Shown here: positions 1 to 64,000 of the stretch, in pieces
Layout of the letters: each line of letters opens with the position of its first letter
Numbering within the stretch: the first letter of the stretch is position 1
Source: Archangium gephyra
GTDB lineage: Bacteria; Myxococcota; Myxococcia; Myxococcales; Myxococcaceae
Length of the DNA: 64,000 nucleotides
Direction: 5' to 3'
Assembly (NCBI RefSeq): GCF_001027285.1
Contig: NZ_CP011509.1
Coordinates: forward strand, 2,550,501-2,614,500
The notes under the pieces: generated by a model
The model's input: the letters and a program-made list of their open reading frames with translations, nothing else
Told to the model about the DNA's origin: nothing
Databases searched by the model: none
Translations under genes and position numbers: made by a program

Positions 1-15
1 TCCCAGCCCCGCCCG

Positions 16-609
16 GTGATAGAGATACGCTTCGTGCGACGTTCCCTCCTCAGCCTCCTCGCCCTCCTGGCGGCCTGCACCCAGAAGCAGGCCACCGAAG
101 ATGCCTCCGCGCCTCCCGCCGTGGTGATGCATGGGGTGCGGCTGCGCTCGTACGACGGCAGCACCCTGTCCATGACGGGCGAGGCCGAGCTGGCCACGTG
201 GCAGCGCACGGGCGAGCTCACCGCCACCCGGGCCACCGTGCACGTGCCGGACCCGGGACAGGCGCAGGACGCCAGGAGCACCAAGGACGCCAGGAGCGCC
301 AAGAGCGCCAAGGGCGGCCAGCCGGCGGGGGGCACCACGGTGCGTGCGCAGCTCATGGAGGGCAACCCGGGCGCGCGGCAGCTGGTGGCCTCGGGAGACG
401 TGGAGGTGCGCACGGCCTCCGGCCTGGTGGCGCACACCCCGCGAGCCACTTATGACGGTAGCCAGCAGGTGGCGCGAGGCACGGAGGGTGTGGTGGTGAC
501 GGGACCGAATGGCCGCATGCGGGCGGACTCCTTCTCGCTGTCCTTCCCCACGGGACAGTTCGACTTCGAGGGCTCGGTGCAGACCATCGTCCAGGGGGCC
601 ACGCGGTGA
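16..609 (+). CDS. lptC: LptC-like LPS export lipoprotein
   Basis: Probable LptC, the inner-membrane anchored bridge component that passes lipopolysaccharide from the LptB2FG transporter to periplasmic LptA. The N-terminus has a short hydrophobic stretch ending in a lipobox-like LLAAC, so it may be a lipoprotein. The body is a beta-rich OstA/LptC-type domain with a low-complexity Ala/Lys/Ser insertion around residues 80-105. Identity rests mainly on position: its stop overlaps the start of the OstA-repeat gene, which overlaps the ABC ATPase. The start used is GTG at 16; GTG at 34 would place the basic residues directly before the hydrophobic core and is equally possible. Confidence 0.75.
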   Translation: MIEIRFVRRSLLSLLALLAACTQKQATEDASAPPAVVMHGVRLRSYDGSTLSMTGEAELATWQRTGELTATRATVHVPDPGQAQDARSTKDARSAKSAKGGQPAGGTTVRAQLMEGNPGARQLVASGDVEVRTASGLVAHTPRATYDGSQQVARGTEGVVVTGPNGRMRADSFSLSFPTGQFDFEGSVQTIVQGATR

Positions 610-1556
610 TTGAGTACCTGGTCACGGCCTTCTTCGTCGCCCAGCCGGTGCAGCCCGCCACGGCCACGGCCACCCCCAGCGTCAGCGCGGGCTCGCCTGT
701 CCCCAGCGCGGCCGCGGCGTCCCCCAAGGGGGGCGAGACGGAGATCACCTCCAAGCGGATGACCATCCTGCGCGATCAGTCCACCCTCATGTTCAAGGAG
801 GACGTGCGGGCCAGGCGCGAGTCGATGGACCTGCGGTGCGACGAGCTCACCGCGCACTACGCGCAGTACGCCGGCAAGTACACGGCGACGCGTGGCGAGT
901 GTGTGGGCAACGTGCGCGCGGTGGACGGCGAGCGCACCGCCCAGGGCGAGCGGGCGGACTTCGACGTGCCTGGCCGCCTGCTGGTGGTGACGGGCAACCC
1001 CGAGGCGCAGGACCCCGCGGCCCACCTCAAGGGCTCCGAGCTGCGCCTGATGCTGGGCAGCCAGAACTTCGAGGTGAAGGACGCCACCGTCACCTTCAAG
1101 TCGGCGCCCGTCGAGGTGAAGGGGGCTCCGCAGAATAACCCGGTGGTCATCACGTCCAAGCGGGTGTCCGGCACGCGCGCCCAGGCTGTCTTCTCGGGCG
1201 AGGTGTCGGTGAAGCACCGGACCATGGATTTGCGGTGCGACAAACTGACCGCCTACTACAACGGCACGCGCGAGGTGACGCGGGCCGATTGCGTGGGCAA
1301 CGTGCGCGCGGTGGATGGAGACCGCCGGGCGAAGGGCGAGCGGGCCCGCCTCAACGTCCCCACCGGCATGCTGGTGGTGACGGGCAACCCCGAGGCGGAG
1401 GATCCGATGATCCACTTCCGGGGCACACAGGTGCGCATGGCCCTGGGGGGCAAGAGCTTCGAGGGCGATGACGCCACCGTCGTCTTCAAGACGGCGCCCG
1501 TGAAGGAGCAGGAGCAGCGGCGCAAGGACAAGCCGGGGGGAACGAAGCAGCCATGA
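606..1556 (+). CDS. lptA: LptA/OstA-domain LPS transport protein
   Basis: Periplasmic LPS transport protein of the LptA/OstA family. The 316-aa product is longer than a usual LptA (about 185 aa) because it holds two copies of the OstA half (roughly residues 45-170 and 175-300). Both copies contain the pattern MDLRCD..TA.Y followed by [12 protein letters not shown](A/R) and [14 protein letters not shown] segments. It starts with GTG overlapping the lptC stop and ends overlapping the lptB start, so the three are translationally coupled. The duplicated unit could build a longer stretch of the periplasmic bridge on its own; that is inference. A weak N-terminal hydrophobic segment may act as signal peptide. 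Confidence 0.85.
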
Positions 1557-2290
1557 CGAGCCATCTCCACGCAGAGGGTCTGCAGAAGAGCTTCCGCAAG
1601 CGCCGGGTGGTGCAGGGCGTGTCCTTCCACGTCGCGCAGGGCGAGGTGGTGGGGTTGCTCGGGCCCAACGGCGCCGGCAAGACGACGAGCTTCAACATGG
1701 TGGTGGGCCTGGTGCGGCCCGACGCGGGACGGGTGCGCGTGGACCACGAGGACCTCACGTCCCTGCCCATGCACCGCCGGGCCCTGCGCGGCCTGGGCTA
1801 CCTCCCGCAGGAGGCCTCCGTCTTCCGCAAGCTCACGGTGCACGAGAACTTCCTCTCCGTGCTGGAGCTGCAGAAGGGCCTGGACAAGGCCGCCCGCGAG
1901 CGCCGCGCCCGCGAGCTGCTGGAGGAGTTCGGCCTGAGCCACGTGGCCTACTCCTTCGGCGAGACGCTCTCCGGTGGCGAGCGCCGCCGCGCGGAGATCG
2001 CCCGCTCCCTCATCCCCAACCCCCGCTTCATCCTCTTCGACGAGCCCTTCGCCGGCGTGGACCCCATCAACGTGGGCGACCTCCAGCGGCAGATCGCCCA
2101 CCTGAAGTCCCGCGGCCTGGGCGTCCTCATCACCGACCACAACGTCCAGGACACCCTGGGCATCTGTGACCGCGCCTACATCATCGCACAGGGTGAAATC
2201 CTGGAGGAGGGCACCCCGCAGCAGATTGCCTCCTCGGCCCGGGCGCGGGCGGTGTACCTCGGGGAGCGATTCCGCTTGCAGTCGGTTTGA
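1553..2290 (+). CDS. lptB: LPS export ABC transporter ATPase LptB
   Basis: Cytoplasmic ATPase of the LptB2FG exporter. All ABC signatures are visible: Walker [10 protein letters not shown] near residue 36, a Q-loop in [13 protein letters not shown], the signature LSGGERRR, Walker [14 protein letters not shown] and the H-loop ITDHN. Length (245 aa) is normal for LptB. ATG overlaps the lptA stop (ATGA). This is the last gene of the lptCAB operon; rpoN follows after 261 nt, as in many proteobacteria. Confidence 0.95.
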
Positions 2291-2551
2291 GGGCCGAGAT
2301 TCCGGCCTCGGGGGGGACTCGTGGGGGGGCCGTGCTCGCTCGCCCCAGCGGGTCGGCACGTCCATTGCGCAACGTCTCCCCGTTGGACGGAGACAGTGCA
2401 AGTAGGCGGAATAAAAGAAGAATTTCACAAAATGCAAAGTGCGGGCCGGACTCTCGGACACTGGACGAAGTCAGGGGGCCTTGCTACTTTGGCACGGTCC
2501 TTGATGGCGGGCCGCCGTCGAGTCGATTGTTGAAACGGGCGGGAGATAGAA

Positions 2552-4066
2552 ATGGCGATGGAACTCAAGCAGAGCCTGAAGCTGTCGCAGCAGCTGGTGA
2601 TGACGCCCCAGCTGCAGCAGGCCATCAAGCTGCTGCAACTCTCGCGGATGGAGCTGCTGGAGCAGGTCCGCGAGGAGATGGACCAGAACCCCCTCCTGGA
2701 GCAGCCGGACGAGACGCCTTTTGGCGACACGTCCGATAAGGAGCCGGGCGAGGCCTCCATGGAGGCGGCGAACACGGAGATGCCGGCGGGGGTGGAAGCC
2801 CGGACCCCGGACTCGGCGCCCGAGTTCAAGGCGGACGGGGAAGGCCCGCCGGAGATCGACTGGGAGGCCTACCTCAACAGCTACCAGTTCAACGAGCCCA
2901 CGACCGCCTCCAACAAGGGCAACGTGGCCACCGAGGACATGCCTTCCTTCGAAGCCAACATGGTGGAGAAGGAGGATCTGGTCGACCACCTTCAGGAGCA
3001 GCTCGGGACGCTGCGGCTCAACGAGGCCGAGCGGCGCGTGGCGATGCTGATCCTGGGCAACCTGGACCATGACGGGTACCTGAAGCTGGACGATGTGGAG
3101 GGAGATCCGCTCATCCGCCTGGCCAACGAGGCGGACGTGCCCATGGGGCTGGCCGAGCGCACGCTGCGGCGCATCCAGAACCTGGAGCCCAAGGGCTGCG
3201 CGGCGAGAGACCTCCAGGAGTGCCTGCTCATCCAGGTGTCGGCGCTCAAGGACAAGCACGCGGCGCTGCTGGGCCTCATCATCAAGCGCCACATGAAGTA
3301 CCTCGAGAGCAAGAACCTTCCGGCGATCGCGAAGGACCTGAAGGTGCCGCTCGAGGAGGTGGTGGAGGCGTCCAAGCTGCTGCCCAAGCTGGATCCGAAG
3401 CCGGGCCGCAACTTCAGCGGGGACGACGCGCAGTACATCACCCCCGACGTGTTCGTCTACAAGATGGGCGAGGACGAGTACACGGTGGTGCTCAACGACG
3501 ACGGCCTGTCGAAGCTGCGGATCTCTGGCATGTACCGCAACGCGCTGAAGAGCGGCGGGGTGGGGCCGGGGCAGACGAAGGAGTTCATCCAGGAGAAGCT
3601 GCGCAGCGCGCAGTGGCTCATCCGCTCCATCCACCAGCGCCAGCGCACCATCTACAAGGTCACCGAGAGCATCGTGAAGTTCCAGAAGGACTTCCTGGAC
3701 CAGGGCATCGCGCACCTCAAGCCGCTGATCCTGCGGGACGTGGCCGAGGACATCGGGATGCACGAGTCCACGGTGTCGCGCGTGACGACGAACAAGTACG
3801 TGCACACCCCGCAGGGCATCTTCGAGCTGAAGTACTTCTTCAACTCGTCCATTGCCCGCGTGTCCGGTGAGGACACGGCGAGCGAGGCGGTGAAGCACCA
3901 CATCAAGCAGCTGGTGTCGCAGGAAGATCCGCGCAATCCGTACTCGGACCAGAAGATTGTCGAGCTGCTCAAGGCGCAGGGGACGGAGATCGCCCGGCGC
4001 ACGGTGGCCAAGTACCGCGAGGTGCTGGGCATCCTCCCGAGCAGCAAGCGCAAGCGCTACTTCTGA
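2552..4066 (+). CDS. rpoN: RNA polymerase sigma-54 factor
   Basis: Sigma-54, which directs RNA polymerase to -24/-12 promoters and needs bacterial enhancer-binding proteins. The glutamine-rich region I (LKQSLKLSQQLVMTPQLQQA) is at the N-terminus, an acidic linker covers residues 55-115, and the core-binding and DNA-binding domains follow. The RpoN box is present near the C-terminus as ARRTVAKYRE. At 504 aa it is the usual size. The preceding 260 nt carry an AT-rich patch (about 2408-2435) that may hold its promoter. The gene is convergent with the L,D-transpeptidase. Confidence 0.97.
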   Translation: MAMELKQSLKLSQQLVMTPQLQQAIKLLQLSRMELLEQVREEMDQNPLLEQPDETPFGDTSDKEPGEASMEAANTEMPAGVEARTPDSAPEFKADGEGPPEIDWEAYLNSYQFNEPTTASNKGNVATEDMPSFEANMVEKEDLVDHLQEQLGTLRLNEAERRVAMLILGNLDHDGYLKLDDVEGDPLIRLANEADVPMGLAERTLRRIQNLEPKGCAARDLQECLLIQVSALKDKHAALLGLIIKRHMKYLESKNLPAIAKDLKVPLEEVVEASKLLPKLDPKPGRNFSGDDAQYITPDVFVYKMGEDEYTVVLNDDGLSKLRISGMYRNALKSGGVGPGQTKEFIQEKLRSAQWLIRSIHQRQRTIYKVTESIVKFQKDFLDQGIAHLKPLILRDVAEDIGMHESTVSRVTTNKYVHTPQGIFELKYFFNSSIARVSGEDTASEAVKHHIKQLVSQEDPRNPYSDQKIVELLKAQGTEIARRTVAKYREVLGILPSSKRKRYF

Positions 4067-4100
4067 GCGCGGCTGTCCGAGCTGTCCCTGAGCCCATTTC

Positions 4101-4121
4101 CCCTCTCCCTCCGGGAGAGGG
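4101..4121. terminator. bidirectional hairpin between rpoN and ldt
   Basis: Perfect 9-bp inverted repeat CCCTCTCCC-TCC-GGGAGAGGG between two convergent genes. It is followed by GGGGTGAGGG, a pairing seen in dispersed hairpins of many high-GC genomes. It has no T-run, so it may act as a barrier or REP-like element rather than a classic terminator. Confidence 0.5.
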
Positions 4122-4217
4122 ACGGGGTGAGGGTGCCCGGTTCCCGGGTTGAGTCCCTGGCGCGCCCGAACCTGTGCCGGCGAGGCAAGCGTCTCGGAAA
4201 CCAGGCGCGGGGGACGC

Positions 4218-5099
4218 CTACTTGCGCGAAGCCACGGCGCCCGAGAGGTCCGGCATGCCCGTGGGGGTAGCGGGTGGGGCCTTCAGGTTCGGGTCGTTGA
4301 TGCTGTCGACGATGGCCACCATGTCCCCCACCTTCAGCGCGTCGTAGAGGGCGATGATGTCGGCGTTGTCGTGGCGGATGCACCCGTGCGACACGTCCTC
4401 GCCCTGATGGGCGGGGGCGCTGGTGCCGTGGAGCTCCTCGCCCGAGCGGGAGCCATCGGCCCACGAGAGGTCGATGATGCGGGGCCCGAAGACGGGTCCG
4501 CCCCACAGCTTCTTGCCGAGGGCGTGGGACTGGGCCTCGTTGAGCTTGCCCGTCACCTTCTTCAGGCCAGGGTCCGTCTGGGTGGCGCGAGTGCCCACGG
4601 CGTTGCCGAAGATGGACTGGAGCTTGCCCTGGGCGTCGAAGAGGAAGGTGCGGTGCTCGTTCTTCACGACCACGACGCGCACGGGCGTGCCCTTGTAGCG
4701 GGGAGCGGGCAGGTGCTGGCTCTGTCCGCGCTGTCCCGGAGGAGGGGCGAGCGCATCGAGGGCGCGCAGGGTGGCGGCGTCCACCTTGCCGGTGGCCTGC
4801 ACCGCGGGGAAGGCCGAGCGGGCATGCACCTGGAAGTTGCGCACGGCCTTGGTCGACTGCGCGCCGAAGGAGCCATCCGCGCCTCCGGGTACGCTGAAGC
4901 CCATGTCGGCGAGGGCCTGCTGCACGGCGAGTACGCCCGGTCCCTTCGAGCCCACGCCGAGCGAAGTCTGTCCAGCGAGCACTCCTGTCAGCTCCGGTGG
5001 GTGGATGAAGCGCTCGTTGCGCGGAGGCGTCTGACCGCCAGCAACGGCGGAAGGTGCGGCGGCGGGAGGAGTCGAGGAGCCAGCGGAATCAGTGGTCAT
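4218..5099 (-). CDS. L,D-transpeptidase (YkuD) with peptidoglycan-binding domain
   Basis: Cell-wall cross-linking or lipoprotein-attaching enzyme of the YkuD family. A PG_binding_1-type domain (about residues 45-110, with VLAVQQALADMGF and GSFGAQSTKAVRNFQ) precedes a YkuD domain. The active-site motif SHGCIRH supplies the Cys nucleophile, with an upstream His in HGTSAP. I see no clear signal peptide from the ATG chosen at 5099; an open frame continues upstream but reads as low-complexity and overlaps the next gene on the same strand. Export could be by another route. Confidence 0.88.
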   Translation of the reverse strand: MTTDSAGSSTPPAAAPSAVAGGQTPPRNERFIHPPELTGVLAGQTSLGVGSKGPGVLAVQQALADMGFSVPGGADGSFGAQSTKAVRNFQVHARSAFPAVQATGKVDAATLRALDALAPPPGQRGQSQHLPAPRYKGTPVRVVVVKNEHRTFLFDAQGKLQSIFGNAVGTRATQTDPGLKKVTGKLNEAQSHALGKKLWGGPVFGPRIIDLSWADGSRSGEELHGTSAPAHQGEDVSHGCIRHDNADIIALYDALKVGDMVAIVDSINDPNLKAPPATPTGMPDLSGAVASRK

Positions 5100-5140
5100 G
5101 GAGAGCACCCGGGGTCGCGGGAGAGCGGTGGCCTTCGAGT

Positions 5141-6253
5141 CTAGCTCTCCCGGTGGTGGCGGAGACACCCATCGAGCGCGTCCTCCAGCAGGCCCACTCG
5201 GATGGAGGGGAGGTAGAGACGCTCCGCCCGCTGGCGGCCCGCGTGCCCCAGGGCCTGCCTCGCTCCGGAGTCCGCCACCCAGCGCGTGAGCACTTCCGCG
5301 AGGGCGTCCGCCCGGGGCGCCACCCGGGCTCCACACGTCTCGTCGACGATCTCCCGCGCCCCGCCCATGTCCGTCGTCAGCACGGGCAGGCCCGCGTACA
5401 TCGCCTCGACGAAGACGATGCCGAAGCCCTCGGGGACCACGTTGGGGTGGCAGAACAGGTCCGCTCCGGCGAACAGCCGCGGCACGTCCGTGCGCTGGCC
5501 GAGGAAGCGCACCCGGTCCGTCAGCCCCCACTGCGCCGCCTGGGCGCGCAGGCGCTCCACATAGGCCTGCTCCTCCGGGCGTTGCGCGCCTCCCACCACC
5601 AGGCACTCCCACGCCGCGTCGCGCCCCAGCCGCGCCAGGGCCTCCAGCAACAGCGCGTGCCCCTTGCCCGGCTCCATCCGGCTCAGCTGGAGGATGACCA
5701 CCGTTGCCTCGGCGATGCCCAACTCCCGGCGCACGGCCTCGCGCACCCCAGGCTCCTTCGGGGTGCGGTCCTCGACGGGACAGCCAGCGACGAGCGGCGT
5801 GGGCCGGGGCACCAGGGCCGAGACGGACCCGGCCGTGAACTCCGAGTTGGTGAGAAACGCATCCGGAGGAAACCGCGCCATCAACCGGTCCAGCGGGTGG
5901 TGGGGGTCCACCCGGCTGTGCACGAAGAGCGCCTGCCGGTAGCCGAGCAGTGCCGGGGCCGCGACGAGCTTCAGCCACGTGGAGTGGTACACCACCAGGT
6001 CCGGGCTCCACGCGCGCAGCAGCCGGCGCAGCCGCAATTGGGGCCCGACGAGCGTCCACGGCCGTCCCAGCCGCGCCGGGCCGAGCACCTCCACCGAGGC
6101 TCCCGCCGCTCGCAGCTCCGTGGCCAGCCGGCCCTCGAAGAACAGCGCGAAGCAGTGCTCCAGCCGCCGAGGCGACTTCGCCAGCGTCACCAGGAAGGTC
6201 TCCACGCCTCCGTACAGGTTTCCCGCCGCCAGATGGAGCACTCGCCCGGCCAC
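5141..6253 (-). CDS. GT4-family glycosyltransferase
   Basis: Retaining GT-B glycosyltransferase, probably acting on a cell-surface polysaccharide or a glycolipid. The N-terminal domain opens with VLHLAAGNLYGGVETF, typical of GT4 acceptor domains. The C-terminal domain has LQLSRMEPGKGHALLLEAL and the donor-binding EGFGIVFVEAMYAGLPVL with its E-x7-E arrangement. The start is GTG at 6253, 24 nt after the upstream reductase stop. The frame stays open further 5' but overlaps that gene, so the shorter start is preferred. Donor and acceptor cannot be named. Confidence 0.85.
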   Translation of the reverse strand: MAGRVLHLAAGNLYGGVETFLVTLAKSPRRLEHCFALFFEGRLATELRAAGASVEVLGPARLGRPWTLVGPQLRLRRLLRAWSPDLVVYHSTWLKLVAAPALLGYRQALFVHSRVDPHHPLDRLMARFPPDAFLTNSEFTAGSVSALVPRPTPLVAGCPVEDRTPKEPGVREAVRRELGIAEATVVILQLSRMEPGKGHALLLEALARLGRDAAWECLVVGGAQRPEEQAYVERLRAQAAQWGLTDRVRFLGQRTDVPRLFAGADLFCHPNVVPEGFGIVFVEAMYAGLPVLTTDMGGAREIVDETCGARVAPRADALAEVLTRWVADSGARQALGHAGRQRAERLYLPSIRVGLLEDALDGCLRHHRES

Positions 6254-6276
6254 ATTGCCTCCCTCGCCGCCGCGTC

Positions 6277-7302
6277 CTACTCCCTCCCCGAGGGCTCCGG
6301 CGCGACGCGAATCATCCGCTTGCCGATGTTGGCCCCGTGCAGCTGGCCCATCAAGGCCCGCGGCGCGTTCTGCAGCCCGTCGATGATGTCCTCGCGCACC
6401 TTCAGCCGTCCCTCGGCCACCCAGCCCGCCAGGGCCTGCTCGGCCTGTCTCCGGCGGCCGTAGTAATCCAGGACGATGAAGCCCTCCAGGCGCAGGCGGC
6501 GGATGGCCAGCAGGCCCGGAACGCCGAGCAGCCTCGGGGGCGGCGTGTCGGTGTCGAGGATGGACATGACGCCGCAGCAGACGATGCGCCCGTGTGTCTT
6601 CATCCGGAACAGCGCCGCCTGGAACACCGCGCCGCCCACGTTGTCGAAGTAGACGTCCACGCCCTCGGGGCAACAGGCCGCCAGCCGCTCGGAGAGGTCC
6701 CCGGACTGGTAGTCGATGGCCGCGTCGAAGCCGAGCTCCTCCGTGAGCCAGCGGCACTTCTCCGGGCCTCCGGCGATGCCGAGGACGCGGCACCCGTGGA
6801 GCTTCGCGATCTGCCCGGCGAACGAGCCCACCGCTCCCGCCGCCGCCGATACGAGCACCGTCTCCCCGGCACGTATCTTCCCGACCTCCAGCATGCCGAA
6901 GTACGCCGTCTTGCCCGTCACCCCGAGCACGCTCATCCAGTGGGACAGGGGCTTGCGCGGCTCCAGCGTGTGGAGCGCGTCCGCTGGGAGCACGGCGTAG
7001 TCCTGCCAGCCGCCCTCACACTCGACGAGGTCTCCGGGGCGGAAGCGCGCGTCCCTCGAGTCCACCACCTCGTTGAGCGTGAACCCGGCCACCACCTCGC
7101 CCAGGCCGATGGGCGGACGGTAGGTGGGATCGGGGAACATCCACGCCCGGTTGGCCGGATCGATGGAGAGATAGACGGTGCGCGTCAGCACCTCTCCGGG
7201 GCCGGGCTCGGGCACCGGGGCCTCGCGGTAGTCGAAGTCGGACTCACGCAGCCGGCCCTCGGGCCTGCGCGCCAGGAGGAACTGGCGGTTGATGGCGGGC
7301 AT
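6277..7302 (-). CDS. NADP-dependent oxidoreductase, MDR superfamily (CurA/leukotriene reductase type)
   Basis: Zinc-independent medium-chain reductase that typically reduces the C=C bond of enones. The 341-aa protein begins MPAINRQFLLARRPEG after a strong ribosome site (GGAAAGGAG). The opening RPEG and the DPANRAWM motif are characteristic of the CurA-like group. The nucleotide-binding motif is SAAAGAVGSFAGQ and the segment FDNVGG follows, as in prostaglandin reductases. No structural zinc cysteines are seen. It is probably co-transcribed with the downstream glycosyltransferase, although the functions show no obvious link. Confidence 0.9.
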   Translation of the reverse strand: MPAINRQFLLARRPEGRLRESDFDYREAPVPEPGPGEVLTRTVYLSIDPANRAWMFPDPTYRPPIGLGEVVAGFTLNEVVDSRDARFRPGDLVECEGGWQDYAVLPADALHTLEPRKPLSHWMSVLGVTGKTAYFGMLEVGKIRAGETVLVSAAAGAVGSFAGQIAKLHGCRVLGIAGGPEKCRWLTEELGFDAAIDYQSGDLSERLAACCPEGVDVYFDNVGGAVFQAALFRMKTHGRIVCCGVMSILDTDTPPPRLLGVPGLLAIRRLRLEGFIVLDYYGRRRQAEQALAGWVAEGRLKVREDIIDGLQNAPRALMGQLHGANIGKRMIRVAPEPSGRE

Positions 7303-7453
7303 GCCGTGTGTCTCCTTTCCGGTTCCAGGAGGGAGGCGCCGGGACGCGGCGTGTGATGGGCCTTCGAGGGTGGGCTTCGCCCGTCCGCCCGGCTGGCGCG
7401 GGAGGAGGCGTCGCGGACCGGGCCATTCCGGAGGGTGGTGGTAGGGTGGCGCG

Positions 7454-8227
7454 ATGGCTTCCGCTTCCTCTCTTCGTTTCGCCGTGGGCGCGCTCGCCGC
7501 GTGGGGGCTGCTCGCCGGCTGTGGCCGCACCGTGGCCCAGCCCGCCACCCTCGTGGACCTGAAGGACCGCACCCTGAAGTTCACCCTCACGGACGTGGAC
7601 TCCCTCGAGCGGGACTCCACCGTGGGCGCGCACCGCTTCACCCTCGTGTTCTCCGAGGGCCTCTCCTGCGCCCAGCTCGCGAACGGCGTCACCGCCACGC
7701 TCAATGGCCAGCCCATGAAGCTCGAGCCCGGGGGCGTGCCCGACACCGGTGTCGGCGGGCGCGAGGTGTGCGAGTCGCCGCGTGCCACCTTCGACTTCGA
7801 CCCCGAGCGCTGGGACAGCGAGCCCACCGAGGACCTCCGCATCATCCTCCAGGACGACACCCACTCGATGGTGCTCGTCCTGCGCGATGCCAAGGCCAAG
7901 CGGCGCTTCCTGCGCGAGAGCGGCGTCCCGGGCACCCTGCGGCGCGGACAGACCTATGCCTACGTATGGCTGCCCGAGACGGATGTGCTCCAGGGGCCCG
8001 CGAAGGCCAGCCTCATCCACAAGAACAGCGGCGCCCTGGGCGTGCTGGACGTGCGGCAGGAGGGCAACACGGCCCGCTTCACCGTCCCCTCCGAGACGGT
8101 GGAGGGCCAGTACCTGCTGCGGCTGAGCGGCACCGCCGTCGCGCAGGTGCTCTCCTGCGAGGGCGTGGCCGGCTGCGAGGGCGGCCTCTTCCACTCGGGG
8201 GACGTGGACGTGACCGTCAGTCCCTGA
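7454..8227 (+). CDS. putative lipoprotein, unknown function
   Basis: The 257-aa product has a lipoprotein signal (AWGLLAGC, Cys about residue 23). The mature part is predicted beta-rich, with segments such as FTLVFSEGLSCAQLANGV and YVWLPETDVLQGPAKASLIHKN. I recognise no enzymatic motif. A 150-nt gap separates it from the divergent reductase. It is followed by two G/C-rich hairpins, so it is probably a single-gene unit. Confidence 0.7.
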   Translation: MASASSLRFAVGALAAWGLLAGCGRTVAQPATLVDLKDRTLKFTLTDVDSLERDSTVGAHRFTLVFSEGLSCAQLANGVTATLNGQPMKLEPGGVPDTGVGGREVCESPRATFDFDPERWDSEPTEDLRIILQDDTHSMVLVLRDAKAKRRFLRESGVPGTLRRGQTYAYVWLPETDVLQGPAKASLIHKNSGALGVLDVRQEGNTARFTVPSETVEGQYLLRLSGTAVAQVLSCEGVAGCEGGLFHSGDVDVTVSP

Positions 8228-8232
8228 GCCCG

Positions 8233-8275
8233 CTCGCCTTCCTGGCGAGGGTTCCTCCCCCGGCGGTTGCCGGGG
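8233..8275 (+). terminator. tandem hairpins after lipoprotein gene
   Basis: Two stem-loops directly follow the stop codon: CTCGCC/GGCGAG (8233-8249) and CCCCGGC-GGTT-GCCGGGG (8258-8275). A third CCCCAC/GTGGGG pair lies near 8285-8300. There is no U-tract. Confidence 0.5.
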
Positions 8276-8327
8276 TCCCGCCCGCTCCCCACCGTGGGGA
8301 GGGTAGGCAACCCGAGAGGACCCCTCC

Positions 8328-9206
8328 ATGGCTCAGAAGAATCCGCGCGAAGCAGGACCCAAGCCCCCCATGCCTCCCCAGGAGCAGCAGGCGCCTGGAC
8401 TCGAGGGCCAGATGACGCCCGAGCCGGACTACGGCCTCACGAGCTACAAGGGGCTCGGCCGGTTGAAGGACCGGGTGGTGCTCATCACCGGTGGGGACAG
8501 CGGCATCGGCCGCGCGGTGTGCCTGGCCTTCGCGCGTGAAGGCGCGGACGTGGCCTTCGCGTACCTCAACGAGGATCCGGACGCCGAGGTGACGCGCAAG
8601 GTGGTCGAGGACTCGGGCCACCAGGTGCTCGCGCTCAAGGGGGACATCACGGACGAAAGCGTGTGCCGCCGCATCATCGAGGACACGGTGAAGCGCTTCG
8701 GCCGCATCGACGTGCTCGTCAACAACGCGGCCTACCAGGGCAAGAAGGTGGAGAAGTTCGAGGAGCTCACGGCCGAGCGTGTCGAGCGCACCTTCCGCAC
8801 CAACATCATCGCGATGTTCAACCTGGTGCGCTACGCGCTGCCGCACATGAAGGCGGGGGCCTCCATCATCAACACGGCGTCCATCCAGGCCTACAACCCG
8901 TCGCCGGGCATCCTCGACTACGCCTGCACCAAGGGCGCCATCGTCACCTTCACCAAGGGGCTGGCGCAGGAGCTCATCGAGCGCGGCATCCGCGTCAACT
9001 GCGTGGCGCCGGGCCCGGTGTGGACGCCGCTCATCCCGCAGTCCTTCAACGCCGAGAAGGTGAAGAAGTTCGGCGAGCAGTCGCCCATGGGCCGGGCTGC
9101 GCAGCCGGTGGAGCTCGCGCCTTCGTATGTGTTCCTGGCCTCGGACGAGTCGCGCTACGTGAACGGGGAGATCCTCGGCGTCACGGGCGGACAGATCCTC
9201 GCCTGA
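8328..9206 (+). CDS. SDR family oxidoreductase (YghA-like)
   Basis: NAD(P)-dependent short-chain dehydrogenase, 292 aa. The Rossmann motif TGGDSGIGRAV is at about residue 55 after a Pro-rich N-terminal extension. VNNAAYQG, a catalytic Ser in NTASIQAYN and the YACTK (Tyr-x3-Lys) pair follow. The C-terminal VNGEILGVTGGQ is the usual end. The extended N-terminus (GLEGQMTPEPD..) matches the glutaldehyde/general-stress group typified by YghA and YdaD. Its substrate is not evident. Confidence 0.92.
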   Translation: MAQKNPREAGPKPPMPPQEQQAPGLEGQMTPEPDYGLTSYKGLGRLKDRVVLITGGDSGIGRAVCLAFAREGADVAFAYLNEDPDAEVTRKVVEDSGHQVLALKGDITDESVCRRIIEDTVKRFGRIDVLVNNAAYQGKKVEKFEELTAERVERTFRTNIIAMFNLVRYALPHMKAGASIINTASIQAYNPSPGILDYACTKGAIVTFTKGLAQELIERGIRVNCVAPGPVWTPLIPQSFNAEKVKKFGEQSPMGRAAQPVELAPSYVFLASDESRYVNGEILGVTGGQILA

Positions 9207-9230
9207 GCAGCGCGGCCGCGCGTGGGTGGC

Positions 9231-9259
9231 GGCGGGTTCGATTCCCGCCGCTTCCACTA
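9231..9259 (+). other. 3' tRNA/tmRNA fragment (possible att remnant)
   Basis: A complete T-arm (stem GCGGG/CCCGC, loop TTCGATT) is followed by a 7-nt acceptor strand CGCTTCC, A and then CTA. No matching 5' half lies within 150 nt upstream, because that sequence is the SDR coding region. It therefore looks like the 3' end of a tRNA or tmRNA left by integration. Accessory DNA begins immediately after it. Confidence 0.55.
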
Positions 9260-9261
9260 AA

Positions 9262-9327
9262 CGTGGGCAACCCCAGGTGCTCCAGAATCGTGCGCACCCC
9301 TGCTGCCCCCTTCACGTACGCCAACAC
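9262..9327 (-). mobile_element. IS91-like transposase relic (C-terminal fragment)
   Basis: On the minus strand this encodes VLAYVKGAAGVRTILEHLGL, which I recognise as the C-terminal tail of IS91/IS801-type transposases of delta-proteobacteria. Only about 22 codons remain. The same tail recurs as relics elsewhere in this window. Confidence 0.6.
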
Positions 9328-9386
9328 CTGCCCATCACGGGGCGACGTCCAGCCGCTCGTAGCGCTGGCGTTGGAGTTGAAGTTGC

Positions 9387-10148
9387 TCAATCCTCGTGGG
9401 GAGCGCTTTCGAGTTCTTCTGTGTCGGGGCAGACCGGAGGACAACGAATGGATTCATTCATCGGCATGAGGGTGAAGTCCCGTCCGTCTTTATCGTAGGC
9501 ATAGAGCACCACGGTCTCCCTGCCATCGGCATACCTGCCGTAATAGATGCGGATGCCGACTGCCCCGGGCTGTGCCAGGAGCGCATCGAAGGCGCTCCGC
9601 GCCAGGGACTGAGCGCGGACAGCCCCTGGCTCAGCCGTCGCACGGAACCGGGCAATCAGTTCCTGGGCATGCTCGCGGCTGACGAGGTGGGGGCTCACCG
9701 CCGCGGGCCCCTGCGCCGCGGTTGCTGGCGTCCCCCAGAGGGTCTCTTCTGGAACTTCTGTACCGGGGCAGAATGGAGGACAATTGCTGGTCCGATTCGC
9801 CGACAGGAGGGGGAGGTCCCGTCCGTCTTTGTCGTAGGCATAGAGCACCACGGTCGGCCTGCCGTCAGCGTACTTGCCGTAATAGATGCGGATGCCGGCC
9901 GCTCCAGGCTGTGCCAGGAGCGCATCGAAGGCACTCCGCGCCAAGGATTGAGCGTAGACGGCCCCAGGCGCGGCGGTCGTCTCACGGAACCGGGTGATAA
10001 GGCCCTGGGCATGCTCGCGGCTGACGAGGTGGGGACTCACGGCTGGCTCCTGCTTCGGGGCCGCTGATGTCACCCAGGGAATGCCACACAGGACTCCGAC
10101 CAGTGTGGCCACAAGGACTTCCCACTTCCCGCTGCGCTGCGAAGGCAT
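9387..10148 (-). CDS. exported protein with two tandem copies of an unknown domain
   Basis: 253 aa with an N-terminal signal peptide (VLVATLVGVLCGIPWVTSAA). Two near-identical units follow, at about residues 36-135 and 150-250. Each contains SPHLVSREHAQ.LI.RFR, AQSLARSAFDALLAQPGA, GIRIYYG.YADGR and VVLYAYDKDGRD, and each ends with a CPP-x-CP motif. I do not recognise the family. The very high identity of the two copies (also at DNA level) indicates recent duplication. The gene stands alone beside IS91-like relics. Confidence 0.7.
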   Translation of the reverse strand: MPSQRSGKWEVLVATLVGVLCGIPWVTSAAPKQEPAVSPHLVSREHAQGLITRFRETTAAPGAVYAQSLARSAFDALLAQPGAAGIRIYYGKYADGRPTVVLYAYDKDGRDLPLLSANRTSNCPPFCPGTEVPEETLWGTPATAAQGPAAVSPHLVSREHAQELIARFRATAEPGAVRAQSLARSAFDALLAQPGAVGIRIYYGRYADGRETVVLYAYDKDGRDFTLMPMNESIRCPPVCPDTEELESAPHED

Positions 10149-10184
10149 CTGAACCTCCTCCTTGGCTCGGTTACCGCACCGAGC

Positions 10185-10460
10185 CTATCTGCCCGTGTGA
10201 CGCATAAGAAGGGTAACGCATAAGCATCTTCGCTCCGGGCGCGAAACCGTCACCTTGAGCCTGCCTCCACACCGCGGACAGGCGAACACGTCCAGTGCGA
10301 AGGTCCTGCGCAGCAGCCCGGCCCAATCCACCCGCGCTGTCCTCTGCTTCCTCGGCTCCTCCACCGTCGCGGCCAAGCAGAGGCTCTCCTTCTGTGGGCC
10401 CGCCTCCGTCCCCGCTTGAGGGAGCGAGGTGTTGAAGCTCAAGCCGCCACAGCCAGCCAA
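10185..10460 (-). mobile_element. IS91-like transposase relic
   Basis: The minus strand encodes DWAGLLRRTFALDVFACPRC followed by GGRLKV, the zinc-finger-like C-terminal segment of IS91-type transposases. The reading frame then diverges into unrelated sequence. The upstream part is degraded and lacks the catalytic region. Confidence 0.65.
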
Positions 10461-10518
10461 GAGAGCTCCGCCCCTGGCGCGTCCCGCCTGGGAAGGCGGC
10501 TGGGCCGGCGAAGGCCGG

Positions 10519-10538
10519 CGAAGGTGTCAAAGAACTCG
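10519..10538 (+). repeat. REP-like repeat copy
   Basis: Single diverged copy of the dispersed repeat GAAGGTGTCAAAGAACTCG, next to an IS91-like relic. Confidence 0.5.
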
Positions 10539-10660
10539 GCGCGCAGGGTTGGAGTGCGAAGGGACCACGGCCTGGACGGGTGAACTCCCCTGAGGGTACG
10601 CGGGAGCTGAGTTGGGGCCTCATGGCCACATGAGGCGGAACCCTGGGGAGGGGAATGGCA

Positions 10661-10894
10661 TCAGTCTTGACGAGACTTCTCAGTAGCAGCGTCGTGGTCG
10701 GCTTTTCCGGCCCACCATGCAAGCTCGCGGATCGCCACACTCAGTTCGACGTCGGGATACCGCGCCATCGTCTCATCCATGAGCACGTGCAGGATGCGCA
10801 GCATAGCCGTTTCAATCGTCGTGCCGTTCTGGGTTGCATAGCCGCGAGCTTCTTCGACGCACTCAAGGCACCAATCTTGCCAAGCGTCGCTCAT
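10661..10894 (-). CDS. small acidic protein, possible immunity partner
   Basis: 77-aa soluble protein beginning MSDAWQDWCLECVEEARGYA. Its ATG overlaps the stop of the upstream broken lipoprotein gene (ATGA), so the two were translationally coupled. The product is helical, with no signal peptide or known motif. Its size and coupling to a lipoprotein are reminiscent of immunity proteins for polymorphic or SitA-type toxins; this is inference from arrangement only. Confidence 0.6.
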   Translation of the reverse strand: MSDAWQDWCLECVEEARGYATQNGTTIETAMLRILHVLMDETMARYPDVELSVAIRELAWWAGKADHDAATEKSRQD

Positions 10895-11602
10895 CGCTTT
10901 CTGGTCCTTTCCGCGATGTCCCAGACACTTGTGACGGCGCTGCGGATCTTCTCGGTACTGCGGTTGCCGTCGCGCGTGTCCCGGCACGCGTAGAGGACAA
11001 AATTGTGAACCTCTGCAACGGCGGCCTCGAACCGGCTGCGTCGTTCGGAGGACTTGGCCTTGGCAAGCCCTTTTCCCCAGCAATACTCATGGAGCTGCGC
11101 GATGACACACTGTCTGTCTACAAAACGAAGTTCCATCAACCGTGCCATCTGTCCTTCGCTCTTCAATAGCCGATTCACTTGATACGCGCACTCTTGCGTT
11201 TCAAGGCCATTGACGTCGGAGTCCGGTAAAGGCAGTTCAATGTCCGCAATAGAGGAATACTTCTTCGCTGAGCCTCGCACCTCGTCCGCCGCCCAAAGCC
11301 CAGGAGCTGGGTCCGTTGGGTCCACCGGCAACACGCTTGTTCGGTGAACGCTCCACCCGGGACTCCGGCGCCTGCCAGGGCATGACCAGTGGGGAGGCCC
11401 CTGCTCCCGCAGGGGGGTGACGTGGCTGGGGGAAGGACGGTATGGGCGCAGGGAGCATGGGGACTGCCTGGGCTTGGTGGAGCATCGTCGGGCCCCCAGC
11501 ACAGCCCGTGAGCACCCACAACAACAGGTGCAGCCCGCGCTGCCACCCTCGCTTCCAATGGGGCAATTGAGGCGCCTCGCCTCGCGGGTCCACCTCGGTC
11601 AT
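10891..11602 (-). pseudogene. lipoprotein with apparent frameshift, possible SitA-like toxin
   Basis: One minus-strand frame starting at 11602 encodes a lipoprotein leader (LHLLLWVLTGC) and a Pro-rich stretch ending ESRVERSPNKRV. Near 11330 the natural continuation jumps to another frame, which reads LPVDPTDPAPGLWAADEVRG and runs to 10891. Together they would make a protein of about 235 aa. The C-terminal part is charged and unrecognised (LMELRFVDRQCVIAQLHEYC). A lipoprotein N-terminus with a variable C-terminal domain and a coupled small downstream gene resembles the myxobacterial SitA toxins. The break may be real or a sequence error. Confidence 0.45.
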
Positions 11603-11709
11603 TCCTTGTCTACACCACGTCCGCCGTCACCTCGTCAAGCACCACTTCGCCGGTTCACCCCCTCTTGTCTCCTCAGTGGCCCACGCGGCAAAGGTGTCCT
11701 CCGAGAAGG

Positions 11710-11763
11710 CCGAGAAGGTGTCAAAGGATTCGAAAGCCCGAGAAGGTGTCAAAGGATTCGAAA
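11710..11763 (+). repeat. REP-like repeat, two direct copies upstream of RAYT 1
   Basis: Two direct copies of CGAGAAGGTGTCAAAGGATT followed by CGAAA (11711-11735 and 11739-11763). A half copy AAGGTGTCC precedes them at 11691. They mark the left boundary of a unit of about 1.1 kb that carries the transposase gene. Confidence 0.7.
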
Positions 11764-11887
11764 CGCGGGACTCAAGCGACAGAACAAGACTCGGTATGGA
11801 CGGGGGACCCCACCGGTCCCCGAGTTATTCCGAGGACTTGAGGCTGGCGCGCCAGGTGCATCCGGACTGGTGACTCGTGCATAGGGG
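11764..11887 (+). mobile_element. left end of RAYT element with hairpin
   Basis: This leader of about 125 nt is repeated almost base for base at 33066-33189 before the second transposase. It contains a perfect stem-loop GGGGACC-CCACC-GGTCCCC (11803-11821) of the kind that IS200/RAYT Y1 transposases recognise. No gene is seen in it. Confidence 0.55.
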
Positions 11888-12832
11888 ATGGGGATGGGCT
11901 GGCCGCTGAGGATGTTCCAGGAGGAGGGCTACTATTTCGTCACGTCCAGGTGCTTTCAGGGGCGGCTGCTGCTGCGTCCCAGCGCGGAGGTGAACGAGGT
12001 GGTGGGAGGCGTGCTGGCAAAAGCCGTCCAGCGCAGTGCCGGCAGTGTGAGGCTGCACGCCTTCACCTTCGCCTCCAATCACTTTCACCTGCTGGTGTGG
12101 GCGCGTGGGGCCGAGCTCGCCTGCTTCATGCAGTACCTGCGAGCCAACCTGTCCAAGAAGGTGGGGAGGCTGGTGGACTGGAGAGGAGGTTTCTGGGAGC
12201 GGCGCTACTCAGCGGAGCCGGTGCTGGACGACACGGCGCTGGTGGGGCGGCTGCGTTACGTGCTGGCCCATGGAGTGAAGGAGGGCCTGGTGCAGGGGAG
12301 TGCCGAGTGGCCGGGACTCACATGTCTGCCGCAGCTGCTGGGGCCGGCGAGGCGAGTGTTCCAGTGGTTCAACTGGACGAAGCGCTGGAGCAGGAGGGGT
12401 AGGGGGAGTGAGGACAGGGCAACGGGGGAGGGGCGCTTCGGCGAGGAACTCGCCGAGCCAGTGGAGTTGGAGGTGGCGCCCCTGCCGTGCTGGGAAGGAC
12501 TGGGAGAGGAGGGGAGGCAGCGCGCGGTGAGGGGGCTGGTGGAGGGAGTGGAAGCCGAGGCTCGCGCACAAGACAAGCCTGTACTGGGAGCGCGGGCCGT
12601 GAGGGCGCAGCACCCGCATACCCGGCCCGAGCGCCTCAAGCGGAGTCCTCGGCCGCTGGGGCATGCCTCCACACGCCAGGCATTGAAGCGACTGCGCGAG
12701 CAGTACCGGAGCTTCGTCGCGGCCTTCAGAGAGGCGGCGGCTCAGTGGAGGAGGGGAAACTTTTCGGCGAGCTTTCCGCTCTTCTCCTTCCCGCCGCGTG
12801 TCGTACCAGGTCGCGTCGCTCGAGTTCTTTGA
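11888..12832 (+). CDS. REP-associated tyrosine transposase (RAYT), copy 1
   Basis: Single-strand DNA transposase of the Y1/HUH class (Transposase_17 family), 314 aa. The HUH motif is in SNHFHLLVW (about residue 60), and the probable catalytic Tyr is in GGFWERRYSAEPV (about residue 100). The C-terminal half (residues 150-314) is basic and lineage-specific (RRVFQWFNWTKRW, HPHTRPERLKRSPRP). The gene is bounded upstream by direct, and downstream by inverted, copies of the GGTGTCAAAGGA repeat, as expected for a RAYT that mobilises REP/REPIN sequences. It is over 90% identical by eye to the copy at 33190. Confidence 0.85.
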   Translation: MGMGWPLRMFQEEGYYFVTSRCFQGRLLLRPSAEVNEVVGGVLAKAVQRSAGSVRLHAFTFASNHFHLLVWARGAELACFMQYLRANLSKKVGRLVDWRGGFWERRYSAEPVLDDTALVGRLRYVLAHGVKEGLVQGSAEWPGLTCLPQLLGPARRVFQWFNWTKRWSRRGRGSEDRATGEGRFGEELAEPVELEVAPLPCWEGLGEEGRQRAVRGLVEGVEAEARAQDKPVLGARAVRAQHPHTRPERLKRSPRPLGHASTRQALKRLREQYRSFVAAFREAAAQWRRGNFSASFPLFSFPPRVVPGRVARVL

Positions 12833-12896
12833 CACCCTCTCGGAGGACACCCTCTCGGAGACACCCTCTCGGGGTCACCCTCTCGGGGTCACCCGT
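12828..12896 (-). repeat. REP-like repeat, inverted tandem copies after RAYT 1
   Basis: TTTGACACCCTCTCGG (reverse complement of the repeat) is followed by further partial units GGACACCCTCTCGG, AGACACCCTCTCGG and GGTCACCCTCTCGG. The internal bases are lost from copy to copy, as if by slippage or internal deletion. Confidence 0.65.
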
Positions 12897-12904
12897 ACCA
12901 CACC

Positions 12905-13840
12905 TCAGTCGAGCGCGTAGCCGAACTGCTCGCGGAACCTCGCGGCGAATTCGTCGTAGGTGAACTTCTGGTTCTGCGTGCCGGGGTGCTCGACCTTGAG
13001 CGCGCCCATCAGCGAGGCCATGCGGCCGCAGGTGGGTAGGTCGAGGCCGCGCATCAGGCCGAGGATCAGGCCGGCACGGTAGGCATCGCCGCAGCCGGTC
13101 GGGTCGACCACCTGGCGCTCGCGTGCCGGAGGGATCTCATGGCATTCGCTCCGCGTGAGGATCCGCGAGCCGCGCGGGCCACGCGTGATGATGTAGGCAC
13201 GGACCTTGGAGGCGATGGCCGCCTCGTCCCAGCCGGTGCGTTCCTGGAGCAGGTTCGACTCGTAGTCGTTGACGACGATGTAGTCGGCCAGCTCGATGAA
13301 ATGGCGGAACTCGTCGCCGTTGAACAGCGGCATCATCTGGCCGGGATCGAAGATGAAGGGGATGCCGCAGTCGTGGAATTCCCGGGCGTTCTGCAGCATG
13401 CCGTCGTGGCAGTCCGGCGCGACGATGCCGAAGGTGATGCCCTTCACGTCGCGCACGTGGTTGTCGTGGCTGCGGCTCATCGCGCCCGGGTGGAAGGCCG
13501 TGAGCTGGTTGTTGTCGAGGTCGGTGGTGATGAACGCCTGGGGGGTGAACATGTCCTCGAGCACGCGGACCTGATCGAGGCGGATGCCACACTTCTCGAA
13601 ATGGGCGCGGTAGGGCGCGAAGTCCTGGCCGACCGTCGCCATGGGCACCGGGTCGCCGCCGAGGAGCTTGAGGTTGTAGGCGATGTTGCCGGCGCAGCCG
13701 CCGAACTCGCGGCGCATCCGCGGGACCAGGAAGGACACGCTCAGGATGTGCACCTTGTCCGGCAGGATGTGGTTCTTGAACTGGTCCTGGAACACCATGA
13801 TGGTGTCGTAGGCCAGCGAGCCGCAGATCAGCGCAGACAT
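12905..13840 (-). CDS. PfkB-family carbohydrate/adenosine kinase
   Basis: Ribokinase-fold sugar or nucleoside kinase, 311 aa. The N-terminal PfkB signature region includes FGGCAGNIAYNLKLLGGDPV. The C-terminal signature DPTGCGDAYRAGL carries the anion-hole GCGD and the catalytic Asp. ATG at 13840 follows a GGGGGAGG ribosome site. The sequence resembles the adenosine-kinase-like group of gamma/beta-proteobacteria (an impression, not a search). It is flanked by REP-like copies at 12828 and 13950, so it may have arrived as a cassette. Confidence 0.85.
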   Translation of the reverse strand: MSALICGSLAYDTIMVFQDQFKNHILPDKVHILSVSFLVPRMRREFGGCAGNIAYNLKLLGGDPVPMATVGQDFAPYRAHFEKCGIRLDQVRVLEDMFTPQAFITTDLDNNQLTAFHPGAMSRSHDNHVRDVKGITFGIVAPDCHDGMLQNAREFHDCGIPFIFDPGQMMPLFNGDEFRHFIELADYIVVNDYESNLLQERTGWDEAAIASKVRAYIITRGPRGSRILTRSECHEIPPARERQVVDPTGCGDAYRAGLILGLMRGLDLPTCGRMASLMGALKVEHPGTQNQKFTYDEFAARFREQFGYALD

Positions 13841-13949
13841 GGCTACCTCCCCCAAGCCGCCACGCCGGGCGCGGCGGGGCACCCAGGATAGCGGCTGGCC
13901 TTCGCGGCGGCCAGCCGTCCTCCTACGAGCCGGAGAGCGCGAGGTGTCG

Positions 13950-13971
13950 GAGCTGACTCTTTGACACCTCA
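13950..13971 (-). repeat. REP-like repeat, inverted copy
   Basis: CTCTTTGACACCTC is a diverged inverted copy of the dispersed repeat. A partial direct copy GAGGTGTCGGAG is at 13941. The remainder of the 350-nt gap 13841-14191 shows no gene. Confidence 0.5.
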
Positions 13972-14191
13972 TGTTGGCCCGATCGAGGAGCTCTGACCGG
14001 TCGGCAGTAGACCCCGCCGCCACCCCTCTCCCTGGTTTCCTTCAGGATTCTCCGGGTGGCGGCCGTGGGTCACCACCTCGGCCCTGCGGAGGCAGACCCT
14101 TGCAACCATGGCCAAGCTCATGTCCCCGCGCCCGTGCTACCTTCGCAAGCGGTCCGCTAGTTCGGTTCGACCACTTCAGCAAGGAGAACAC

Positions 14192-14731
14192 ATGAGGCTC
14201 GTTTGTACTCTCCCTGTCCTTGTCGCGCTGGTCGGCGCGCCCACCGTCCATGCCGACGACAATATGGAATGGAGGGGCACACAGCCTCAGGTCCTTGGAA
14301 AAAGCTGCCAGGAGCTCACGATGGATAATTGTCTCTTCATCGACGAGGCCATAGCGAATTGCCCGGAGACCTGCGCACGAAGGAATGAAGGCAAGGAGCC
14401 AGAGGCGCCTGCCGGGTCCCAGGCTCCATCCTCAGACACTGACTCAGACCCTGAGCTGGCCCGTCTTCGCAGGCTGCCGAGGGCAGAGCTGCTTGAAGGC
14501 TTCAAGAAGGATTGCGCCCAGACCGTGGGGCGGGTTTCCACGTACTTCGCCGAACCGGTGGCAAGGCAGGCCTATGTCAACCGCTGTTTCGCGCTGATCC
14601 TGAAGGCATGGGACAGCAAGTCGCCTGAGTTCAGGGAGCGCATGGCCAAGGTCAAGGAAAAGGTCAAAGGCGAATACCGGACTGCTTGTGAGAAGAAGAG
14701 GAAGAAGAAGGCAGCCGAGACCAAGAACTGA
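14192..14731 (+). CDS. small exported Cys-containing protein, unknown
   Basis: 179 aa with a clear signal peptide (MRLVCTLPVLVALVGAPTVHA) preceded by AAGGAG seven nt before the ATG. The mature N-terminus has paired cysteines (SCQELTMDNCLF, NCPETCARR), an acidic Ser/Asp linker follows, and the C-terminal half is basic and helical, ending in a Lys-rich tail. I recognise no family. The open frame begins earlier (14108), but the signal peptide supports 14192. Confidence 0.7.
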   Translation: MRLVCTLPVLVALVGAPTVHADDNMEWRGTQPQVLGKSCQELTMDNCLFIDEAIANCPETCARRNEGKEPEAPAGSQAPSSDTDSDPELARLRRLPRAELLEGFKKDCAQTVGRVSTYFAEPVARQAYVNRCFALILKAWDSKSPEFRERMAKVKEKVKGEYRTACEKKRKKKAAETKN

Positions 14732-14878
14732 CGGCCCGGTCAGAGAGCCTGTCGCTCGGCATCTTGAAGTCGACGCGGAACACCTCGTCCCAGGTCGCCG
14801 CGGTGCCCGGTCCCTCGCGCCGGGAGCCCTGCGCGTAGCGGGCCTCCTCCTCGCCCGGCCTCGCCGCTGCTGGGCGTG

Positions 14879-17296
14879 TCAGGCCGGCCAGGGGTGATGG
14901 GGGAAGAGCCAGCCCCGCTCGCCCACCAGCCGCTCGAGACCCTCGAGGCTGGCGCGAAGCACACGCTCGGGGTCGCGCTCGGGTACCGGGCCGAGCGCCT
15001 CGACCAACCGCCGGGCCCTCCCGGCGAGCTCCTCCCGCCAGGGGTCGAGCTGTCCGAGCTGGCCAACGAGCTGCAGGGCGGTCGTGGCCAGCAGGGGCGC
15101 CAGCTCCGAGCCGGGTGGGAGCGCCTGGACGAGCTTCTCGGTGAGGACCAGCACCTGCGCGGCGGACACCTGCGGGAGGCGGAGGGACAACCAGAGCCCC
15201 TGCGCCATCCAGCCGGTGGTCTCCTGGGAGCCGTCGTTCTCCAGGCTGGAGAGGAGGGAGGCCAGGCCGGGCCAGTGGCGCGCGTAGGCGAACAGCCTCA
15301 TCGCCTCGAGCTTCAGCGCGCGGCCGCGCTCCGCTTCCCCCAGCTGGAACGCGGCCCAGGCCAGGCTGTCGAGGGTGGCGGCCGTGTCTCCAGGGTCACC
15401 GAGCTTCCGTTTGAGCTCGAACGCCTGCTGCCAGAGGTCCTGGGCGCGGCGGACGTCTCCCTGCCGGGCGATGGTGCCCGCCATGTCGTGGAGGACGAGG
15501 GCCTTGCCCTGCGCGTCCTCGAGCACCTCCCTCATCCGGAGCGCCTGCTGGAACAGGGAAAGCGCGCGGGCCGGGTCCCCCTGGTCATCGAAGAAGCGGG
15601 CCATGCTGTGGAGGTAGGCGGCCTGAGCGCGCAGGTCCCCCATCTTCTCGGTGAGCGCGAGCCCCTGCTCCAGCAACTGCAAGCCCTCCGCGGAGTCGCC
15701 CTGCCGCAGCACGTGGCCGGACAGGGTGTGGAGCATGGCGGCCTGATAGGTGTGATCTCCCGCCTGCTCGCAGAGCGAGATCGCCTGCCGCCACAGCTCG
15801 AGGCCTCGCGAGACGTCCACGTACTGGGTGGTCAGGATGGCCATCCTGTCGAGCACGGCGGCCCTCGCGCGCAGGTCGCCGCCATCGAGGAGCGCCTCGG
15901 CCTGCCGCAAGCACTCGAGGGCGCCGTGGGGGTCTCCCTGGCCGGCCACCTCCATGGCCCGCTGGTAGAGCCGGAAGGACCGGTCCGTGGCGTCTTCCAC
16001 GGGGGCGCCAGCGGCGAGCTCTCCCTCCCGGGCTGGCAGGCGGGCCATGTGCGAGAGCATGGTGGCCTTGCCCTCCTCGTCGCCCAGCCGCTCGAAGAGC
16101 GCGAGCGCCTCCCGCCAGAACAGGAGCGCGCGGGTGGCGTCTCCCTGCTGCGCCACGGCCGTCCCCATGTGCGAGAGGACGTAGGCCCGGCCCGAGGCGT
16201 CGCCGCACTGTTTGCAGAGCTCCAGCGCTTGGGCCAGGTACTCCAGGGCCCTGGCCGGCTCGCCCCGAATCATCAGGACGTCCCCCATGAGCTTCACGCA
16301 CCGGGCCTTGCTCCGCACGTCCCCGTAGCGCCCGGCGGCCCGCTCCAGGAGCCCGAAGGCCAGGGCGTGCTGGTGCTGAGAGAACTGCAGGTTGGCCATG
16401 TTCTCGAGGACGGAGGCGTGGTCGTCCGGATGATCCAGGCGCTCGAGGAGCTCGTGGGCGCGCCGCAGGAGCGTCAGGGCGTGGGGGCGGTCGCCGGAGT
16501 CGACCGACAGCCGCGCCATGGAGCGGAGCGTGAGGGCCTGGGCGTGGGGATCGCCGAGTTGCTCCTGAAGCCCCAGCATCCGCCGCATCAGCTCGAGCTC
16601 GCCGAGGCTGTCGCCCAACTGCTTCCGGGCGTCGGCCGCGTGGGACAGCACCTTGACCATGCTCCCGAGGTCGCCCATCCGCTCCAGGGCCTGGCTCGAG
16701 CGCATCCAGTGCTCCAGGGCGCGGGAGACGTCTCCCTGACGGGAGCAGGCGAGGCCCATGCACCAGAGCACGCGCGCCTGGCTCGCGGCATCGTCCCGCT
16801 GCACGTGGAAGAACAGCGCCTGCTGCCACAGCCTGAGGGCGTGGGTGGCGTCCCCTTGCGCGTCGAGGGTCTCGGCCATGGCGCCGAGCACGGTGGGCAC
16901 TTCGTCCGCCGCGCCCAACTTCTGGTAGACGCCGAGGAGCTGTGCCCACGTCTCCAGGGCCTGGGCGGCGTCGCCCCGGCGCGCCAGACAGTGGGCGATG
17001 TTGTGGCGGCTCGACGCCGCGCCGAGGTAATCGCCTCGGCGCAGCTGGAGCTGGACCGCCTCTGTCAGCAACGGGAGGGCTCCGTCGATGTCTCCCCCGT
17101 TCAAATGGAGAGTGCCCAGCTTGTGCAACACGGAGGCCTTGCCCTCTTCATCGCCAGCCTCGCTGAACAGCACGATCGCCTGCCGCCAGGCGAGGCTCGC
17201 GCCGGAGGCGTCACCCCGCTGTGCCAGCCCGAGGCCCTGCTCGTCGAGCGCCAGGCCCTTCTCGCGGGCGCTGGCGAATGCCGTGTTGGAGCTCAT
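14879..17296 (-). CDS. TPR-repeat protein
   Basis: 805-aa protein made almost entirely of tetratricopeptide repeats of about 40 residues (for example GDASGASLAWRQAIVLFSEA and GDPARALSLFQQALRMREV), roughly 17-18 units. A non-repeat C-terminal tail (about 730-805) ends RGWLFPHHPWPA. The repeats have the NB-ARC/kinesin-light-chain-like pattern G-D-x2-x-A-L-x-x-W-x-Q-A. There is no signal peptide or enzymatic domain. Probably a protein-interaction scaffold; the partner is unknown. Divergent from the next gene. Confidence 0.85.
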   Translation of the reverse strand: MSSNTAFASAREKGLALDEQGLGLAQRGDASGASLAWRQAIVLFSEAGDEEGKASVLHKLGTLHLNGGDIDGALPLLTEAVQLQLRRGDYLGAASSRHNIAHCLARRGDAAQALETWAQLLGVYQKLGAADEVPTVLGAMAETLDAQGDATHALRLWQQALFFHVQRDDAASQARVLWCMGLACSRQGDVSRALEHWMRSSQALERMGDLGSMVKVLSHAADARKQLGDSLGELELMRRMLGLQEQLGDPHAQALTLRSMARLSVDSGDRPHALTLLRRAHELLERLDHPDDHASVLENMANLQFSQHQHALAFGLLERAAGRYGDVRSKARCVKLMGDVLMIRGEPARALEYLAQALELCKQCGDASGRAYVLSHMGTAVAQQGDATRALLFWREALALFERLGDEEGKATMLSHMARLPAREGELAAGAPVEDATDRSFRLYQRAMEVAGQGDPHGALECLRQAEALLDGGDLRARAAVLDRMAILTTQYVDVSRGLELWRQAISLCEQAGDHTYQAAMLHTLSGHVLRQGDSAEGLQLLEQGLALTEKMGDLRAQAAYLHSMARFFDDQGDPARALSLFQQALRMREVLEDAQGKALVLHDMAGTIARQGDVRRAQDLWQQAFELKRKLGDPGDTAATLDSLAWAAFQLGEAERGRALKLEAMRLFAYARHWPGLASLLSSLENDGSQETTGWMAQGLWLSLRLPQVSAAQVLVLTEKLVQALPPGSELAPLLATTALQLVGQLGQLDPWREELAGRARRLVEALGPVPERDPERVLRASLEGLERLVGERGWLFPHHPWPA

Positions 17297-17443
17297 GCGG
17301 AGCCGTCCCCCCTCTCACTGCGAGTGTTCACGCGACAGTATACAGAGGCCACCGCGCATTGAACTCGTGGAGGGGACGGAGATCGGGTTAGCCTCCAAGG
17401 GGATGGAGCCCGTTGCCCGCGGGGCTCCCTGGGGGAGAAATCC

Positions 17444-18727
17444 ATGAGCCTGTTCAATCGGTGGTTCGGCAAGAGCCCTCCGCCCGCGTCCCCGTCCCGC
17501 CCGGAAGCGGAAGGGGAGCCGCGGCGCGAGGAGCCCGCCCGGACACCTCCGGCCCCCACCCCCGTGCCGCCGGACAGCGCCACCGGGCCGCTGGTCATAC
17601 CGCCAGGCCACAAGCTCATCAGTGTCTCCGTGCCCGAGGACCTGGCCCCGTCGATGAACTTCCTGGAGGGGGGCATCTGCATCGCCAGCCTGGGGCAGGG
17701 CAGCGACGAGCCCGTGGAGGAAGTGGAGACCTTGCTGCGCAAGCACGAGGCCTGGCTGAAGGATCCGCGGCGCATCTCGCTGGTGTCCCAGGAGGAGCAT
17801 CTCCTGCGGCTCTTCGGCCCCAGCCCGTCCACCGTCGTCATCCCCCGCGCCGTGATCTGGGTGTTCTCCCCGCGGGCCCTGTGCGCATTGCTGATGATGC
17901 CGGCGAGCCTGCAAGCACTGCTGCGCCACCTCTACCGGCTGAAGGCCTCCGCACGTCAGACGCTCATCCAGTACATGTTCTTCGAGCCTGACTGCGGACC
18001 GCTCGGGATGGTGATGGCGCGGCTGCTGGTCGGGCTGGGCCTGAGGGACGTCCGGACGCTCGATCCGGATGATCCCGAGCGCCGCGTCCTGTTCGAGGTG
18101 CACCGCCCCGATGGCACGGTGATCGCCGGGCTGAGGGGGTTCCCCCTCAAGCTGGAAGGCGCCGTGGAGGACTTCCTCCTGAGGGTGAATGTGGAGAAGG
18201 ACCAGGCCGAGGCCCGGGGTGATGCGCCGCGGCTGCGGCAGCTCGAACAGCAGGAGCGGGACTACCTGGTCCGGGAGCTCCAGCCCATCCAGCCCCTCCT
18301 GCACAAGCTCCCGCTGGTGCGAGCCCCGCGCCTGTGCCGGCTGCTGCGCACCGCCGCGGATCAGGCGAGCCCCACGGCCCGGCAGGCAGTGGAGCAGGAA
18401 CTGCTGGAGCGCACGCTGCCGCTGCTGTTCCTCATGCATCCGGGTGGCAAGGGAGCGATCACGGCGACCTTCCACGGCGTCGGTTCGGCGCTGCGGGTCT
18501 ACCCGGATTATCTGTCGCTGACGCAGGCCGTGAAGGAGATGGAGCTGCCCGCGGACTCCTATGTGATCTCCGGGATGGCGGCCCGCGACATGTTCGACTG
18601 GATGGCGTCGCAGAACTGCACGGTGGCGCTCAACGTCTATATGACTGCCTACATGCCCACCTACGTGTTCTGGCTCCCGAAGGACTTGCGGCTGCTGGCA
18701 CAGGGGCAGCTCGCCTCGAGAGCCTAG
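17444..18727 (+). CDS. conserved-looking protein of unknown function
   Basis: 427 aa. A Pro-rich linker (residues 12-50) precedes a globular region with repeated alpha/beta character (GHKLISVSVPEDLAPSMNFL, TVVIPRAVIWVFSPRALCAL, MFFEPDCGPLGMVMARLLVG). A central helical segment follows, and the C-terminus contains AARDMFDWMASQNCTVALNV. No signal peptide or recognisable active site is seen. Its 5' end is divergent from the TPR gene 147 nt away. Confidence 0.7.
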   Translation: MSLFNRWFGKSPPPASPSRPEAEGEPRREEPARTPPAPTPVPPDSATGPLVIPPGHKLISVSVPEDLAPSMNFLEGGICIASLGQGSDEPVEEVETLLRKHEAWLKDPRRISLVSQEEHLLRLFGPSPSTVVIPRAVIWVFSPRALCALLMMPASLQALLRHLYRLKASARQTLIQYMFFEPDCGPLGMVMARLLVGLGLRDVRTLDPDDPERRVLFEVHRPDGTVIAGLRGFPLKLEGAVEDFLLRVNVEKDQAEARGDAPRLRQLEQQERDYLVRELQPIQPLLHKLPLVRAPRLCRLLRTAADQASPTARQAVEQELLERTLPLLFLMHPGGKGAITATFHGVGSALRVYPDYLSLTQAVKEMELPADSYVISGMAARDMFDWMASQNCTVALNVYMTAYMPTYVFWLPKDLRLLAQGQLASRA

Positions 18728-18765
18728 GAAACCCTCTCCACTTCGAGTTCCTCGGCCAGCCGTGG

Positions 18766-18915
18766 CTGTGCAGGGGAGAGGCAGGAGCGGAGGAAGGAGA
18801 GGAGGCGGCCAGGAGACTTTGGCGGGGCTGCTGCGCAGGACAAACGCGGTGGACGGGCTTCACCAGCGGCAGGAGTGGAGGCAGGCGGCGGGTGGTGGCG
18901 GGCCGTGAAGCAAGC
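18766..18915 (+). mobile_element. IS91-like relic, repeated at 31423
   Basis: About 145 nt nearly identical to 31423-31570. The plus-strand frame resembles GLLRRT..AVDG....R..GG, a degenerate form of the GLLRRTFAxDVFACPRCGGR segment of IS91-type transposases. No intact frame remains. Confidence 0.5.
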
Positions 18916-18932
18916 CAGAGCCTCTACGCTGT

Positions 18933-19139
18933 GATGACGAGGGTGACGAGTACTGTGGAGATGGCGCCTGCAACGGCAGCGAGTACTGCGACTCGTGCAG
19001 CTACGACCGCGGGGCCTCTTCCTGTTCCGCTTGCGCTTCGGGCTCTACGCCGTGCTCGCCCGACTGGGGGCGCCATTGCCGATTGGGGCGCCCTGGAGAG
19101 CCAGTGGGCCGCGGAGGCCCGGCGAGGCGGGCTCACCCG
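18933..19139 (+). pseudogene. fragment of Cys-rich secreted protein
   Basis: A short open stretch reads DDEGDEYCGDGACNGSEYCD, then SCSYD and two further Cys. The pattern CGDGxCNxxExCxxC is a recurrent module of myxobacterial secreted proteins. It has no start codon or upstream domain and directly follows an IS91-like relic, so it is read as a truncated 3' remnant. Confidence 0.4.
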
Positions 19140-19205
19140 AGCTGAATCCGTTGCACCCCGGAGCCAGTGAGACGTAGCCGGGAGGTTCTCTGGCCGCGCG
19201 TTCCG

Positions 19206-19230
19206 TTCACAATTGCCTGCGTGGAACGTC
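19206..19230 (+). promoter_or_regulatory. ECF-type promoter (15-nt spacer) for 19295 operon
   Basis: TTCACA at 19206 and CGTC at 19227 are separated by 15 nt. This is the same pair of elements as in the regulon promoters, one nt shorter. It lies about 65 nt before the ATG. Confidence 0.45.
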
Positions 19231-19294
19231 TCTAGGGAGACCTGCCTGGCGCCTTCAGCCGGGCACAGTTGCTCGTCCTGAGCGGGAGGGTTTG

Positions 19295-19888
19295 ATGAGG
19301 ATCTTGAATGTTGGTGCGGGTGACCGCCCCCTGTCCAAGCATGACCTGAGCATGGACCAGGGGTTCGTTGTCAATTACGACCCTGGGCTCGAGCTCGCAC
19401 AAATCGAGCAGTATGCCTTCCGGTCACTGAACGCTGGGCGCATCTTCTTCAACTATTTCGAGGACAACGTCTCTCCCCATGACGTCGTCTACTTCGGAAA
19501 CATGCGGGACTTGAAAGCCTACTTTCGCGAGAGTTCCTTCGAGACCATCCTCTCCGTCTCGCCGTATGGCTTCCACGTCATCAATCCAGACACGAACCCC
19601 TTCCTGGGAATGGGCGGGAAGGTGCTCACCCTCGGGAACGCGCGGAATCAGTGGCTCGATGTGCGGTTCACCGATGACGAGGTCCCTGGAATCTTCGCGC
19701 CTGGATTGAGCCGCGATTATTCAAGCTACTCCATCCCTGACAGTCCCGTGGATCCATGCAGGTTCATCTCCGAGAGAATCCAGGCGGAGTACGTCTCCTT
19801 CACGACCGCGCCAGGGCAGGGCCAGAGTGGCATGCTGCAGCGGACGGCGCTGGATGTCGTCAAGGCCTTCACCAAGAACAACCTCTAA
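19295..19888 (+). CDS. unknown protein, possible methyltransferase-like fold
   Basis: 197 aa from ATG 19295, preceded by GGGAGGG. The N-terminus RILNVGAGDRPL followed by an Asp at the end of the next strand (NYDPGLEL) resembles the SAM-binding motif I of class I methyltransferases; a later segment reads ILSVSPYGFHVINP. The C-terminus is less typical and no full catalytic motif is identified. It forms a probable two-gene operon with the DUF1906-like gene 31 nt downstream. The upstream TTCACA/CGTC pair suggests it belongs to the sigma regulon of the R-body region. Confidence 0.65.
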   Translation: MRILNVGAGDRPLSKHDLSMDQGFVVNYDPGLELAQIEQYAFRSLNAGRIFFNYFEDNVSPHDVVYFGNMRDLKAYFRESSFETILSVSPYGFHVINPDTNPFLGMGGKVLTLGNARNQWLDVRFTDDEVPGIFAPGLSRDYSSYSIPDSPVDPCRFISERIQAEYVSFTTAPGQGQSGMLQRTALDVVKAFTKNNL

Positions 19889-19918
19889 CTCCGCCGCACC
19901 TTTCACCAGGAGACACGA

Positions 19919-20611
19919 ATGGGAACACCGGCCAATTTGTTGCTGGGAATCGTCCAGGGTGCGCCGCCGGGCGTCCTCGGGGTGGACTCCGACTCGCCAC
20001 TGAGCTTCGCCACGGCCAAGGCGCTGCACGACCTCGGGTACCGCTTCTGTGCCCGGTACCTTTCGCTGGGCTCGTCCCAGGCTCCCGGAGACCTCTCCTC
20101 CCAGGAAGCCGCCGACATCCTGCGCGCCGGCCTCTCCCTGGTCCCGGTCCAGCATGTCCTCAAGGCAGGCTGGAGCCCGAGCGGTGATCTGGGGACACGG
20201 CATGGGCAGGCGGCGCACGACAACGCGGTGAATCTCGGCATCCCCCCGGGAGTCAACCTCTGGTGCGACCTGGAGGGGTGCGCACACAACACCAGCCACC
20301 AGGCCATCATTGATTATTGCAACGCGTGGTTCGAGGCGGTGGAGGACCAGGACGCGGGCTACATTCCGGGGCTCTACGTCGGGTTCGACGCGTTCCTGTC
20401 CTCGGAAGAGCTCTACGGGGCGCTGCGGTTCCAGCATTACTGGAGTGCCCCCCAGGCAACGCTGGTGGATTCGCGGGGCTATCAGCTGCTTCAGCTGCTC
20501 CCACTGAACCAGCAGCTCGCCGGAGTCTACGTCGACGTGGACGTCACCCAGCAGGACCTCAAGAAGGGCAGCGTGCAGTGGCTGGCGCCCGCGAAGGCTC
20601 CAGTCGTTTGA
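19919..20611 (+). CDS. DUF1906 glycoside hydrolase-like protein
   Basis: 230-aa protein of the Rv2525c/DUF1906 group, which has a TIM-barrel related to GH25 lysozymes. Visible family segments are GVDSDSPLSFATAKALHDLG near the N-terminus, CARYLS, a beta-strand ending in an acidic pair (NLWCDLEG) and YIPGLYVGFDAF. No signal peptide is seen, which is unusual for a wall-acting enzyme and fits a role inside the cell or export by lysis. It is downstream partner of the 19295 gene. Confidence 0.75.
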   Translation: MGTPANLLLGIVQGAPPGVLGVDSDSPLSFATAKALHDLGYRFCARYLSLGSSQAPGDLSSQEAADILRAGLSLVPVQHVLKAGWSPSGDLGTRHGQAAHDNAVNLGIPPGVNLWCDLEGCAHNTSHQAIIDYCNAWFEAVEDQDAGYIPGLYVGFDAFLSSEELYGALRFQHYWSAPQATLVDSRGYQLLQLLPLNQQLAGVYVDVDVTQQDLKKGSVQWLAPAKAPVV

Positions 20612-20685
20612 GTGCTCGCGGTTGGAACGTTTAACGGGCTCGTGCCCGCCGCCCTGGGCAGCAGCGGCGGGCGCGAGGTGCCTGG

Positions 20686-22343
20686 TCAGAAGCCCTGCTC
20701 GGACGTGCCCCTCAAGGTGGCGAGCAGACGCTGACCGTTGGGGCTGCCCCACCCGGTGCAGGCGTCCCAACCCGGGCCCGCCGCGTAGCCACCAATGCGG
20801 CCGAAGGTAGGGTCGTTGGTGCCCACGGTGATGTCATTGCAGCCCACCCTCCCAAGCGAGGCATACAACAGCGGATTGAGGTAGCCGACAGGCCTGCCCA
20901 GCTGCTGGTTGAGCCGGGCGATCAGGCTTGCCCAGAGCGGCGCCGCGGCGCTGGTGCCACCGACGGCGCCTCGCTCTCCCTTGCTCACGACGAGGTAGCC
21001 CGTGTAGGGATCGGCATTGGCGGCCACGTCCGGCACGCCCCGTCCGAGCCTGTGCCCTGGGTTGACCGAGGCGGGGACCTGGGCGTTGCCCTGCCAGGAC
21101 GGCCGCGCGAAGTACGCGCTGATGCCGCCGCCCCCGGCGCCGCCTCCCGGCTGGAGCTGCGAGCCCGTGTTCCACACCTTCTCCTCGGTGATGGCGCCAC
21201 CGTTGGCGAGGAGGGTGGTTCCGCCCACGGCCAGCGCGTAGGGGCTGGAGGCCGGGAAGACGACGTGGGCGTAGCCGTCCTGTTCCTGGGCCTCCGAGCC
21301 GTCATCCCCCGAGGCGACGCAGACCGTGATGCCCAGCGTGGCGGCCTCTTGCAGCAGCTCGTTGACCTCCTCCATGCAGGCGGGTGTCCAGATGGAATCC
21401 ATCTCGCTGAAGCCCCAGCTGATCGACAGGACGGAGGGCTTGTTCTCCGTGTCGTGGATGGCGGCGGCGAGGCTGTCCACCCAACCCTTCTCCGTGAAAT
21501 CGGAGAAGTAGACCGCCTGCCGGGCCAGGGGCACCAGCGCCCCCACCACCTCCATGTCCAGCTCGACCTCTCCCGTACTGGCGCCCTGCGAGCTGCGGGG
21601 GTCCTTGGACCTCGAGGGCGTGTTGCGCACGCCGTCCACCGAGACCGCCACCACCTCGGGCATGGGGAGGCCGAGGTCGCGCGCGCTCTGCTCCACATCT
21701 TCTGGGAAGTACCCCCCCCGAACTCCAGCAGGCCGACACACTGGCCAGCGCCGTCGCCCTCCGGGAAGTTGTAGAGCGTGGCCAGGTCGGGAATGGAGAA
21801 CACCTGGGGCAGCTCCCGCGTGACGAGCGCGTGGCTGGTGCGCAGAGGGCGTGGCCGCGGGTGGTGGCGGATCAACCGGTGGGTATCCAGGCCGAACACT
21901 CCGGTCACCACGCCCTCCAGCTCCGCCGGCAGGGAGAGTGGACCGACGCGGCCCCGGAAGGCGCCGTCCGGGTGCTCGTAGTGCATCAGCCGCGTGGAGA
22001 AGGCGCGGTTGAAGCTCGACACCGTGCCGCCCAGTACCACCGAGCGGCGAGCGAGCTCCTTCCCCTGGACCCGCAGCCCGTGCGCGGCGGCGAAGGCCTC
22101 CACCTGGGACACATCCTCCGGGTGGGCGCCATAGGTCGTCTGGAATTGTTCGTGCCTCAGGTGCTGGCGCTGGTGGATGGGGCGCATCCCCAGGTCATCC
22201 ACCGACGGCAAGGGCCTGCGGCGGCGCAGGCGGACGGTGACCTCCAACCACTCGTTTTCGTGGGCCGCGCGCAGGACACGCGCGCCCGGCACCAGCATTC
22301 GCTCACTTCCAGCAAGGGGGACGGTTCTCTTCGGCTCTGGCAT
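20686..22343 (-). CDS. sedolisin (S53, kumamolisin-like) peptidase with 1-nt frame break
   Basis: Acid serine-carboxyl peptidase. A pro-kumamolisin activation domain (residues 1-180; VTVRLRRRRPLP, HLRHEQFQTTYG) is followed by the catalytic domain. The active-site pair is in GEVELDMEVV (Glu/Asp four apart), an oxyanion Asp is in VASGDDGS, and the Ser is in GGTSAAAPLWASL. The calcium loop DITVGTN and GWDACTGWGSP close the protein. The frame breaks at a G8 run (complement of 21712-21719): with G9 the reading LLEFGGGYFPEDVE is continuous, giving about 552 aa. ATG 22343 follows AGGAG. A regulon promoter lies at 22399-22424. Confidence 0.85.
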
Positions 22344-22398
22344 GGTGGGTACTCCTGTGGGCTCGCCACGAGGCTGTGCGGGGGTGCACATCGATACA

Positions 22399-22424
22399 GA
22401 CGGACTCGCCCCCTGGGTTGTGAA
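22399..22424 (-). promoter_or_regulatory. ECF-type promoter for sedolisin
   Basis: On the minus strand, TTCACA (22424-22419), 16 nt, then CGTC (22402-22399). It lies 56 nt before the ATG. Confidence 0.65.
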
Positions 22425-22446
22425 TCGCTCCCGGCCCACCCCGCCT

Positions 22447-22704
22447 TCATACTCCTGGAACCGACTTGCCGCCCTCCCCCGCGGCCGAGAGGATCATCTT
22501 GACGGCCACCGTGACCGTGGCGGTGCTGATCTGTTGCATGGCCTGCTGTTGGTTGGAGGAGTTCTGCATGGACAGGCCCACGGCCTGTGACAGCAATTGA
22601 TAGACAACGCTCAGTGCCGCGGCTGGCGACTCGGCCACGACCTTGACGTTGGTCTGTGTGACAGCGTCGGTGACCCGGCTGTCGACTCCGAGCGGATTCG
22701 CCAT
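22447..22704 (-). CDS. RebB-family R-body protein
   Basis: 85-aa RebB ('killing trait') family protein, the structural/assembly family of refractile R-bodies. The family signature is VTDAVTQTNVKVVAESPAAA, followed by YQLLSQAVGLSMQNSSNQQQ and a Thr/Ala-rich helix. It is the last gene of a four-gene set (23703, 23149, 22740, 22447) reading minus. It lacks the C-terminal NMSDLPTA segment of its longer paralogues, so it corresponds to a short variant. Confidence 0.85.
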   Translation of the reverse strand: MANPLGVDSRVTDAVTQTNVKVVAESPAAALSVVYQLLSQAVGLSMQNSSNQQQAMQQISTATVTVAVKMILSAAGEGGKSVPGV

Positions 22705-22739
22705 GAGGAAGCTCCTTCATCAAAGGCAAGCGGGAGCTC

Positions 22740-23087
22740 TCACGAAGAGGGGAAGTTCTTGAGGACGGTGGCCGAGGTCTCTCCCACCTGCTGGAAGAGC
22801 GCGGCGGCCTGGGTCATGGCGGTCTGGGCCGCCGCCAGCGCCTTGGTGGCGTTGTCCGTGTTCTGTCCGGCGAGGATCATCCCCAGCGCGACACCATTGG
22901 TGGCGGTGCTGACGGCGGCGACATTGCGCAGGTACTCGACGATGTCCTGGATGGCGATCGCCGTCGATTGGGCGACGTGTTGGTAGGCCATGCCCGAGCC
23001 CGCCGCCCGGGCTCCTTGCAACACGTTCTTGTTGGTCTGGGTGACGGCATCCAGGATCTGCGGGTTGACGGTCGTCAGTGCGGACAT
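22740..23087 (-). CDS. divergent RebB-like protein
   Basis: 115 aa. The N-terminal ILDAVTQTNKNVLQGARAAG retains the RebB core, and YQHVAQSTAIAIQDIVEYLR matches the middle helix. The C-terminal half is distinct (TNGVALGMILAGQNTDNATK, ending QVGETSATVLKNFPSS). The same C-terminal plan (GVALRMMLTG.., YQRLGELSASLL) recurs in the 25098 gene, so these two form a second RebB-like subfamily in the cluster. Confidence 0.75.
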   Translation of the reverse strand: MSALTTVNPQILDAVTQTNKNVLQGARAAGSGMAYQHVAQSTAIAIQDIVEYLRNVAAVSTATNGVALGMILAGQNTDNATKALAAAQTAMTQAAALFQQVGETSATVLKNFPSS

Positions 23088-23148
23088 GAAAGCGTTCCTT
23101 GGCGAGGTCGGTCATGAAGGAAGTGGAGGGGGGGACTCACCGCCAGGC

Positions 23149-23592
23149 CTACGTGGAGGAACCGGAGGCCGTGGAGCCGGTGTTCGTCGTGGAGCCGCCC
23201 GCCGTGGAGCCGGTGTTCGTCGTGGAGCCGGTGTTCGTCGGGGTGCCGCCCGCCGGACCCGAGCTGGCCGCGGGGGTGGGCGTGGGAGGCGGAGGGTAGG
23301 AAGGAATGGAGTACGGGGGGATGACGTAGGGGGGGAGCACGATGGGCGGACTGATGGCGGCCTTCGAGCCCGCGGCGAGGATCTGCTGCACGGCGGCGGT
23401 GGTGGTCGCCGTGCTGACCTGCTGCATGGACTGTTGATGGCCGGCCAGGTTCTGCATCGCCATGCCCACGGATTGAGAGAGGAGTTGGTAGACGATCCCG
23501 AGCGCTGTGGAGGGCGACTCCCCCACCACCCCTACCGCCGTCTGGGTCACCGCGTCGGTGATCTGCGAGTTGACACTGTTCTGCTCTGCCAC
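23149..23592 (-). CDS. RebB-family protein with Pro/Thr/Gly/Ser-repeat tail
   Basis: 147 aa from a GTG at 23592 with GGAGG five nt upstream. Residues 1-85 are RebB-like (SQITDAVTQTAVGVVGESPS, YQLLSQSVGMAMQNLAGHQQ). The tail changes to a Pro/Tyr-rich stretch (PPIVLPPYVIPPYSIPSYPP) and then tandem TNTGST units encoded by a repeated GGAGCCGGTGTTCGTCGT block at about 23170-23245. The tail is unlike other RebB proteins and is suited to mediate polymer contacts or surface exposure (inference). Confidence 0.8.
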   Translation of the reverse strand: MAEQNSVNSQITDAVTQTAVGVVGESPSTALGIVYQLLSQSVGMAMQNLAGHQQSMQQVSTATTTAAVQQILAAGSKAAISPPIVLPPYVIPPYSIPSYPPPPTPTPAASSGPAGGTPTNTGSTTNTGSTAGGSTTNTGSTASGSST

Positions 23593-23702
23593 GAGAAACC
23601 TCCGGCTGTTGCCAGTCACCAGGAATTAGGAGCGGCCTGTTTGCGGCATGGAGGCCCGGCGGGCAACCGCGGAGCCTCCATGCCAGAAGACGGGCGTTCC
23701 GG

Positions 23703-24026
23703 TTAGAACGAGGGCGGCTTGGTCACGGTCAACATCGACGCGAGGGCCGTGGGCAGATCGCTCATGTTCACCTTGGACGTGGCCACGCTGTCCTCCGCCG
23801 TGTCGAGCGTGTAGAGGAGGTTCACACCCTGCACCGTGGCCGCCTGGCTGGACATGTTCATCTGCTGCTGCGCGGCCGCCGCGTTCTGGAACGACAGGCC
23901 CGTGGACTGAGCCATCGTCTGGTAGATGTGGCTGAGCGACATCGCGGGGGAATCCCCCAGCACCTTCACGTTGGCCTGGGTGACGGAGTCGGTGATCTGA
24001 TCATTGACTGCGGTGGGAGTTGCCAT
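23703..24026 (-). CDS. RebB-family R-body protein
   Basis: 107 aa. Starts MATPTAVNDQITDSVTQANV, continues KVLGDSPAMSLSHIYQTMAQ and ends with a conserved SKVNMSDLPTALASML segment. It is closely related to the 24146 and 26137 products. First gene of its transcription unit, with an ECF-type promoter 75-100 nt upstream. RebB family members build or assemble coiled protein ribbons (R-bodies) that unroll and puncture membranes. Confidence 0.88.
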   Translation of the reverse strand: MATPTAVNDQITDSVTQANVKVLGDSPAMSLSHIYQTMAQSTGLSFQNAAAAQQQMNMSSQAATVQGVNLLYTLDTAEDSVATSKVNMSDLPTALASMLTVTKPPSF

Positions 24027-24099
24027 GTCTGTGTGAGTCCTTTCGGTTCAGTGGGCATGCGGCCGGGATGTTGGACGCGTCTTCGCCGGCCACCGTCTA

Positions 24100-24125
24100 G
24101 ACGCGCACCCTCTGGGTTTTGTGAA
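24100..24125 (-). promoter_or_regulatory. ECF-type promoter for rebB set 23703-22447
   Basis: Minus strand: TTCACA (24125-24120), 16 nt, CGTC (24103-24100). A GGCCCGT precedes the -35 element. Confidence 0.65.
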
Positions 24126-24145
24126 ACGGGCCGGGCCGGGAACTG

Positions 24146-24463
24146 CTAGGTCACCTTCCTCACGGTCAGCAGCGAGGCGAGCGCCGTGGGCAGGTCGCTC
24201 ATGTTCACCTTCGAGGTGGCCACGCTGTCGGCCGCGGTGTCCAGGGTGTAGAGGAGGTTCACGCCCTGGACGATGGCGGCCTGGCTCAGCGTGGCCATGC
24301 GCTGCTGGGCTGCCGCCGCGTTCTGGAACGACAGGCCCGTGGACTGGGCCAGCGTCTGGTAGATGTGGCCGAGCGACATCGCCGGGGCGGATCCCAACAC
24401 CTCCACATTGGGCTGCGTGACGGAATCGGTGATCTGATCATTGACTGCGGTTTCGTCTGCCAT
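24146..24463 (-). CDS. RebB-family R-body protein
   Basis: 105 aa, with NDQITDSVTQPNVEVLGSAP, IYQTLAQSTGLSFQNAAAAQ and the shared VATSKVNMSDLPTALASLL ending. It is nearly collinear with the 23703 product (more than 75% identity by eye), so the pair arose by tandem duplication. It has its own ECF-type promoter at 24513-24538 and sits divergent from the sigma gene. Confidence 0.88.
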   Translation of the reverse strand: MADETAVNDQITDSVTQPNVEVLGSAPAMSLGHIYQTLAQSTGLSFQNAAAAQQRMATLSQAAIVQGVNLLYTLDTAADSVATSKVNMSDLPTALASLLTVRKVT

Positions 24464-24512
24464 GGTGTGGCTCTCCTGTGGCTGGCTTCTTGAGAATTGC
24501 CGCCATGGTGAT

Positions 24513-24538
24513 GACGCACGAGGCGCTCCCGTTGTGAA
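24513..24538 (-). promoter_or_regulatory. ECF-type promoter for rebB 24146
   Basis: Minus strand: TTCACA (24538-24533), 16 nt, CGTC (24516-24513), 50 nt before the ATG. Confidence 0.65.
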
Positions 24539-24586
24539 GACGCGCGCCCTCGCGATGACGGCGTGGGCCGGCGGGAGGTGCGCTCA

Positions 24587-24612
24587 TTCACAGACGGCGG
24601 GGTGGTTCCGTT
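24587..24612 (+). promoter_or_regulatory. ECF-type promoter of the sigma gene (autoregulation)
   Basis: Plus strand: TTCACA (24587-24592), 16 nt, CGTT (24609-24612). It matches the regulon promoters except for the last -10 base. The weaker -10 fits an autoregulated sigma gene. Confidence 0.6.
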
Positions 24613-24629
24613 CTACCTGGAGCCTTTTC

Positions 24630-25196
24630 TTGCGACCCGCCTCCGTGAAAATAAAATCAACCCCTGTCTCATTTTGGCAAGTGTGGCAGCGCCACCATGT
24701 GTACCTGCTCGGTCAAAGTCTCCGCTGGATGGGAGGCAACCCCGATGACGCCCAGGACGCGCTGCACATGACGATGCTTCGCGCCCATGCGTACTTCCTG
24801 AAGCAGGACCGCCCACTCGTCAATGCACAGGCCTGGTTGGGACGCATCCTCCACAATATCTGCATGGATCTCCATCGGGAGAGGCAGCGCTTCATCGAGT
24901 CTCCCGTGGAGGAGCAATCAGAGGAGCTGGACGAGCGTGCCGCCGTGCTGGACGAGTGCTCCGCCGAGGAAATCCTGCTCAAGCACGAGCGGGCCAGGGA
25001 GGTCCGGGCCTGTATCGAGAGGCTGAAGCCCCACCTGCGCGAGCCCCTGAAGATGCGCTTCCTGGACGACATGGCCTATCCAGAGATCGCCGATGCGCTA
25101 GGGCTTACGAACAGCAACGTCCGCAAGCGCGTCCAGCTCGCCTACGACGAGCTGCGCGTCTGGCTCGCGCGATTCCACCCATCCCGCCGCACCTGA
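24630..25196 (+). CDS. ECF-like sigma-70 family factor of the R-body cluster
   Basis: About 188 aa. Region 2 is visible in LRWMGGNPDDAQDALHMTML followed by RAHAYF and ARILHNICMDLHRERQRF-like sequence. Region 4 is LKPHLREPLKMRFLDDMAYP followed by EIADALGLTNSNVRKRV, a classic sigma-4 helix-turn-helix. The opening FWQVWQRHH fits the family N-terminus. Start is uncertain: TTG 24630 has GGAG seven nt before it, GTG 24645 is the alternative. Its own promoter and at least eight nearby ones share TTCACA-N16-CGTC/T. No anti-sigma gene is seen. The last 99 nt overlap the convergent RebB-like gene. Confidence 0.85.
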   Translation: MRPASVKIKSTPVSFWQVWQRHHVYLLGQSLRWMGGNPDDAQDALHMTMLRAHAYFLKQDRPLVNAQAWLGRILHNICMDLHRERQRFIESPVEEQSEELDERAAVLDECSAEEILLKHERAREVRACIERLKPHLREPLKMRFLDDMAYPEIADALGLTNSNVRKRVQLAYDELRVWLARFHPSRRT

Positions 25197-25553
25197 CGGC
25201 TCGCCGGCGGGTGGTTGGAGTTGGCTGAGCAGGGAGGCCGAGAGCTCCCCGAGCCGCTGATAGTGCGCGGTGGCCTGGCTCAGGGCCTCCTGCGCCTGCC
25301 GCAGCGCCATGCTCGCACGCTCCGGATCCCTTCCCGTGAGCATCATCCGGAGCGCGACGCCGCTGGCGGCCGTGCTGAGCTCCGCCTGCTTGCGCAACCG
25401 CTCGCCGGACTCCTGGAGCAGCAGCGCGGTGGAGGTGGCCAGCCGCTGACGGATGGGCTCGAGCACCTCCTCCCGCTCCGGCCGGGAAGGAGGCTCCCCA
25501 CTGCCGGTAGCCGGCGCTGGAGCTTGGGAGGGAGGAAGAGTTTCGTCGGACAT
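25098..25553 (-). CDS. divergent RebB-like protein
   Basis: 151 aa with a Pro-rich N-terminus (residues 5-35) and a helical core. GVALRMMLTGRDPERASMAL and YQRLGELSASLLSQL parallel the C-terminal half of the 22740 product. The DAVTQ motif is missing, so it is grouped by that similarity and by operon position after 25633. The C-terminal tail runs into the convergent sigma gene for 99 nt. Confidence 0.6.
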   Translation of the reverse strand: MSDETLPPSQAPAPATGSGEPPSRPEREEVLEPIRQRLATSTALLLQESGERLRKQAELSTAASGVALRMMLTGRDPERASMALRQAQEALSQATAHYQRLGELSASLLSQLQPPAGEPSGAAGWVESREPDAQLVVGELDALADVAVRKP

Positions 25554-25632
25554 GAGGCCTCCTCGCCAGCATGAACGGAGACAAACGGGCCGCCGCGATC
25601 CGCTGGTACCGTGGCGGCCCTCGCCCCTCGTC

Positions 25633-25974
25633 CTACCCCCGCGGCGTCTTCGCCAGACCCATGGCCACCCGGAGGGTGGCGAGCGCGGTCTCCAAGTCCG
25701 GTGTATCACTCATGTTCACCTTGGCCGTCTGCGTGGAGTCCTCCGCCACATCGAGGTTCAGGATGAGGGAGGTTCCCCGCGCCGCGGACACCCCGCTGCT
25801 CAGTGTCACCTGCTGCTGGGCAGCCACCGCGTTCTGAAAGGCCAGCCCCGTCGCATGGGCCATGCTGCTGAAGGTCTGGCCCGTCGCCAGGGACGGCGCG
25901 CTGTCCAGCACCTGGACATTGACCTGGGTGACGGCATCGGTGGCCTGGTTGTTCACGTCGGTTTCTTGAGCCAT
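25633..25974 (-). CDS. RebB-family R-body protein
   Basis: 113 aa. NNQATDAVTQVNVQVLDSAP, MAHATGLAFQNAVAAQQQVT and VNMSDTPDLETALATLRVAM show the complete RebB plan with a slightly extended C-terminus. It has no promoter of its own in the regulon pattern and probably reads through from the 26137 gene. Confidence 0.85.
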   Translation of the reverse strand: MAQETDVNNQATDAVTQVNVQVLDSAPSLATGQTFSSMAHATGLAFQNAVAAQQQVTLSSGVSAARGTSLILNLDVAEDSTQTAKVNMSDTPDLETALATLRVAMGLAKTPRG

Positions 25975-26136
25975 CTGGGATTTCCTTCGCTCGTGTATCG
26001 AGGCACGTGGAGGATGGGGGGAGCGGAGCGGGCGCCCGGCCTGGGAACGGCTTCCCGGCCCCCGGCGCTCCTCCAGCCATCAGACGGCACCTCATGGGCC
26101 GAGCGTGCTCCACGGCCCACGAGGCGCCAGCCGTTG

Positions 26137-26457
26137 CTAGGTGCCCGCCTTGGCGGCGGTCAGCAGCGAGATGAGCGCCGTGGGCAGGTCGCTCATGTTC
26201 ACCTTGGAGGTGGCCACGCTGTCGGCCGCGGTGTCCAGCGTGTAGAGCAGGCTCACGCCCTGCACCGTGGCCGCCTGGGCGGCCATGTTCATCTGCTGCT
26301 GGGCGGCCACCGCGTTCTGGAAAGACAGCCCCGTGGAGTGGGCCAGCGTCTGGTAGATGTGGCTGAGCGCCATCGCGGGGGAATCCCCCAGCACCTTGAC
26401 ATTCGCCTGGGTGACCGCGTCGGTGATCTGCCCGTTCACTGCGGTTGGAGTTGCCAT
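26137..26457 (-). CDS. RebB-family R-body protein
   Basis: 106 aa. NGQITDAVTQANVKVLGDSP, LSHIYQTLAHSTGLSFQNAV and SKVNMSDLPTALISLL make it a near copy of the 23703 product. First gene of the 26137-25633-25098 unit, with an ECF-type promoter at 26537-26562. Confidence 0.88.
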   Translation of the reverse strand: MATPTAVNGQITDAVTQANVKVLGDSPAMALSHIYQTLAHSTGLSFQNAVAAQQQMNMAAQAATVQGVSLLYTLDTAADSVATSKVNMSDLPTALISLLTAAKAGT

Positions 26458-26536
26458 CGTATCTGCTCCCTACGGTTGGGTGTGGATTGGTGCGGCGAGA
26501 GATGGCTCCGGAGAGGTTCGCGCCCACCGCTTTAAA

Positions 26537-26562
26537 GACGGGGAGCGGTCCACCTCTGTGAA
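26537..26562 (-). promoter_or_regulatory. ECF-type promoter for rebB set 26137-25098
   Basis: Minus strand: TTCACA (26562-26557), 16 nt, CGTC (26540-26537), 80 nt before the ATG. Confidence 0.65.
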
Positions 26563-26580
26563 GAGAGGGCCCGCCCGCTG

Positions 26581-27660
26581 TCACGGCGAGGAGGCGGCGC
26601 TCTTCGTCCCGCCCAGGCTCTGCCAGGACGACCAGGCCCCGCCGGGGGCCAGCTCCCAGATGTGCCAGAGCGCCCCGTCGGTTCCCTGGACGAAGACCTC
26701 CAGCCGCCCATCCGCGTTCTGCCCCACGGCGGCGGGGCCGACGAAGCTCCCCTCGAGCCCCATCCAGGGAGACCACCCGCCCGTGGCGGGGGACTGGCTG
26801 AGGTGCTGGAGCGTGCTGTCCGTGCCCTGGACGAAGGCCTGCAGCAGCCCGCTCGCCTCGCGTGCCACCGTGGGCGCCGCCCCGAGGGTGCCGCCCAGGT
26901 CCTCCCAGGAGGACCAGCCCCCGTTGGGGGCCGTCTGCCAGATGTGACAGAGCGTGCCGTCCGTGCTCTGCACGCACACCTCCAGCCGCCCGTCCGCGTT
27001 CTGCCCCACGGAAGGGGGGCCAAGCAGGCCCCCCTCCAGGCTCTGCCAGGAGGACCAGCCTCCGTTGGGGGCCGTCTGCCAGACATGCCAGAGCGCGCCG
27101 TCCTCCGCGCCTTGGGCGAAGACCTCCAACCGCCCGTCCGCGTTCTGCCCCACCGCTGGAGCGCCAGTCACGTTACCGCCCAGGCTCTGCCAGGAGGACC
27201 AGGCCCCATTGGGCGCGGTCTGCCAGAGCTGGAAGAGCGCGCCGTTCGCGCCCTGGACGAAGACCTCCAGCCGCCCGTCCGCGTTCTGCCCCACCGCCGG
27301 AGCGCTCAGAAAGCCGTCCCCGAAGGCCGTCAGCGGGGACCAGCCCCCATTGGGGCTCGTCTGCCAGAGCGTCCAGAGGCCACCGTCCGCGCCCTGGGCG
27401 AAAACCTCCAGCCGTCCATCCGCGTTGCGTCCCACCACCGGCGCGCTGATGAAGTCGCCCCCGAGGCGCTCCCAGGAGGACCAGCCCCCATTGGGGCTCG
27501 TCTGCCAGATGTGCCAGAGCTCCCCCTCCACGTTGCGGACGAAGACCTCCAGCCGTCCGTCCGCGTTGCGCCCCACCGCGGGAGCACTCCCGAGCGCGCT
27601 GGTGATGCCCAGGAAGGAAGAAAGCCCACCTCGGGTGTTGGATGCCGGCCGTGAAATCAT
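26581..27660 (-). CDS. seven-bladed beta-propeller lectin (PLL/tectonin-like)
   Basis: 359-aa protein composed of seven repeats of about 47 residues, each with the pattern P-x-VGQNADGRLEVF-V/A-QG-x-x-G-x-L-x-x-W-Q-x-x-PNG-x-W-SSW. The last strand (SSWQSLGG) completes blade one as a velcro closure. The repeat resembles the PLL/PHL fucose-binding propeller lectins of Photorhabdus and tectonin-type lectins. Blade 6 (TVAREASGLLQAFVQG) has lost the NADGRLEVF core and may be non-binding. There is no signal peptide. Promoter at 27714-27739. Confidence 0.85.
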   Translation of the reverse strand: MISRPASNTRGGLSSFLGITSALGSAPAVGRNADGRLEVFVRNVEGELWHIWQTSPNGGWSSWERLGGDFISAPVVGRNADGRLEVFAQGADGGLWTLWQTSPNGGWSPLTAFGDGFLSAPAVGQNADGRLEVFVQGANGALFQLWQTAPNGAWSSWQSLGGNVTGAPAVGQNADGRLEVFAQGAEDGALWHVWQTAPNGGWSSWQSLEGGLLGPPSVGQNADGRLEVCVQSTDGTLCHIWQTAPNGGWSSWEDLGGTLGAAPTVAREASGLLQAFVQGTDSTLQHLSQSPATGGWSPWMGLEGSFVGPAAVGQNADGRLEVFVQGTDGALWHIWELAPGGAWSSWQSLGGTKSAASSP

Positions 27661-27713
27661 TTGCTCTCCATGTTCGGTCCACCCCAGGGAAGCTCCTGGG
27701 GGCCGCACGGAGA

Positions 27714-27739
27714 GACGGCCGGAGGGCGCGGCTTGTGAA
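27714..27739 (-). promoter_or_regulatory. ECF-type promoter for the lectin gene
   Basis: Minus strand: TTCACA (27739-27734), 16 nt, CGTC (27717-27714), 54 nt before the ATG. Confidence 0.65.
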
Positions 27740-27766
27740 ACGAGCGGCCCCCGCCAGCGACCGCGC

Positions 27767-28207
27767 TCAGTCCTCTGAAGTCGAGGCGGAGCACTGGCGT
27801 TGGAAGACCCACTGGGCGAGCGCCGCTCCCATCCGGTCCGACTCCGCCTCCAGCGCGGGGTCCTTCACCACCGCGACCCCATGGCCAAAGGGGTGGTGTA
27901 CCCGTCCCGTCCGCTGCTGCACGACATGCGCGAGCTCGTGTCCCAGCAGGCGCACTCCGCGCGGCGTCTCCGGGTCGTATAGCCCCGGCGCGATGTAGAT
28001 GTGCGAGCCGCTGGTGAAGGCGAGGGCGTTGAGCTGCCGCACCCGAGCGCTCGTATGGACCCGGACCGCGGAGAAGTCCTCTCCGAAGAGCTTCTCCGCC
28101 GCCGCGCGGAGCCCGGGGGGCAGCGGCCGTCCACCTCGCGCGCTGGGGACATGCCGCTCGGGAAGCCTCAACTCCAGGCAGCGCCTCGCGTTCATGGAGG
28201 GAAGCAT
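27767..28207 (-). CDS. DUF4157 / eCIS-core-type metallopeptidase-like protein
   Basis: 146 aa. The DUF4157 domain covers nearly the whole protein: LPPGLRAAAEKLFGEDFSAV, VRVHTSA, ALAFTSGSHIYIAPG and the HExxH helix GHELAHVVQQR (His90, Glu91, His94). Such domains accompany extracellular contractile injection system cargo and other secreted toxins. This copy lacks any attached toxin domain. Its ATG abuts the stop of the 28208 gene, so the two are co-translated. Confidence 0.85.
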   Translation of the reverse strand: MLPSMNARRCLELRLPERHVPSARGGRPLPPGLRAAAEKLFGEDFSAVRVHTSARVRQLNALAFTSGSHIYIAPGLYDPETPRGVRLLGHELAHVVQQRTGRVHHPFGHGVAVVKDPALEAESDRMGAALAQWVFQRQCSASTSED

Positions 28208-29086
28208 TCAGCGCTCGAAGTAGGGCTGCAGCTTCGTCACCAGGAACGGGAACTGGCCGGTGACATCCACCGAGGTGTAGAAGCGGCTCTCCACCCCCGA
28301 CGGGTTCTCGTAGCGGAAGATGACGTCCACGATGCGGCGGGTGCCGCTCAGCTTCGAGTGTTGGACATCCACCCCGCGGAAGGCCAGCGTGTCCACCGTG
28401 AGCGAGCTCGTCTGGCTCCAGCGCAGCGTGTAGATGTCCGGGTAGTTGATGCTCACATAGTTGAGCGCCCGGGTCTCGTCCGTGTCGCCCGTGTTGGCGG
28501 CGAGCTGGAGCATGTCATTGAAGATGTTGCTCACCAGCAGCCGGAAGGTGGCCATGCTCTGGTCCTTGGCGGGACCCGCTGGCTGCTGCGTGATGAGGGC
28601 CGGCGGCGGCACGCTGTCGATGAAGGACCTGGCCGTGAAGTGGAACAGCCGGTTGACCATTGCCCCTGGGAGCCCTGCCTCTTCCCCCGCATACGCCGGC
28701 TCCTGGACTCCGATGACGACGTCGTATTCGATCTGCGTGGGATCATCGGGCTTGATGGCCTCGATCATCTCCTCCAGCTCTACCTGCGAGCGCGGCTTCA
28801 AGAAGTAGGTGGCCACGTTCTCGACCTGGAGCACCCAGGCCATCTCGCGCGCGAGGAAGATGTTCTCCTTGCGGCTCAGGACGTTGTAGAGGCGCTGGGG
28901 CTCCGTCGGCACCTGCATGTCCGCCGGAGTGAGGAGTTGCAGGTACTCCTTCTCCACGTCCCTGCTGGAGAAGTTCGCACTGAGCTGGCCAATGGCGTAG
29001 ACGTAGCCGAAGGGAGCCTCCAGCTCCGAGAACTGCACGACGGGGGCTGACCGGGGCGCGACGAGGGTAGTGGCGTTCTTTTGCAT
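28208..29086 (-). CDS. PatG C-terminal-domain-like protein
   Basis: 292 aa. Segments EAPFGYVYAIGQLSANFSSR, VEKEYLQLL, NIFLAREMAWVLQVENVATY and VDVTGQFPFLVTKLQPYFER match my recollection of the stand-alone C-terminal domain of the cyanobactin maturase PatG. That domain also occurs in myxobacteria outside cyanobactin clusters. It carries no subtilase catalytic motif, so it is not a peptidase. Assignment is from memory. It lies in an operon with the GNAT-like gene upstream and the DUF4157 gene downstream. Confidence 0.6.
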   Translation of the reverse strand: MQKNATTLVAPRSAPVVQFSELEAPFGYVYAIGQLSANFSSRDVEKEYLQLLTPADMQVPTEPQRLYNVLSRKENIFLAREMAWVLQVENVATYFLKPRSQVELEEMIEAIKPDDPTQIEYDVVIGVQEPAYAGEEAGLPGAMVNRLFHFTARSFIDSVPPPALITQQPAGPAKDQSMATFRLLVSNIFNDMLQLAANTGDTDETRALNYVSINYPDIYTLRWSQTSSLTVDTLAFRGVDVQHSKLSGTRRIVDVIFRYENPSGVESRFYTSVDVTGQFPFLVTKLQPYFER

Positions 29087-29094
29087 GTGTCCTC

Positions 29095-29742
29095 TCAGGG
29101 GGTAGGCCGTACCGGGGTGGGGACGGGCACGGTACGGAAGGTGAATCGCAAGGGGCTCGTGGCCCGGGTGCCGAGCAGCGCCCGGAGCCGTGGCATCACG
29201 CGGCTGGCATGCGCCTCGAGACGGGGCCGTCCGTGGGGCCCTTCGCCCATGGGGTGGAAGCCGAGCTTCCGGTACCAGCGCAGGAGCCGGCCCGAGCCCT
29301 GGTCATCCGCCTCGAGCCAGGCCCGGGGACGACCCCACCGGGCCCCGAGCCGCAGCGACTCGGCGAGCAGGTACCCGCCGAGGTCACGGCCCCGAAATGG
29401 CTCGCGCACCAGGAGGTTGCTGAGGTGGATGGCATCCGGACCACTCGGGCTCACGCGCACCCTGCCCAGCAGACCGCGCTCGGGAGCCTCACACAGCAGG
29501 TCCACCGCCATCGGGGCCACGCCCCTCCCGGTGGAGGAGACGCTCCCGCCGGGGCTGCCTCCAGGCGGGGAGCCCAGGGACTGCAGGGCCGTCATGGGCG
29601 GGAGTCCCCTGCCTCGAGGCGGGAGCGGGGCGGTCGGTGAGGGCCGCGGAGTCGAGGGCGCCTCGGAGCCCCGTCCGGGCACCGGCGCGGGCCGCGAGCC
29701 CGGGCTGCTGCGAGGCTGCTGTGAGGAGTGTTTGAGCCACAT
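29095..29742 (-). CDS. GNAT-like acetyltransferase with Pro-rich N-terminus
   Basis: The C-terminal 150 residues read as a GNAT fold: HLSNLLVREPFRGRDLGGYL with the acetyl-CoA loop R-G-x-D-L-G, then WLEADDQGSGRLLRWYRKLG ending in the typical YxxxGF (YRKLGFHPMG). The N-terminal part is Pro/Ser/Gly-rich. The start is uncertain: ATG 29742 is used, and GTG 29775 or ATG 29595 are possible. Another frame from 29791 (MATGERRTVSETRTHVAQTL) looks more protein-like for the first 60 residues, so a frame break near 29600 cannot be excluded. Its promoter is at 29825-29850. Confidence 0.55.
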   Translation of the reverse strand: MWLKHSSQQPRSSPGSRPAPVPGRGSEAPSTPRPSPTAPLPPRGRGLPPMTALQSLGSPPGGSPGGSVSSTGRGVAPMAVDLLCEAPERGLLGRVRVSPSGPDAIHLSNLLVREPFRGRDLGGYLLAESLRLGARWGRPRAWLEADDQGSGRLLRWYRKLGFHPMGEGPHGRPRLEAHASRVMPRLRALLGTRATSPLRFTFRTVPVPTPVRPTP

Positions 29743-29824
29743 GAGTGCGAGTCTCAGAAACAGTGCGTCGTTCACCGGTGGCCATCCCCAAGGTCTTGCT
29801 CCAGCTCCCGGCTCTTCCTTTCGA

Positions 29825-29850
29825 GACGGAGGAACCGCGCCCGCTGTGAA
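29825..29850 (-). promoter_or_regulatory. ECF-type promoter for GNAT-PatG_C-DUF4157 operon
   Basis: Minus strand: TTCACA (29850-29845), 16 nt, CGTC (29828-29825). Confidence 0.65.
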
Positions 29851-30028
29851 TCTCAATGAAATGCGGATGGGCGCCAGTGGAACTTACGGCGCCGAGGGCG
29901 CCGTCTGGCTGGCGAGACTCTGGGCCTCGTGCTGCAACCGCTCAAGGTCTGAACCACCCTCTCATTTTCGCAATCACCCGAAATCACCGGGGATTTTCAC
30001 ACCCAGCTGATTTGAAAATCCTTGAAAA

Positions 30029-30715
30029 TCATGGGGCTTTGTCGGAACCAGGGAGTGGTTGAAGCTCGAAGTCGTTGTCACTGCCGGTGTTGCTGCCGTG
30101 GGCGGACTTACTGGTCATGAGAAGCGGGAGAATGGGCCACCCAACACTGCCAAGAAGGTTGAGCGCCGTTCCAATTCCATACACCGCGGCACGGGAGAAT
30201 TCTTTTCGATGCAAGCTAAGGATACAGTCCAAAGAGAAGTGTAGTGCTTCGCGGAGGTGCGCGCCGCTCTGCGTCATGGCGCCGCCATGCACCTGTGACA
30301 AATTCCCCATGATGCTGTCGTAGGCATGCCCCGAGAGTGGGAATTGCTGCCACTTCAAGAAAGCATTCACTGGGCCTACCAACGATGCATAAAGGCTGGG
30401 ATTATACAACGCCTGCATGCCAATCTGCCGCCGCATCTCCTCGGAAGTCTGTGGCAGAAACCCTCTGAAGGATTTGCCAAACAGCGCCAACTCCATCATT
30501 CGCTGGAGCCCTTCATAGGACAGTTCATCCCCTTTGCGGTCGCTCCCCTCGTCGCTCTCCATTGCCTGTATTGCTTGCGACCCGGTCCTCCGGGTGCGCC
30601 AACGCGCCGAGGTGTTGTCCGAAGAGCGCAGTCCCTGTCTCCGTCGCGACGTACGCCCCAGGCTCATCGGAGAGGTCGGCACCAGTGACTGACTCGCTCG
30701 CATCGTAGGAAGCAT
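30029..30715 (-). CDS. unknown protein of the sigma regulon
   Basis: 228 aa from ATG 30715 with GAAGGAG before it. The N-terminal 50 residues are basic and Ser/Arg-rich. The rest is mostly helical, with a hydrophobic segment near residues 185-200 (LNLLGSVGWPILPLLM). Lower GC and atypical codons suggest recent acquisition. I recognise no family; possible membrane association. Its inclusion with the R-body genes rests on the promoter at 30738-30763. Confidence 0.65.
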   Translation of the reverse strand: MLPTMRASQSLVPTSPMSLGRTSRRRQGLRSSDNTSARWRTRRTGSQAIQAMESDEGSDRKGDELSYEGLQRMMELALFGKSFRGFLPQTSEEMRRQIGMQALYNPSLYASLVGPVNAFLKWQQFPLSGHAYDSIMGNLSQVHGGAMTQSGAHLREALHFSLDCILSLHRKEFSRAAVYGIGTALNLLGSVGWPILPLLMTSKSAHGSNTGSDNDFELQPLPGSDKAP

Positions 30716-30737
30716 GTCGTTTCTCCTTCAAAAGGAG

Positions 30738-30763
30738 GACGCACGAGCCGTGCTCGGTGTGAA
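30738..30763 (-). promoter_or_regulatory. ECF-type promoter for 30029 gene
   Basis: Minus strand: TTCACA (30763-30758), 16 nt, CGTC (30741-30738), 22 nt before the ATG. Confidence 0.65.
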
Positions 30764-30790
30764 AAGCGGAGCGGGTCCGGAGGAATCGAG

Positions 30791-30816
30791 CTCACAGCCG
30801 CCTGCCCTCGGCCGTC
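30791..30816 (+). promoter_or_regulatory. ECF-type promoter variant for 30851 gene
   Basis: Plus strand: CTCACA (30791-30796), 16 nt, CGTC (30813-30816), 34 nt before the ATG. It differs from consensus at the first -35 base. Confidence 0.5.
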
Positions 30817-30850
30817 TGCTGGAGGTGGAAGCTCCCACACCGAGGTCACC

Positions 30851-31380
30851 ATGGTCCGAGACACCCCCCGACTGCTTCACCCTTCCTCCAGCGCACCTGG
30901 GCGCGTTGGGCGGCCCTGTCACTCAGCCTCTGTGTGGCGGGGCTGGCTCCCGCGGCGAGGGCCCAGGACAGCAAGATCGCCTGCCAGCTCGGCACCCGGT
31001 CGCTGACCTTCTCCTCCTCGGCGCAAGACGTCATGCGGGGAGGTTGGGTCATCGGGGTCTCCGTGCAGAACGCCGGCGGTCCCTCCTCGCCAGCTCCGGT
31101 GCAGCACGTGACGGTCGACACCGGCTCCGCGGTGCTCGCCATTCCCATGCCCCTCATCCGCAACCCGGAACCCATCAGGTCCCAGAAGGACCAGCCTCAA
31201 CCGGCCGCCACCCGATGTGTCACCTGCTCGAGCAGCGGCAACATGCTGGTCGGAGATTGGGTCTGGGCGGCGGTCTCGTTCTTCGACGGCAACGCGCCGC
31301 GAGGGACGGCGCAGCGGCTGCCCGTGCTCGGGGTGCGCTACGCCTGCTCCCCCAAGCAGGAGCGGCGGAGAGGAGAGTGA
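30851..31380 (+). CDS. exported protein of unknown function with probable 1-nt frame break
   Basis: From 30934 an open frame encodes a secreted-type protein (GLAPAARAQ cleavage region, then DSKIACQLGTRSLTFSSSAQ). The natural signal peptide (TWARWAALSLSLCVAGLAPA) lies upstream without a start codon. The only ATG with a ribosome site (GAGG before 30851) is one nt out of frame. A C6 run at 30864-30869 could be C7; that would join them into about 176 aa starting MVRDTPPTASPF. Four Cys (C...C..C...C) are in the mature part. No family is recognised. Confidence 0.55.
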
Positions 31381-31399
31381 AGCGCGCCCAGGAAGGAGC

Positions 31400-31640
31400 A
31401 GAGGCGGCGAGCGTGGCACCGGAGGCAGGGGAGAGGCAGGAGCGGAGGAAGGAGAGGAGGCCGCCAGGAGACTTTGGCGGGCTGCTGCGCAGGACAAACG
31501 CGGTGGACGGGCTTCACCAGCGGCAGGAGTGGAGGCAGGTGGCGGGTGGTGGCGGGCCGTGAAGCAAGCCAGAGGGGTGGGCGCGATTGTGGAGCACCTG
31601 GGACGGCCCCCGGCAGGTGCGAGCCTGAGCCCGCGCGAGC
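31400..31640 (+). mobile_element. IS91-like transposase relic
   Basis: Contains the 145-nt block shared with 18766. It then continues into VGAIVEHLGRPPAG, which matches the VRAILEHLGLP tail of IS91-type transposases in the same direction. Frames are broken throughout. Confidence 0.55.
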
Positions 31641-31765
31641 GCCACCCCAGGAAGAAGGGCCCCCTGTGTCAGGGACGCGGGCGTCTGGGGCCGCGTGACT
31701 GCTCGAGGCTCAGCACCACGCCTGCTGGGGAGACCCCCTGCGCTGCAGCCAGCAGTAGCGGGCTG

Positions 31766-31855
31766 CGTGGGCAGTGCCAGGTGCCGCGGAATGGCGCGCG
31801 GCGTTGGGTGCGTCAGGTACGTCAACACCCTGCGCCTGCCTCCACACCAGGCACA
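31766..31855 (-). mobile_element. IS91-like transposase relic, opposite orientation
   Basis: Minus strand reads CAWCGGRRRVLTYLTHPTPR followed by AIPRHLALPT, a diverged copy of the CPRCGGRRRVL...AIL.HLGLPT tail. It faces the relic at 31400, so two insertions collided here. The surrounding 31381-31959 holds no gene. Confidence 0.55.
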
Positions 31856-31959
31856 GGTGATGGGAGGTGAAGGTTCGTCTCCAGGCCGAGTGCAGCAAGG
31901 CGCATGCGAAGACGAAGCAGGCCAGCTCGCGCAAGACGGGGAGAGGACTGCTTCGATAA

Positions 31960-32556
31960 TCAATATGCCGACTTCACCATGTGACCTGTGAGGCTGTACA
32001 CATCCAGGCGACGTTTGAAGCCACTCTGGCTCGTGGTGTACGTCTGAATGTAGTCGCCTTCTTGCAAGAAGAGCGCAACGGTATGGGTGCCGGTACTCCG
32101 CTCGTTGTCAACAGTCTGCCCGGCCCAAGCAGAGCCCCTGCTGACACCGTTTTGATGGATCGATACGAACACGTCGTCGTGCGTGCCACCGTCGGTGGCG
32201 CCTCTTACGAAAGAGACAGTAAAGACATACAGGCCCGTACAGGGTGCACTGAACGTTCCTCCTCCGCTCACCCACCCCCCACCCAGATTGGTGACAGTGC
32301 TCTGATACCCCAGGAGTGTGGCCCCTCCTTGCGAGATATGGTTACTCCCGCTCACACTGAAGGCAACCATGCGATCCGCGGGACAAAGCCCGGTCGCTTG
32401 GAACCCCGAGCCGAGCGCAGGATCCGCGCGCAGGTAGTCCTTGACCACATTGGATTCCGGCTCCGCCCCTTCTGCCCTGGCCTCTTCTCCGAGCAAAACC
32501 GCCACCAAGAGACAGGTGAGCCAGCCCCATATCGTCATCCTGCCAGGTCGCTGCAT
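31960..32556 (-). CDS. secreted C1q/TNF-like domain protein
   Basis: 198 aa with a signal peptide (WGWLTCLLVAVLLGEEARA) and GGAGG five nt before the ATG. After a short linker, residues 65-195 resemble the C1q jelly-roll. Segments are VAFSVSGSNHISQGG, GGGTFSAPCTGLYVFTVSFV, SIHQNGVSRGSAW and TVALFLQEGDYIQTYT, ending YSLTGHMV. The order (VAFS, G.F.AP..G.Y.F, NG, L.L..GD) is diagnostic of C1q domains. Bacterial C1q proteins are known but uncommon; likely a trimeric adhesion or ligand-binding module. Confidence 0.7.
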   Translation of the reverse strand: MQRPGRMTIWGWLTCLLVAVLLGEEARAEGAEPESNVVKDYLRADPALGSGFQATGLCPADRMVAFSVSGSNHISQGGATLLGYQSTVTNLGGGWVSGGGTFSAPCTGLYVFTVSFVRGATDGGTHDDVFVSIHQNGVSRGSAWAGQTVDNERSTGTHTVALFLQEGDYIQTYTTSQSGFKRRLDVYSLTGHMVKSAY

Positions 32557-32722
32557 TTTATCCTCCGAGCGAGAGTACGACCGCACTCATGGTAGGCAAA
32601 TCATTCAATTCGGGAATGGTAGTATGTTTATCTGGTTTTATGTCTGAACAATAAGCCACTGGTAGTGGCGACGGGTTGGCAATCCCTGCCCTGGAAGAGT
32701 CGGCTCAGCAACCTCTCGGCCC

Positions 32723-32798
32723 GGCGAAGGTGTCGGCGCGAAGGTGTCAAAGGACTCGTTCCGGGCGGCGCGAAGGTGTCAAAGGACTCGTTCCGGGC
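32723..32798 (+). repeat. REP-like repeats, tandem
   Basis: GCGAAGGTGTCGG followed by two copies of GCGAAGGTGTCAAAGGACTC-GTTCCGGGC (32739-32766 and 32770-32798). The rest of 32557-33189 shows no gene. Confidence 0.65.
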
Positions 32799-33028
32799 TG
32801 GTGCAGGGGCAGTGCAGCCCCTTGGGGCGCCCCCGCTCTCGCCTTTCTCCAAGCAGCGGCGACTCCGGCTGCTCGAGTCTCTTGGCGACGGCCGCCGCAG
32901 CGCGCCCTGGTAGGCTGCGGCCTCAATGCTGAACGAATCCGCCGGACGCGTCGCCCAGGCCGTGAGTCCGCCCTCGCACAGGGGCGCACGCCCGAGGGCC
33001 TCCATGTGGGGTACACGGACATGCGCCG

Positions 33029-33189
33029 GGAAGGTGTCAAAGGATTCGAAACGCAGGATTCGAAACGCGGGACTCAAGCGACAGAACAAGACTCGGTATG
33101 GACGGGGGACCCCACCGGTCCCCGAATTATTCCGAGGACTTGAGGCTGGCGCGCCAGGTGCATCCGGACTGGTGACTCGTGCGTAGGGG
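33029..33189 (+). mobile_element. left end of second RAYT element
   Basis: One full repeat GGAAGGTGTCAAAGGATTCG (33029-33048), then a partial unit ending GATTCGAAA, then the same leader of about 125 nt and GGGGACC/GGTCCCC hairpin found before the first RAYT. Confidence 0.6.
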
Positions 33190-34128
33190 ATGGGGATGGG
33201 CTGGCCGCTGAGGATGTTCCAGGAGGAAGGCTTCTATTTCGTCACGTCCAGGTGCTTTCAGGGCCGGCTGCTGCTGCGTCCCAGCGCGGAGGTGAACGAG
33301 GTGGTGGGAGGCGTGCTGGCAAAAGTCGTCCAGCGCAGTGCCGGCAGTGTGAGACTGCACGCCTTCACCTTCGCCTCCAATCACTTTCACCTGCTGGTGT
33401 GGGCGCGTGGGGCCGCGCTCGCCGCCTTCATGCAGTACCTGCGAGCCAACCTGTCCAAGAAGGTGGGGAGGCTGGTGGACTGGAAGGGAGGTTTCTGGGA
33501 GCGGCGCTACTCAGCGGAGCCGGTGCTGGACGACGCGGCGCTGGTGGGGCGACTGCGTTACGTGCTGGCCCATGGAGTGAAGGAGGGCCTGGTGCAGAGG
33601 AGTGCCGAGTGGCCGGGACTCACATGTCTTGCGCAGCTGTTGGGGCCGGCGAGGCGAGTGTTCCAGTGGTTCAACTGGACGAAGCGCTGGAGCAAGAGGG
33701 GGGGCGAGGACTGGGCCGTGGGGGCGGGGCGCTTCGCCGAGGAAATCGCCGAGCCGGTGGAGTTGGAGGTGGCGCCCCTGCCGTGCTGGGAAGGGTTGGG
33801 GGAGGAGGAGAGGCAGCTCGCGGTGAGGGGGTTGGTGGAGGGAGTGGAAGCCGAGGCTCGCGCACAAGACAAGCCTGTAGTGGGAGTGCGGGCCGTGAGG
33901 GCCCAGCACCCGCATACCCGGCCCGAGCGCCTCAAGCGGAGTCCTCGGCCGCTGGGGCATGCCTCCACACGCCAGGCATTGAAGCGACTGCGCGAGCAGT
34001 ACCGGAGCTTCGTCGCGGCCTTCCGAGAGGCGGCGGCTCAGTGGAGGCGGGGAAACTTTTCGGCGAGCTTTCCGCTCTTCTCCTTCCCGCCGCGTGTCGT
34101 ACCAGGTCGCGTCGCTCGAGTTCTTTGA
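33190..34128 (+). CDS. REP-associated tyrosine transposase (RAYT), copy 2
   Basis: 312-aa near copy of the transposase at 11888, with the same HUH motif (SNHFHLLVW) and Tyr motif (GGFWERRYSAEPV). Differences cluster in residues 165-215, where two residues are lost (KRGGEDWAVGAGRFAEEIAE). Both copies keep full frames, so each may be functional. It is followed by inverted repeat copies at 34122 and a truncated duplicate of its own 5' end at 34161. Confidence 0.85.
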   Translation: MGMGWPLRMFQEEGFYFVTSRCFQGRLLLRPSAEVNEVVGGVLAKVVQRSAGSVRLHAFTFASNHFHLLVWARGAALAAFMQYLRANLSKKVGRLVDWKGGFWERRYSAEPVLDDAALVGRLRYVLAHGVKEGLVQRSAEWPGLTCLAQLLGPARRVFQWFNWTKRWSKRGGEDWAVGAGRFAEEIAEPVELEVAPLPCWEGLGEEERQLAVRGLVEGVEAEARAQDKPVVGVRAVRAQHPHTRPERLKRSPRPLGHASTRQALKRLREQYRSFVAAFREAAAQWRRGNFSASFPLFSFPPRVVPGRVARVL

Positions 34129-34160
34129 CACCCTCTCGGGGCTCTCGACACCCTCTCGGG
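34122..34160 (-). repeat. REP-like inverted copies after RAYT 2
   Basis: TTTGACACCCTCTCGGG followed by CTCGACACCCTCTCGGG. Confidence 0.65.
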
Positions 34161-34190
34161 CTGAGGATGTTCCAGGAGGAGGGCTTCTAT
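34161..34190 (+). mobile_element. 30-nt duplicate of RAYT 5' coding end
   Basis: The sequence from CTGAGGATGTTCCAGGAGGA to TTCTAT is identical to codons 7-16 of RAYT copy 2 except one base. It marks a third, deleted element that ends against the SDR gene. Confidence 0.7.
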
Positions 34191-34199
34191 CCCCCTGTG

Positions 34200-35096
34200 T
34201 CAGGTGTTGGAGAGGGCCCGGTCGACGAGCTGCTCCGACGCGGTGATGAAGCGGCCCGCGTACCCATCGCCGAGGGCCGGGCTGGCCTCGATGGCGCGCC
34301 CCTTCTGGTTGAACATGACGGGCGAGCGCCCTTCGAGGCTGGGGGACAGGAGCACGGGCACCATGCGCTGGGCGTACTGCTCGGCGCTCATCATGGTCAG
34401 CCCGATGAGCCACTCCACGACGCGGTGCTTGAGGGAGCCCTCGCCGAGATAGTTGCTGCGGATCTTCGTCTGGATGAGCCCCGGGTTGAGCCCGTGGAAG
34501 TCCAGGGTGGGGTAGCGCCGGGCGAACTCGAGCACGAGGGCCTCGTTGCCGGCGACGGTGCTCATGTGCACGCGCATGGGCTCGTAGGAGCGCTCCGCGT
34601 TCAGGTCCTCGAGGTCCCCCTTCTCATTGGTGCCCGGGAAGCCCATGACATAGAGGCGAGGCCGGGTGCGCCCCGCGAGAGGAGCGGCCGCCATTCGCGG
34701 CGCCAGCTCGCGCAGGATGGCGAGGCGGCTCAGGAAGCTCACCGCCATGTCACGCTCCAGGCCCTCGGCAGTCACCTCGCGCTTGGGGGCCGCGATGATG
34801 CCGGTGGTGAGGAAGACGAAGTCGAGCGCCTCGGCCGGGAGCGTGCGTCCGATGCGGCGACCCTCGGCCATGAGGCTCAGGTCCGCCTTGAGGAAGTCGA
34901 TGCCCGGCGTACCCTCGTCACGGAAGGTCCGCCCGACGACGGTGACGGACGCGCCGCGCGCGGCCAGGTAGCGTGCGAACTCGCGCCCGAGGCCATCGGT
35001 GCCGCCGACGACCACGGCCTTTCGGCCCGACAGGGTGAGCTCCCTCGCGGGAGCGATGGAGAGATCCGACCTGGGCTTTCCAGAGAAGTTGGCCAT
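34200..35096 (-). CDS. SDR-type oxidoreductase (WWOX/retinol dehydrogenase-like)
   Basis: 298 aa. The Rossmann motif is VVVGGTDGLGREFARYLAAR, an uncommon variant of TGxxxGxG. DFVFLTTGIIAAPKREVT occupies the NNAG position. The catalytic Tyr-x3-Lys is not obvious: around the expected site the sequence reads RVHMSTVAGNEALVLE. The active site is therefore altered and the enzyme may be non-classical. The C-terminal part (LSPSLEGRSPVMFNQKGRAI) resembles fungal/plant protochlorophyllide-type SDRs. It stands alone between mobile relics. Confidence 0.7.
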   Translation of the reverse strand: MANFSGKPRSDLSIAPARELTLSGRKAVVVGGTDGLGREFARYLAARGASVTVVGRTFRDEGTPGIDFLKADLSLMAEGRRIGRTLPAEALDFVFLTTGIIAAPKREVTAEGLERDMAVSFLSRLAILRELAPRMAAAPLAGRTRPRLYVMGFPGTNEKGDLEDLNAERSYEPMRVHMSTVAGNEALVLEFARRYPTLDFHGLNPGLIQTKIRSNYLGEGSLKHRVVEWLIGLTMMSAEQYAQRMVPVLLSPSLEGRSPVMFNQKGRAIEASPALGDGYAGRFITASEQLVDRALSNT

Positions 35097-35133
35097 GGCC
35101 CGGGACGCTAGCGTACTTACGAAGGTGCCGGTG

Positions 35134-35196
35134 ACTTCGCTCCACACCTCACCCAGGCGAACACTTCCACCGCGAATGTCCTGGCGGGTGAAGCAG
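35134..35196 (-). mobile_element. IS91-like transposase relic
   Basis: Minus strand reads RTFAVEVFAWVRCGAK, a diverged copy of RTFAxDVFACPRCGGR. About 20 codons remain. Confidence 0.5.
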
Positions 35197-35397
35197 GGCG
35201 GCTGAGCGCCTGTTGGCCCGCCTGTTGAGCGGGTGCGCAATCTGTCCACGAGGCCCCGTGGTGGGAGGGGGTCCTCGGACGCCACCTCCGTGCCTGGAGT
35301 GGGGGTGATGCGCAATCTCATCTTCCGGCATGAGCAGCACCCGGCTGGGACCGCCGGTCCGAGTGCCGCCTGCTCGAACCCATTGGAGGAGGCAGGC

Positions 35398-35937
35398 ATG
35401 GAGAACATGGGAAGCTGCAGCACACTCGGTATCGACACCTTCGAGAAGACGAAGGAGCACGTGTCCGCCCATCCGGAGGCAGGCCTGGGTTTCTTCGAGA
35501 CGGTGACGGAGTGGCGCGATGGTGCCCAGGCAGTGACGCGGGCGCGCTCCTTCACCCTGGAGACGGACGAGCCCGCCGTGCTCGGCGGCAGGGATCAGCA
35601 CATCGACCCGATGGAACTGCTGCTGGCCGCGCTCGGCACCTGCCTGACGATTGGCTGGGTGACGCAGGCCCGGCTGCGTGGGCTCGACTACCGCCACCTG
35701 CGCATCAAGGTGATCGCGCCCTTCGACCTGCGCGGCTACCTCAACCTGGACCCGACGGTGCGCCCCGGCTTCTCCGAGCTCCAATACACCGTCGAGGTGG
35801 ACACCGAGGCGGACGCCACCACGCTGGAGGAAATTCGACAAGCGGCGGAGAAGCGCAGCCCGATGTTCGACAACATCCTCAACCCCACCGCCATCTCAGG
35901 CCGGGTGAGGAAGACCCACGAATCGCTGGACGCCTGA
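35398..35937 (+). CDS. OsmC-family protein
   Basis: 179 aa from ATG 35398, preceded by GGAGGAGG. OsmC/Ohr fold: AVLGGRDQHIDPMELLLAAL followed by GTCLTIGW, which carries the conserved Cys, matches the central OsmC helix. A second reactive Cys is not clear, so this belongs to the broad YhfA-like group rather than confirmed Ohr. Likely role in peroxide or thiol handling. It is followed by REP-like copies. Confidence 0.8.
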   Translation: MENMGSCSTLGIDTFEKTKEHVSAHPEAGLGFFETVTEWRDGAQAVTRARSFTLETDEPAVLGGRDQHIDPMELLLAALGTCLTIGWVTQARLRGLDYRHLRIKVIAPFDLRGYLNLDPTVRPGFSELQYTVEVDTEADATTLEEIRQAAEKRSPMFDNILNPTAISGRVRKTHESLDA

Positions 35938-35951
35938 ACCCGGAACCCCCA

Positions 35952-36060
35952 GAGAAGGTGTCAAAGGACTCGTCCAGGTGCCGAGAGAAGGTGGCCGAGA
36001 GAAGGTGTCAAAGGACTCGTCCGGGTGCTTGCGATCTTCGAGTCGTCTGACACCCGTCTC
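35952..36060. repeat. REP copies and a complete REPIN
   Basis: A direct copy at 35952, a partial at 35982, and then a REPIN at 35999-36060: GAGAAGGTGTCAAAGGACTC, a spacer of about 19 nt, and the inverted GAGTCGTCTGACACCCGTCTC. The 62-nt unit is identical to 40452-40513. Confidence 0.75.
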
Positions 36061-36188
36061 AGGTGTTGGCATGTCGCCCGTCATCGTCCACGAGAGCTCC
36101 GCGTTCGAGAAGGCGGCGGAGCGCATCGCGGTCGGATATGGTCGCGCGCTTCCTCCGCGCACCCGCGCCCCTGCCCCGAGCCGTCTCG

Positions 36189-37097
36189 ATGCTTCATCGT
36201 GCCCTCCTGCTGTCCGTGCTCGTCCTGTGTGCCGCGTGCGCTCCCTCCGCGGACGATCCGGCGGACGCAGGCAGCGCCCACTGGGAGCAGATCAGCACCG
36301 CGAAGGTGTTCGACTCCAACGGGGAACTCAGCGAGTTCACCCTGCAGGGCACCGACGCGATTCTGCTCGCGGGCAGGGGCCTCCTGCGTGTCGACACGAA
36401 GACGGGCCTGTCGAAGGCCGCCATCGTGTCGGTCGACGGACGGCCCGGCCTGCCGACGGGCGGCGTGACGCGCGTGGCCTCGCTGGACGGGAGGGTCTAC
36501 TTCACCACGGTCTATCCCTTCGGCCTCTGGACGGTGGACGCCGCGGGCGACGCGAAGCTCGTGAGCACGCAGCCGGCCGGCTTCGACTTCCGCAACGCGG
36601 AGCTCGCCCCGACGCAGGACGCACGGATGCTCATCCTGGGAAAGGCCGAGAGCATCTCGGAGCCGAACCGTCTCTTCGCGGTGGACCCGAAAGACTCCTC
36701 CACCACGCCGGTGGACACGAGCAGCTGGCCGGGGCAGGAGCGCGGCGTCGTCTTCGAGCGCCTGATCGTCGACGAGGCCTCGAACATCTACTTCACCACG
36801 TCGTTCAACACGGCCTCTGCGAGCCACGACATCTATGTCGGAAAGTTCGGCGGCCCCTTCACGAAGTTCACGGTGACCACGGGGCCGTTCCTCGGGCTCG
36901 CCCCTGGCAGCGGCGTGCTCTCGTGGAACCTGGAGCACGACAAGGAGACCCTCGTGCGCATCGGACCGGACGGCAGCGTCACGCGCATCGAGGCGCTCGA
37001 CGGCATCACCCTGACCCCGCACCGCGCCCAGGTCCAGGACGGCTTCGTGTGGGTCGGCGCGAACGGCTTGTGGAAGAGCAAGACCCGCCTGTTCTGA
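36189..37097 (+). CDS. lipoprotein with beta-propeller-like repeats
   Basis: 302 aa with a lipoprotein leader (HRALLLSVLVLCAAC). The mature protein has six-odd blade-like strands such as GVTRVASLDGRVYFTTVYPF, LIVDEASNIYFTTSFN and AQVQDGFVWVGANGLWKS, resembling NHL/SMP-30-type propellers. No catalytic residues can be assigned. ATG 36189 is chosen because it begins the signal peptide; the frame is open further upstream into the REPIN. REP copies lie on both sides. Confidence 0.7.
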   Translation: MLHRALLLSVLVLCAACAPSADDPADAGSAHWEQISTAKVFDSNGELSEFTLQGTDAILLAGRGLLRVDTKTGLSKAAIVSVDGRPGLPTGGVTRVASLDGRVYFTTVYPFGLWTVDAAGDAKLVSTQPAGFDFRNAELAPTQDARMLILGKAESISEPNRLFAVDPKDSSTTPVDTSSWPGQERGVVFERLIVDEASNIYFTTSFNTASASHDIYVGKFGGPFTKFTVTTGPFLGLAPGSGVLSWNLEHDKETLVRIGPDGSVTRIEALDGITLTPHRAQVQDGFVWVGANGLWKSKTRLF

Positions 37098-37125
37098 TCG
37101 ACGCGCCGCTTCCCCGGCGGAAGCC

Positions 37126-37224
37126 GAGAAGGTGTCAAAGGATTCGAAACGCCGCCGAGAAGGTGTCAAAGGATTCGAAACGCCAGAGAAGGTGTCAAAG
37201 GACTCGTCCGGGACACCCGTCTCG
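37126..37224 (+). repeat. REP-like repeats, three tandem copies and a short hairpin
   Basis: Copies at 37124, 37156 and 37186; the last is paired with an inverted GGGACACCCGTCTCGG. The rest of the 37098-37372 gap has no gene. Confidence 0.7.
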
Positions 37225-37372
37225 GCTCCGAACCCAGCAGCTGCTCCCGAAGCAACCGCACCAGCTCATCCTCGTGCATGACGGAGCATTCTCTCGCGGG
37301 TGGACCAAAAGAAAAGGACCGCGGCCCGGACGGGGGGCACGCGGTCCCTGGACTCCACCTGCTGGAGGAGCG

Positions 37373-38479
37373 TTAGCGGAGCACGCTCAAGGCGCGGTTG
37401 TAATAGGCCTCGCGGCTGGCGAGCCCGTTGTAGCCACCGTTGATGCGGCGGGTGACCTCGCGGAAGTTGCCCGCGTCGGCGTAGGTGTTGAGGTTGCGGC
37501 TGTTCCAGAACCAGGCGGCGGTGCGGAAGCCCACGTCCGGATCGGCGGCGCGCGTGGGGTTGTTCTCCAGGTCGATGCCCAGGGCCCGGCCGGCGGCGCG
37601 GTAGTTGGAGCGGCCGGTGAGCTGGATGGGGCCACGGCCCTTGAAGCGCACGCCGTCACCGGGCTGCGTGTTGCCCAGGTCCGCGCGGCCCTCGTAGGCG
37701 GCGCCGGAGGCGATCTCCTCCATGTAGCGGAACTCGCCACTCTCGTGGGCGAGCTGCGCGAGGAAGGCGGCCTTGCGCTGGGGGGTGTTGATGCCGGCCT
37801 CGGCCATGGCGCGGTTGAGGTGGGGCAGGTACGCCTCGGCCTTGGCCTGCGACAGGTTGGGCATGATGGCGCGCAGCTGCTGCAGGGACACGCCGCCCTG
37901 GCCATTGCCGGGCACGGGGCCCGGGCCGGTGACGGGACCGGGGCCGCCCGGGGTGGGCGCGGGCTCGAAGCGGTCACCGGGGATGGTGAGCCTCTGGCCC
38001 ACGTTGATGCGGTTGGGATTGGAGATGCCGTTGGCCTGGGCCAGGGCGCCCACGGTGGTGCCGAAGCGCTGGGCGATGCCGCTGAGCGTGTCACCCGACT
38101 TCACCGTGTAGCTCTGCCCCTGCTGGGACGGAGTGGGAGCGGGGGCGCTCGGGCCGGAGCCGCCGGGGAGGGTGAGCTTCTGGCCCACGTTGATGCGGTT
38201 GGGGTTGGAGATGCCGTTGGTCTGGGCCAGGGCGCCCACGGTGGTGCCGAAGCGCTGGGCGATGCCACTGAGCGTGTCACCCGACTTCACCGTGTAGCTG
38301 GAACCGCCCGCCTGGGGGGCGCTGGCTCCGGAGGCGCCCGGGATGGTGAGCTTCTGCCCCGCGTGGATGAGGTTCGGATTGCTGATGCCGTTGGCCCTGG
38401 CGAGGTTGTTCACCGTGGTGCCGTAACGGCTGGCGATGGCCGACAGGGTGTCGCCACTGCGGACGGAGTAGGTGCTCAT
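37373..38479 (-). CDS. triple-LysM GH19 chitinase/endolysin-like enzyme
   Basis: 368 aa. Three LysM modules (starting at about residues 3, 61 and 123; SYTVKSGDTLSGIAQRFGTT is repeated) bind GlcNAc polymers. A Pro/Gly linker leads to a GH19 lysozyme-like domain (about residues 195-368). Its likely catalytic Glu is in FLAQLAHESGEFRYMEE, with a second Glu in AYEGRADLGN, and FKGRGPIQLTGRSNY is the substrate loop. No signal peptide is seen, as in phage endolysins and some predatory secreted enzymes. It would cleave chitin or peptidoglycan. Confidence 0.9.
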   Translation of the reverse strand: MSTYSVRSGDTLSAIASRYGTTVNNLARANGISNPNLIHAGQKLTIPGASGASAPQAGGSSYTVKSGDTLSGIAQRFGTTVGALAQTNGISNPNRINVGQKLTLPGGSGPSAPAPTPSQQGQSYTVKSGDTLSGIAQRFGTTVGALAQANGISNPNRINVGQRLTIPGDRFEPAPTPGGPGPVTGPGPVPGNGQGGVSLQQLRAIMPNLSQAKAEAYLPHLNRAMAEAGINTPQRKAAFLAQLAHESGEFRYMEEIASGAAYEGRADLGNTQPGDGVRFKGRGPIQLTGRSNYRAAGRALGIDLENNPTRAADPDVGFRTAAWFWNSRNLNTYADAGNFREVTRRINGGYNGLASREAYYNRALSVLR

Positions 38480-38572
38480 CGTGGGGGGCTCCGTACAAGA
38501 GAAGAAGTGAGACCTGCTCCTATTCTCGTGGGGACTGAGAAAAGGTTGCGGCGGGGGGGCGTTTTTCTGGCC

Positions 38573-38628
38573 GAGAGAAGGTGTCCCGAGAGAAGGTGTC
38601 AAAGGACTCGTCCGGGACACCCCTCTCG
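38573..38628. repeat. REP-like repeat with short hairpin
   Basis: GAGAGAAGGTGTCC, then GAGAGAAGGTGTCAAAGGAC and an inverted GGGACACCCCTCTCG. Confidence 0.7.
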
Positions 38629-38666
38629 CTCGAGGCCGGTCAAAGCCGGGCCTGGGGTCCCGGCAC

Positions 38667-40178
38667 TCAGCGCACGGTGGCCTTGAAGGAGTCCACAGTG
38701 ACCTCGCCGGTGCCTTCCACGGGCTCGGTCCCGAACTCAATCGACGACAGGTATTCGGCACCGGAGATGAAGCCGCGAGACTTCAGATAGTCAAAGAGCG
38801 GTTTGAACTCCAGGGTGCCTTGCGTCATGGGCGTCAGCATCTGGAACACCAGGAATCTCCATTGCTGCGACCCACCAGGCGGGAAGTTGTCCGCTTTGTA
38901 GGTCCTGTAACGGACGCCGTTGATCGTGATCTCCTCGACGAACCAGGCGGGGTTCCGGTCGAGCCCGTAGTTTCCATAAGGCTCGACGGCGACCATGATC
39001 TCATGCGTGATGGGAGTCTGGGGAAAGTTGGGGTAGCGGGTCGCATCACGCGTCAGCCAGAGATCGAAAGTCAATTGACCCCTTCCCGTGTAGGTGCTTC
39101 GCGTCGACCACGAGCTCGTCAGCTGGCTGATGGCATTGACTTGCCTGGGCAGGTTGGTGTTCGGTGTCACGGGGTAGCCAGGCTTCTGGCCAAACACGAT
39201 CGCTGGATAGCCTTTGACCTCGCCCGGTTCCGCCGGCCACCTCCAGGTCCAACGGGCGGACACGGAGCCATCGGCGGCGACTCCACCCATGGCGACACAT
39301 TGGGAGTAGTCGGTGATGGGTCCTCGGCCCCACTGGTTGTTTTGCACCGCGTAGGAGCCGGCGCTCAGCCATGCTTCATTCTGGCAGTTCATGTTGAATG
39401 GCGTGCGAGTCACCGAGAACAGGTTGCGCGTCTCGTAGAGCCAGGTCTTCCAGGAGGTGTCCCAGACGCCCACCTGGACGTTGTATTGACCCGGAGGCAG
39501 GTCCGCGGGAGATGGGAAGTCGTAGGCCAGGACCACCTGTGCTCCAGCCGGGAGGGTGACGGGAGAGAAGGTCTTGAGCGCATACCGGGTGTTGGCCGAG
39601 TCGTAGATGCGAATGTCGACGATCATGTCCTGCATCGTGGCCGTCGACTTCAGGGTGACCGAGGCCGTCTGGACCTCTCCGGCGACGAGGGGGTTCTTCG
39701 AAACGGACGAGCTCACGATGGAGACCTGGGGGGTGGTCGTCGTGGGCGCCTGGACCGTGAACGTATCGCGCGTCTCGTAGAGCCAGGTCTTCCAGGAGGT
39801 GTCCCAGACGCCCACCTGGACGTTGTATTGACCCGGAGGCAGGTCCGCGGGAGATGGGAAGTCGTAGGTCAAGACCACCTGCGAGCAGGCCGGGAGGGTG
39901 ACGGGAAAGAATTCTTTTCTCGCGCGTTGCGTGTTGGCCGAGTCGTAGATGCGAATGTCGACGATCATGTCTTGCATCGTGGCCGTCGACGTCAGGGTGA
40001 CCGAGGCCGTCTGGACCTCTCCGGCGAGGAGCGGGTTCTTCGAAACGGACGAGCTCACGATGGACACCGACGAGGACGAGATTTCGTCCGAGTTTTCCGC
40101 GGGCTGCGGTGAAGTCTCGGCTCCGCTACAGGCGACGAGGACGAGCGTCAGTGCGAAGCCGATGAGTTGCCTGGACAT
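38667..40178 (-). CDS. GH12 endoglucanase lipoprotein with two Ig-like domains
   Basis: 503 aa. Lipoprotein leader GFALTLVLVAC. Residues 35-145 and 150-260 are near-identical domains (VSIVSSSVSKNPL, AGEVQTASVTL, FPSPADLPPGQYNVQVGVWD), probably Ig-like modules. The C-terminal 235 residues are a GH12 fold: NNQWG, GYPAIVFGQKPG, LTSSWS, THEIMVAVEPYGNYG with the likely nucleophile Glu, and FGTEPVEGTGEVTVDSF with the likely acid Glu. It would hydrolyse beta-1,4-glucan or xyloglucan. The domain repeat is visible at DNA level as well, implying recent duplication. Confidence 0.85.
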   Translation of the reverse strand: MSRQLIGFALTLVLVACSGAETSPQPAENSDEISSSSVSIVSSSVSKNPLLAGEVQTASVTLTSTATMQDMIVDIRIYDSANTQRARKEFFPVTLPACSQVVLTYDFPSPADLPPGQYNVQVGVWDTSWKTWLYETRDTFTVQAPTTTTPQVSIVSSSVSKNPLVAGEVQTASVTLKSTATMQDMIVDIRIYDSANTRYALKTFSPVTLPAGAQVVLAYDFPSPADLPPGQYNVQVGVWDTSWKTWLYETRNLFSVTRTPFNMNCQNEAWLSAGSYAVQNNQWGRGPITDYSQCVAMGGVAADGSVSARWTWRWPAEPGEVKGYPAIVFGQKPGYPVTPNTNLPRQVNAISQLTSSWSTRSTYTGRGQLTFDLWLTRDATRYPNFPQTPITHEIMVAVEPYGNYGLDRNPAWFVEEITINGVRYRTYKADNFPPGGSQQWRFLVFQMLTPMTQGTLEFKPLFDYLKSRGFISGAEYLSSIEFGTEPVEGTGEVTVDSFKATVR

Positions 40179-40451
40179 CGGTGAGCCCCTCTTCTTGTGG
40201 ATGGCGCGATCCCAACTCCCATTCGTGCTGGGCGAATATGGGTCCGCGCGGAGGGCAGGCAGCAGTGCGATGGTGGACACACCTGCCCTCGAGGGAGGGG
40301 CTCATGCGGGTCCGGACACATCCGAGGTGCCAAAAAGCCCGTTGCGAGAGGGCCTCGGGTACGACTCAGGCGGCCAGGCAGGCCGATGCCCGAGTGCTCA
40401 GAGGAGAAACCGCCCCGATGCCCGTCTCCCGATGCTCCAGGCCCATCCGGA

Positions 40452-40545
40452 GAGAAGGTGTCAAAGGACTCGTCCGGGTGCTTGCGATCTTCGAGTCGTC
40501 TGACACCCGTCTCGGTCTCGGTCTCGACACCCGTCTCGGCGTCGG
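40452..40545. repeat. complete REPIN plus partial inverted copies
   Basis: 40452-40513 is identical over 62 nt to the REPIN at 35999. It is followed by GGTCTCGGTCTCGACACCCGTCTCGG. The rest of the 40179-40587 gap shows no gene. Confidence 0.75.
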
Positions 40546-40587
40546 GGGTGCATACTGTGGAAATCGAAGTTCTTCGAAAGTGACCAG

Positions 40588-41211
40588 ATGCTGCGCGTAC
40601 TCGGCAAGCCCACCTCGATCAACGTCCGCAAGGTGCTGTGGACCTGCGCCGTGCTCGACCTCCCGGTGACCCCGGAGCCGTGGGGCAGCGGCCATCAGAG
40701 CTGCGGCGAACCCGAATTCATGGCCTTGAATCCCAACGCCATGGTGCCGGTCCTGGTGGAGGACGGCGTCGCGCTGTGGGAGTCGAATACGATCTGCCGC
40801 TACCTGGCCGCGCGCCACCAGCGCAGCGACCTGCTGCCGGCCAGTCCGATGGCGCGCGCGCAGGTGGAGAAATGGATGGACTGGCAGATCGCGGAACTGA
40901 ACAACGCCTGGCGCTACGCCTTCATGGGACTGGTGCGGGAAAGCCCGCTGCACCTTGACCGAGCCGCCATCGACACCAGCGCCGCGGCCTGGAACCGCCA
41001 CATGGCCATTCTCGAGCGCCAGCTGGCCATCACCGGGGCCTACGTCGCCGGCCAGGACTTCACCCTGGCCGACATCGTGCTCGGGCTGTCGACCAACCGC
41101 TGGCTGTCCACGCCGATGGCCCGCCCCACGCTGCCCGCCGTGGCCGCGTGGTACCAACGCCTGGGCCAGCACGCCGGTTTCGCCGAGCATTGCGACAACG
41201 GCGTGCCGTGA
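40588..41211 (+). CDS. glutathione S-transferase
   Basis: 207 aa. An N-terminal thioredoxin-like domain (RVLGKPTSINVRKVLWTCAV; the glutathione gamma-Glu site NAMVPVLVEDG and ESNTICRYLA) is followed by an all-helical C-terminal domain with FTLADIVLG. The presence of ESNTI (Ser) and MVPVL (cis-Pro) supports a working glutathione site. A REPIN lies directly upstream, and the codon use resembles gamma-proteobacterial homologues (an impression), so transfer is possible. Confidence 0.9.
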   Translation: MLRVLGKPTSINVRKVLWTCAVLDLPVTPEPWGSGHQSCGEPEFMALNPNAMVPVLVEDGVALWESNTICRYLAARHQRSDLLPASPMARAQVEKWMDWQIAELNNAWRYAFMGLVRESPLHLDRAAIDTSAAAWNRHMAILERQLAITGAYVAGQDFTLADIVLGLSTNRWLSTPMARPTLPAVAAWYQRLGQHAGFAEHCDNGVP

Positions 41212-41297
41212 GGGGTCACGCTACGTTGTAGCCATTGACCCGTCGCTCCTGCGGATGGGTTTCCAGGGACGGCTGCGTCGAGCTGGGGGGGAGCGGC

Positions 41298-41987
41298 TCA
41301 CCCGTGCCGGTGTCTGTTCCCCTTCCGTCCACGCTTGGAGCCGCCGCGCTTCGGTGGCGTCTCGGCTCCGGACCCCAGGTGGCTGACCAGGCCCGGCAGG
41401 GCGAGCACCCCCGCGCCCATGAGGTAGGCCACCAGCCCGAAGAGGAGCATCACCCAGTCCATCCCGCCGTCGGGATTCCCGGAGATCACCAGCCGGGGAG
41501 CGTCTCCCCTCAGGAAGTCCTTCAGCTCCTCCAACCGGGCCTGGGCGTCGTCGAGGCTCTCAGACATGTAGAGCTGCTGCCAGGGGCCAGGGGGTCCGAG
41601 CAGGACGCTGTAGAGGGTGTAGGTGCGCTCGGGGTGCTCCCCGTAGCGGGTCTTCGTCGCACGCTGCGTGACCGTGCCCTGGGTGAGGGACGCTTGCGCC
41701 CCCTCGGGAATGGGAATGGGCGGCATCTGCTCCGGGAGGAGCACGGCTTCGTAGGTCTCGACGTACGTCAGGCGGCCCTCGCTCCGGTGCAGGCTCCGGG
41801 CGGGGGGATACGAACGGCCGAACAACAACCCCACCCCCATCAACAGCAACGCCGTGCCCCCGGCGAAGAGCGCCAGCCCCATGCGCCAGCTCCTGCGCTT
41901 GTTGCCGAGGAAGTTCCACACCGCCCACACCACCGGAACCACGAGCAGCACGAGCTGGATGAGGTTGCGCACGGGCATGGGGCCCAC
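41298..41987 (-). CDS. membrane protein, DUF3592-like, unknown
   Basis: 229 aa with hydrophobic segments at about residues 8-25, 36-55 and 175-200. A soluble loop lies between (LTYVETYEAVLLPEQMPPIP). The tail is basic (KRGGSKRGRKGNRH). The topology, two N-terminal helices, an external beta-rich domain and one C-terminal helix, resembles DUF3592 proteins. Function unknown. Confidence 0.65.
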   Translation of the reverse strand: MGPMPVRNLIQLVLLVVPVVWAVWNFLGNKRRSWRMGLALFAGGTALLLMGVGLLFGRSYPPARSLHRSEGRLTYVETYEAVLLPEQMPPIPIPEGAQASLTQGTVTQRATKTRYGEHPERTYTLYSVLLGPPGPWQQLYMSESLDDAQARLEELKDFLRGDAPRLVISGNPDGGMDWVMLLFGLVAYLMGAGVLALPGLVSHLGSGAETPPKRGGSKRGRKGNRHRHG

Positions 41988-42044
41988 GATAGCGGGTGGA
42001 TGGGCGGGACCGCTAAGTGGCCACGGCGGTCCGGCCCCCTTTTC

Positions 42045-43565
42045 TCATGCTTTCTGCGTCGGCGCGGCGCGAGCCCCGGTCAGCGCGCGGCGCAGCGGCG
42101 CTTCCACGAAATGCCCCACCGCCTGGCGCAGCAGGGGCATCACCGGCGTCAGTGCGTTCAGCAGCAGCCGGCGCTCGTGCTCCGACAGCCGCGCGAAGCC
42201 GTTCGCGAGCCGCTGCTCCGTCAGTACCGGATAGTTCATCCCCACCAGGTACCCGGCGGCGTGGTACGAGCGCGTCCCCTCCAGATGAAGGCCGTACAGG
42301 CGCTTTCCCCGCGGCAGTGCCCACGTCGTGATGCGGTGCACCACCTCCGGCTGGTATCGCAGGGGCGACGTGCCCACCAGGCGGAAGAGGGTGTCGCCCT
42401 CCTTCAACTGGCCCACGGCGAGCGACGGGTTCTCTTCCCGCGCGGTCTCGGGGAACACCGCCTTCCACCCCTCCGGCGTCCAGAACACATGTCCGCCGGA
42501 AAAGAAGGGCTCCGAGCCGTTGATGCCGAAGGTGCGGATGTGGTCTTGCAACTCCACGACCACCAGCTCCTCCGTCTGCACACCCACGGTCCCGTCCTTG
42601 CCCAGCACCCGGTGCCCCGGGCGGACGTATTCGATGGGGATGGTCTCGCCCGAGGCCAGGTGCACCGGTGTCCCCTCGACGAAGCAGCCGCCGCCGCTGC
42701 CGCCTACGTCCTGGTAGTTGCCCGGCGCGACGCCGGTGGTGAAGCCCAGGGACGTGGGCGTACCGTTCAGGAACGAGGCCACCGCCAGCCCGTACCCGTA
42801 CTGAGAGGGGGTGTCGACGCTCACGCATTGGGCGGCAGGCCCGCCCTGGCAGTACGTGTGCGACGAGGTTCGCGTGGTGGTCTGCACCGAGATGGCCGCG
42901 TTCACCTGCTGTAGGAAATAGCTCGAGGTGAAGAGGCTGCTCGGGACGTAGTTGTAGCTCTGCAGCCCCGTCATGATGCCCTTTCCAGGCAGGGCGCTCG
43001 TCCACGCGTTGACCACCCCCTGCACCCTCGACGCGTCCAGCCGGTTGAGCTTGTACAGCACCAGGTTCAGCCGCTGCGGCCAGTGGGGGTCCGCCGAGAT
43101 GATCTTGAGGATCTCCGTGGTGATGAAGCTCTGCTGCGAGACCTGCGCGGCGAGCTGCTGGGCCCACGACGTGGGGTTGTTGCCCAGGTAGTCCTGGAAG
43201 GTGTTGCCGCCCGCGGCGCAGTACGCGGGGAAGGCCCAGTCGTACAGCGCCCGGCTGGCGGTGATGGCGCTCGGGTTGGTGCCCGCCAGCTGCGTGCTCC
43301 AGAACGCGTTGGCCGCCTGCTCTTTGATGGCCTGCGCGAAGCCGTGCAGCGAGCTGCTGGAGATGCTGTCGCACACCAGCGCGGTGGCCACGTGGTCCAC
43401 CCAGGTGGCGTCGGCCGGGCCCACGGGCGCCGAACCGCCCGTGAAGAAGGTGGACTGCACGGAGGGCGACGCCTGGAGCTGGTTGATGAACACGTCCTGC
43501 ACGCGCTTGATCACCGGCGTGTCATTCAGGGCGTACAGGTTGTCGACGGAGAGGCTGTTGGGCAT
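42045..43565 (-). CDS. Hint-domain protein, third gene of a large-protein operon
   Basis: 506 aa. Residues 1-285 are helical with Ser/Thr/Gly-rich stretches and unknown function. A Hedgehog/intein (Hint) domain starts at Cys294 (GGCFVEGTPVHLASG) and continues through PIEYVRPGHRVLGKDG, EPFFSGGHVFWTPEGWKAVF and the closing SYHAAGYLVGMN. Hint domains self-cleave and often release C-terminal toxins. Here only about 70 residues follow, with no toxin motif. It is 23 nt downstream of the 43589 gene and is probably co-expressed with both large paralogues. Confidence 0.75.
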   Translation of the reverse strand: MPNSLSVDNLYALNDTPVIKRVQDVFINQLQASPSVQSTFFTGGSAPVGPADATWVDHVATALVCDSISSSSLHGFAQAIKEQAANAFWSTQLAGTNPSAITASRALYDWAFPAYCAAGGNTFQDYLGNNPTSWAQQLAAQVSQQSFITTEILKIISADPHWPQRLNLVLYKLNRLDASRVQGVVNAWTSALPGKGIMTGLQSYNYVPSSLFTSSYFLQQVNAAISVQTTTRTSSHTYCQGGPAAQCVSVDTPSQYGYGLAVASFLNGTPTSLGFTTGVAPGNYQDVGGSGGGCFVEGTPVHLASGETIPIEYVRPGHRVLGKDGTVGVQTEELVVVELQDHIRTFGINGSEPFFSGGHVFWTPEGWKAVFPETAREENPSLAVGQLKEGDTLFRLVGTSPLRYQPEVVHRITTWALPRGKRLYGLHLEGTRSYHAAGYLVGMNYPVLTEQRLANGFARLSEHERRLLLNALTPVMPLLRQAVGHFVEAPLRRALTGARAAPTQKA

Positions 43566-43588
43566 GGGTGGCTCCTGGTGCGCGGCGA

Positions 43589-46075
43589 TCAGCCGGCCGG
43601 GTGGAAGACGAGGCGCGGGCGTGGGGCGGACGGCAGGGGAGGGGAAGGCAGGTTGTCGACGAAGGGGATGCCGGTCTCGCGCATGAACTGGCTGGAGGGA
43701 TTCTCCGACGTGGGCGTGGGCAGGAAGGCCAGGATCAGCGAGACGATCAGCCCCACGATGGCGAACACCGCCGCGGCCAGCGCGAAGATGGCCATGCTCA
43801 GGGCCAGGTCCAGCACCAGGCAGACGGAGGTGATGGCGTTGCTCACCATGACGATGCCGTCCAGCGTGGTCTGCGTGACGGGGCGGCCCTCCTTGAGGTC
43901 GTTGACGAAGTCGATGGTGCTCAGCACGGTGAACACGGCGGAGGTGGCGATCCCCACGACCGCCACGACGCGCGCCGCGTTGTCGTAGATCCGCGCCCAG
44001 CGCGTGCCGGCCACGGCCACCGTCTTGCTCTCGGCATCGAAGAGCCCGGCGGTCTCATCCACGCCCACCCGCACCCAGTCGGCGTCCTCCACGTCCGCCG
44101 CGTCGCGGTTGATTTGCGCGAAGTCGTCCATGGCCACGTTCGACGACGCCCACTGGTTCAGCTGGTTCCATTCGTCCAGTGTCAGCTCTCCCTTCAGCAG
44201 GCCGGCCACCCGGTCCACCGCCTTGCCCGCCAGGTCCACGCACGAGGTGATCAGGCTGGCCTTCTGCGTGGGGCTCTGCTCGTTCCAGTTGACGAACGAG
44301 ACCACGACGTTGAAGAGCCCGCCGATCCAGCTGATGAGGAACAGCGTGTCGGCGGCCTTGGCCAGCGTGGGGTAGCGGGTCGCGAACGCCTCGCGCGCCT
44401 GGCCACTCTGAGCGCGGAAGTCGTCCCCGGAGGCGGCGATCAGGAAGTCGGCGAACTGCGAGGCCAGGTTGGTGAAGCCCCCGAACCCGGTGGCCGCCGT
44501 GGTCAGCGCGTCGGCGGCCGCCCGCCAGTCCGCGTCCGCACCGGCCGACGCGGCGCAGAACGCCTCCAGCGCGTCCGGCATCCACGACATCGTCACGTCC
44601 TTGTCCGACACCCGCGTCTGGAACGTGGCGTCCAGCAGCACGCGCGAGGCGATGGCCTGCGCGTACCGACTGGCGTAGCCGCCCGAGGGGTCCAGCACCT
44701 GCAGCAGGGCGGCGAAGGCGTTGGCCGAGCTCATGTCGCGCGAGGCCTTCACCCGGTTGAGCAGCAGGGTGAGCTGCGCGTTGGAGGTGACCACGGCGTA
44801 CACCTGCTCCGCCCAGCCACTCCCGGGGTCGTTCACGTAGGCTTGGAGCCGGGTGACGCATTCCAGGTATGCGGCCGAGTCCAGTTGCGTCAGCTGCAGG
44901 TTGAAGGCGCTCTCCGCGGCCAGGCCCTCGCGAAGGTAATAGTCCAGCCTGGCGCGCTGGGCGTCGTCCAGCCGCACGGAAGGGGCGCCCGCGCCCTGGA
45001 GGTTGTCCAGCGCGTTGGTCAGGTAGGCGATGGAGAAGCGGCTCGTGTACCAGTCCAGCGCCTGCCGGGCGATGGCCTCCTGGGAGGGGGAAAGCACGGG
45101 CGGCGTCTGGGCGAAGAACGTGGTCAACCACCCCTTCTCCGCGTCGCTCTGGGCCATGGCCCACTTCATGTTCTCCACGAGCAGGGTGTGGGCCCGCTCC
45201 GAAACCGACTCATCCGGCACCAACGTCAGCAGCTCGCCGAGGGATCGCCCGGCGGAGGCCGCCCCACGCTGGACCTGTTGCATCGGCGCGGCCTGGACGT
45301 GGGCCTTGGCGGCCGCGGACTGGCCCACCACGCCACCGGTCCACAGGTACGCCCCCGGCCCGGCCTGGTCCGAGCAGGTGGCGGTCACCTGCCCCGAGAA
45401 GGTCTCACCGAAATCGGAGAACACGATCTCCGCCGACAGGTACAGCCTGGCGTCGAACGTGCAGAGTACGCTGGCCAAGGACTCGCCCACGAGCTTCAGG
45501 TGCAGCTGGTCGTCCGCGTTGGGAACGCTCAGCGCCACGTAGTTGCTGACGTCCTGGTCGTTCAGGGTGATCTTGGCCGTCGGCAAGGGGCTTCCGGGCG
45601 TCTCCGTGTATCCCAGGGTCAGCGTCAGCCCGCCCGTCCACGCGTTGGTGGGCACGGACCCGGGTGAGGTGCCCGCCGGCTGCCGCGAGGTGGTGAGCCG
45701 GGTGGCGTACACGCAGTGGGGGACAACGCCGCCGAACACGTCGTAGCGCGTCTCGGTGGCCGCGGCGCCGGGCCCGGACACCGAGAGGGTTCCGCTGCAC
45801 TCCAGGCCATCGGGGCTGAAGTGCAGCAAGCCGGTCATCCGCCCGCCGGTGGGCTGCTCGTGCGCCCACCGGACCGACCGCGGGCCGAAGCGGGTCTGCG
45901 CCATGCGCTCCCCGTCCACCCACAGCCCGCCGTCCCGCAGTTCCACCGCGTCCACTCCGCCGCCGCGCCGGAAGCGCCCCTCGGCCTCGGAGTACACATG
46001 GAGGAAGTACCGCCGGCGAAGCCGCGCCAGCTCCAGGCGCGGCGTGTTGAACAGGTCGAGAGTCGTCGTGCTCAT
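43589..46075 (-). CDS. large membrane-anchored protein, paralogue of 46119
   Basis: 828 aa. The N-terminal 290 residues are beta-rich (RFRRGGGVDAVELRDGGLWV, LLHFSPDGLECSGTLSVSG). The middle 300-640 is helical. The C-terminal region has a conserved DWVRVGVDETAGLFDAES block, then hydrophobic helices at about 690-715 and 740-790. It aligns end to end with the 46119 product (for example ENMKWAMAQS and VLSTIDFVNDL). I recognise no family. The helical core and paired hydrophobic helices are compatible with a pore-forming or large secreted complex component (inference). Confidence 0.7.
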   Translation of the reverse strand: MSTTTLDLFNTPRLELARLRRRYFLHVYSEAEGRFRRGGGVDAVELRDGGLWVDGERMAQTRFGPRSVRWAHEQPTGGRMTGLLHFSPDGLECSGTLSVSGPGAAATETRYDVFGGVVPHCVYATRLTTSRQPAGTSPGSVPTNAWTGGLTLTLGYTETPGSPLPTAKITLNDQDVSNYVALSVPNADDQLHLKLVGESLASVLCTFDARLYLSAEIVFSDFGETFSGQVTATCSDQAGPGAYLWTGGVVGQSAAAKAHVQAAPMQQVQRGAASAGRSLGELLTLVPDESVSERAHTLLVENMKWAMAQSDAEKGWLTTFFAQTPPVLSPSQEAIARQALDWYTSRFSIAYLTNALDNLQGAGAPSVRLDDAQRARLDYYLREGLAAESAFNLQLTQLDSAAYLECVTRLQAYVNDPGSGWAEQVYAVVTSNAQLTLLLNRVKASRDMSSANAFAALLQVLDPSGGYASRYAQAIASRVLLDATFQTRVSDKDVTMSWMPDALEAFCAASAGADADWRAAADALTTAATGFGGFTNLASQFADFLIAASGDDFRAQSGQAREAFATRYPTLAKAADTLFLISWIGGLFNVVVSFVNWNEQSPTQKASLITSCVDLAGKAVDRVAGLLKGELTLDEWNQLNQWASSNVAMDDFAQINRDAADVEDADWVRVGVDETAGLFDAESKTVAVAGTRWARIYDNAARVVAVVGIATSAVFTVLSTIDFVNDLKEGRPVTQTTLDGIVMVSNAITSVCLVLDLALSMAIFALAAAVFAIVGLIVSLILAFLPTPTSENPSSQFMRETGIPFVDNLPSPPLPSAPRPRLVFHPAG

Positions 46076-46118
46076 CCTTCGTTCCTCCGCAATGTGTGAA
46101 CGCGATGCCCGGCCGGGC

Positions 46119-48692
46119 TCAGACCGCGACGAGGGCGGGCCTGGCGACGGCGGAGGACGAGGACGAGGACGAGGACGAGGCGCCCGGGTCCGGCGGTGGA
46201 GTCTGCGGGCCCAGTCCCTCGACGAAGGGGATCACCACGTTGTTCATGAAGTCGTCGAGCGGGTTCTTGGGCTTCACGACGAACATCGCGATGATGGCCA
46301 CGATCACGCCCACGATGGCCAGCACCGCGGCGGCCATGGCGAAGACGGTGGTGGCGACGAACAGATCCACCACCAGGCACACGGTCATCAGGATGTTGGT
46401 GGCCATCATGATGCCGTCGAAGACGTCCTTGGTGACGGGCTGCCCCGAGCGGAGGTCGTTGATGAAGTCGATGGTGCTGAGCACCGCGAACGCGGCGGAC
46501 ACCGCCACGCCGATGACGGCCACCACCTTGGCGGCCCCGGCGAAGAGGGTTTCCCAGAGCGTGCCTTCCGTCTTCACCACCCCCGTGGTGGCGTCGAACA
46601 GGGGCGAGGTCTCATCCGCGCCGACGCGCACCCAGTCCTCATCCAGGTTCGACTCGATGTCTTCCACGCCGTCCTGGCCGTTGCGCGAGTTACGCCAGGC
46701 CGTGAACTTGTTCCACCCGTCCATGCCCATGGACTTGATGCCCTGGATGAACTTGGGAACGATGTCGAGCGCCTCCACCCCCAGCGTGACAGCGGAGAGA
46801 ACCGCCTTGGCCTTGTCCTCGGGCGAGAGGTTCTTCCAGTCCTGGAAGGCCTTGACCACCATGACCACCCCCACGCACCAGCCGGCGAAGAACATCATCT
46901 GCCCCACCTTCTCGAACTTGGGGAACTTCTGGACGAAGGCGGTCTCGGCGTTCTGCGTCTTCTGAAGGAGGTTGGCGCCGTTGGCATTGACGATGGCGTC
47001 CGACATCTCCTGCGCCACCTGGGTGATGGTCATCCCCTGTTCCTGCATCATCTGCTGGATCTGCTGGGCCGCCAGCTTGGCCTCGTCGGGGATGGTGCCC
47101 GCGTGGGCCACCGTATCCAGGAACTGCTGCAGGAAGTCGGGGAGCCACTCCATCAGTTCCGAGTCGCCGCCGCCCGTGGACTGGTGGACGCTGTTGCTGA
47201 CGGTTCCGGTGAGGACGGCCTGGTAGTACTGCCGCGCCAGCGTGCCGCTGGGGTCCAGCGCGGACAACAGGGTGCTGAAGTTGTTGGCCGGCGCCATGGC
47301 GCCGTTGAGCCCCGTGGCGCCGTACACGCGGTTGATCATCAACGTCATCTGCGGGGCGCTGGTCACCACGTCGAACAGCTGCTGTGCCCAGTTGCCCTGC
47401 GTGTCCTTGAGGTACGCCTGCAGGCGCGGCTTGGCCTGGATGAAGGCCTGGAGGTAGATGCCGTTCTGCTGGGTGTTGAAGTCTTTGTCCTTGGCCAGCC
47501 CCGTCTGCAGGAAGTACTTCAGCTTCAGCTTCTGGTCGTCCGTCAGTTTGGCCGACGGAGCTCCCGCACCGTCGTAGTTGGACACGGCCCAGCCCAGGTA
47601 CGATTTGGCGAAGTCGCCCTGGTACCATGACAGGCTCTTGTTGATGAGGTCCTGCTGGCTCGGGGGGATGACCGGCGGGTTCTCGCCGAACACCATGGAG
47701 AGCCACTTGGTTTCATCACCGCTCTGACCCATCGCCCACTTCATGTTCTCGTTCAGCAGCGTGTTGGCCATTTCCGAGACGTAGCTGTCGGGAATGATGC
47801 TCATCAGCTCGGCGATGCTCAGCCCGCTGTCGTCCGCGGCCAGCACGTCGCCGGCCGTCAGGTTCAACGGCGTGAACTCGTGGGGCGCGAGGCGGGCGCG
47901 GCCATCGGCCCGGGCGGCCTGCGCCGTGCCCTTCCACAGGTACACGCCGGTGCCAGTGCTGTTGTCCGTGCACGTCGCGGTGATGGTGCCGCTGAAGGTG
48001 GGAAGCACCTGGTCGATGTCGAACTCGACGCTGCCCGTCAGGTACAGCGAGTTGTCGAAGTCGCACACCACGCTGCCGTCCAGCGCCAGCACCAGCACGG
48101 TCCGCTGCGTCTTGGCGTCGATGGACCAGCTGATGCCCGACGTGATGTCCTGCTCGTCCAGCAGCACCTTCGGAGTGGGGACGGTGTCGCCCTGGCCCTG
48201 GGTGTAGCCGATCTGCAGCACCAGCCCCGTCGCCCACCCGTCCTCGCCGAGGGTGGAGGGGTCGGTACCGGCCGGGTAGCGTCTGGTCGTGATCTGCGTG
48301 GTGTAGTTGACGGGCTGGAGGGTGGTGGCCAGGACGTGGTGCTCCGTGGCGTCCTGCGGGGTGCGGCCGCGGTAGATGACGCCATGCAGCTCCGTGCCGC
48401 CGGACATGTAGTGCAGATGGCCGCTGGTGAAGTGGTCGCGTGTCCGCTGGCTCCACGTCACCCCGTCCTTGCCAAAGTGGGGCGCGAGAACCGGCAGGTC
48501 GTCCACGTACAGCTTGCCCGCCATGAAGCGGATGGCCTTCACGCCCCCGCCGCGCTGGAACGCCGCGGCGTCCTTCGAGTAGGTGTGCACCTCGTAGACG
48601 TGGCTCATGCGCTCGGGAAACACGCTGCGCGGGGCATTGAGTTTCAGGGTGCGCTTGCCGGGCTTCGGGAGCTGAAGTCGGGGAAACGTCAT
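46119..48692 (-). CDS. large membrane-anchored protein, paralogue of 43589
   Basis: 857 aa from ATG 48692. Same plan as the 43589 product: a beta-rich N-terminus (FQRGGGVKAIRFMAGKLYVD, LHYMSGGTELHGVIYRG), a helical core, DWVRVGADETSPLFDATT, and two hydrophobic regions near 730-760 and 785-825 (VLAIVGVIVAIIAMFVV). The C-terminal tail has nine consecutive Ser encoded by a GAC/GAG hexamer microsatellite on the plus strand. First gene of the operon 46119-43589-42045. Function unknown. Confidence 0.7.
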   Translation of the reverse strand: MTFPRLQLPKPGKRTLKLNAPRSVFPERMSHVYEVHTYSKDAAAFQRGGGVKAIRFMAGKLYVDDLPVLAPHFGKDGVTWSQRTRDHFTSGHLHYMSGGTELHGVIYRGRTPQDATEHHVLATTLQPVNYTTQITTRRYPAGTDPSTLGEDGWATGLVLQIGYTQGQGDTVPTPKVLLDEQDITSGISWSIDAKTQRTVLVLALDGSVVCDFDNSLYLTGSVEFDIDQVLPTFSGTITATCTDNSTGTGVYLWKGTAQAARADGRARLAPHEFTPLNLTAGDVLAADDSGLSIAELMSIIPDSYVSEMANTLLNENMKWAMGQSGDETKWLSMVFGENPPVIPPSQQDLINKSLSWYQGDFAKSYLGWAVSNYDGAGAPSAKLTDDQKLKLKYFLQTGLAKDKDFNTQQNGIYLQAFIQAKPRLQAYLKDTQGNWAQQLFDVVTSAPQMTLMINRVYGATGLNGAMAPANNFSTLLSALDPSGTLARQYYQAVLTGTVSNSVHQSTGGGDSELMEWLPDFLQQFLDTVAHAGTIPDEAKLAAQQIQQMMQEQGMTITQVAQEMSDAIVNANGANLLQKTQNAETAFVQKFPKFEKVGQMMFFAGWCVGVVMVVKAFQDWKNLSPEDKAKAVLSAVTLGVEALDIVPKFIQGIKSMGMDGWNKFTAWRNSRNGQDGVEDIESNLDEDWVRVGADETSPLFDATTGVVKTEGTLWETLFAGAAKVVAVIGVAVSAAFAVLSTIDFINDLRSGQPVTKDVFDGIMMATNILMTVCLVVDLFVATTVFAMAAAVLAIVGVIVAIIAMFVVKPKNPLDDFMNNVVIPFVEGLGPQTPPPDPGASSSSSSSSSAVARPALVAV

Positions 48693-49032
48693 GGTGGGTG
48701 GCCTGCCTGTGAGGGGAGTGGAAAACCGGCGTTCGAGACGCCAGCCCCCCCATGTGCAAGCGGGTTGCCAACCCCGGCCCACCACCCTCACAGAGGGGCG
48801 CCCCCGAGCGAGAGGGCACCTCCCGGCCCGGAATGCGTCGGGCTTGAACGCGGGCGCGTGCGAGGGGAACGCACGCCGCTCGTCGCCAGGGGCGCTGGAC
48901 GCAGCAGCGGCCCCTCGCCCCAGGCCATGGGCGCGAGCAGGCCCAGCTTCGCACCTTCCAGAGGTACCGGGCGGTGTCTTGGGAAGTCCGACACAGGGGG
49001 CAGAGGTGGAGCCTTCTGCCTCGGGTGGACAG
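48693..49032. other. intergenic stretch without recognisable feature
   Basis: 340 nt between two minus-strand units. It should hold the promoter of the large-protein operon, but I see no clear -35/-10, REP copy or relic. Confidence 0.4.
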
Positions 49033-50775
49033 CTACTGCTCGTTGAAGCGCAACGGGAGCTGGATCGTGAGCTCGGGTTGGTTGGTATTGCGCGGGAAGA
49101 CCACGCGCTTCATCTGGCCCTCCAGGCACTTCGCCAGGCCCGGCGACACGGTGGCGGGCTCGGCCACCTTGGCGGCGCTCACGTCGCCCGAGTGAGCGAT
49201 CGTGACCAGGAGCATGACCCGGCGGTCCGCGGGAAGCTCGGTGCGGAACTGCTCTCCGCACTCGAGGATCTTCCGCGAGTTCTTCACCATGACGCGGTTG
49301 ACGTCCCTGGCGGTCAGCGGGGAGGGCATGGGGGCCGGCTTCGGCGCCGCTGGTGGTGGAGGCTCGGTCTTCTGCTCCACGGAGGGAGTGGGCGTGGGGG
49401 ACGCTGGCGTGGGAGTGGGCTCCACCTTGGGCGCCGGGCCCGGCACCGGCGCGCTCACCGCGGTGACGGGAGCGGGAGGCGCTGCCCGGGGCATGAGGTA
49501 CCAGACCGCGCCTCCACCCAACGCCAGCAGTGCCACGGCCCCGAAGGCGCCCATCGCCACGGACAGCCCCGTGCTCCGCGCGGGAGGAGGACTGGCGGGG
49601 ACGGGGACGGGGTTGGGGACGGCGGCGAGCGCGGGCCCTGTGGGGAGCCGCTGGGATTCGGGGGGGGGCGGCTCCAGGGCCTCGATGGCGGTCACCCGAA
49701 CCGACGGACGCACCAGGGTCTTCTCGGTGCCGAGCGGCTCCTCCTGCTGCGGGCTCAGCGTGTGAGCACCCAATTCGGAGAGCGAGGGAATCTTCGTCTT
49801 GCGCTCGACGTTGGCCGCGCCGAACACGCCCTGCAGGTACTGGGCGAGCTGCGACACGCCCGGGATCGACGCCGTCCCGCGCAGGAACTCCTCCAGGTCG
49901 GCGCGCATCTCGGCCGCGCTCGCGTAGCGATCCTCCCGGCGGCGCTCCAGCGCCTTCATCACGATGCGATCCAGGGCGGGAGGAACGTCGGGCCGGTGGG
50001 TGCTCGGCGGGGGGATGGGTTGATCCATCAGCGCCAGCAGCACGCCGAGCTCCGTGTCCCGCTCGAAGACGCGGCGCATGGTGAGCAGCTCATGGAAGGT
50101 GACGCCCAGCGAGAACAGATCGCTGCGGCCATCGAGCTGCTGATCGCCCCGGGCCTGCTCGGGGGACATGTAGCCCCACTTGCCCTTCAGGAACCCGGGC
50201 TGCGTCTGCGTCATCCGCGAGGAGGCCTTGGCGATCCCGAAGTCGAGCACCTTCACCGTGCCCTGGTACGTGACGAAGATGTTCGAGGGCGAGATGTCCC
50301 GGTGGACGAGCTCCAGGGGCCGCCCCTGCTCCTGATAGCCGTGGGCGAACTCCAGGCCCTCGAGCGCGGAGAGGATGATGCGGGCGGCGATCGGGATCGG
50401 CACGCCCTGGCCCTGGTATTGGGTGGCGCCGAACACCGCCTCCAGGTCCTCGCCCGCAAGGTACTCCATGCAGATGAAGTACCGGTTGTCCGCCATGCCC
50501 AGATCGGTGATCTGGACGATGTTCGGATGGTGCAGCCGCGCCGCCAGCCGCGCCTCGTCCAGGAACATCGAGACGAACTCCCGATGCTGGGTGAGGTGCT
50601 CGTGCATGCACTTGATCACCACGTCCCGCTCGAAGCCCTCGGCGCCGAGCTGCTTGGCGAGAAAGATCTCCGCCATGCCGCCCTCGGCGAGCTTGCGGAT
50701 GAGCACGTACTTGCCGAAGCGGCGCGAGGGCATGGCCGGCCAGGACAGGGGAATCATGGGTTGGGTCGCTGTCAT
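49033..50775 (-). CDS. Ser/Thr protein kinase with TM segment and TonB-like C-terminus
   Basis: 580-aa Hanks-type kinase. The kinase domain covers residues 20-290: glycine loop KLAEGGMAEIFLA, catalytic Lys in DVVIKCMHE, HRDISPSN (HRDxxxxN), DFGIAK and MSPEQARG. A Pro-rich linker with one transmembrane helix (about residues 412-432, GAFGAVALLALGGGAVWYL) follows. The external C-terminal domain is AgmX/TonB-like (VMVKNSRKILECGEQFRTEL). Start overlaps the FecR gene stop by 4 nt. It could sense envelope state and phosphorylate cytoplasmic targets. Confidence 0.92.
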   Translation of the reverse strand: MTATQPMIPLSWPAMPSRRFGKYVLIRKLAEGGMAEIFLAKQLGAEGFERDVVIKCMHEHLTQHREFVSMFLDEARLAARLHHPNIVQITDLGMADNRYFICMEYLAGEDLEAVFGATQYQGQGVPIPIAARIILSALEGLEFAHGYQEQGRPLELVHRDISPSNIFVTYQGTVKVLDFGIAKASSRMTQTQPGFLKGKWGYMSPEQARGDQQLDGRSDLFSLGVTFHELLTMRRVFERDTELGVLLALMDQPIPPPSTHRPDVPPALDRIVMKALERRREDRYASAAEMRADLEEFLRGTASIPGVSQLAQYLQGVFGAANVERKTKIPSLSELGAHTLSPQQEEPLGTEKTLVRPSVRVTAIEALEPPPPESQRLPTGPALAAVPNPVPVPASPPPARSTGLSVAMGAFGAVALLALGGGAVWYLMPRAAPPAPVTAVSAPVPGPAPKVEPTPTPASPTPTPSVEQKTEPPPPAAPKPAPMPSPLTARDVNRVMVKNSRKILECGEQFRTELPADRRVMLLVTIAHSGDVSAAKVAEPATVSPGLAKCLEGQMKRVVFPRNTNQPELTIQLPLRFNEQ

Positions 50776-52694
50776 GGCTGGGCTTTCCGAAGAGTTCGGA
50801 CCCAGTATGCCTCGTCTTGACCCGAGACGAGACGGAACACCAGGGCCTCCGTGGCAGGCAGGCGTTGGGAGAAGCGGCCCTTGGCGTCGAGCTTCACCGC
50901 CTGCCCATTGAGGAAGAGCCGGGAGCCGCGGGGCACCACGCCCTCCACCGGAATCCCCTCGCGTCCGACGCGCTCACCCGGGCGGGGACGGCTGAGCGCC
51001 AGCCCCCTGCGCTCGTTGTCATACACCAGCTCCAGCTTGTTCATCCGGCCGCCCGCCAGCTCGTCTCCCCCAGGGCCGAGCGCCGCCACGTACCAGAGGT
51101 AGCGCCCTTCGCCGAGCGTGCCGGGCTCCAGGCTGTACTGGTTCTGGTTCGTCACCCGCTGCAGGAGCGGCGTCTGGACGTCGGCGGCGCGGTAGATGCG
51201 CAGCTGATACGAGCGCGCCCCCGGCCGGGGCTCGAAGCTGAAGTGCAGCGAGGGCACCGCGCTCTGGAAGTAGATCGTGGCCTTGAGCCCGGTTTCGAGC
51301 ACCTCGGCCTTCGGGTTCGAGTCCGCCAGCGCCGAGCGGCCGCGATCCGGCTGGAACCGGGCCGAGCCCTGCGCGCGCACGGTCCCGTCCTCACCGAGGA
51401 AGCGCCAGTGCAGCTCGCCCCGGGTCGGCGGTTCCACTCGCACCCAGTCCGCGCCCACGCGCCCCGCGAGCAGCGGCTCCCGGAAGGAGGGTTCCTCCGC
51501 CACCTCCACCCGGAGGGGCGCTTCGGACGCGGAGGGCACCTGGATCCCCACCTCGCCGGGCCCATCGGTGAACACGCGCACGCCCTTCGCATCCGGAGGC
51601 AGCAGGGGCTGGGGCGCCGAGGCCTGCTCGGCCCGCGGAGACTCCGAGGCGCGGCGGACTCCTTCGCCTGCCTTGAGGAGGGTGGTCTTTCCATCGGCCA
51701 CCAGCTCGGCCTGCCCGGTGAGGACGGTGACGGTGGCGCCTGCTTCGGGATGGCTCACGGAGATGGTGCTCTGCTCGGAGACCTTGAGCTCGAGCTCACC
51801 GCGAGCGTCCGCCAGCTTCAGCGACTGCTGGCCCTCGCCGAACAGGAGCCGCGCCTTTCCGCGGTTGAGCTTCAGCGTGTAGGAGCTCTGGTCTCCCCGC
51901 CGGGAGGCCTCCTGGATCATCCCGGTGGTGTCCCCGGCGAGGCTCACCTGCAGCGACCTGGAGGACAGGCGGGCGCTGGAGTTCGCGGGGATCTCGAACG
52001 CCGCGCCACGACCGAGCTCCCGGCTCTGAGCGGGGGCCACGTCGGAGAAGGTGCTGTCCTGGGCGCCACGCACGCGGGCCTTGCCGCCCTGGGGCTTGAG
52101 GGTGAAGACGAGCTCCTCCGCGACCATGGGCGTCGAGGCTTGCCTGGGCTTGCTGAGCGAGAGCGCGAGCTCCTCGCCCGCCACGACCTGGAGGGGCTTG
52201 CCCTGTGGATCGAGCACGCGGATGTCGCCGTACTGGAGCGTCAGCCTGGGATCCTTCTCGCGCAGGTCGAACACCATCTCCGATGCGGTGACCAGCTCCG
52301 CCCGGCCGAAGCGGCCCGTGACGGTGAGCCCGTTGCCGCCGGTCTTCGGCGAGGTCGAGACGATCCTCCCTTCCTCCAGCTCCAGGGTGAGCGCTCCCGG
52401 CGTGCCGTTCACCCGGAAGCGGCTGTTCTCGGCCACCTCCACCTCGGTGCCGTTGACGTAGCGCACGCGCGCGGTGCTCCCGGGACCGGTCACCACGCTC
52501 TCGCCCGGGTAGAGCGGCTCGTCCGTGCGGCCGGGGCGGGAGGCCGCGTCCTGCTGCACCGTGACCTGGCCCTGGAGCTGGATGAGCTTGGCCAGCTCCG
52601 GCGCGCCGGGTCCGGCGGGGGGCTTCTTGTCACACCCCCCGCATCCTCCCAGGAGGAGCAGGAGGAGCGGAAGCGTGAGGGTGAGGACGCGCAC
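50772..52694 (-). CDS. FecR-domain lipoprotein
   Basis: 640 aa with lipoprotein leader LLLLLLGGC. The N-terminal 120 residues carry a FecR domain (GQVTVQQDA, YPGESVVTGPGSTARVRYVN, GTEVEVAENS). Several further FecR-like strands and C-terminal Ig-like or PEGA-like segments (EGIPVEGVVPRGSRLFLNG) follow. Here it is not linked to a TonB receptor or ECF sigma but to a kinase, an arrangement seen in myxobacterial surface operons. It overlaps the kinase gene downstream and lies 4 nt from the PEGA-like gene upstream. Confidence 0.82.
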   Translation of the reverse strand: MRVLTLTLPLLLLLLGGCGGCDKKPPAGPGAPELAKLIQLQGQVTVQQDAASRPGRTDEPLYPGESVVTGPGSTARVRYVNGTEVEVAENSRFRVNGTPGALTLELEEGRIVSTSPKTGGNGLTVTGRFGRAELVTASEMVFDLREKDPRLTLQYGDIRVLDPQGKPLQVVAGEELALSLSKPRQASTPMVAEELVFTLKPQGGKARVRGAQDSTFSDVAPAQSRELGRGAAFEIPANSSARLSSRSLQVSLAGDTTGMIQEASRRGDQSSYTLKLNRGKARLLFGEGQQSLKLADARGELELKVSEQSTISVSHPEAGATVTVLTGQAELVADGKTTLLKAGEGVRRASESPRAEQASAPQPLLPPDAKGVRVFTDGPGEVGIQVPSASEAPLRVEVAEEPSFREPLLAGRVGADWVRVEPPTRGELHWRFLGEDGTVRAQGSARFQPDRGRSALADSNPKAEVLETGLKATIYFQSAVPSLHFSFEPRPGARSYQLRIYRAADVQTPLLQRVTNQNQYSLEPGTLGEGRYLWYVAALGPGGDELAGGRMNKLELVYDNERRGLALSRPRPGERVGREGIPVEGVVPRGSRLFLNGQAVKLDAKGRFSQRLPATEALVFRLVSGQDEAYWVRTLRKAQP

Positions 52695-52697
52695 GGC

Positions 52698-53525
52698 TCA
52701 ATTCTCCACAGGTGACAGATCCACGTAGAACAGCGCCTGATCTCCGGCGCCCACGTCCACCACCTTCGTCTGCGGAACGTAGCCGCGTGCCTCGAAGGTG
52801 ACGTGATAGCGGCCCGCGGGCAGGCGGAACTCGAAGTCTCCCGTCGCGCGGGTGCGAGCACTCAGCCTGGCCTCCTCGACACGCAGGGTGGCCTGGACGG
52901 GGCGCCCCTGGGTGGAGCGCACGCGCCCGCGCAACCAGGCCCGTACCTCCGCGTCCTTCTGCAGGGTGAGCTCCACCGAGGCCTCTCCATGGGAGGGCAC
53001 GACCACCACCTCCTCCTGCGGCCGGACTCCCGTGCCGGCGAGCTTCAAGGTGACGGGGCCCGGGCCCGCCTCGGGCACCACGAAGAAGCCGTCCGCATCG
53101 CTCCGGGCGACCACCTGACCGCCGAGCTGCACCTCGATATCGGCCACGGGCACCTTCGTGCCCTCACGGCCCTGATCCCACAGGAGCCGGCCCTTCACGG
53201 TGCCGGGACCTGGGATGCGCTCGAGCGGCAGGAACACACTGGCCTGGCCTCCCGGGGGCACGCGCACCTGGTGCTCCACGGGTTGATAGCCCTCGGCCGA
53301 GGCGGTGAGGGTCACCTGGCCCGAGGCGAGCCCCTCCACGCGGAAGGCCTCCCCCGCGGCGATGGCTTGCTTGCCACCGGCCTGGACGCGCGGGCTCTTC
53401 AGCGGCAGGGAAGGGTGGGGCCGCAGGGTGATCCACACCGTCCCGGACGTCTCCGGCGTGGGCGCGGCGGCCAGGGCGACGGTGCTCAGCAGCGCGAGCA
53501 CGAGTGTCATGGCACGGGTTCTCAT
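52698..53525 (-). CDS. exported PEGA/carboxypeptidase-regulatory-like protein
   Basis: 275 aa with a signal peptide (AMTLVLALLSTVALAAA). Repeated Ig-like beta modules follow: VEGLASGQVTLTASAEGYQP, VKGRLLWDQG..VPVADIEVQLGG..DADGFFVVP, and LRGRVRSTQGRPVQATLRVE ending in GRYHVTFEARGYVP. These are the PEGA and CarboxypepD_reg patterns. No catalysis is expected; it is probably a surface or periplasmic structural protein of the same operon. ATG overlaps the previous stop by 4 nt. Confidence 0.8.
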   Translation of the reverse strand: MRTRAMTLVLALLSTVALAAAPTPETSGTVWITLRPHPSLPLKSPRVQAGGKQAIAAGEAFRVEGLASGQVTLTASAEGYQPVEHQVRVPPGGQASVFLPLERIPGPGTVKGRLLWDQGREGTKVPVADIEVQLGGQVVARSDADGFFVVPEAGPGPVTLKLAGTGVRPQEEVVVVPSHGEASVELTLQKDAEVRAWLRGRVRSTQGRPVQATLRVEEARLSARTRATGDFEFRLPAGRYHVTFEARGYVPQTKVVDVGAGDQALFYVDLSPVEN

Positions 53526-54952
53526 GGGCGCGGCCCCCCTCCGAGCGTGAGCTGGTAGCCCACGCCGACGGACAACCCACCCAGGTTGCCGCTCACCTGC
53601 TTGCTTCCCGGCGCGTAGCCCCACTGCACCTGTCCGGCCACGCGGCCCGGGCCCAGCCTCCACGCGAAACCGGCTCCCACCGTCACGTTGGGGCCCGTCG
53701 AGCGGAGCTCCTGGGTGACGGTGCCTTCCTGGCTCTTCAGCTCCACCTCGCCCCGCATGCCCAGGACGCCCGCGCTCGCGTCCGCGAAGAGCAGGCCCCG
53801 TGACAGGACCGGGTGGCTCCAGCGGGCCCCGAGCCGGAGGGCTCCCCCGCCGAGGGTGAACGACTTGGTGACCGGGTTGGGTCCGTCCGCCGCGAGGAGG
53901 GTGCTCACCGTGGCGTTGCCGCGCCATTCGGCCTGCACCAGCGCCTCCACGGGGAGCGTGGCGAGCCGGAGCGCGCCCTCGAGCTGGAGTCCCGCGCCAT
54001 TGGACCGGGCGGCGTTGCTGTGCACGAACAGGAAGGCGCCCAGCGTGGGCTGCCAGGGCGAGCCCGGGGAAGGGGGGTGCTGCCCGGTGGAGGCAACCAG
54101 GGCGGGGTCCTCCGGCCGCGCCGGCGTGCCCGGTGACACCGGACGAGGCTCGACCTGGAGCGTGAACGAGCGCTCGGTCTCACCGAGCGGTGAGGCGGAG
54201 ACGTTCACCGGAGCCGTGCTCGCGGGGGTGAAGGGGACCTCGAAGACGCCGCCCTCCTTCGCTTCAATGGGGCCGAGCGTGCCCTGCTCGGCGCTCACGG
54301 CGAGGGGCGGGAGCGCGACGGCGGGGTTGCCGCTGTCATCCACGACGAATCCCTGAAGCCGGACGGGCTGCCCCTGGAGCGCGGTCTCCGTCGCCACGAG
54401 GTGGATGCGGGAGAACCTGGGCTCGGGGAGCGGCACGGTCTGCGTGCGGCTCTTGCCCGAGCGCTCACGGAGGGTCACCTGCGCGCTCACGACTCCGGGC
54501 GGAAGCTGGACCGGCACCACGGCCTCTCCGTTCGAAGCCGCGACCACGGGCCCGTAGGAGGCGGCTCCTATCGAGACCTGCACCCGCGAGCGAGGCGGCG
54601 CCTTGACCCGGAGCGGGTAGGGGCCGTGGACGGGCAGGGCGAGCCACGTCCCGGAACCGCGGTTTCCCCGCTTCACCGTCGCATGGAACAGGGCCACCAG
54701 GGGGCCTTGCCGCGAGGGCGGCCGGTAGGTGGCGTGGAACGTCCCGTCCCGCGCGAGCACGGGCTCGGTGACGGAGCCGGCGTTGACGCTCAGTGAGACC
54801 CGCGCGTCACTCAGCGCATGGCCCGCCTCATCGAGCACGCTGAGCTCGATCCGCGCGCTGTCCTCGGAGGTGACGAAAGGCTTGTCGGAACGCAGCGCGA
54901 CAGCCTGACCCGTCATGGTCAGAACCAGGAGAGTGAGTGTTGCTGCCGACAT
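53522..54952 (-). CDS. Ig-like plus outer-membrane-barrel protein
   Basis: 476 aa with a signal peptide (LTLLVLTMTGQAVA). Residues 20-290 are Ig/invasin-like (ELSVLDEAGHALSDARVSLS, LQGFVVDDSGNPAVALPPLA). After a Pro-rich linker, the last 170 residues show alternating amphipathic strands typical of an 8-10-stranded barrel (GALRLGARWSHPVLSRGLLF, VGAGFAWRLGPGRVAGQVQW), ending VGVGYQLTLGGG. The barrel would anchor the Ig part at the outer membrane. It is 5 nt from the upstream MYXO-CTERM gene. Confidence 0.75.
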   Translation of the reverse strand: MSAATLTLLVLTMTGQAVALRSDKPFVTSEDSARIELSVLDEAGHALSDARVSLSVNAGSVTEPVLARDGTFHATYRPPSRQGPLVALFHATVKRGNRGSGTWLALPVHGPYPLRVKAPPRSRVQVSIGAASYGPVVAASNGEAVVPVQLPPGVVSAQVTLRERSGKSRTQTVPLPEPRFSRIHLVATETALQGQPVRLQGFVVDDSGNPAVALPPLAVSAEQGTLGPIEAKEGGVFEVPFTPASTAPVNVSASPLGETERSFTLQVEPRPVSPGTPARPEDPALVASTGQHPPSPGSPWQPTLGAFLFVHSNAARSNGAGLQLEGALRLATLPVEALVQAEWRGNATVSTLLAADGPNPVTKSFTLGGGALRLGARWSHPVLSRGLLFADASAGVLGMRGEVELKSQEGTVTQELRSTGPNVTVGAGFAWRLGPGRVAGQVQWGYAPGSKQVSGNLGGLSVGVGYQLTLGGGPRP

Positions 54953-54957
54953 GACGC

Positions 54958-56871
54958 CTAGGGGTCGATCCTTTCGCCTCGGCGCAGTCTACGCAATCCC
55001 CCCCTTTGACGCGATGCCACCCCGAGCAGGGCCAGCCAGGTGGCGAGTTGCCCCGGCAGGCCGCCGGTATGGCAACCGCACCCGACGTCCACACCCAGGT
55101 CCTTTTGTTGGAAGTCCACGCGCTCCATCTGGGTGAGCAGGGCTCCCTCCGGGTCCACGACCCAGACCTTCGTGCCCACCGTCTGCTGGAGTTGGGTCGT
55201 CGTCTGGGCGGTGACCTTGACCGTCAGCGGCGAGCCCTTGCGCAACTCCGGGAGCTCGAAACCGCCTCCCCTGGCCGGTAGGGCCTGGCCGCTGGAGCTC
55301 GCCCCGGTCACCGTCAGGCCCTGGGGCTCCAGCATCAGCACGCCGCTCGTCAAGGTCAGGTCTCCCTCGGTCGACACCTCCACCTCGAACTCGACCAGCT
55401 CGCCGGGCTCGGCGACCAGGCTGTCCGCCGAGGTCAGCACCGAGAGCTTCGCGAGGGTCGAGCACTGCGCCAGGACGAGCCGCTTGACCTGCTCGCCGCT
55501 CGGCTTCTTCAGCACCTCGTTGTCGATGAGCGGCCAGACGGCCAGGGTCTTGGATGCATCGGAGGGGCACTCGGGCAGGCTGACGGAGGTCTTCCACCGG
55601 CCGGGAGCCTCCTCGACGGGCGGGGTGACGCTCAGGGGCGGATTGGCCGCGAAGGAGAGGAGCTTGCCCGCGGGCAGCGTCGCCGGGTCTCCACACTGGT
55701 CACGCAGGGTGAGCTGGGCGGTGAGCTGTCCACTGCGGAGGAGCAGCGCAGCGGGCTCCGTGGTGCTCTCGCTGAACGAGAAGCTCGAGGTTTGAGCGCT
55801 GGGAGTCCCCGCCTGGAAGTGGAGGGTGAGCGGTGCCCTGGCGGCGACGCCGGAGACGGTGAACTCGACGTCCTCTGGCTTCGTATTCTTCCAGACCACC
55901 TGCGAGATGCTCGCCAGGGTGCCCCTGACACATGGGGGGGAGTACACCGCCCGCTCGAGGGTGCTTCTGACGAAGGTGGCCGAGCTGCCCGGTGCCGTGC
56001 AGAGCGTCACCGTGGCGGCGGGTACTTCCGTCACGGGATTCTCCCAGGCGTCCTCGGCCTTGAGCACGAGCGTCGCCTCCGAGCAGGTCGGCGTCGGGTC
56101 CGGGGAGGTGGTGAACAGCTTCACGCGAGCGAACGGGCCGGCGCTGACCACGGTGGAGGCACTCCCCGTGAGGTTCTGGCCCGTCACATCCGTGACGGTG
56201 AGTGTCTTGAGCTCCGGAGAGGCGCTCAAGAAGGTGATGGGGAACTCCAGCGGCGTCGCCTGCTCGGCGGTGAAGGAGACGTCCGTGTCAGGTGGGAGCA
56301 CCGCCCGGAGAACCGTCGTCTCGAAGTGCACCCGGCCGGTGTAGTCGGTGCGGTTGCCGGACGCGTCCACCGGGAGCACCTGGAGGGTGTAGCCGGTTCC
56401 GGCGACCGTCGCCGAGTCGAGAGCGACGGTGAAGCGCACGGGCGGGCCAGGCGTCACGGTGATGCTCGGGACGTGGGATTTGATGGTGGGGGTGTTGAGG
56501 TCCTGGACCAACAACTCCCACAGGCCGTACGACTGGAACGTGACGAGGAACTCCCTCGAGCCGCGGTCCACGGAGGGGTTGAAGGTGTATCTGGCGGGCA
56601 GCAGCGCGCGAGGGGCCGTGGAGGAGAACTGGATGGTGCCGGCGTAGTCCGGATCGACGGTGCCAGTCATGGTCTTCGCTGTCACCGTCACCCGGAGTGC
56701 CACACCCGCCGGCACCGAGGTGCCCGTGGTCAGACCCTCGATCGCGAAGGAGGCCGTGGCGGTGGCGGGGAGGCTGGTCGCCGCCACGGAGAGCAGGGGC
56801 ATGCCGGCCACCAGCAAGAGAAGCAGCAGCAGACAGCTCGTGCGGAGACGACGGCTCTGGGCCTGGGTCAT
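54958..56871 (-). CDS. Ig-like surface protein with MYXO-CTERM-like tail
   Basis: 637 aa. Signal-anchor LLLLLLVAGMPLLSVAAT is near the N-terminus. Several filamin/invasin-like domains follow (GVALRVTVTAKTMTGTVDPD, PVDASGNRTDYTGRVHFETT, VLKAEDAWENPVTEVPAATV), and a conserved-repeat DUF11-like segment lies near 520-590. The last 40 residues, GCGCHTGGLPGQLATWLALL then an Arg-rich end, have the Cys-Gly-Cys, hydrophobic helix and basic tail of the MYXO-CTERM sorting signal. First gene of the five-gene surface operon. Confidence 0.82.
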   Translation of the reverse strand: MTQAQSRRLRTSCLLLLLLLVAGMPLLSVAATSLPATATASFAIEGLTTGTSVPAGVALRVTVTAKTMTGTVDPDYAGTIQFSSTAPRALLPARYTFNPSVDRGSREFLVTFQSYGLWELLVQDLNTPTIKSHVPSITVTPGPPVRFTVALDSATVAGTGYTLQVLPVDASGNRTDYTGRVHFETTVLRAVLPPDTDVSFTAEQATPLEFPITFLSASPELKTLTVTDVTGQNLTGSASTVVSAGPFARVKLFTTSPDPTPTCSEATLVLKAEDAWENPVTEVPAATVTLCTAPGSSATFVRSTLERAVYSPPCVRGTLASISQVVWKNTKPEDVEFTVSGVAARAPLTLHFQAGTPSAQTSSFSFSESTTEPAALLLRSGQLTAQLTLRDQCGDPATLPAGKLLSFAANPPLSVTPPVEEAPGRWKTSVSLPECPSDASKTLAVWPLIDNEVLKKPSGEQVKRLVLAQCSTLAKLSVLTSADSLVAEPGELVEFEVEVSTEGDLTLTSGVLMLEPQGLTVTGASSSGQALPARGGGFELPELRKGSPLTVKVTAQTTTQLQQTVGTKVWVVDPEGALLTQMERVDFQQKDLGVDVGCGCHTGGLPGQLATWLALLGVASRQRGGLRRLRRGERIDP

Positions 56872-56969
56872 CGTTCGGTCCGGGGAGCGCCAGGCAGCAC
56901 GAGTCTGCTCAGCGGGGGGGGGACCATCGTAGGGACGGGTTCATGGCTGTTGCAACCAACGGTGCGTTG

Positions 56970-57055
56970 CGTCCTCGGCGCTTCGGCGGTGCCAGGGCCT
57001 CCAGTCGCGGGTGTTGCCGCACGTGAAGGGAGCACGCGGGGGGCGCGCGATTCGG
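56970..57055 (+). mobile_element. IS91-like transposase relic
   Basis: Plus strand reads RRCQGLQSRVLPHVKGARGG then RAI, a degenerate copy of CPRCGGRLRVLAYVKGAxGVRAI. The remaining 57056-57246 contains GGTGA/TCACC inverted repeats but no gene. Confidence 0.45.
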
Positions 57056-57246
57056 GTGGTGACTGCGCTCACCAGGTAGTGACTGCCGTCACCAGTCACC
57101 GAGGGCAGGGCTGGCCGGCGGCTCCTGCAAGTCCGCGAAAACCCGAGGGCGTGCCTGGGGCCGAGGGCTCGGAACGGTTGGCACGCTCGATGCTCTACGG
57201 GTGAGCACGCCGCTGCCCCCCTTCGCTGACTTCCAAGGAAACGCCC

Positions 57247-58230
57247 ATGAAGATCCCGTTCCGCACCCCGTCGCTGCCGTCGCTGAGGACGAATGAGCTC
57301 ACTCCGAAGACGCCCCGGAGCGCGCCCACCTCGCCCGTGCAGCCGCGCACCCTGCCCACCCGCCCCTCGGTGCCCACGCCGGAGCAACTCCAGGCCGGGA
57401 AGAACAACCTGAAGCCGGCCGACTACGGCGTCGTGCACCCGAACCTGCAGGGCATCCGCACTCGCCGGGACAACCTCCAGTCGGGGCACCAGTTCGCCGA
57501 CTTCACGAGTGACGTGCGCCACTCGGCGGGCGAGCTGATGAGCAAGCCCAACGGCAACCGGCTGCTGACGGAGCTCAACGGCCGCACGAATGCCGTCAAC
57601 CCTGGCCAGGTGGGTACCCTGAACAAGCCGCTGACGGTGGCGGACGTCTACTCGGGCCGCAACGAGCGCATCCCGAACGCCAACGCCCCGCGGCACGACG
57701 GCACCTACGGCGGCATCCAGCAGGCGTACCGTTACGACGGCAAGCCTGGCCCCGGGCTGCCCAGCACCCTCAAGTACGACGATCGCTTCAGCGAGCAGAA
57801 CCCGGGGACCCGCTTCAACAGCCTGGGCCACGAGTCGGTCCACGCCTGGCGCAATGCCAATGGCCTCGCCGTCAGCCCGCTGGAGGTCAGCCCGCGCAGG
57901 AACGATCCCCTCATCCAGAACAATGATCCCATTGTCGGCAAGGTCATCGGCCACCACTCGCACATGCAGGAGGAGTTCGAGACCGTCGGCATGAAGCCCA
58001 CCCCGCACAGCCCCAATCGTGATGGGTGGACGCCCAACGAGAACCAGATCCGCCGGGAGCACGGGCTCCCCCTGCGCAACGATTACTCGGGAGAGACCCC
58101 GGCCAAGGTCGATACCCTGACGAACAACATCAACGTGGGGCTGCTGGATCAGCGCAGCTGGGCCAACAAGCTGTGGGACCGCAACCCCGAGCCGCCGCTC
58201 CAGTCCATGATTGACCACCTGGAGAAGTGA
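57247..58230 (+). CDS. M91-family (NleD-like) zinc metallopeptidase
   Basis: 327 aa. A Pro/Arg-rich N-terminus (residues 1-45) is followed by an M91-type domain. The zinc motif is in LGHESVHAWRNANGLAVSP (HExxH), and a downstream EEFETVGMKP supplies the likely third ligand. EIR/REHGLPLRNDY-like C-terminal sequence (NQIRREHGLPLRNDY) is also typical. M91 members include the host-kinase-cleaving effector NleD. No signal peptide or adjoining secretion or immunity gene is seen, so delivery is unknown. Confidence 0.8.
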   Translation: MKIPFRTPSLPSLRTNELTPKTPRSAPTSPVQPRTLPTRPSVPTPEQLQAGKNNLKPADYGVVHPNLQGIRTRRDNLQSGHQFADFTSDVRHSAGELMSKPNGNRLLTELNGRTNAVNPGQVGTLNKPLTVADVYSGRNERIPNANAPRHDGTYGGIQQAYRYDGKPGPGLPSTLKYDDRFSEQNPGTRFNSLGHESVHAWRNANGLAVSPLEVSPRRNDPLIQNNDPIVGKVIGHHSHMQEEFETVGMKPTPHSPNRDGWTPNENQIRREHGLPLRNDYSGETPAKVDTLTNNINVGLLDQRSWANKLWDRNPEPPLQSMIDHLEK

Positions 58231-58249
58231 GCGCGCGCCGCGCCGGCAA

Positions 58250-58672
58250 TCAGTTGTCGCGAACCCAGGACCGGAACATGCCGAACAGCCACAAGGCGCC
58301 GACGAACAGGAAGGCGCCCGACAGGCCCCAGAGTTGTCCCGCGTCCCCGTAGCGCGCGGTACCGGCCGGGTCGTGCCGCCAGTACAGGAGCTTGACGGTT
58401 GTCCCCGGCCGACGGTTGGTCGGCTGCCCATTGTAGAGGGTGGTGGTGTGCTCGGTGCCGTCTGAATCCGAGAACGTGAGCACCTCCGGGTAGCCAATGA
58501 ACGTCTGGTATTGGCCGTCCCCCCGGCTGCTCGAGGAGACCACCACTCCGTGCGCCGCCTTGGCGTGCAATACGAACCGGGAGGTGCGAAGGAAACCGAA
58601 GCCGCCCACCGCCAAGAAGGGCACGGCGATGACGAGCAGGGCCCAGGCACGGCTATTATCGACAGTGGCCAT
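58250..58672 (-). CDS. DUF3592 membrane protein
   Basis: 140 aa with an N-terminal transmembrane helix (ALLVIAVPFLAVGGFGFL), a beta-rich external domain containing the DUF3592 pattern (AHGVVVSSSSRGDGQYQTFI, GTTVKLLYWRHDPAGTARYG), and a second helix (LSGAFLFVGALWLFGMFRSW). Function of the family is unknown. It is convergent with the M91 gene and 43 nt from the TetR gene stop. Confidence 0.8.
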   Translation of the reverse strand: MATVDNSRAWALLVIAVPFLAVGGFGFLRTSRFVLHAKAAHGVVVSSSSRGDGQYQTFIGYPEVLTFSDSDGTEHTTTLYNGQPTNRRPGTTVKLLYWRHDPAGTARYGDAGQLWGLSGAFLFVGALWLFGMFRSWVRDN

Positions 58673-58715
58673 TGCGTCAGCCTAGCAGCGGGGTTCTCCT
58701 TTTCCTCGAGCGGTC

Positions 58716-59300
58716 TCAACGCGAGGTCAGGAGCGTCAACAACTCCTCCCAGACCGAGGGGGAGGTCGGCTCGGCGCCGCTGGCCGTGCGGGCGAACTCT
58801 CCAAGCAGCGCGAGGTAGAGCGCGCGCGTGCGGTGCCGCGCGGAGGCCGCGGACAGTCCCATCTCTCGCAGGAGTCCCTCGACGAAGCCCTCTCGCGTGC
58901 GATCGACCCGGGCCACGGCCTCTCCCGCCTCGGGGCTCGTGGCTCCCCACGCGCGCACGGCTCCTTCGAGGCTTCCATGCGCGCTTTCCCGGCAGATGGC
59001 CATGAGCAGGGTGAGTTGCTCGCGCGCCGGCGCACCACTGCCTCGCAGCCGTTCGATGATCTGGTGCGTCCCTTCGCCCTCCCATCGCGCGAGCATCCGC
59101 CGGAGCAGGTCTCCACGATCCACGAAGTGCCAGTAGAAGCTTCCCTTGGTGACGCCGAGGCCGGCGGCCAGGGGCTCCACCCGTACCGCCTCCACCCCAC
59201 CACGGACCAGCGCGTCGAACCCGGCGCGTACCCAGTGCTCCGGCCCCAGCTTGTCCGCCACCTTGCGTCTGGCCCGAGCCTTCTTCACCCCTGACACCAT
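58716..59300 (-). CDS. TetR-family repressor
   Basis: 194 aa. The TetR helix-turn-helix is visible: DALVRGGVEAVRVEPLAAGL followed by GVTKGSFYWHFVDRGDLL. The C-terminal ligand domain is all-helical. The start codon is embedded in an ATACG-N4-CGTAT inverted repeat, so it likely represses itself and the divergent DUF3995 gene. The ATG at 59300 is fixed by the HTH distance, although the frame is open further upstream. Confidence 0.92.
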   Translation of the reverse strand: MVSGVKKARARRKVADKLGPEHWVRAGFDALVRGGVEAVRVEPLAAGLGVTKGSFYWHFVDRGDLLRRMLARWEGEGTHQIIERLRGSGAPAREQLTLLMAICRESAHGSLEGAVRAWGATSPEAGEAVARVDRTREGFVEGLLREMGLSAASARHRTRALYLALLGEFARTASGAEPTSPSVWEELLTLLTSR

Positions 59301-59312
59301 ACGCCACCGTAT
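59299..59312. promoter_or_regulatory. TetR operator 1
   Basis: Inverted repeat ATACG-CCAC-CGTAT overlapping the tetR start codon. Confidence 0.6.
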
Positions 59313-59339
59313 TGACAGGGTCCAGCGTCCCGGTGAATG

Positions 59340-59361
59340 CTCCATACGCATCCGTATGGAG
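59340..59361. promoter_or_regulatory. TetR operator 2
   Basis: Perfect palindrome CTCCATACG-CATC-CGTATGGAG just before the DUF3995 gene. It contains the same ATACG-N4-CGTAT core as operator 1. Confidence 0.75.
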
Positions 59362-59378
59362 TCTGGAGGCTTCCCGCC

Positions 59379-59807
59379 ATGATGATGATTCTGGGTGTCG
59401 CCGCCGCCGCGGTGCTGGGAGCCCTGTCGGGGCTCCACTTCTTCTGGGCATCCGGAGGGCGCTGGGGGGGCTCCGTGGTCATCCCCGAGCTCGATGGCAA
59501 GGCGGCGTTCACGCCCACGCCGCTGGCCACGGGGGTGGTCGGTGTCCTGCTGCTCGGCGCAGCCGGGGTCGCGCTGACCGCGGCCGGAGTGCGCGTCCTG
59601 CCGCTGCCTCTCGAGTGGGTGCGTGCCGGAACGGGGCTGCTCTCCGCCGCGTTCTTCCTGCGCGCGGTGGGAGACTTCCGCTACGTCGGCTTGTTCAAGC
59701 GCCATCGGAGGACCCGGTTCGCCCAGATGGACGACCGGCTCTACCTACCGCTGTGCCTCGGGCTCTCGGCCGCGCTGGCGGCGGTGGTCCTTCTGCCTCT
59801 CCCCTGA
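59379..59807 (+). CDS. DUF3995 membrane protein
   Basis: 142 aa with four hydrophobic helices. It opens MMMILGVAAAAVLGALSGLH with the family FFWASGGRWG, then PLATGVVGVLLLGAAGVALT, LSAAFFLRAVGDFRYVGLFK and LCLGLSAALAAVVLLPLP. DUF3995 proteins are small integral membrane proteins of unknown role, often controlled by a neighbouring regulator, as here. Start ATG 59379 follows GGAGG. Confidence 0.88.
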   Translation: MMMILGVAAAAVLGALSGLHFFWASGGRWGGSVVIPELDGKAAFTPTPLATGVVGVLLLGAAGVALTAAGVRVLPLPLEWVRAGTGLLSAAFFLRAVGDFRYVGLFKRHRRTRFAQMDDRLYLPLCLGLSAALAAVVLLPLP

Positions 59808-59849
59808 GGAGGGGCGGACCCGATGGCCGCGGGATGTGTGGCGGGCCTC

Positions 59850-60773
59850 CTACTGCAGGTCCGTGAGGCTGTCGTAGTCGTAGCGGTCGGCCGTGCGGAA
59901 GGGGGCCCCGGGCCGCAGCGGGTTGAGCACGCTGCGCGGTGTGACTGGCGTGGTCTCCCGGAAGACCGAGTAGAGGGTGTCGTCGATCCGGTGGAAGGCC
60001 AGGTCGGCGGGCGCGCTCTGCGCGGGGAGGTAGGGGGCGTCCGGGTAGCGGCGCTGCCACGCATACCAGATGCGGTCCACGTTGCAGTGGTGCAGGAAGA
60101 ACGTGGGGTCATTGGGTGACGTGCTGTCCGTCATGTCTCCGCCCACCCAGACATGCACGCTGTTGTGTATCCTCGCGGGTCCCTCCCAGCCTTCCAGGTA
60201 GTTGCGGAAGCCGTTCGAGGCGCTGGAGTAGGGGGGGGCATCGTAGAGGAGCTGGTCGCGCAGCACCGCGCGGATCGCCTCGCGCGTGGGCAGCGCGCCC
60301 TGGCTTCCGAGTGCACGTTGGAGCGGCCGCGGCCGTGCCAATCGCGTCAGCCCCCGCTCCGCCGGGACGACACGTACCTGCCAGAGACGAGGGCCGGTGA
60401 AGCGGCCCAGCGCCGTTCCGGCCCAGATGCGGGACTGGCGTGGATTCGACAGCGCCGCGTCCGCGGCCCAGTCCCAGTAGGGCAGCCGGAACTCAGGGTC
60501 ACCCACCGCGGTGCGGAGGTACCCCTCGAAGCGCAGCAGGTAGTAGCGGTGCCATGGCAGGAAGGCGGGCCCCGAGTGGGCCGCGTTGCGGTCTCGCTGC
60601 GTGGGGGGCGTGAAGAGCATCATCGATTGGTGATGCCACGCCACGAAGAAGTCATAGATGGAGAGCCCCTGCTGTCCCGGCCACGGAAAGCGCGCGGGAT
60701 CCTTGAGGGCCAGCACACCGTCGATGAACCGCTGCCGCAGGCCCTCATCGGAGAGGATGTTGCGGCGGATCAT
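59850..60773 (-). CDS. tyrosinase-family copper oxidase
   Basis: 307 aa type-3 copper protein. CuA ligands lie in FFVAWHHQSMM, AHSGPAFLPWHRYYLLRFE; CuB ligands lie in HNSVHVWVGGDM and FFLHHCNVDRIWYAWQ. The placeholder Phe/Asn before the CuB His cluster and the WHR motif are standard. No signal peptide is seen. The start overlaps the stop of the 60770 gene (ATGA), so the pair is co-translated. It would oxidise phenols to quinones (melanin-like pigment). Confidence 0.92.
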   Translation of the reverse strand: MIRRNILSDEGLRQRFIDGVLALKDPARFPWPGQQGLSIYDFFVAWHHQSMMLFTPPTQRDRNAAHSGPAFLPWHRYYLLRFEGYLRTAVGDPEFRLPYWDWAADAALSNPRQSRIWAGTALGRFTGPRLWQVRVVPAERGLTRLARPRPLQRALGSQGALPTREAIRAVLRDQLLYDAPPYSSASNGFRNYLEGWEGPARIHNSVHVWVGGDMTDSTSPNDPTFFLHHCNVDRIWYAWQRRYPDAPYLPAQSAPADLAFHRIDDTLYSVFRETTPVTPRSVLNPLRPGAPFRTADRYDYDSLTDLQ

Positions 60774-61234
60774 CGTCCGCCTCCGTGCTCGTGCGCGGCG
60801 TGATCATGGCCGCCACGGGGCGCGGGCTGCGCCGGCTCGAACAGGTGCGGCATGCGCTCGAGGAGGTGGAGCACGAGCTCCGTCGCTGTCGCGAAGGTGA
60901 GATAGGGGCACAGGTGGGACCAGAGCCGCCCCTCCTCGTCCACCATCATGTGCAGTGTGAGGAGACGTCCCTCGAGCCGCACCTCGTATATCGTGGTGAT
61001 GGTGAGGGTGCTCCCCTGGTGCTCGAGCACGCGCTCGCTGCGGACGAGGTTTTCGTGCTGGTGCTCGACATAGGAGGGGAAGTTCTTCTTCACCCACTCC
61101 GGATGCTCACTCCCTGGGGTGAAGGGATCGAACTCGAGAGGCGTGGCGGCGCGCGGTCCGGGCTTGCGAGCCGCGGCCGTAGCGGGGCGCTTGCTCGTCT
61201 TCTGTCTCGCGGAGCGCGTGGGCTTGGCTGGCAT
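60770..61234 (-). CDS. tyrosinase partner protein, possible copper chaperone
   Basis: 154 aa with a basic Ala/Lys-rich N-terminus (first 30 residues) and a compact domain SYVEHQHENLVRSERVLEHQ, LTITTIYEVRLEGRLLTLHM. The C-terminal tail is His-rich (GGHDHAAHEHGGG), able to bind copper. Overlap with the tyrosinase gene suggests a MelC1-like caddie role, but sequence similarity to MelC1 is not evident, so this is inference. Confidence 0.65.
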   Translation of the reverse strand: MPAKPTRSARQKTSKRPATAAARKPGPRAATPLEFDPFTPGSEHPEWVKKNFPSYVEHQHENLVRSERVLEHQGSTLTITTIYEVRLEGRLLTLHMMVDEEGRLWSHLCPYLTFATATELVLHLLERMPHLFEPAQPAPRGGHDHAAHEHGGGR

Positions 61235-61343
61235 CGACCCTGTCCCTCCTTTGGGATTGCCGGGCAGGGTCGGGTCTGTCCTTCATTTGGGGAACCGGCC
61301 CCGGGGGCAGGGGAGTGTCAAGCAGCCCCCGCTCGTGGCCCGT

Positions 61344-61443
61344 CAAAGGTGTCAGACGACTCGTATCGACGACTCGTATCGCTCCGGGCACAGCACCTGC
61401 ACACTCGGCTCGTGTCGCTCGAATCCTTTGACACCCTCTCCGG
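61344..61443. repeat. diverged REPIN
   Basis: AAAGGTGTCAGACGACTCG, an internal repeat CGACTCGTATCG, a spacer, then inverted CGAATCCTTTGACACCCTCT. It abuts the next gene, so its hairpin could sit in the mRNA leader. Confidence 0.65.
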
Positions 61444-61445
61444 AG

Positions 61446-61976
61446 ATGACCTTGCCATGCTCTCCAAGCTGTCGGCGTCGGCCCTTCCCCTGGAGCTTCA
61501 CGCGCGGGCTCCTCTGTTGCGCATGGCTGGGGCTCGGGGCCCTGGTGGGCACGAGCTGCCGGCCTCCCCTCGCGGCCTGCGCCGATGACGCGCGGGAAGA
61601 CGATGACACGCGGGAACAGGCGCTGGCCTCCCCGCCCCTGTCGCACGTCTTCGGCCATGGACCGTTGAAGCTCGACGGCCAGGTGGCCTGTCCGGGAGAT
61701 ACGGACTGGCTGTACGCCCATGCGGACTGCTGCCACCCGGCCGGGGTCCGTGTGCGCTGGGAGGCCGCCCTGGGAGCGCTGGAGGTCGACCTCCTGGACG
61801 TGGAGGGCGTCCCTCTGTCCCTGGACGCGCCCGGAGACCTCGCTCAACGCACGCCGGGCGAGGTGCGCCTCATGCGGGCCAGCCACGGCGGCCCGTTCCT
61901 CGTGCGGCTCCGGGCTCGGGGCGCGGCGGCGGTGCCCTACACCGTCGAGCTGTCCGCCCCCGTGTTCGTCCGCTAA
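61446..61976 (+). CDS. exported protein with PPC-like domain
   Basis: 176 aa from ATG 61446. A long basic N-region is followed by the hydrophobic GLLCCAWLGLGALVG, possibly a signal peptide. The mature part resembles a bacterial pre-peptidase C-terminal (PPC) beta-sandwich: GHGPLKLDGQVACPGDTDWL, YAHADCCHPAGVRVRWEAAL and FLVRLRARGAAAVPYTVELS. Such domains aid secretion or binding. Its 5' end is directly joined to a REPIN. Confidence 0.6.
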   Translation: MTLPCSPSCRRRPFPWSFTRGLLCCAWLGLGALVGTSCRPPLAACADDAREDDDTREQALASPPLSHVFGHGPLKLDGQVACPGDTDWLYAHADCCHPAGVRVRWEAALGALEVDLLDVEGVPLSLDAPGDLAQRTPGEVRLMRASHGGPFLVRLRARGAAAVPYTVELSAPVFVR

Positions 61977-62063
61977 AGCCCGTCTCTTCGTGGAGCCACG
62001 TGGAGCCGCGCGTCTCGCACGGCGGCAGGGCCCCCTGTGTCAGCGTCGAGCGGCCCCCGCTCG

Positions 62064-62693
62064 TCAGAACGTTCCGGCGATTCCGTTGGGCGCAAGAGAG
62101 AACGTCACGGGCGGCTGTCCATGCTGGGCCCTGGTCTGGAATGCCGGGAGGACGTGCGCCTTCGGAGCCGCGTCCAGCAGCATCCACAGGGCAAAAGCAG
62201 TGACCGGGAGGGAGACACCGCCCGTGATCAACCCAGCCGTGCACATCCCTCCGCGCTCCTGCACCTGGCTGCACCCGACCGCGGTGAACGTGATGCCCGT
62301 GACCAGGCCCATGCCTCCCAGCGTGGTGAAGACGATTCCATTCACGTGTTTCGCATACGAGGTGCCCTCCGCCACCAGAATGGCGTGGCGCGCCCGCAGC
62401 GCTTCCCGGCCGACACCGGGGATGAAGAGCCTGTCACCGTTGCGCGATTTCAAGAACAGATGCTGCCGCGGGCTGAACCACTGCGTGCAGGGCGTGGTGC
62501 AGACCAGATCCCTGCCAGCGTAGACGTCCCAGACCTGCTCTCCAGGATCCGAGACGACACTCACCGAGACCATGCCCGGCGGCGGTTCCTCGACAGGCCC
62601 GTCCTCGGCCGAAGGTGGAATGGCGACGTGCCGGATACAACCGGGCAGCACGGAACCGAGGAACAAGGAAACGAACAGGGCGAGTGCGCGCAT
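62064..62693 (-). CDS. PEGA-like lipoprotein with two hydrophobic segments
   Basis: 209 aa. Leader ALFVSLFLGSVLPGC is a clear lipobox. VSVVSDPGEQVWDVYAGRDL and CTTPCTQWFSPRQHLFL resemble a PEGA-type surface module with a Cys pair. Two later hydrophobic stretches (FTTLGGMGLVTGITFTAVGC and LITGGVSLPVTAFALWML) suggest a membrane hairpin. Function unknown. Confidence 0.65.
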   Translation of the reverse strand: MRALALFVSLFLGSVLPGCIRHVAIPPSAEDGPVEEPPPGMVSVSVVSDPGEQVWDVYAGRDLVCTTPCTQWFSPRQHLFLKSRNGDRLFIPGVGREALRARHAILVAEGTSYAKHVNGIVFTTLGGMGLVTGITFTAVGCSQVQERGGMCTAGLITGGVSLPVTAFALWMLLDAAPKAHVLPAFQTRAQHGQPPVTFSLAPNGIAGTF

Positions 62694-62898
62694 GAAAGGG
62701 ACCTTTCTCATTCTCGTGAATGCGTGGGCACCAGACAAGCCGGAGCTGGCCGCGCGATGCTCAGCGCCAGAGGGCGACGTGGTCCCGCATGAACCCTGTG
62801 CGGCTGGAGACGGAATCCGCACGAAGGGTATTGGCAGCGGTGGCCTCGCTCGAACATGCTGCACGGCCGTAAGTCGCAACGACCCACGGGGGGAGACC

Positions 62899-63468
62899 AT
62901 GCACGAGAGCAGTCGCGTTGAGTGGATGCGTGTCTGGCAGCAGGCGGTCGCGCTGTCGTGGCAGGACGAGGCCTTCAAGCGGGAGCTGCTCCAGGACGCG
63001 CGCCAGGCCCTGCGCAACCGCTTCCAGTACGACCTGCCCGAGCATATCGACCTGAAGCAGCTCGGCTTCGGCGAGCTCGCCCGGGGGTGGATGACGCCCG
63101 TGACGATTCCCGCCGACGCGCCCGAGCGGGAGCGCGTGAGCCCGCACGACTCCGTCGAGTGGATGCACGTCTGGCAGCGGGCGATCGCGCTGTCGTGGCG
63201 GGACGAGGGCTTCAAGCAGGCGCTGCTCACGGACATGCGCAAGGCCCTCTACGAGCGCTTCCAGTACATCGTCCCCGAGCACGTCGACATGCGCGTGTAC
63301 GAGAGCGAGGACCCCGCGCACGGTTGGAGGCAGCAGGCGGGCGGCACCTGGGCGCTGCCCCTGCCGCAGCTGGTGCTCACGCTGCCCCCGCCGCCCGAGG
63401 ACCCCGAGCAGGAGCCGCTCGCGCTGGCCGACCTCCCGCAGAACACCCACCTGAAGGGTGGCCACTGA
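62899..63468 (+). CDS. TOMM precursor (BMA_0021-like) with duplicated leader
   Basis: 189 aa. It contains two head-to-tail copies of the BMA_0021/BMA_0022-type precursor leader: VEWMRVWQQAVALSWQDEAF (residues 7-55) and VEWMHVWQRAIALSWRDEGF (residues 84-135). Each is followed by RF-Y-x3-PEH(I/V)D. Only the second continues into the conserved WALPLPQLVLTLPPPPEDP and a short C-terminus without Cys. The product is predicted to be a substrate for azole-forming modification or a shield/decoy form. Upstream sequence has GGGAG before ATG. Confidence 0.75.
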   Translation: MHESSRVEWMRVWQQAVALSWQDEAFKRELLQDARQALRNRFQYDLPEHIDLKQLGFGELARGWMTPVTIPADAPERERVSPHDSVEWMHVWQRAIALSWRDEGFKQALLTDMRKALYERFQYIVPEHVDMRVYESEDPAHGWRQQAGGTWALPLPQLVLTLPPPPEDPEQEPLALADLPQNTHLKGGH

Positions 63469-63500
63469 GGCCACCACCCCATCACGGAGCAACGACACAC

Positions 63501-63839
63501 ATGGCGAAACCGGACCAACTGACGGAGTGGCGAAGCGTCTGGCTCAAGGCCGTGGCGCTTTCCTGGAAGGACCCCGCCTTCAAGCAGGAGCTGCTGGCCG
63601 ACGCCCGCCGGGCCCTCGAGGTGTATTTCGATTACACCCTGCCCACGAGCGTGGACCTCAAGGTGGTGGAGCCCGCCTCTCCCGAGACGGCGGGGTGGCG
63701 TCAGCGTGGCGGTCAGCACGCCTGGAGCCTCCCCCTGCCCAAGCTGGAGATGGCCCTGCCGCCCAAGCCCAAGGACGACAACCTGCAGGCCGTGGCTCTC
63801 GCGTCGTACGATCCACACCACCCCATGGGCTGCTTCTGA
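63501..63839 (+). CDS. TOMM bacteriocin precursor (BMA_0021-like)
   Basis: 112 aa. WRSVWLKAVALSWKDPAFKQ, RALEVYFDYTLPTSVDLKVV and WSLPLPKLEMALPPKP form the typical leader. The C-terminal end SYDPHHPMGCF carries Ser and Cys that could be cyclised to azoles. 32 nt after the upstream gene, with identical spacing and leader before the next copy. The modifying cyclodehydratase and dehydrogenase are expected beyond the right edge; none is in the window. Confidence 0.85.
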   Translation: MAKPDQLTEWRSVWLKAVALSWKDPAFKQELLADARRALEVYFDYTLPTSVDLKVVEPASPETAGWRQRGGQHAWSLPLPKLEMALPPKPKDDNLQAVALASYDPHHPMGCF

Positions 63840-63870
63840 GCACTCACCCCTTCATGGAGTAACGACACAC

Positions 63871-64000
63871 ATGGCGAAACCGGACCAACTGGTGGAATGG
63901 CGAAGCGTCTGGCTCAAGGCGGTGGCGCTCTCGTGGAAGGACCCCGCCTTCAAGCAGGAGCTGCTGGCCGACGCCCGCCGGGCCCTCGAGGTGTATTTCA
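63871..64000 (+). CDS. TOMM bacteriocin precursor, cut by window end
   Basis: The first 43 codons (MAKPDQLVEWRSVWLKAVAL and on) are nearly identical to the preceding gene, and the 30 nt before the start codon are shared too. The rest lies outside the window. It is a recent tandem duplicate. Confidence 0.85.
   Translation, partial: MAKPDQLVEWRSVWLKAVALSWKDPAFKQELLADARRALEVYF

What the first reader, a model, noticed from the sequence alone, without database searches (positions are those of the whole stretch)
19206..30816. A shared TTCACA-N16-CGTC promoter defines an autoregulated sigma regulon over the R-body region
Upstream of the sedolisin, three rebB transcription units, the lectin, the GNAT/PatG_C/DUF4157 operon and the 30029 gene, the minus strand has TTCACA and CGTC separated by exactly 16 nt (seven cases, on units up to 8 kb apart). 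The sigma gene has TTCACA-N16-CGTT, the 30851 gene has CTCACA-N16-CGTC, and the 19295 gene has the pair at 15 nt. CGTC is a well-known -10 type for ECF sigma factors. That so many starts in one block share this pair, each on the correct strand and 20-100 nt before the gene, is very unlikely by chance.
Basis: partly seen in the sequence, partly recalled or inferred. Interest (0 to 1): 0.95.

Follow-up and report, generated by a model that had tools for sequence, protein, structure and literature searches.

The report
Sigma-factor promoter code over R-body genes
In what is likely an Archangium genome, eight near-identical two-part sequences sit in front of R-body genes, their neighbours and the gene of a sigma factor lying among them, and the same sequence surrounds relatives of that sigma gene in other species, so this sigma factor likely switches on the whole cluster and itself.

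Summary
TTCACA-N16-CGTC occurs 7 times in the window, all on the minus strand at 22399-30763 (shuffle mean 0.13), and 12 times in the 12.49-Mb genome; none of the 5 outside hits precedes a recognisable start. The sigma gene has the CGTT variant at its own start. The decisive evidence is elsewhere: loci of sigma relatives in Archangium violaceum, a Myxococcus and six loci of the Corallococcus genus carry 4, 5 and 2 each of the exact motif (expected about 0.02 per locus). With YTCACA-N15/16-CGTY the six Corallococcus loci hold 37 sites, 35 before a start codon; eight loci of a paralogous sigma clade hold none (154 kb), and six reb loci without a linked sigma hold one. The six Corallococcus loci have no reb genes: there the code stands before patatin, SDR/PHA, C25-like and GH19 genes. 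So R-bodies look like one cargo of an ECF sigma lineage with a fixed promoter code. A sigma (FecI2) controlling R-bodies is known in Pseudomonas aeruginosa PA14; my searches found no report of this code or of myxobacterial reb clusters. No transcript was measured; the activating signal is unknown.

The parts
24630..25196 (+). ECF-type sigma factor gene (TTG start with GGAG ahead; GTG 24645 is the alternative)
   Evidence: Pfam Sigma70_r4_2 2.8e-12 and Sigma70_r2 3.5e-5; the best PDB profile hits are ECF sigmas; two helical domains with a disordered linker in the model
24587..24612 (+). TTCACA-N16-CGTT, predicted autoregulatory promoter of the sigma gene
   Evidence: a site ahead of sigma in the 9 best-scoring sigma loci
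22399..22424 (-). TTCACA-N16-CGTC before the sedolisin gene
   Evidence: ATG at 22343, 55 nt on
24100..24125 (-). TTCACA-N16-CGTC before rebB 23703-24026 (downstream reb genes likely in the same unit)
24513..24538 (-). TTCACA-N16-CGTC before rebB 24146-24463
26537..26562 (-). TTCACA-N16-CGTC before rebB 26137-26457 (25633-25974 and 25098-25553 likely in the same unit)
27714..27739 (-). TTCACA-N16-CGTC before the lectin-like repeat protein
29825..29850 (-). TTCACA-N16-CGTC before the GNAT / PatG_C / eCIS-core operon
   Evidence: the matching operon of G111 (L080) has TTCACA-N15-CGTC 42 nt before its GNAT start; GNAT 51%, PatG 63%, eCIS-core 55% identical
30738..30763 (-). TTCACA-N16-CGTC before gene 30029-30715
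19206..19230 (+). TTCACA-N15-CGTC before gene 19292-19888
30791..30816 (+). CTCACA-N16-CGTC; downstream reading frame unsure
   Evidence: CTCACA sites also occur in 6 of 6 Corallococcus-genus loci
20686..22343 (-). sedolisin-like peptidase, frame broken at a run of G at 21712-21719
   Evidence: Pro-kuma_activ and Peptidase_S8 in two frames; sequence
22447..24463 (-). five RebB-family genes (22447-22704, 22740-23087, 23149-23619, 23703-24026, 24146-24463)
   Evidence: PF11747 hits, four over the cut-off and 22740-23087 just under it
25098..26457 (-). RebB genes 26137-26457 and 25633-25974, and Reb-like 25098-25553 (no Pfam hit)
26581..27660 (-). lectin-like repeat protein (FG-GAP_3, DUF346)
27767..29775 (-). 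GNAT acetyltransferase, PatG_D/PatG_C protein, eCIS-core protein
30029..30715 (-). protein of unknown family
19292..19888 (+). protein of unknown family, followed by the glycoside-hydrolase-like gene 19919-20611

Best explanation
The block is a local regulon: the ECF-type sigma factor encoded at 24630-25196 is predicted to bind -35 TTCACA and -10 CGTC set 16 nt apart, and so likely turns on its own gene together with the sedolisin, reb, lectin, GNAT/PatG/eCIS-core, 30029 and 19292 units. Shown by sequence: the sites, their strand, spacing and place before starts; their rarity elsewhere in the genome; their recurrence around relatives of this sigma gene in other genomes. Inferred: that this sigma, not another, reads them, and that transcription starts just after the CGTC. 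Unknown: what releases the sigma (no anti-sigma gene was recognised beside it) and whether R-bodies form. In relatives the same sigma-promoter pair stands over other cargo, so the unit that is kept in evolution seems to be the pair, with R-bodies as one load.
For: 7 exact sites against 0.13 by shuffling; 7 of 12 genome-wide in 8.4 kb; 4 of 7 block sites and 0 of 5 outside sites before a start by one rule. Independent genomes: 4 in G004 C311 (expected 0.023), 5 in G111 C57 (0.016), 2 in each of 6 Corallococcus-genus loci (0.023-0.026). YTCACA-N15/16-CGTY: 22 sites in the three reb+sigma loci (13 before a start), 37 in the six Corallococcus-genus loci (35 before a start); reversed pattern 0 in both sets; window outside 14-34 kb 0 in 44 kb. 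Controls: paralogous sigma clade 0 sites in 8 loci, 154 kb; reb loci without linked sigma 1 site in 6 loci, 107 kb. Site ahead of the sigma gene in the 9 best-scoring loci. Precedent: FecI2 and RcgA are required for rebP1 expression in PA14 (PMC8322103, passages).
Against: No transcript, binding or mutant data. The window sigma sits on a long branch and its place in the tree is unsure; motif-bearing loci are not one clade (9 changes). Looser relatives (8 loci) also have 15 sites in 151 kb, 7 before a start, so several sigmas in a genome might read the code. L120-L122 lack a site at the sigma gene itself. In-window look-elsewhere test not decisive. Coding status does not cleanly separate outside hits from block hits.
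Confidence: 0.85

Rival explanations
1. The sites are ECF-type promoters but are read by another sigma factor of this large genome, and the local sigma gene is merely one more target.
For: The genome gave 59 and 91 first-look candidates in the two sigma searches; looser relatives of the sigma also sit among such sites.
Against: Across genomes the sites cluster around this sigma lineage and are absent around a sister clade (0 in 154 kb); the six Corallococcus-genus loci keep sites and sigma without reb genes.
Confidence: 0.1
2. The sites bind an activator or repressor (for example a Crp/Fnr-type protein, since TCACA is, from memory, half of a Crp box) rather than a sigma factor.
For: Crp/Fnr genes accompany reb and sigma genes in Ruegeria and Burkholderia and in Raymann's Group 2 synteny.
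Against: No Crp domain among the 20 frames of 19.2-32.6 kb put through Pfam and no tblastn hit of the Burkholderia Crp protein in the window; the site is two unlike boxes at a fixed 15-16 nt with an unconstrained spacer, as in a -35/-10 pair, and not a palindrome.
Confidence: 0.04
3. The sites are copies spread by duplication of reb genes with their upstream DNA, without function.
For: The eight RebB-like genes are paralogues in one block.
Against: Spacers and flanks are unlike each other; four of the seven exact sites precede genes that are not reb; sites recur before unrelated genes in other genomes.
Confidence: 0.01

Closest known systems
FecI2 and the reb cluster of Pseudomonas aeruginosa PA14 (PMC8322103, PMC4362757)
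   Same: A sigma factor gene inside a reb cluster, required for reb transcription; alternative sigma factors there are reported to be autoregulated (passages).
   Different: PA14 also needs the regulator RcgA; no Crp-type gene was found in the block here. The FecI2 logo is only in a figure and could not be compared; its protein sequence was not compared either.
Reb-associated sigma factor HP2.3 with cyclic-nucleotide regulator HP2.4, Group 2 synteny of Raymann 2013 (PMC3583457, section 11 read, other passages)
   Same: Sigma beside reb. Ruegeria pomeroyi and two Burkholderia plasmids show the arrangement. Ruegeria has [GT]TCACG-N15-CGTC before three units; each Burkholderia has TCACG-N15-CGTY before two reb units and one exact TTCACA-N16-CGTC, in B. 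pyrrocinia 171 nt before the annotated gene that leads into the reb genes.
   Different: Those sigmas are far off (26% identity for Ruegeria; long branches outside the others). The word promoter does not occur in the paper's main text.
ECF (group 4) sigma factors in general
   Same: Region 2 plus region 4 only, -35/-10-like boxes with a 16-nt spacer, site at its own gene.
   Different: No recognised anti-sigma gene next to it; of the 25 best of 75 NCBIfam hits only the superfamily TIGR02937 reached its cut-off.
reb operon of Rhodospirillum centenum (PMC4340629, passages)
   Same: Seven R-body genes in operon RC1_1993-1999 induced up to 50-fold in cysts; a sigma gene RC1_2001, close by number, rises early in development.
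   Different: The passages do not link the two; no sequence was available here.
reb operon of Azorhizobium caulinodans (PMC5527310, passages)
   Same: Clustered reb genes under tight control.
   Different: Controlled by PraR and RebR; the word sigma does not occur in its main text.

Membership tests
ECF (group 4) sigma factor | Sigma-70 region 2 and region 4 domains without regions 1 and 3 | tested here: met
   188 aa, r2 and r4_2 by Pfam, two helical domains with disordered linker, best PDB profile hits ECF sigmas; r2 sits at its curated cut-off (24 against 24 bits)
ECF (group 4) sigma factor | Own promoter of the same class as the targets | tested here: met
   by sequence only: TTCACA-N16-CGTT at 24587-24612, and N15/N16 sites in the 9 best-scoring loci
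ECF (group 4) sigma factor | Cognate anti-sigma gene nearby (usual, not universal) | tested here: not met
   no such domain among the 20 frames of 19.2-32.6 kb put through Pfam; a short or novel anti-sigma would be missed
Reb-associated sigma (HP2.3 / FecI2 type) | Gene lies within a reb cluster | tested here: met
   24630-25196 between rebB genes
Reb-associated sigma (HP2.3 / FecI2 type) | Crp/Fnr-type partner gene in the cluster | tested here: not met
   none among the Pfam-tested frames, none by tblastn in the window; present in Ruegeria and Burkholderia
Reb-associated sigma (HP2.3 / FecI2 type) | Same sequence subfamily | tested here: inconclusive
   Ruegeria and Burkholderia sigmas fall outside on long branches; FecI2 sequence not at hand
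Sigma-dependent reb promoter | Transcription start 5-10 nt after the -10 and sigma dependence | not testable with these tools
   needs RNA ends and a deletion strain
R-body gene cluster | Several RebB-family (PF11747) genes | tested here: met
   six genes over the Pfam cut-off, one at its edge, one Reb-like by alignment

The most novel reading that the evidence does not exclude
Myxobacteria carry a portable control module, an ECF sigma gene plus YTCACA-N15/16-CGTY promoters, that is kept constant while its cargo is swapped: R-bodies with sedolisin and eCIS-core proteins here, R-bodies with PHA enzymes, patatin and GH25 lysozyme elsewhere, and patatin, PHA enzymes, C25-like peptidase and GH19 without R-bodies in Corallococcus. 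The module fires all units at once in committed cells, so that a contractile or storage body is made together with the enzymes that open the cell and release it. The same code reaches reb clusters of proteobacteria.
Probability: 0.35. Interest if true: 0.75.

Novelty: new variant of a known kind. Interest (0 to 1): 0.58.

Why it matters
It gives a readable promoter code for R-body control, so regulons can be listed from sequence and tested with point mutations. It places R-bodies, studied so far mainly in proteobacteria, in a defined regulon of likely predatory soil bacteria, together with peptidase, lectin-like and eCIS-core genes that become candidates for partners of R-body action. It also separates the control module from the cargo: relatives have patatin, PHA and lysozyme-type genes behind the same code.

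Tried and rejected
Look-elsewhere dyad count inside the window: not decisive, told above. Sigma search in viral contigs: no relative. Sigma search in PLSDB with the window protein: 31 records, all under 60% identity; of these only the Ruegeria record was followed, through its reb hit. Reb loci of Azospirillum, Eleftheria and Bealeia: no sigma by my profiles, no TTCACA/CTCACA site; looser TCACG patterns there 0-3 per locus. Burkholderia: TCACG-N15-CGTY is common on these plasmids (30 in 880 kb, 44 in 1.26 Mb), and one of the three per locus lies in the crp gene, so two plus the one exact site count as support. TGTGAT upstream of some sigma sites was looked at by eye in the outputs; its distance is not constant. 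The Ruegeria pattern was chosen after seeing the upstream regions, so its count (3 of 4 on the 491-kb megaplasmid in the reb cluster) is post hoc. The Fisher test (p 4.4e-6) treats six close Corallococcus-genus loci as independent, which they are not; its background is 29 of about 95 out-of-locus hits (those held as loci, after dropping L074, which is the L139 site). Two queries in my script file (sedolisin N part, GNAT) were in a wrong frame with internal stops, found; they were also used, so those calls say nothing on these two genes; GNAT was compared again. Structure model: mean pLDDT 69.5, used only for domain layout; no fold search made.
Full report
OBSERVATION. TTCACA-N16-CGTC occurs 7 times in the 64-kb window, all on the minus strand between 22399 and 30763 (shuffle mean 0.13, maximum 1 of 100). 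In the whole genome (12,489,432 bases, one contig) it occurs 12 times, 7 of them in this 8.4 kb; the reversed pattern occurs 4 times. By a mechanical rule (Shine-Dalgarno start 15-120 nt downstream) 4 of the 7 block hits and 0 of the 5 outside hits precede a start. Whether the outside hits are coding is not settled: frames over 100 codons cover all 12 sites, and frames with third-position GC of 0.8 or more cover 4 of 5 outside and 3 of 7 block sites. With TTCACA-N15..17-CGTY the genome has 39 hits, 9 in the block, control 14. The '30851 gene' is doubtful: the ATG at 30851 is out of frame with the frame that looks coding.

GENES. Pfam gives RebB for seven genes (22740-23087 just under the cut-off), sigma-70 regions 2 and 4 for 24630-25196, a pro-kumamolisin domain and a peptidase S8 domain in two frames of the sedolisin, FG-GAP/DUF346 repeats for the lectin-like protein, and GNAT, PatG_D/PatG_C and eCIS_core for the operon at 27767-29775. 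Genes 19292-19888 and 30029-30715 have no family. 25098-25553 has no Pfam hit but aligns with reb-cluster genes of relatives. The sigma protein reaches the NCBIfam superfamily TIGR02937; none of the other 24 families shown (of 75) reached its cut-off. Its best profile hits in the PDB are ECF sigmas, and its model shows two helical domains and a disordered linker (mean pLDDT 69.5).

INDEPENDENT GENOMES. The motif was fixed from this window and then counted elsewhere. A close sigma relative lies in G004 (contig of 25,282 bases, the length of the Archangium violaceum Cb vi76 contig found by name; 'same genus' as the window, hence my inference that the window is Archangium) and in G111 (contig of 575,551 bases, as Myxococcus sp. 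RHSTA-1-4). Both have reb clusters. Exact motif counts: 4 in 25.3 kb (expected 0.023) and 5 in 19.9 kb (expected 0.016); in six loci of genus g26 2 each (expected 0.023-0.026). I call g26 Corallococcus because three of the six contigs match Corallococcus contigs in length. Ahead of the sigma gene a site is present in all 9 of these loci: N16 in the window, G004 and G111, N15-CGTT in the six. With YTCACA-N15/16-CGTY the three reb+sigma loci hold 22 sites (13 before a start by rule) and the six g26 loci 37 (35 before a start); the reversed pattern is absent from both sets. By the rule, 28 of 37 exact sites at sigma loci against 5 of 29 elsewhere precede a start; the g26 loci are close relatives, so the p-value of 4.4e-6 is too kind.

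CONTROLS. Eight loci of a paralogous sigma clade: 0 sites in 154 kb. Window outside 14-34 kb: 0 in 44 kb. Six reb loci without a linked sigma of this kind: 1 site in 107 kb, in G104, 64 nt before a LuxR-type gene that heads the reb run; G104 has a sigma relative 1.8 Mb away, itself without an exact site around it. Against a tidy picture: eight loci of looser relatives show 15 sites in 151 kb, 7 before a start, in L123, L130-L132 and L136; L135 and L139 have 8 sites, 8 before a start; L119-L122 have 7, 3 before a start; and the motif-bearing rows do not form one clade (9 changes). So the code belongs to a wider ECF lineage, and more than one sigma may read it.

CARGO. In G004 and G111 sites precede reb genes, a patatin-like protein (PF01734) and the gene after the sigma. 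In G111 a TTCACA-N15-CGTC also stands 42 nt before a GNAT/PatG/eCIS-core operon whose proteins are 51%, 63% and 55% identical to those of the window. A GH25 gene lies in the same G111 cluster without a site of its own by this pattern. The six Corallococcus loci have no reb hit, and the RebB search of 193 relatives found hits in 10 genomes, none of genus g26. There sites precede patatin, an SDR of PhaB type next to a PhaC gene, a C25-like peptidase, a GH19 gene and a 101-aa protein of no family (families tested on one or two of the six). L135 has a C39-like peptidase and L120 a protein with a NAL1_N domain behind sites.

OTHER PHYLA. On the Ruegeria pomeroyi megaplasmid a Crp/Fnr gene, a sigma gene and reb genes lie together; [GT]TCACG-N15-CGTC stands before three of its units and occurs 4 times in 491,611 bases. 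Two Burkholderia plasmids have reb, crp and sigma together (the second is unannotated, its crp found), with one exact TTCACA-N16-CGTC each, 171 nt before the annotated gene that leads into the reb genes in the first, and TCACG-N15-CGTY before two reb units; that looser pattern is common on these plasmids. The TCACG patterns were chosen after looking, and the sigmas are distant (26% for Ruegeria), so this is a lead.

LITERATURE. PMC8322103 (passages): FecI2 and RcgA are required for rebP1 expression in PA14. PMC4362757 (passages): FecI2 has a primary regulon of 28 genes and a logo in a figure that I could not read. PMC3583457 (passages and section 11): sigma HP2.3 and regulator HP2.4 accompany Group 2 reb loci. 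PMC13430693 (passages): sigma factors co-localise; promoter, Archangium and Myxococc- do not occur in its main text. PMC4340629 (passages): R. centenum reb operon induced up to 50-fold in cysts, sigma RC1_2001 also changes. PMC5527310 (passages): PraR and RebR control reb. No paper held TTCACA, sigma factor and CGTC together; 'ECF sigma factor' with 'R-body' gave one, on P. fluorescens (listing, passages); the search for two of myxobacteria, R-body and RebB gave 14, none of whose titles or abstract starts reports a myxobacterial reb cluster (listing). These searches cover open-licence papers and no figures.

MECHANISM. Best reading: an ECF sigma, once free and active, likely binds these promoters, including its own, and starts the units of the block together. 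Steps shown: sites, places, genome-wide rarity, recurrence with the sigma lineage. Steps inferred: which sigma, where transcription starts, positive feedback. Unknown: signal, anti-sigma or other partner, and whether the Reb proteins form R-bodies. That CGTC is a usual ECF -10 and that TCACA is half a Crp box are recalled, from no call.

VERDICT. Interest 0.58: the kind is known from Pseudomonas; the code, the myxobacterial lineage and the swapped cargo appear new within my searches.

Noticed in passing
window 21712-21719 (-): The sedolisin is split between two frames at a run of eight G; sequencing error or slippage cannot be told apart here.
   Followed up: no
window 30851-31380 (+): The ATG behind the CTCACA site is out of frame with a downstream frame that starts like a signal peptide; a run of six C lies between.
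   Followed up: partly
L125-L129, L133, L134, about 100 nt upstream of the sigma gene: Seven of the eight loci of the paralogous sigma clade without the motif share two palindromes of the form CTGACATGTCAG / CTGACATGCCAG, perhaps an operator of another regulator (by eye).
   Followed up: no
L048 (G104) 14305-14736 (-): A reb run is headed by a LuxR-type gene with one TTCACA-N16-CGTC 64 nt ahead; the sigma relative found in that genome is 1.8 Mb away.
   Followed up: partly
L045 and L049: PHA-synthase-like, PhaB-like and patatin genes lie beside reb genes, and in Corallococcus-genus loci without them.
   Followed up: partly
window 37000-49300: Dyad TGGCCA-N15-TGGC occurs seven times with unlike spacers.
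   Followed up: no
L139 and L135, upstream of sigma: TTCACA-N16-CGAT in both, a possible weaker autoregulatory site.
   Followed up: no
L080 369-2407: GNAT, PatG_C and eCIS-core trio shared between the window's reb cluster and that of a Myxococcus (51%, 63% and 55% identity).
   Followed up: yes
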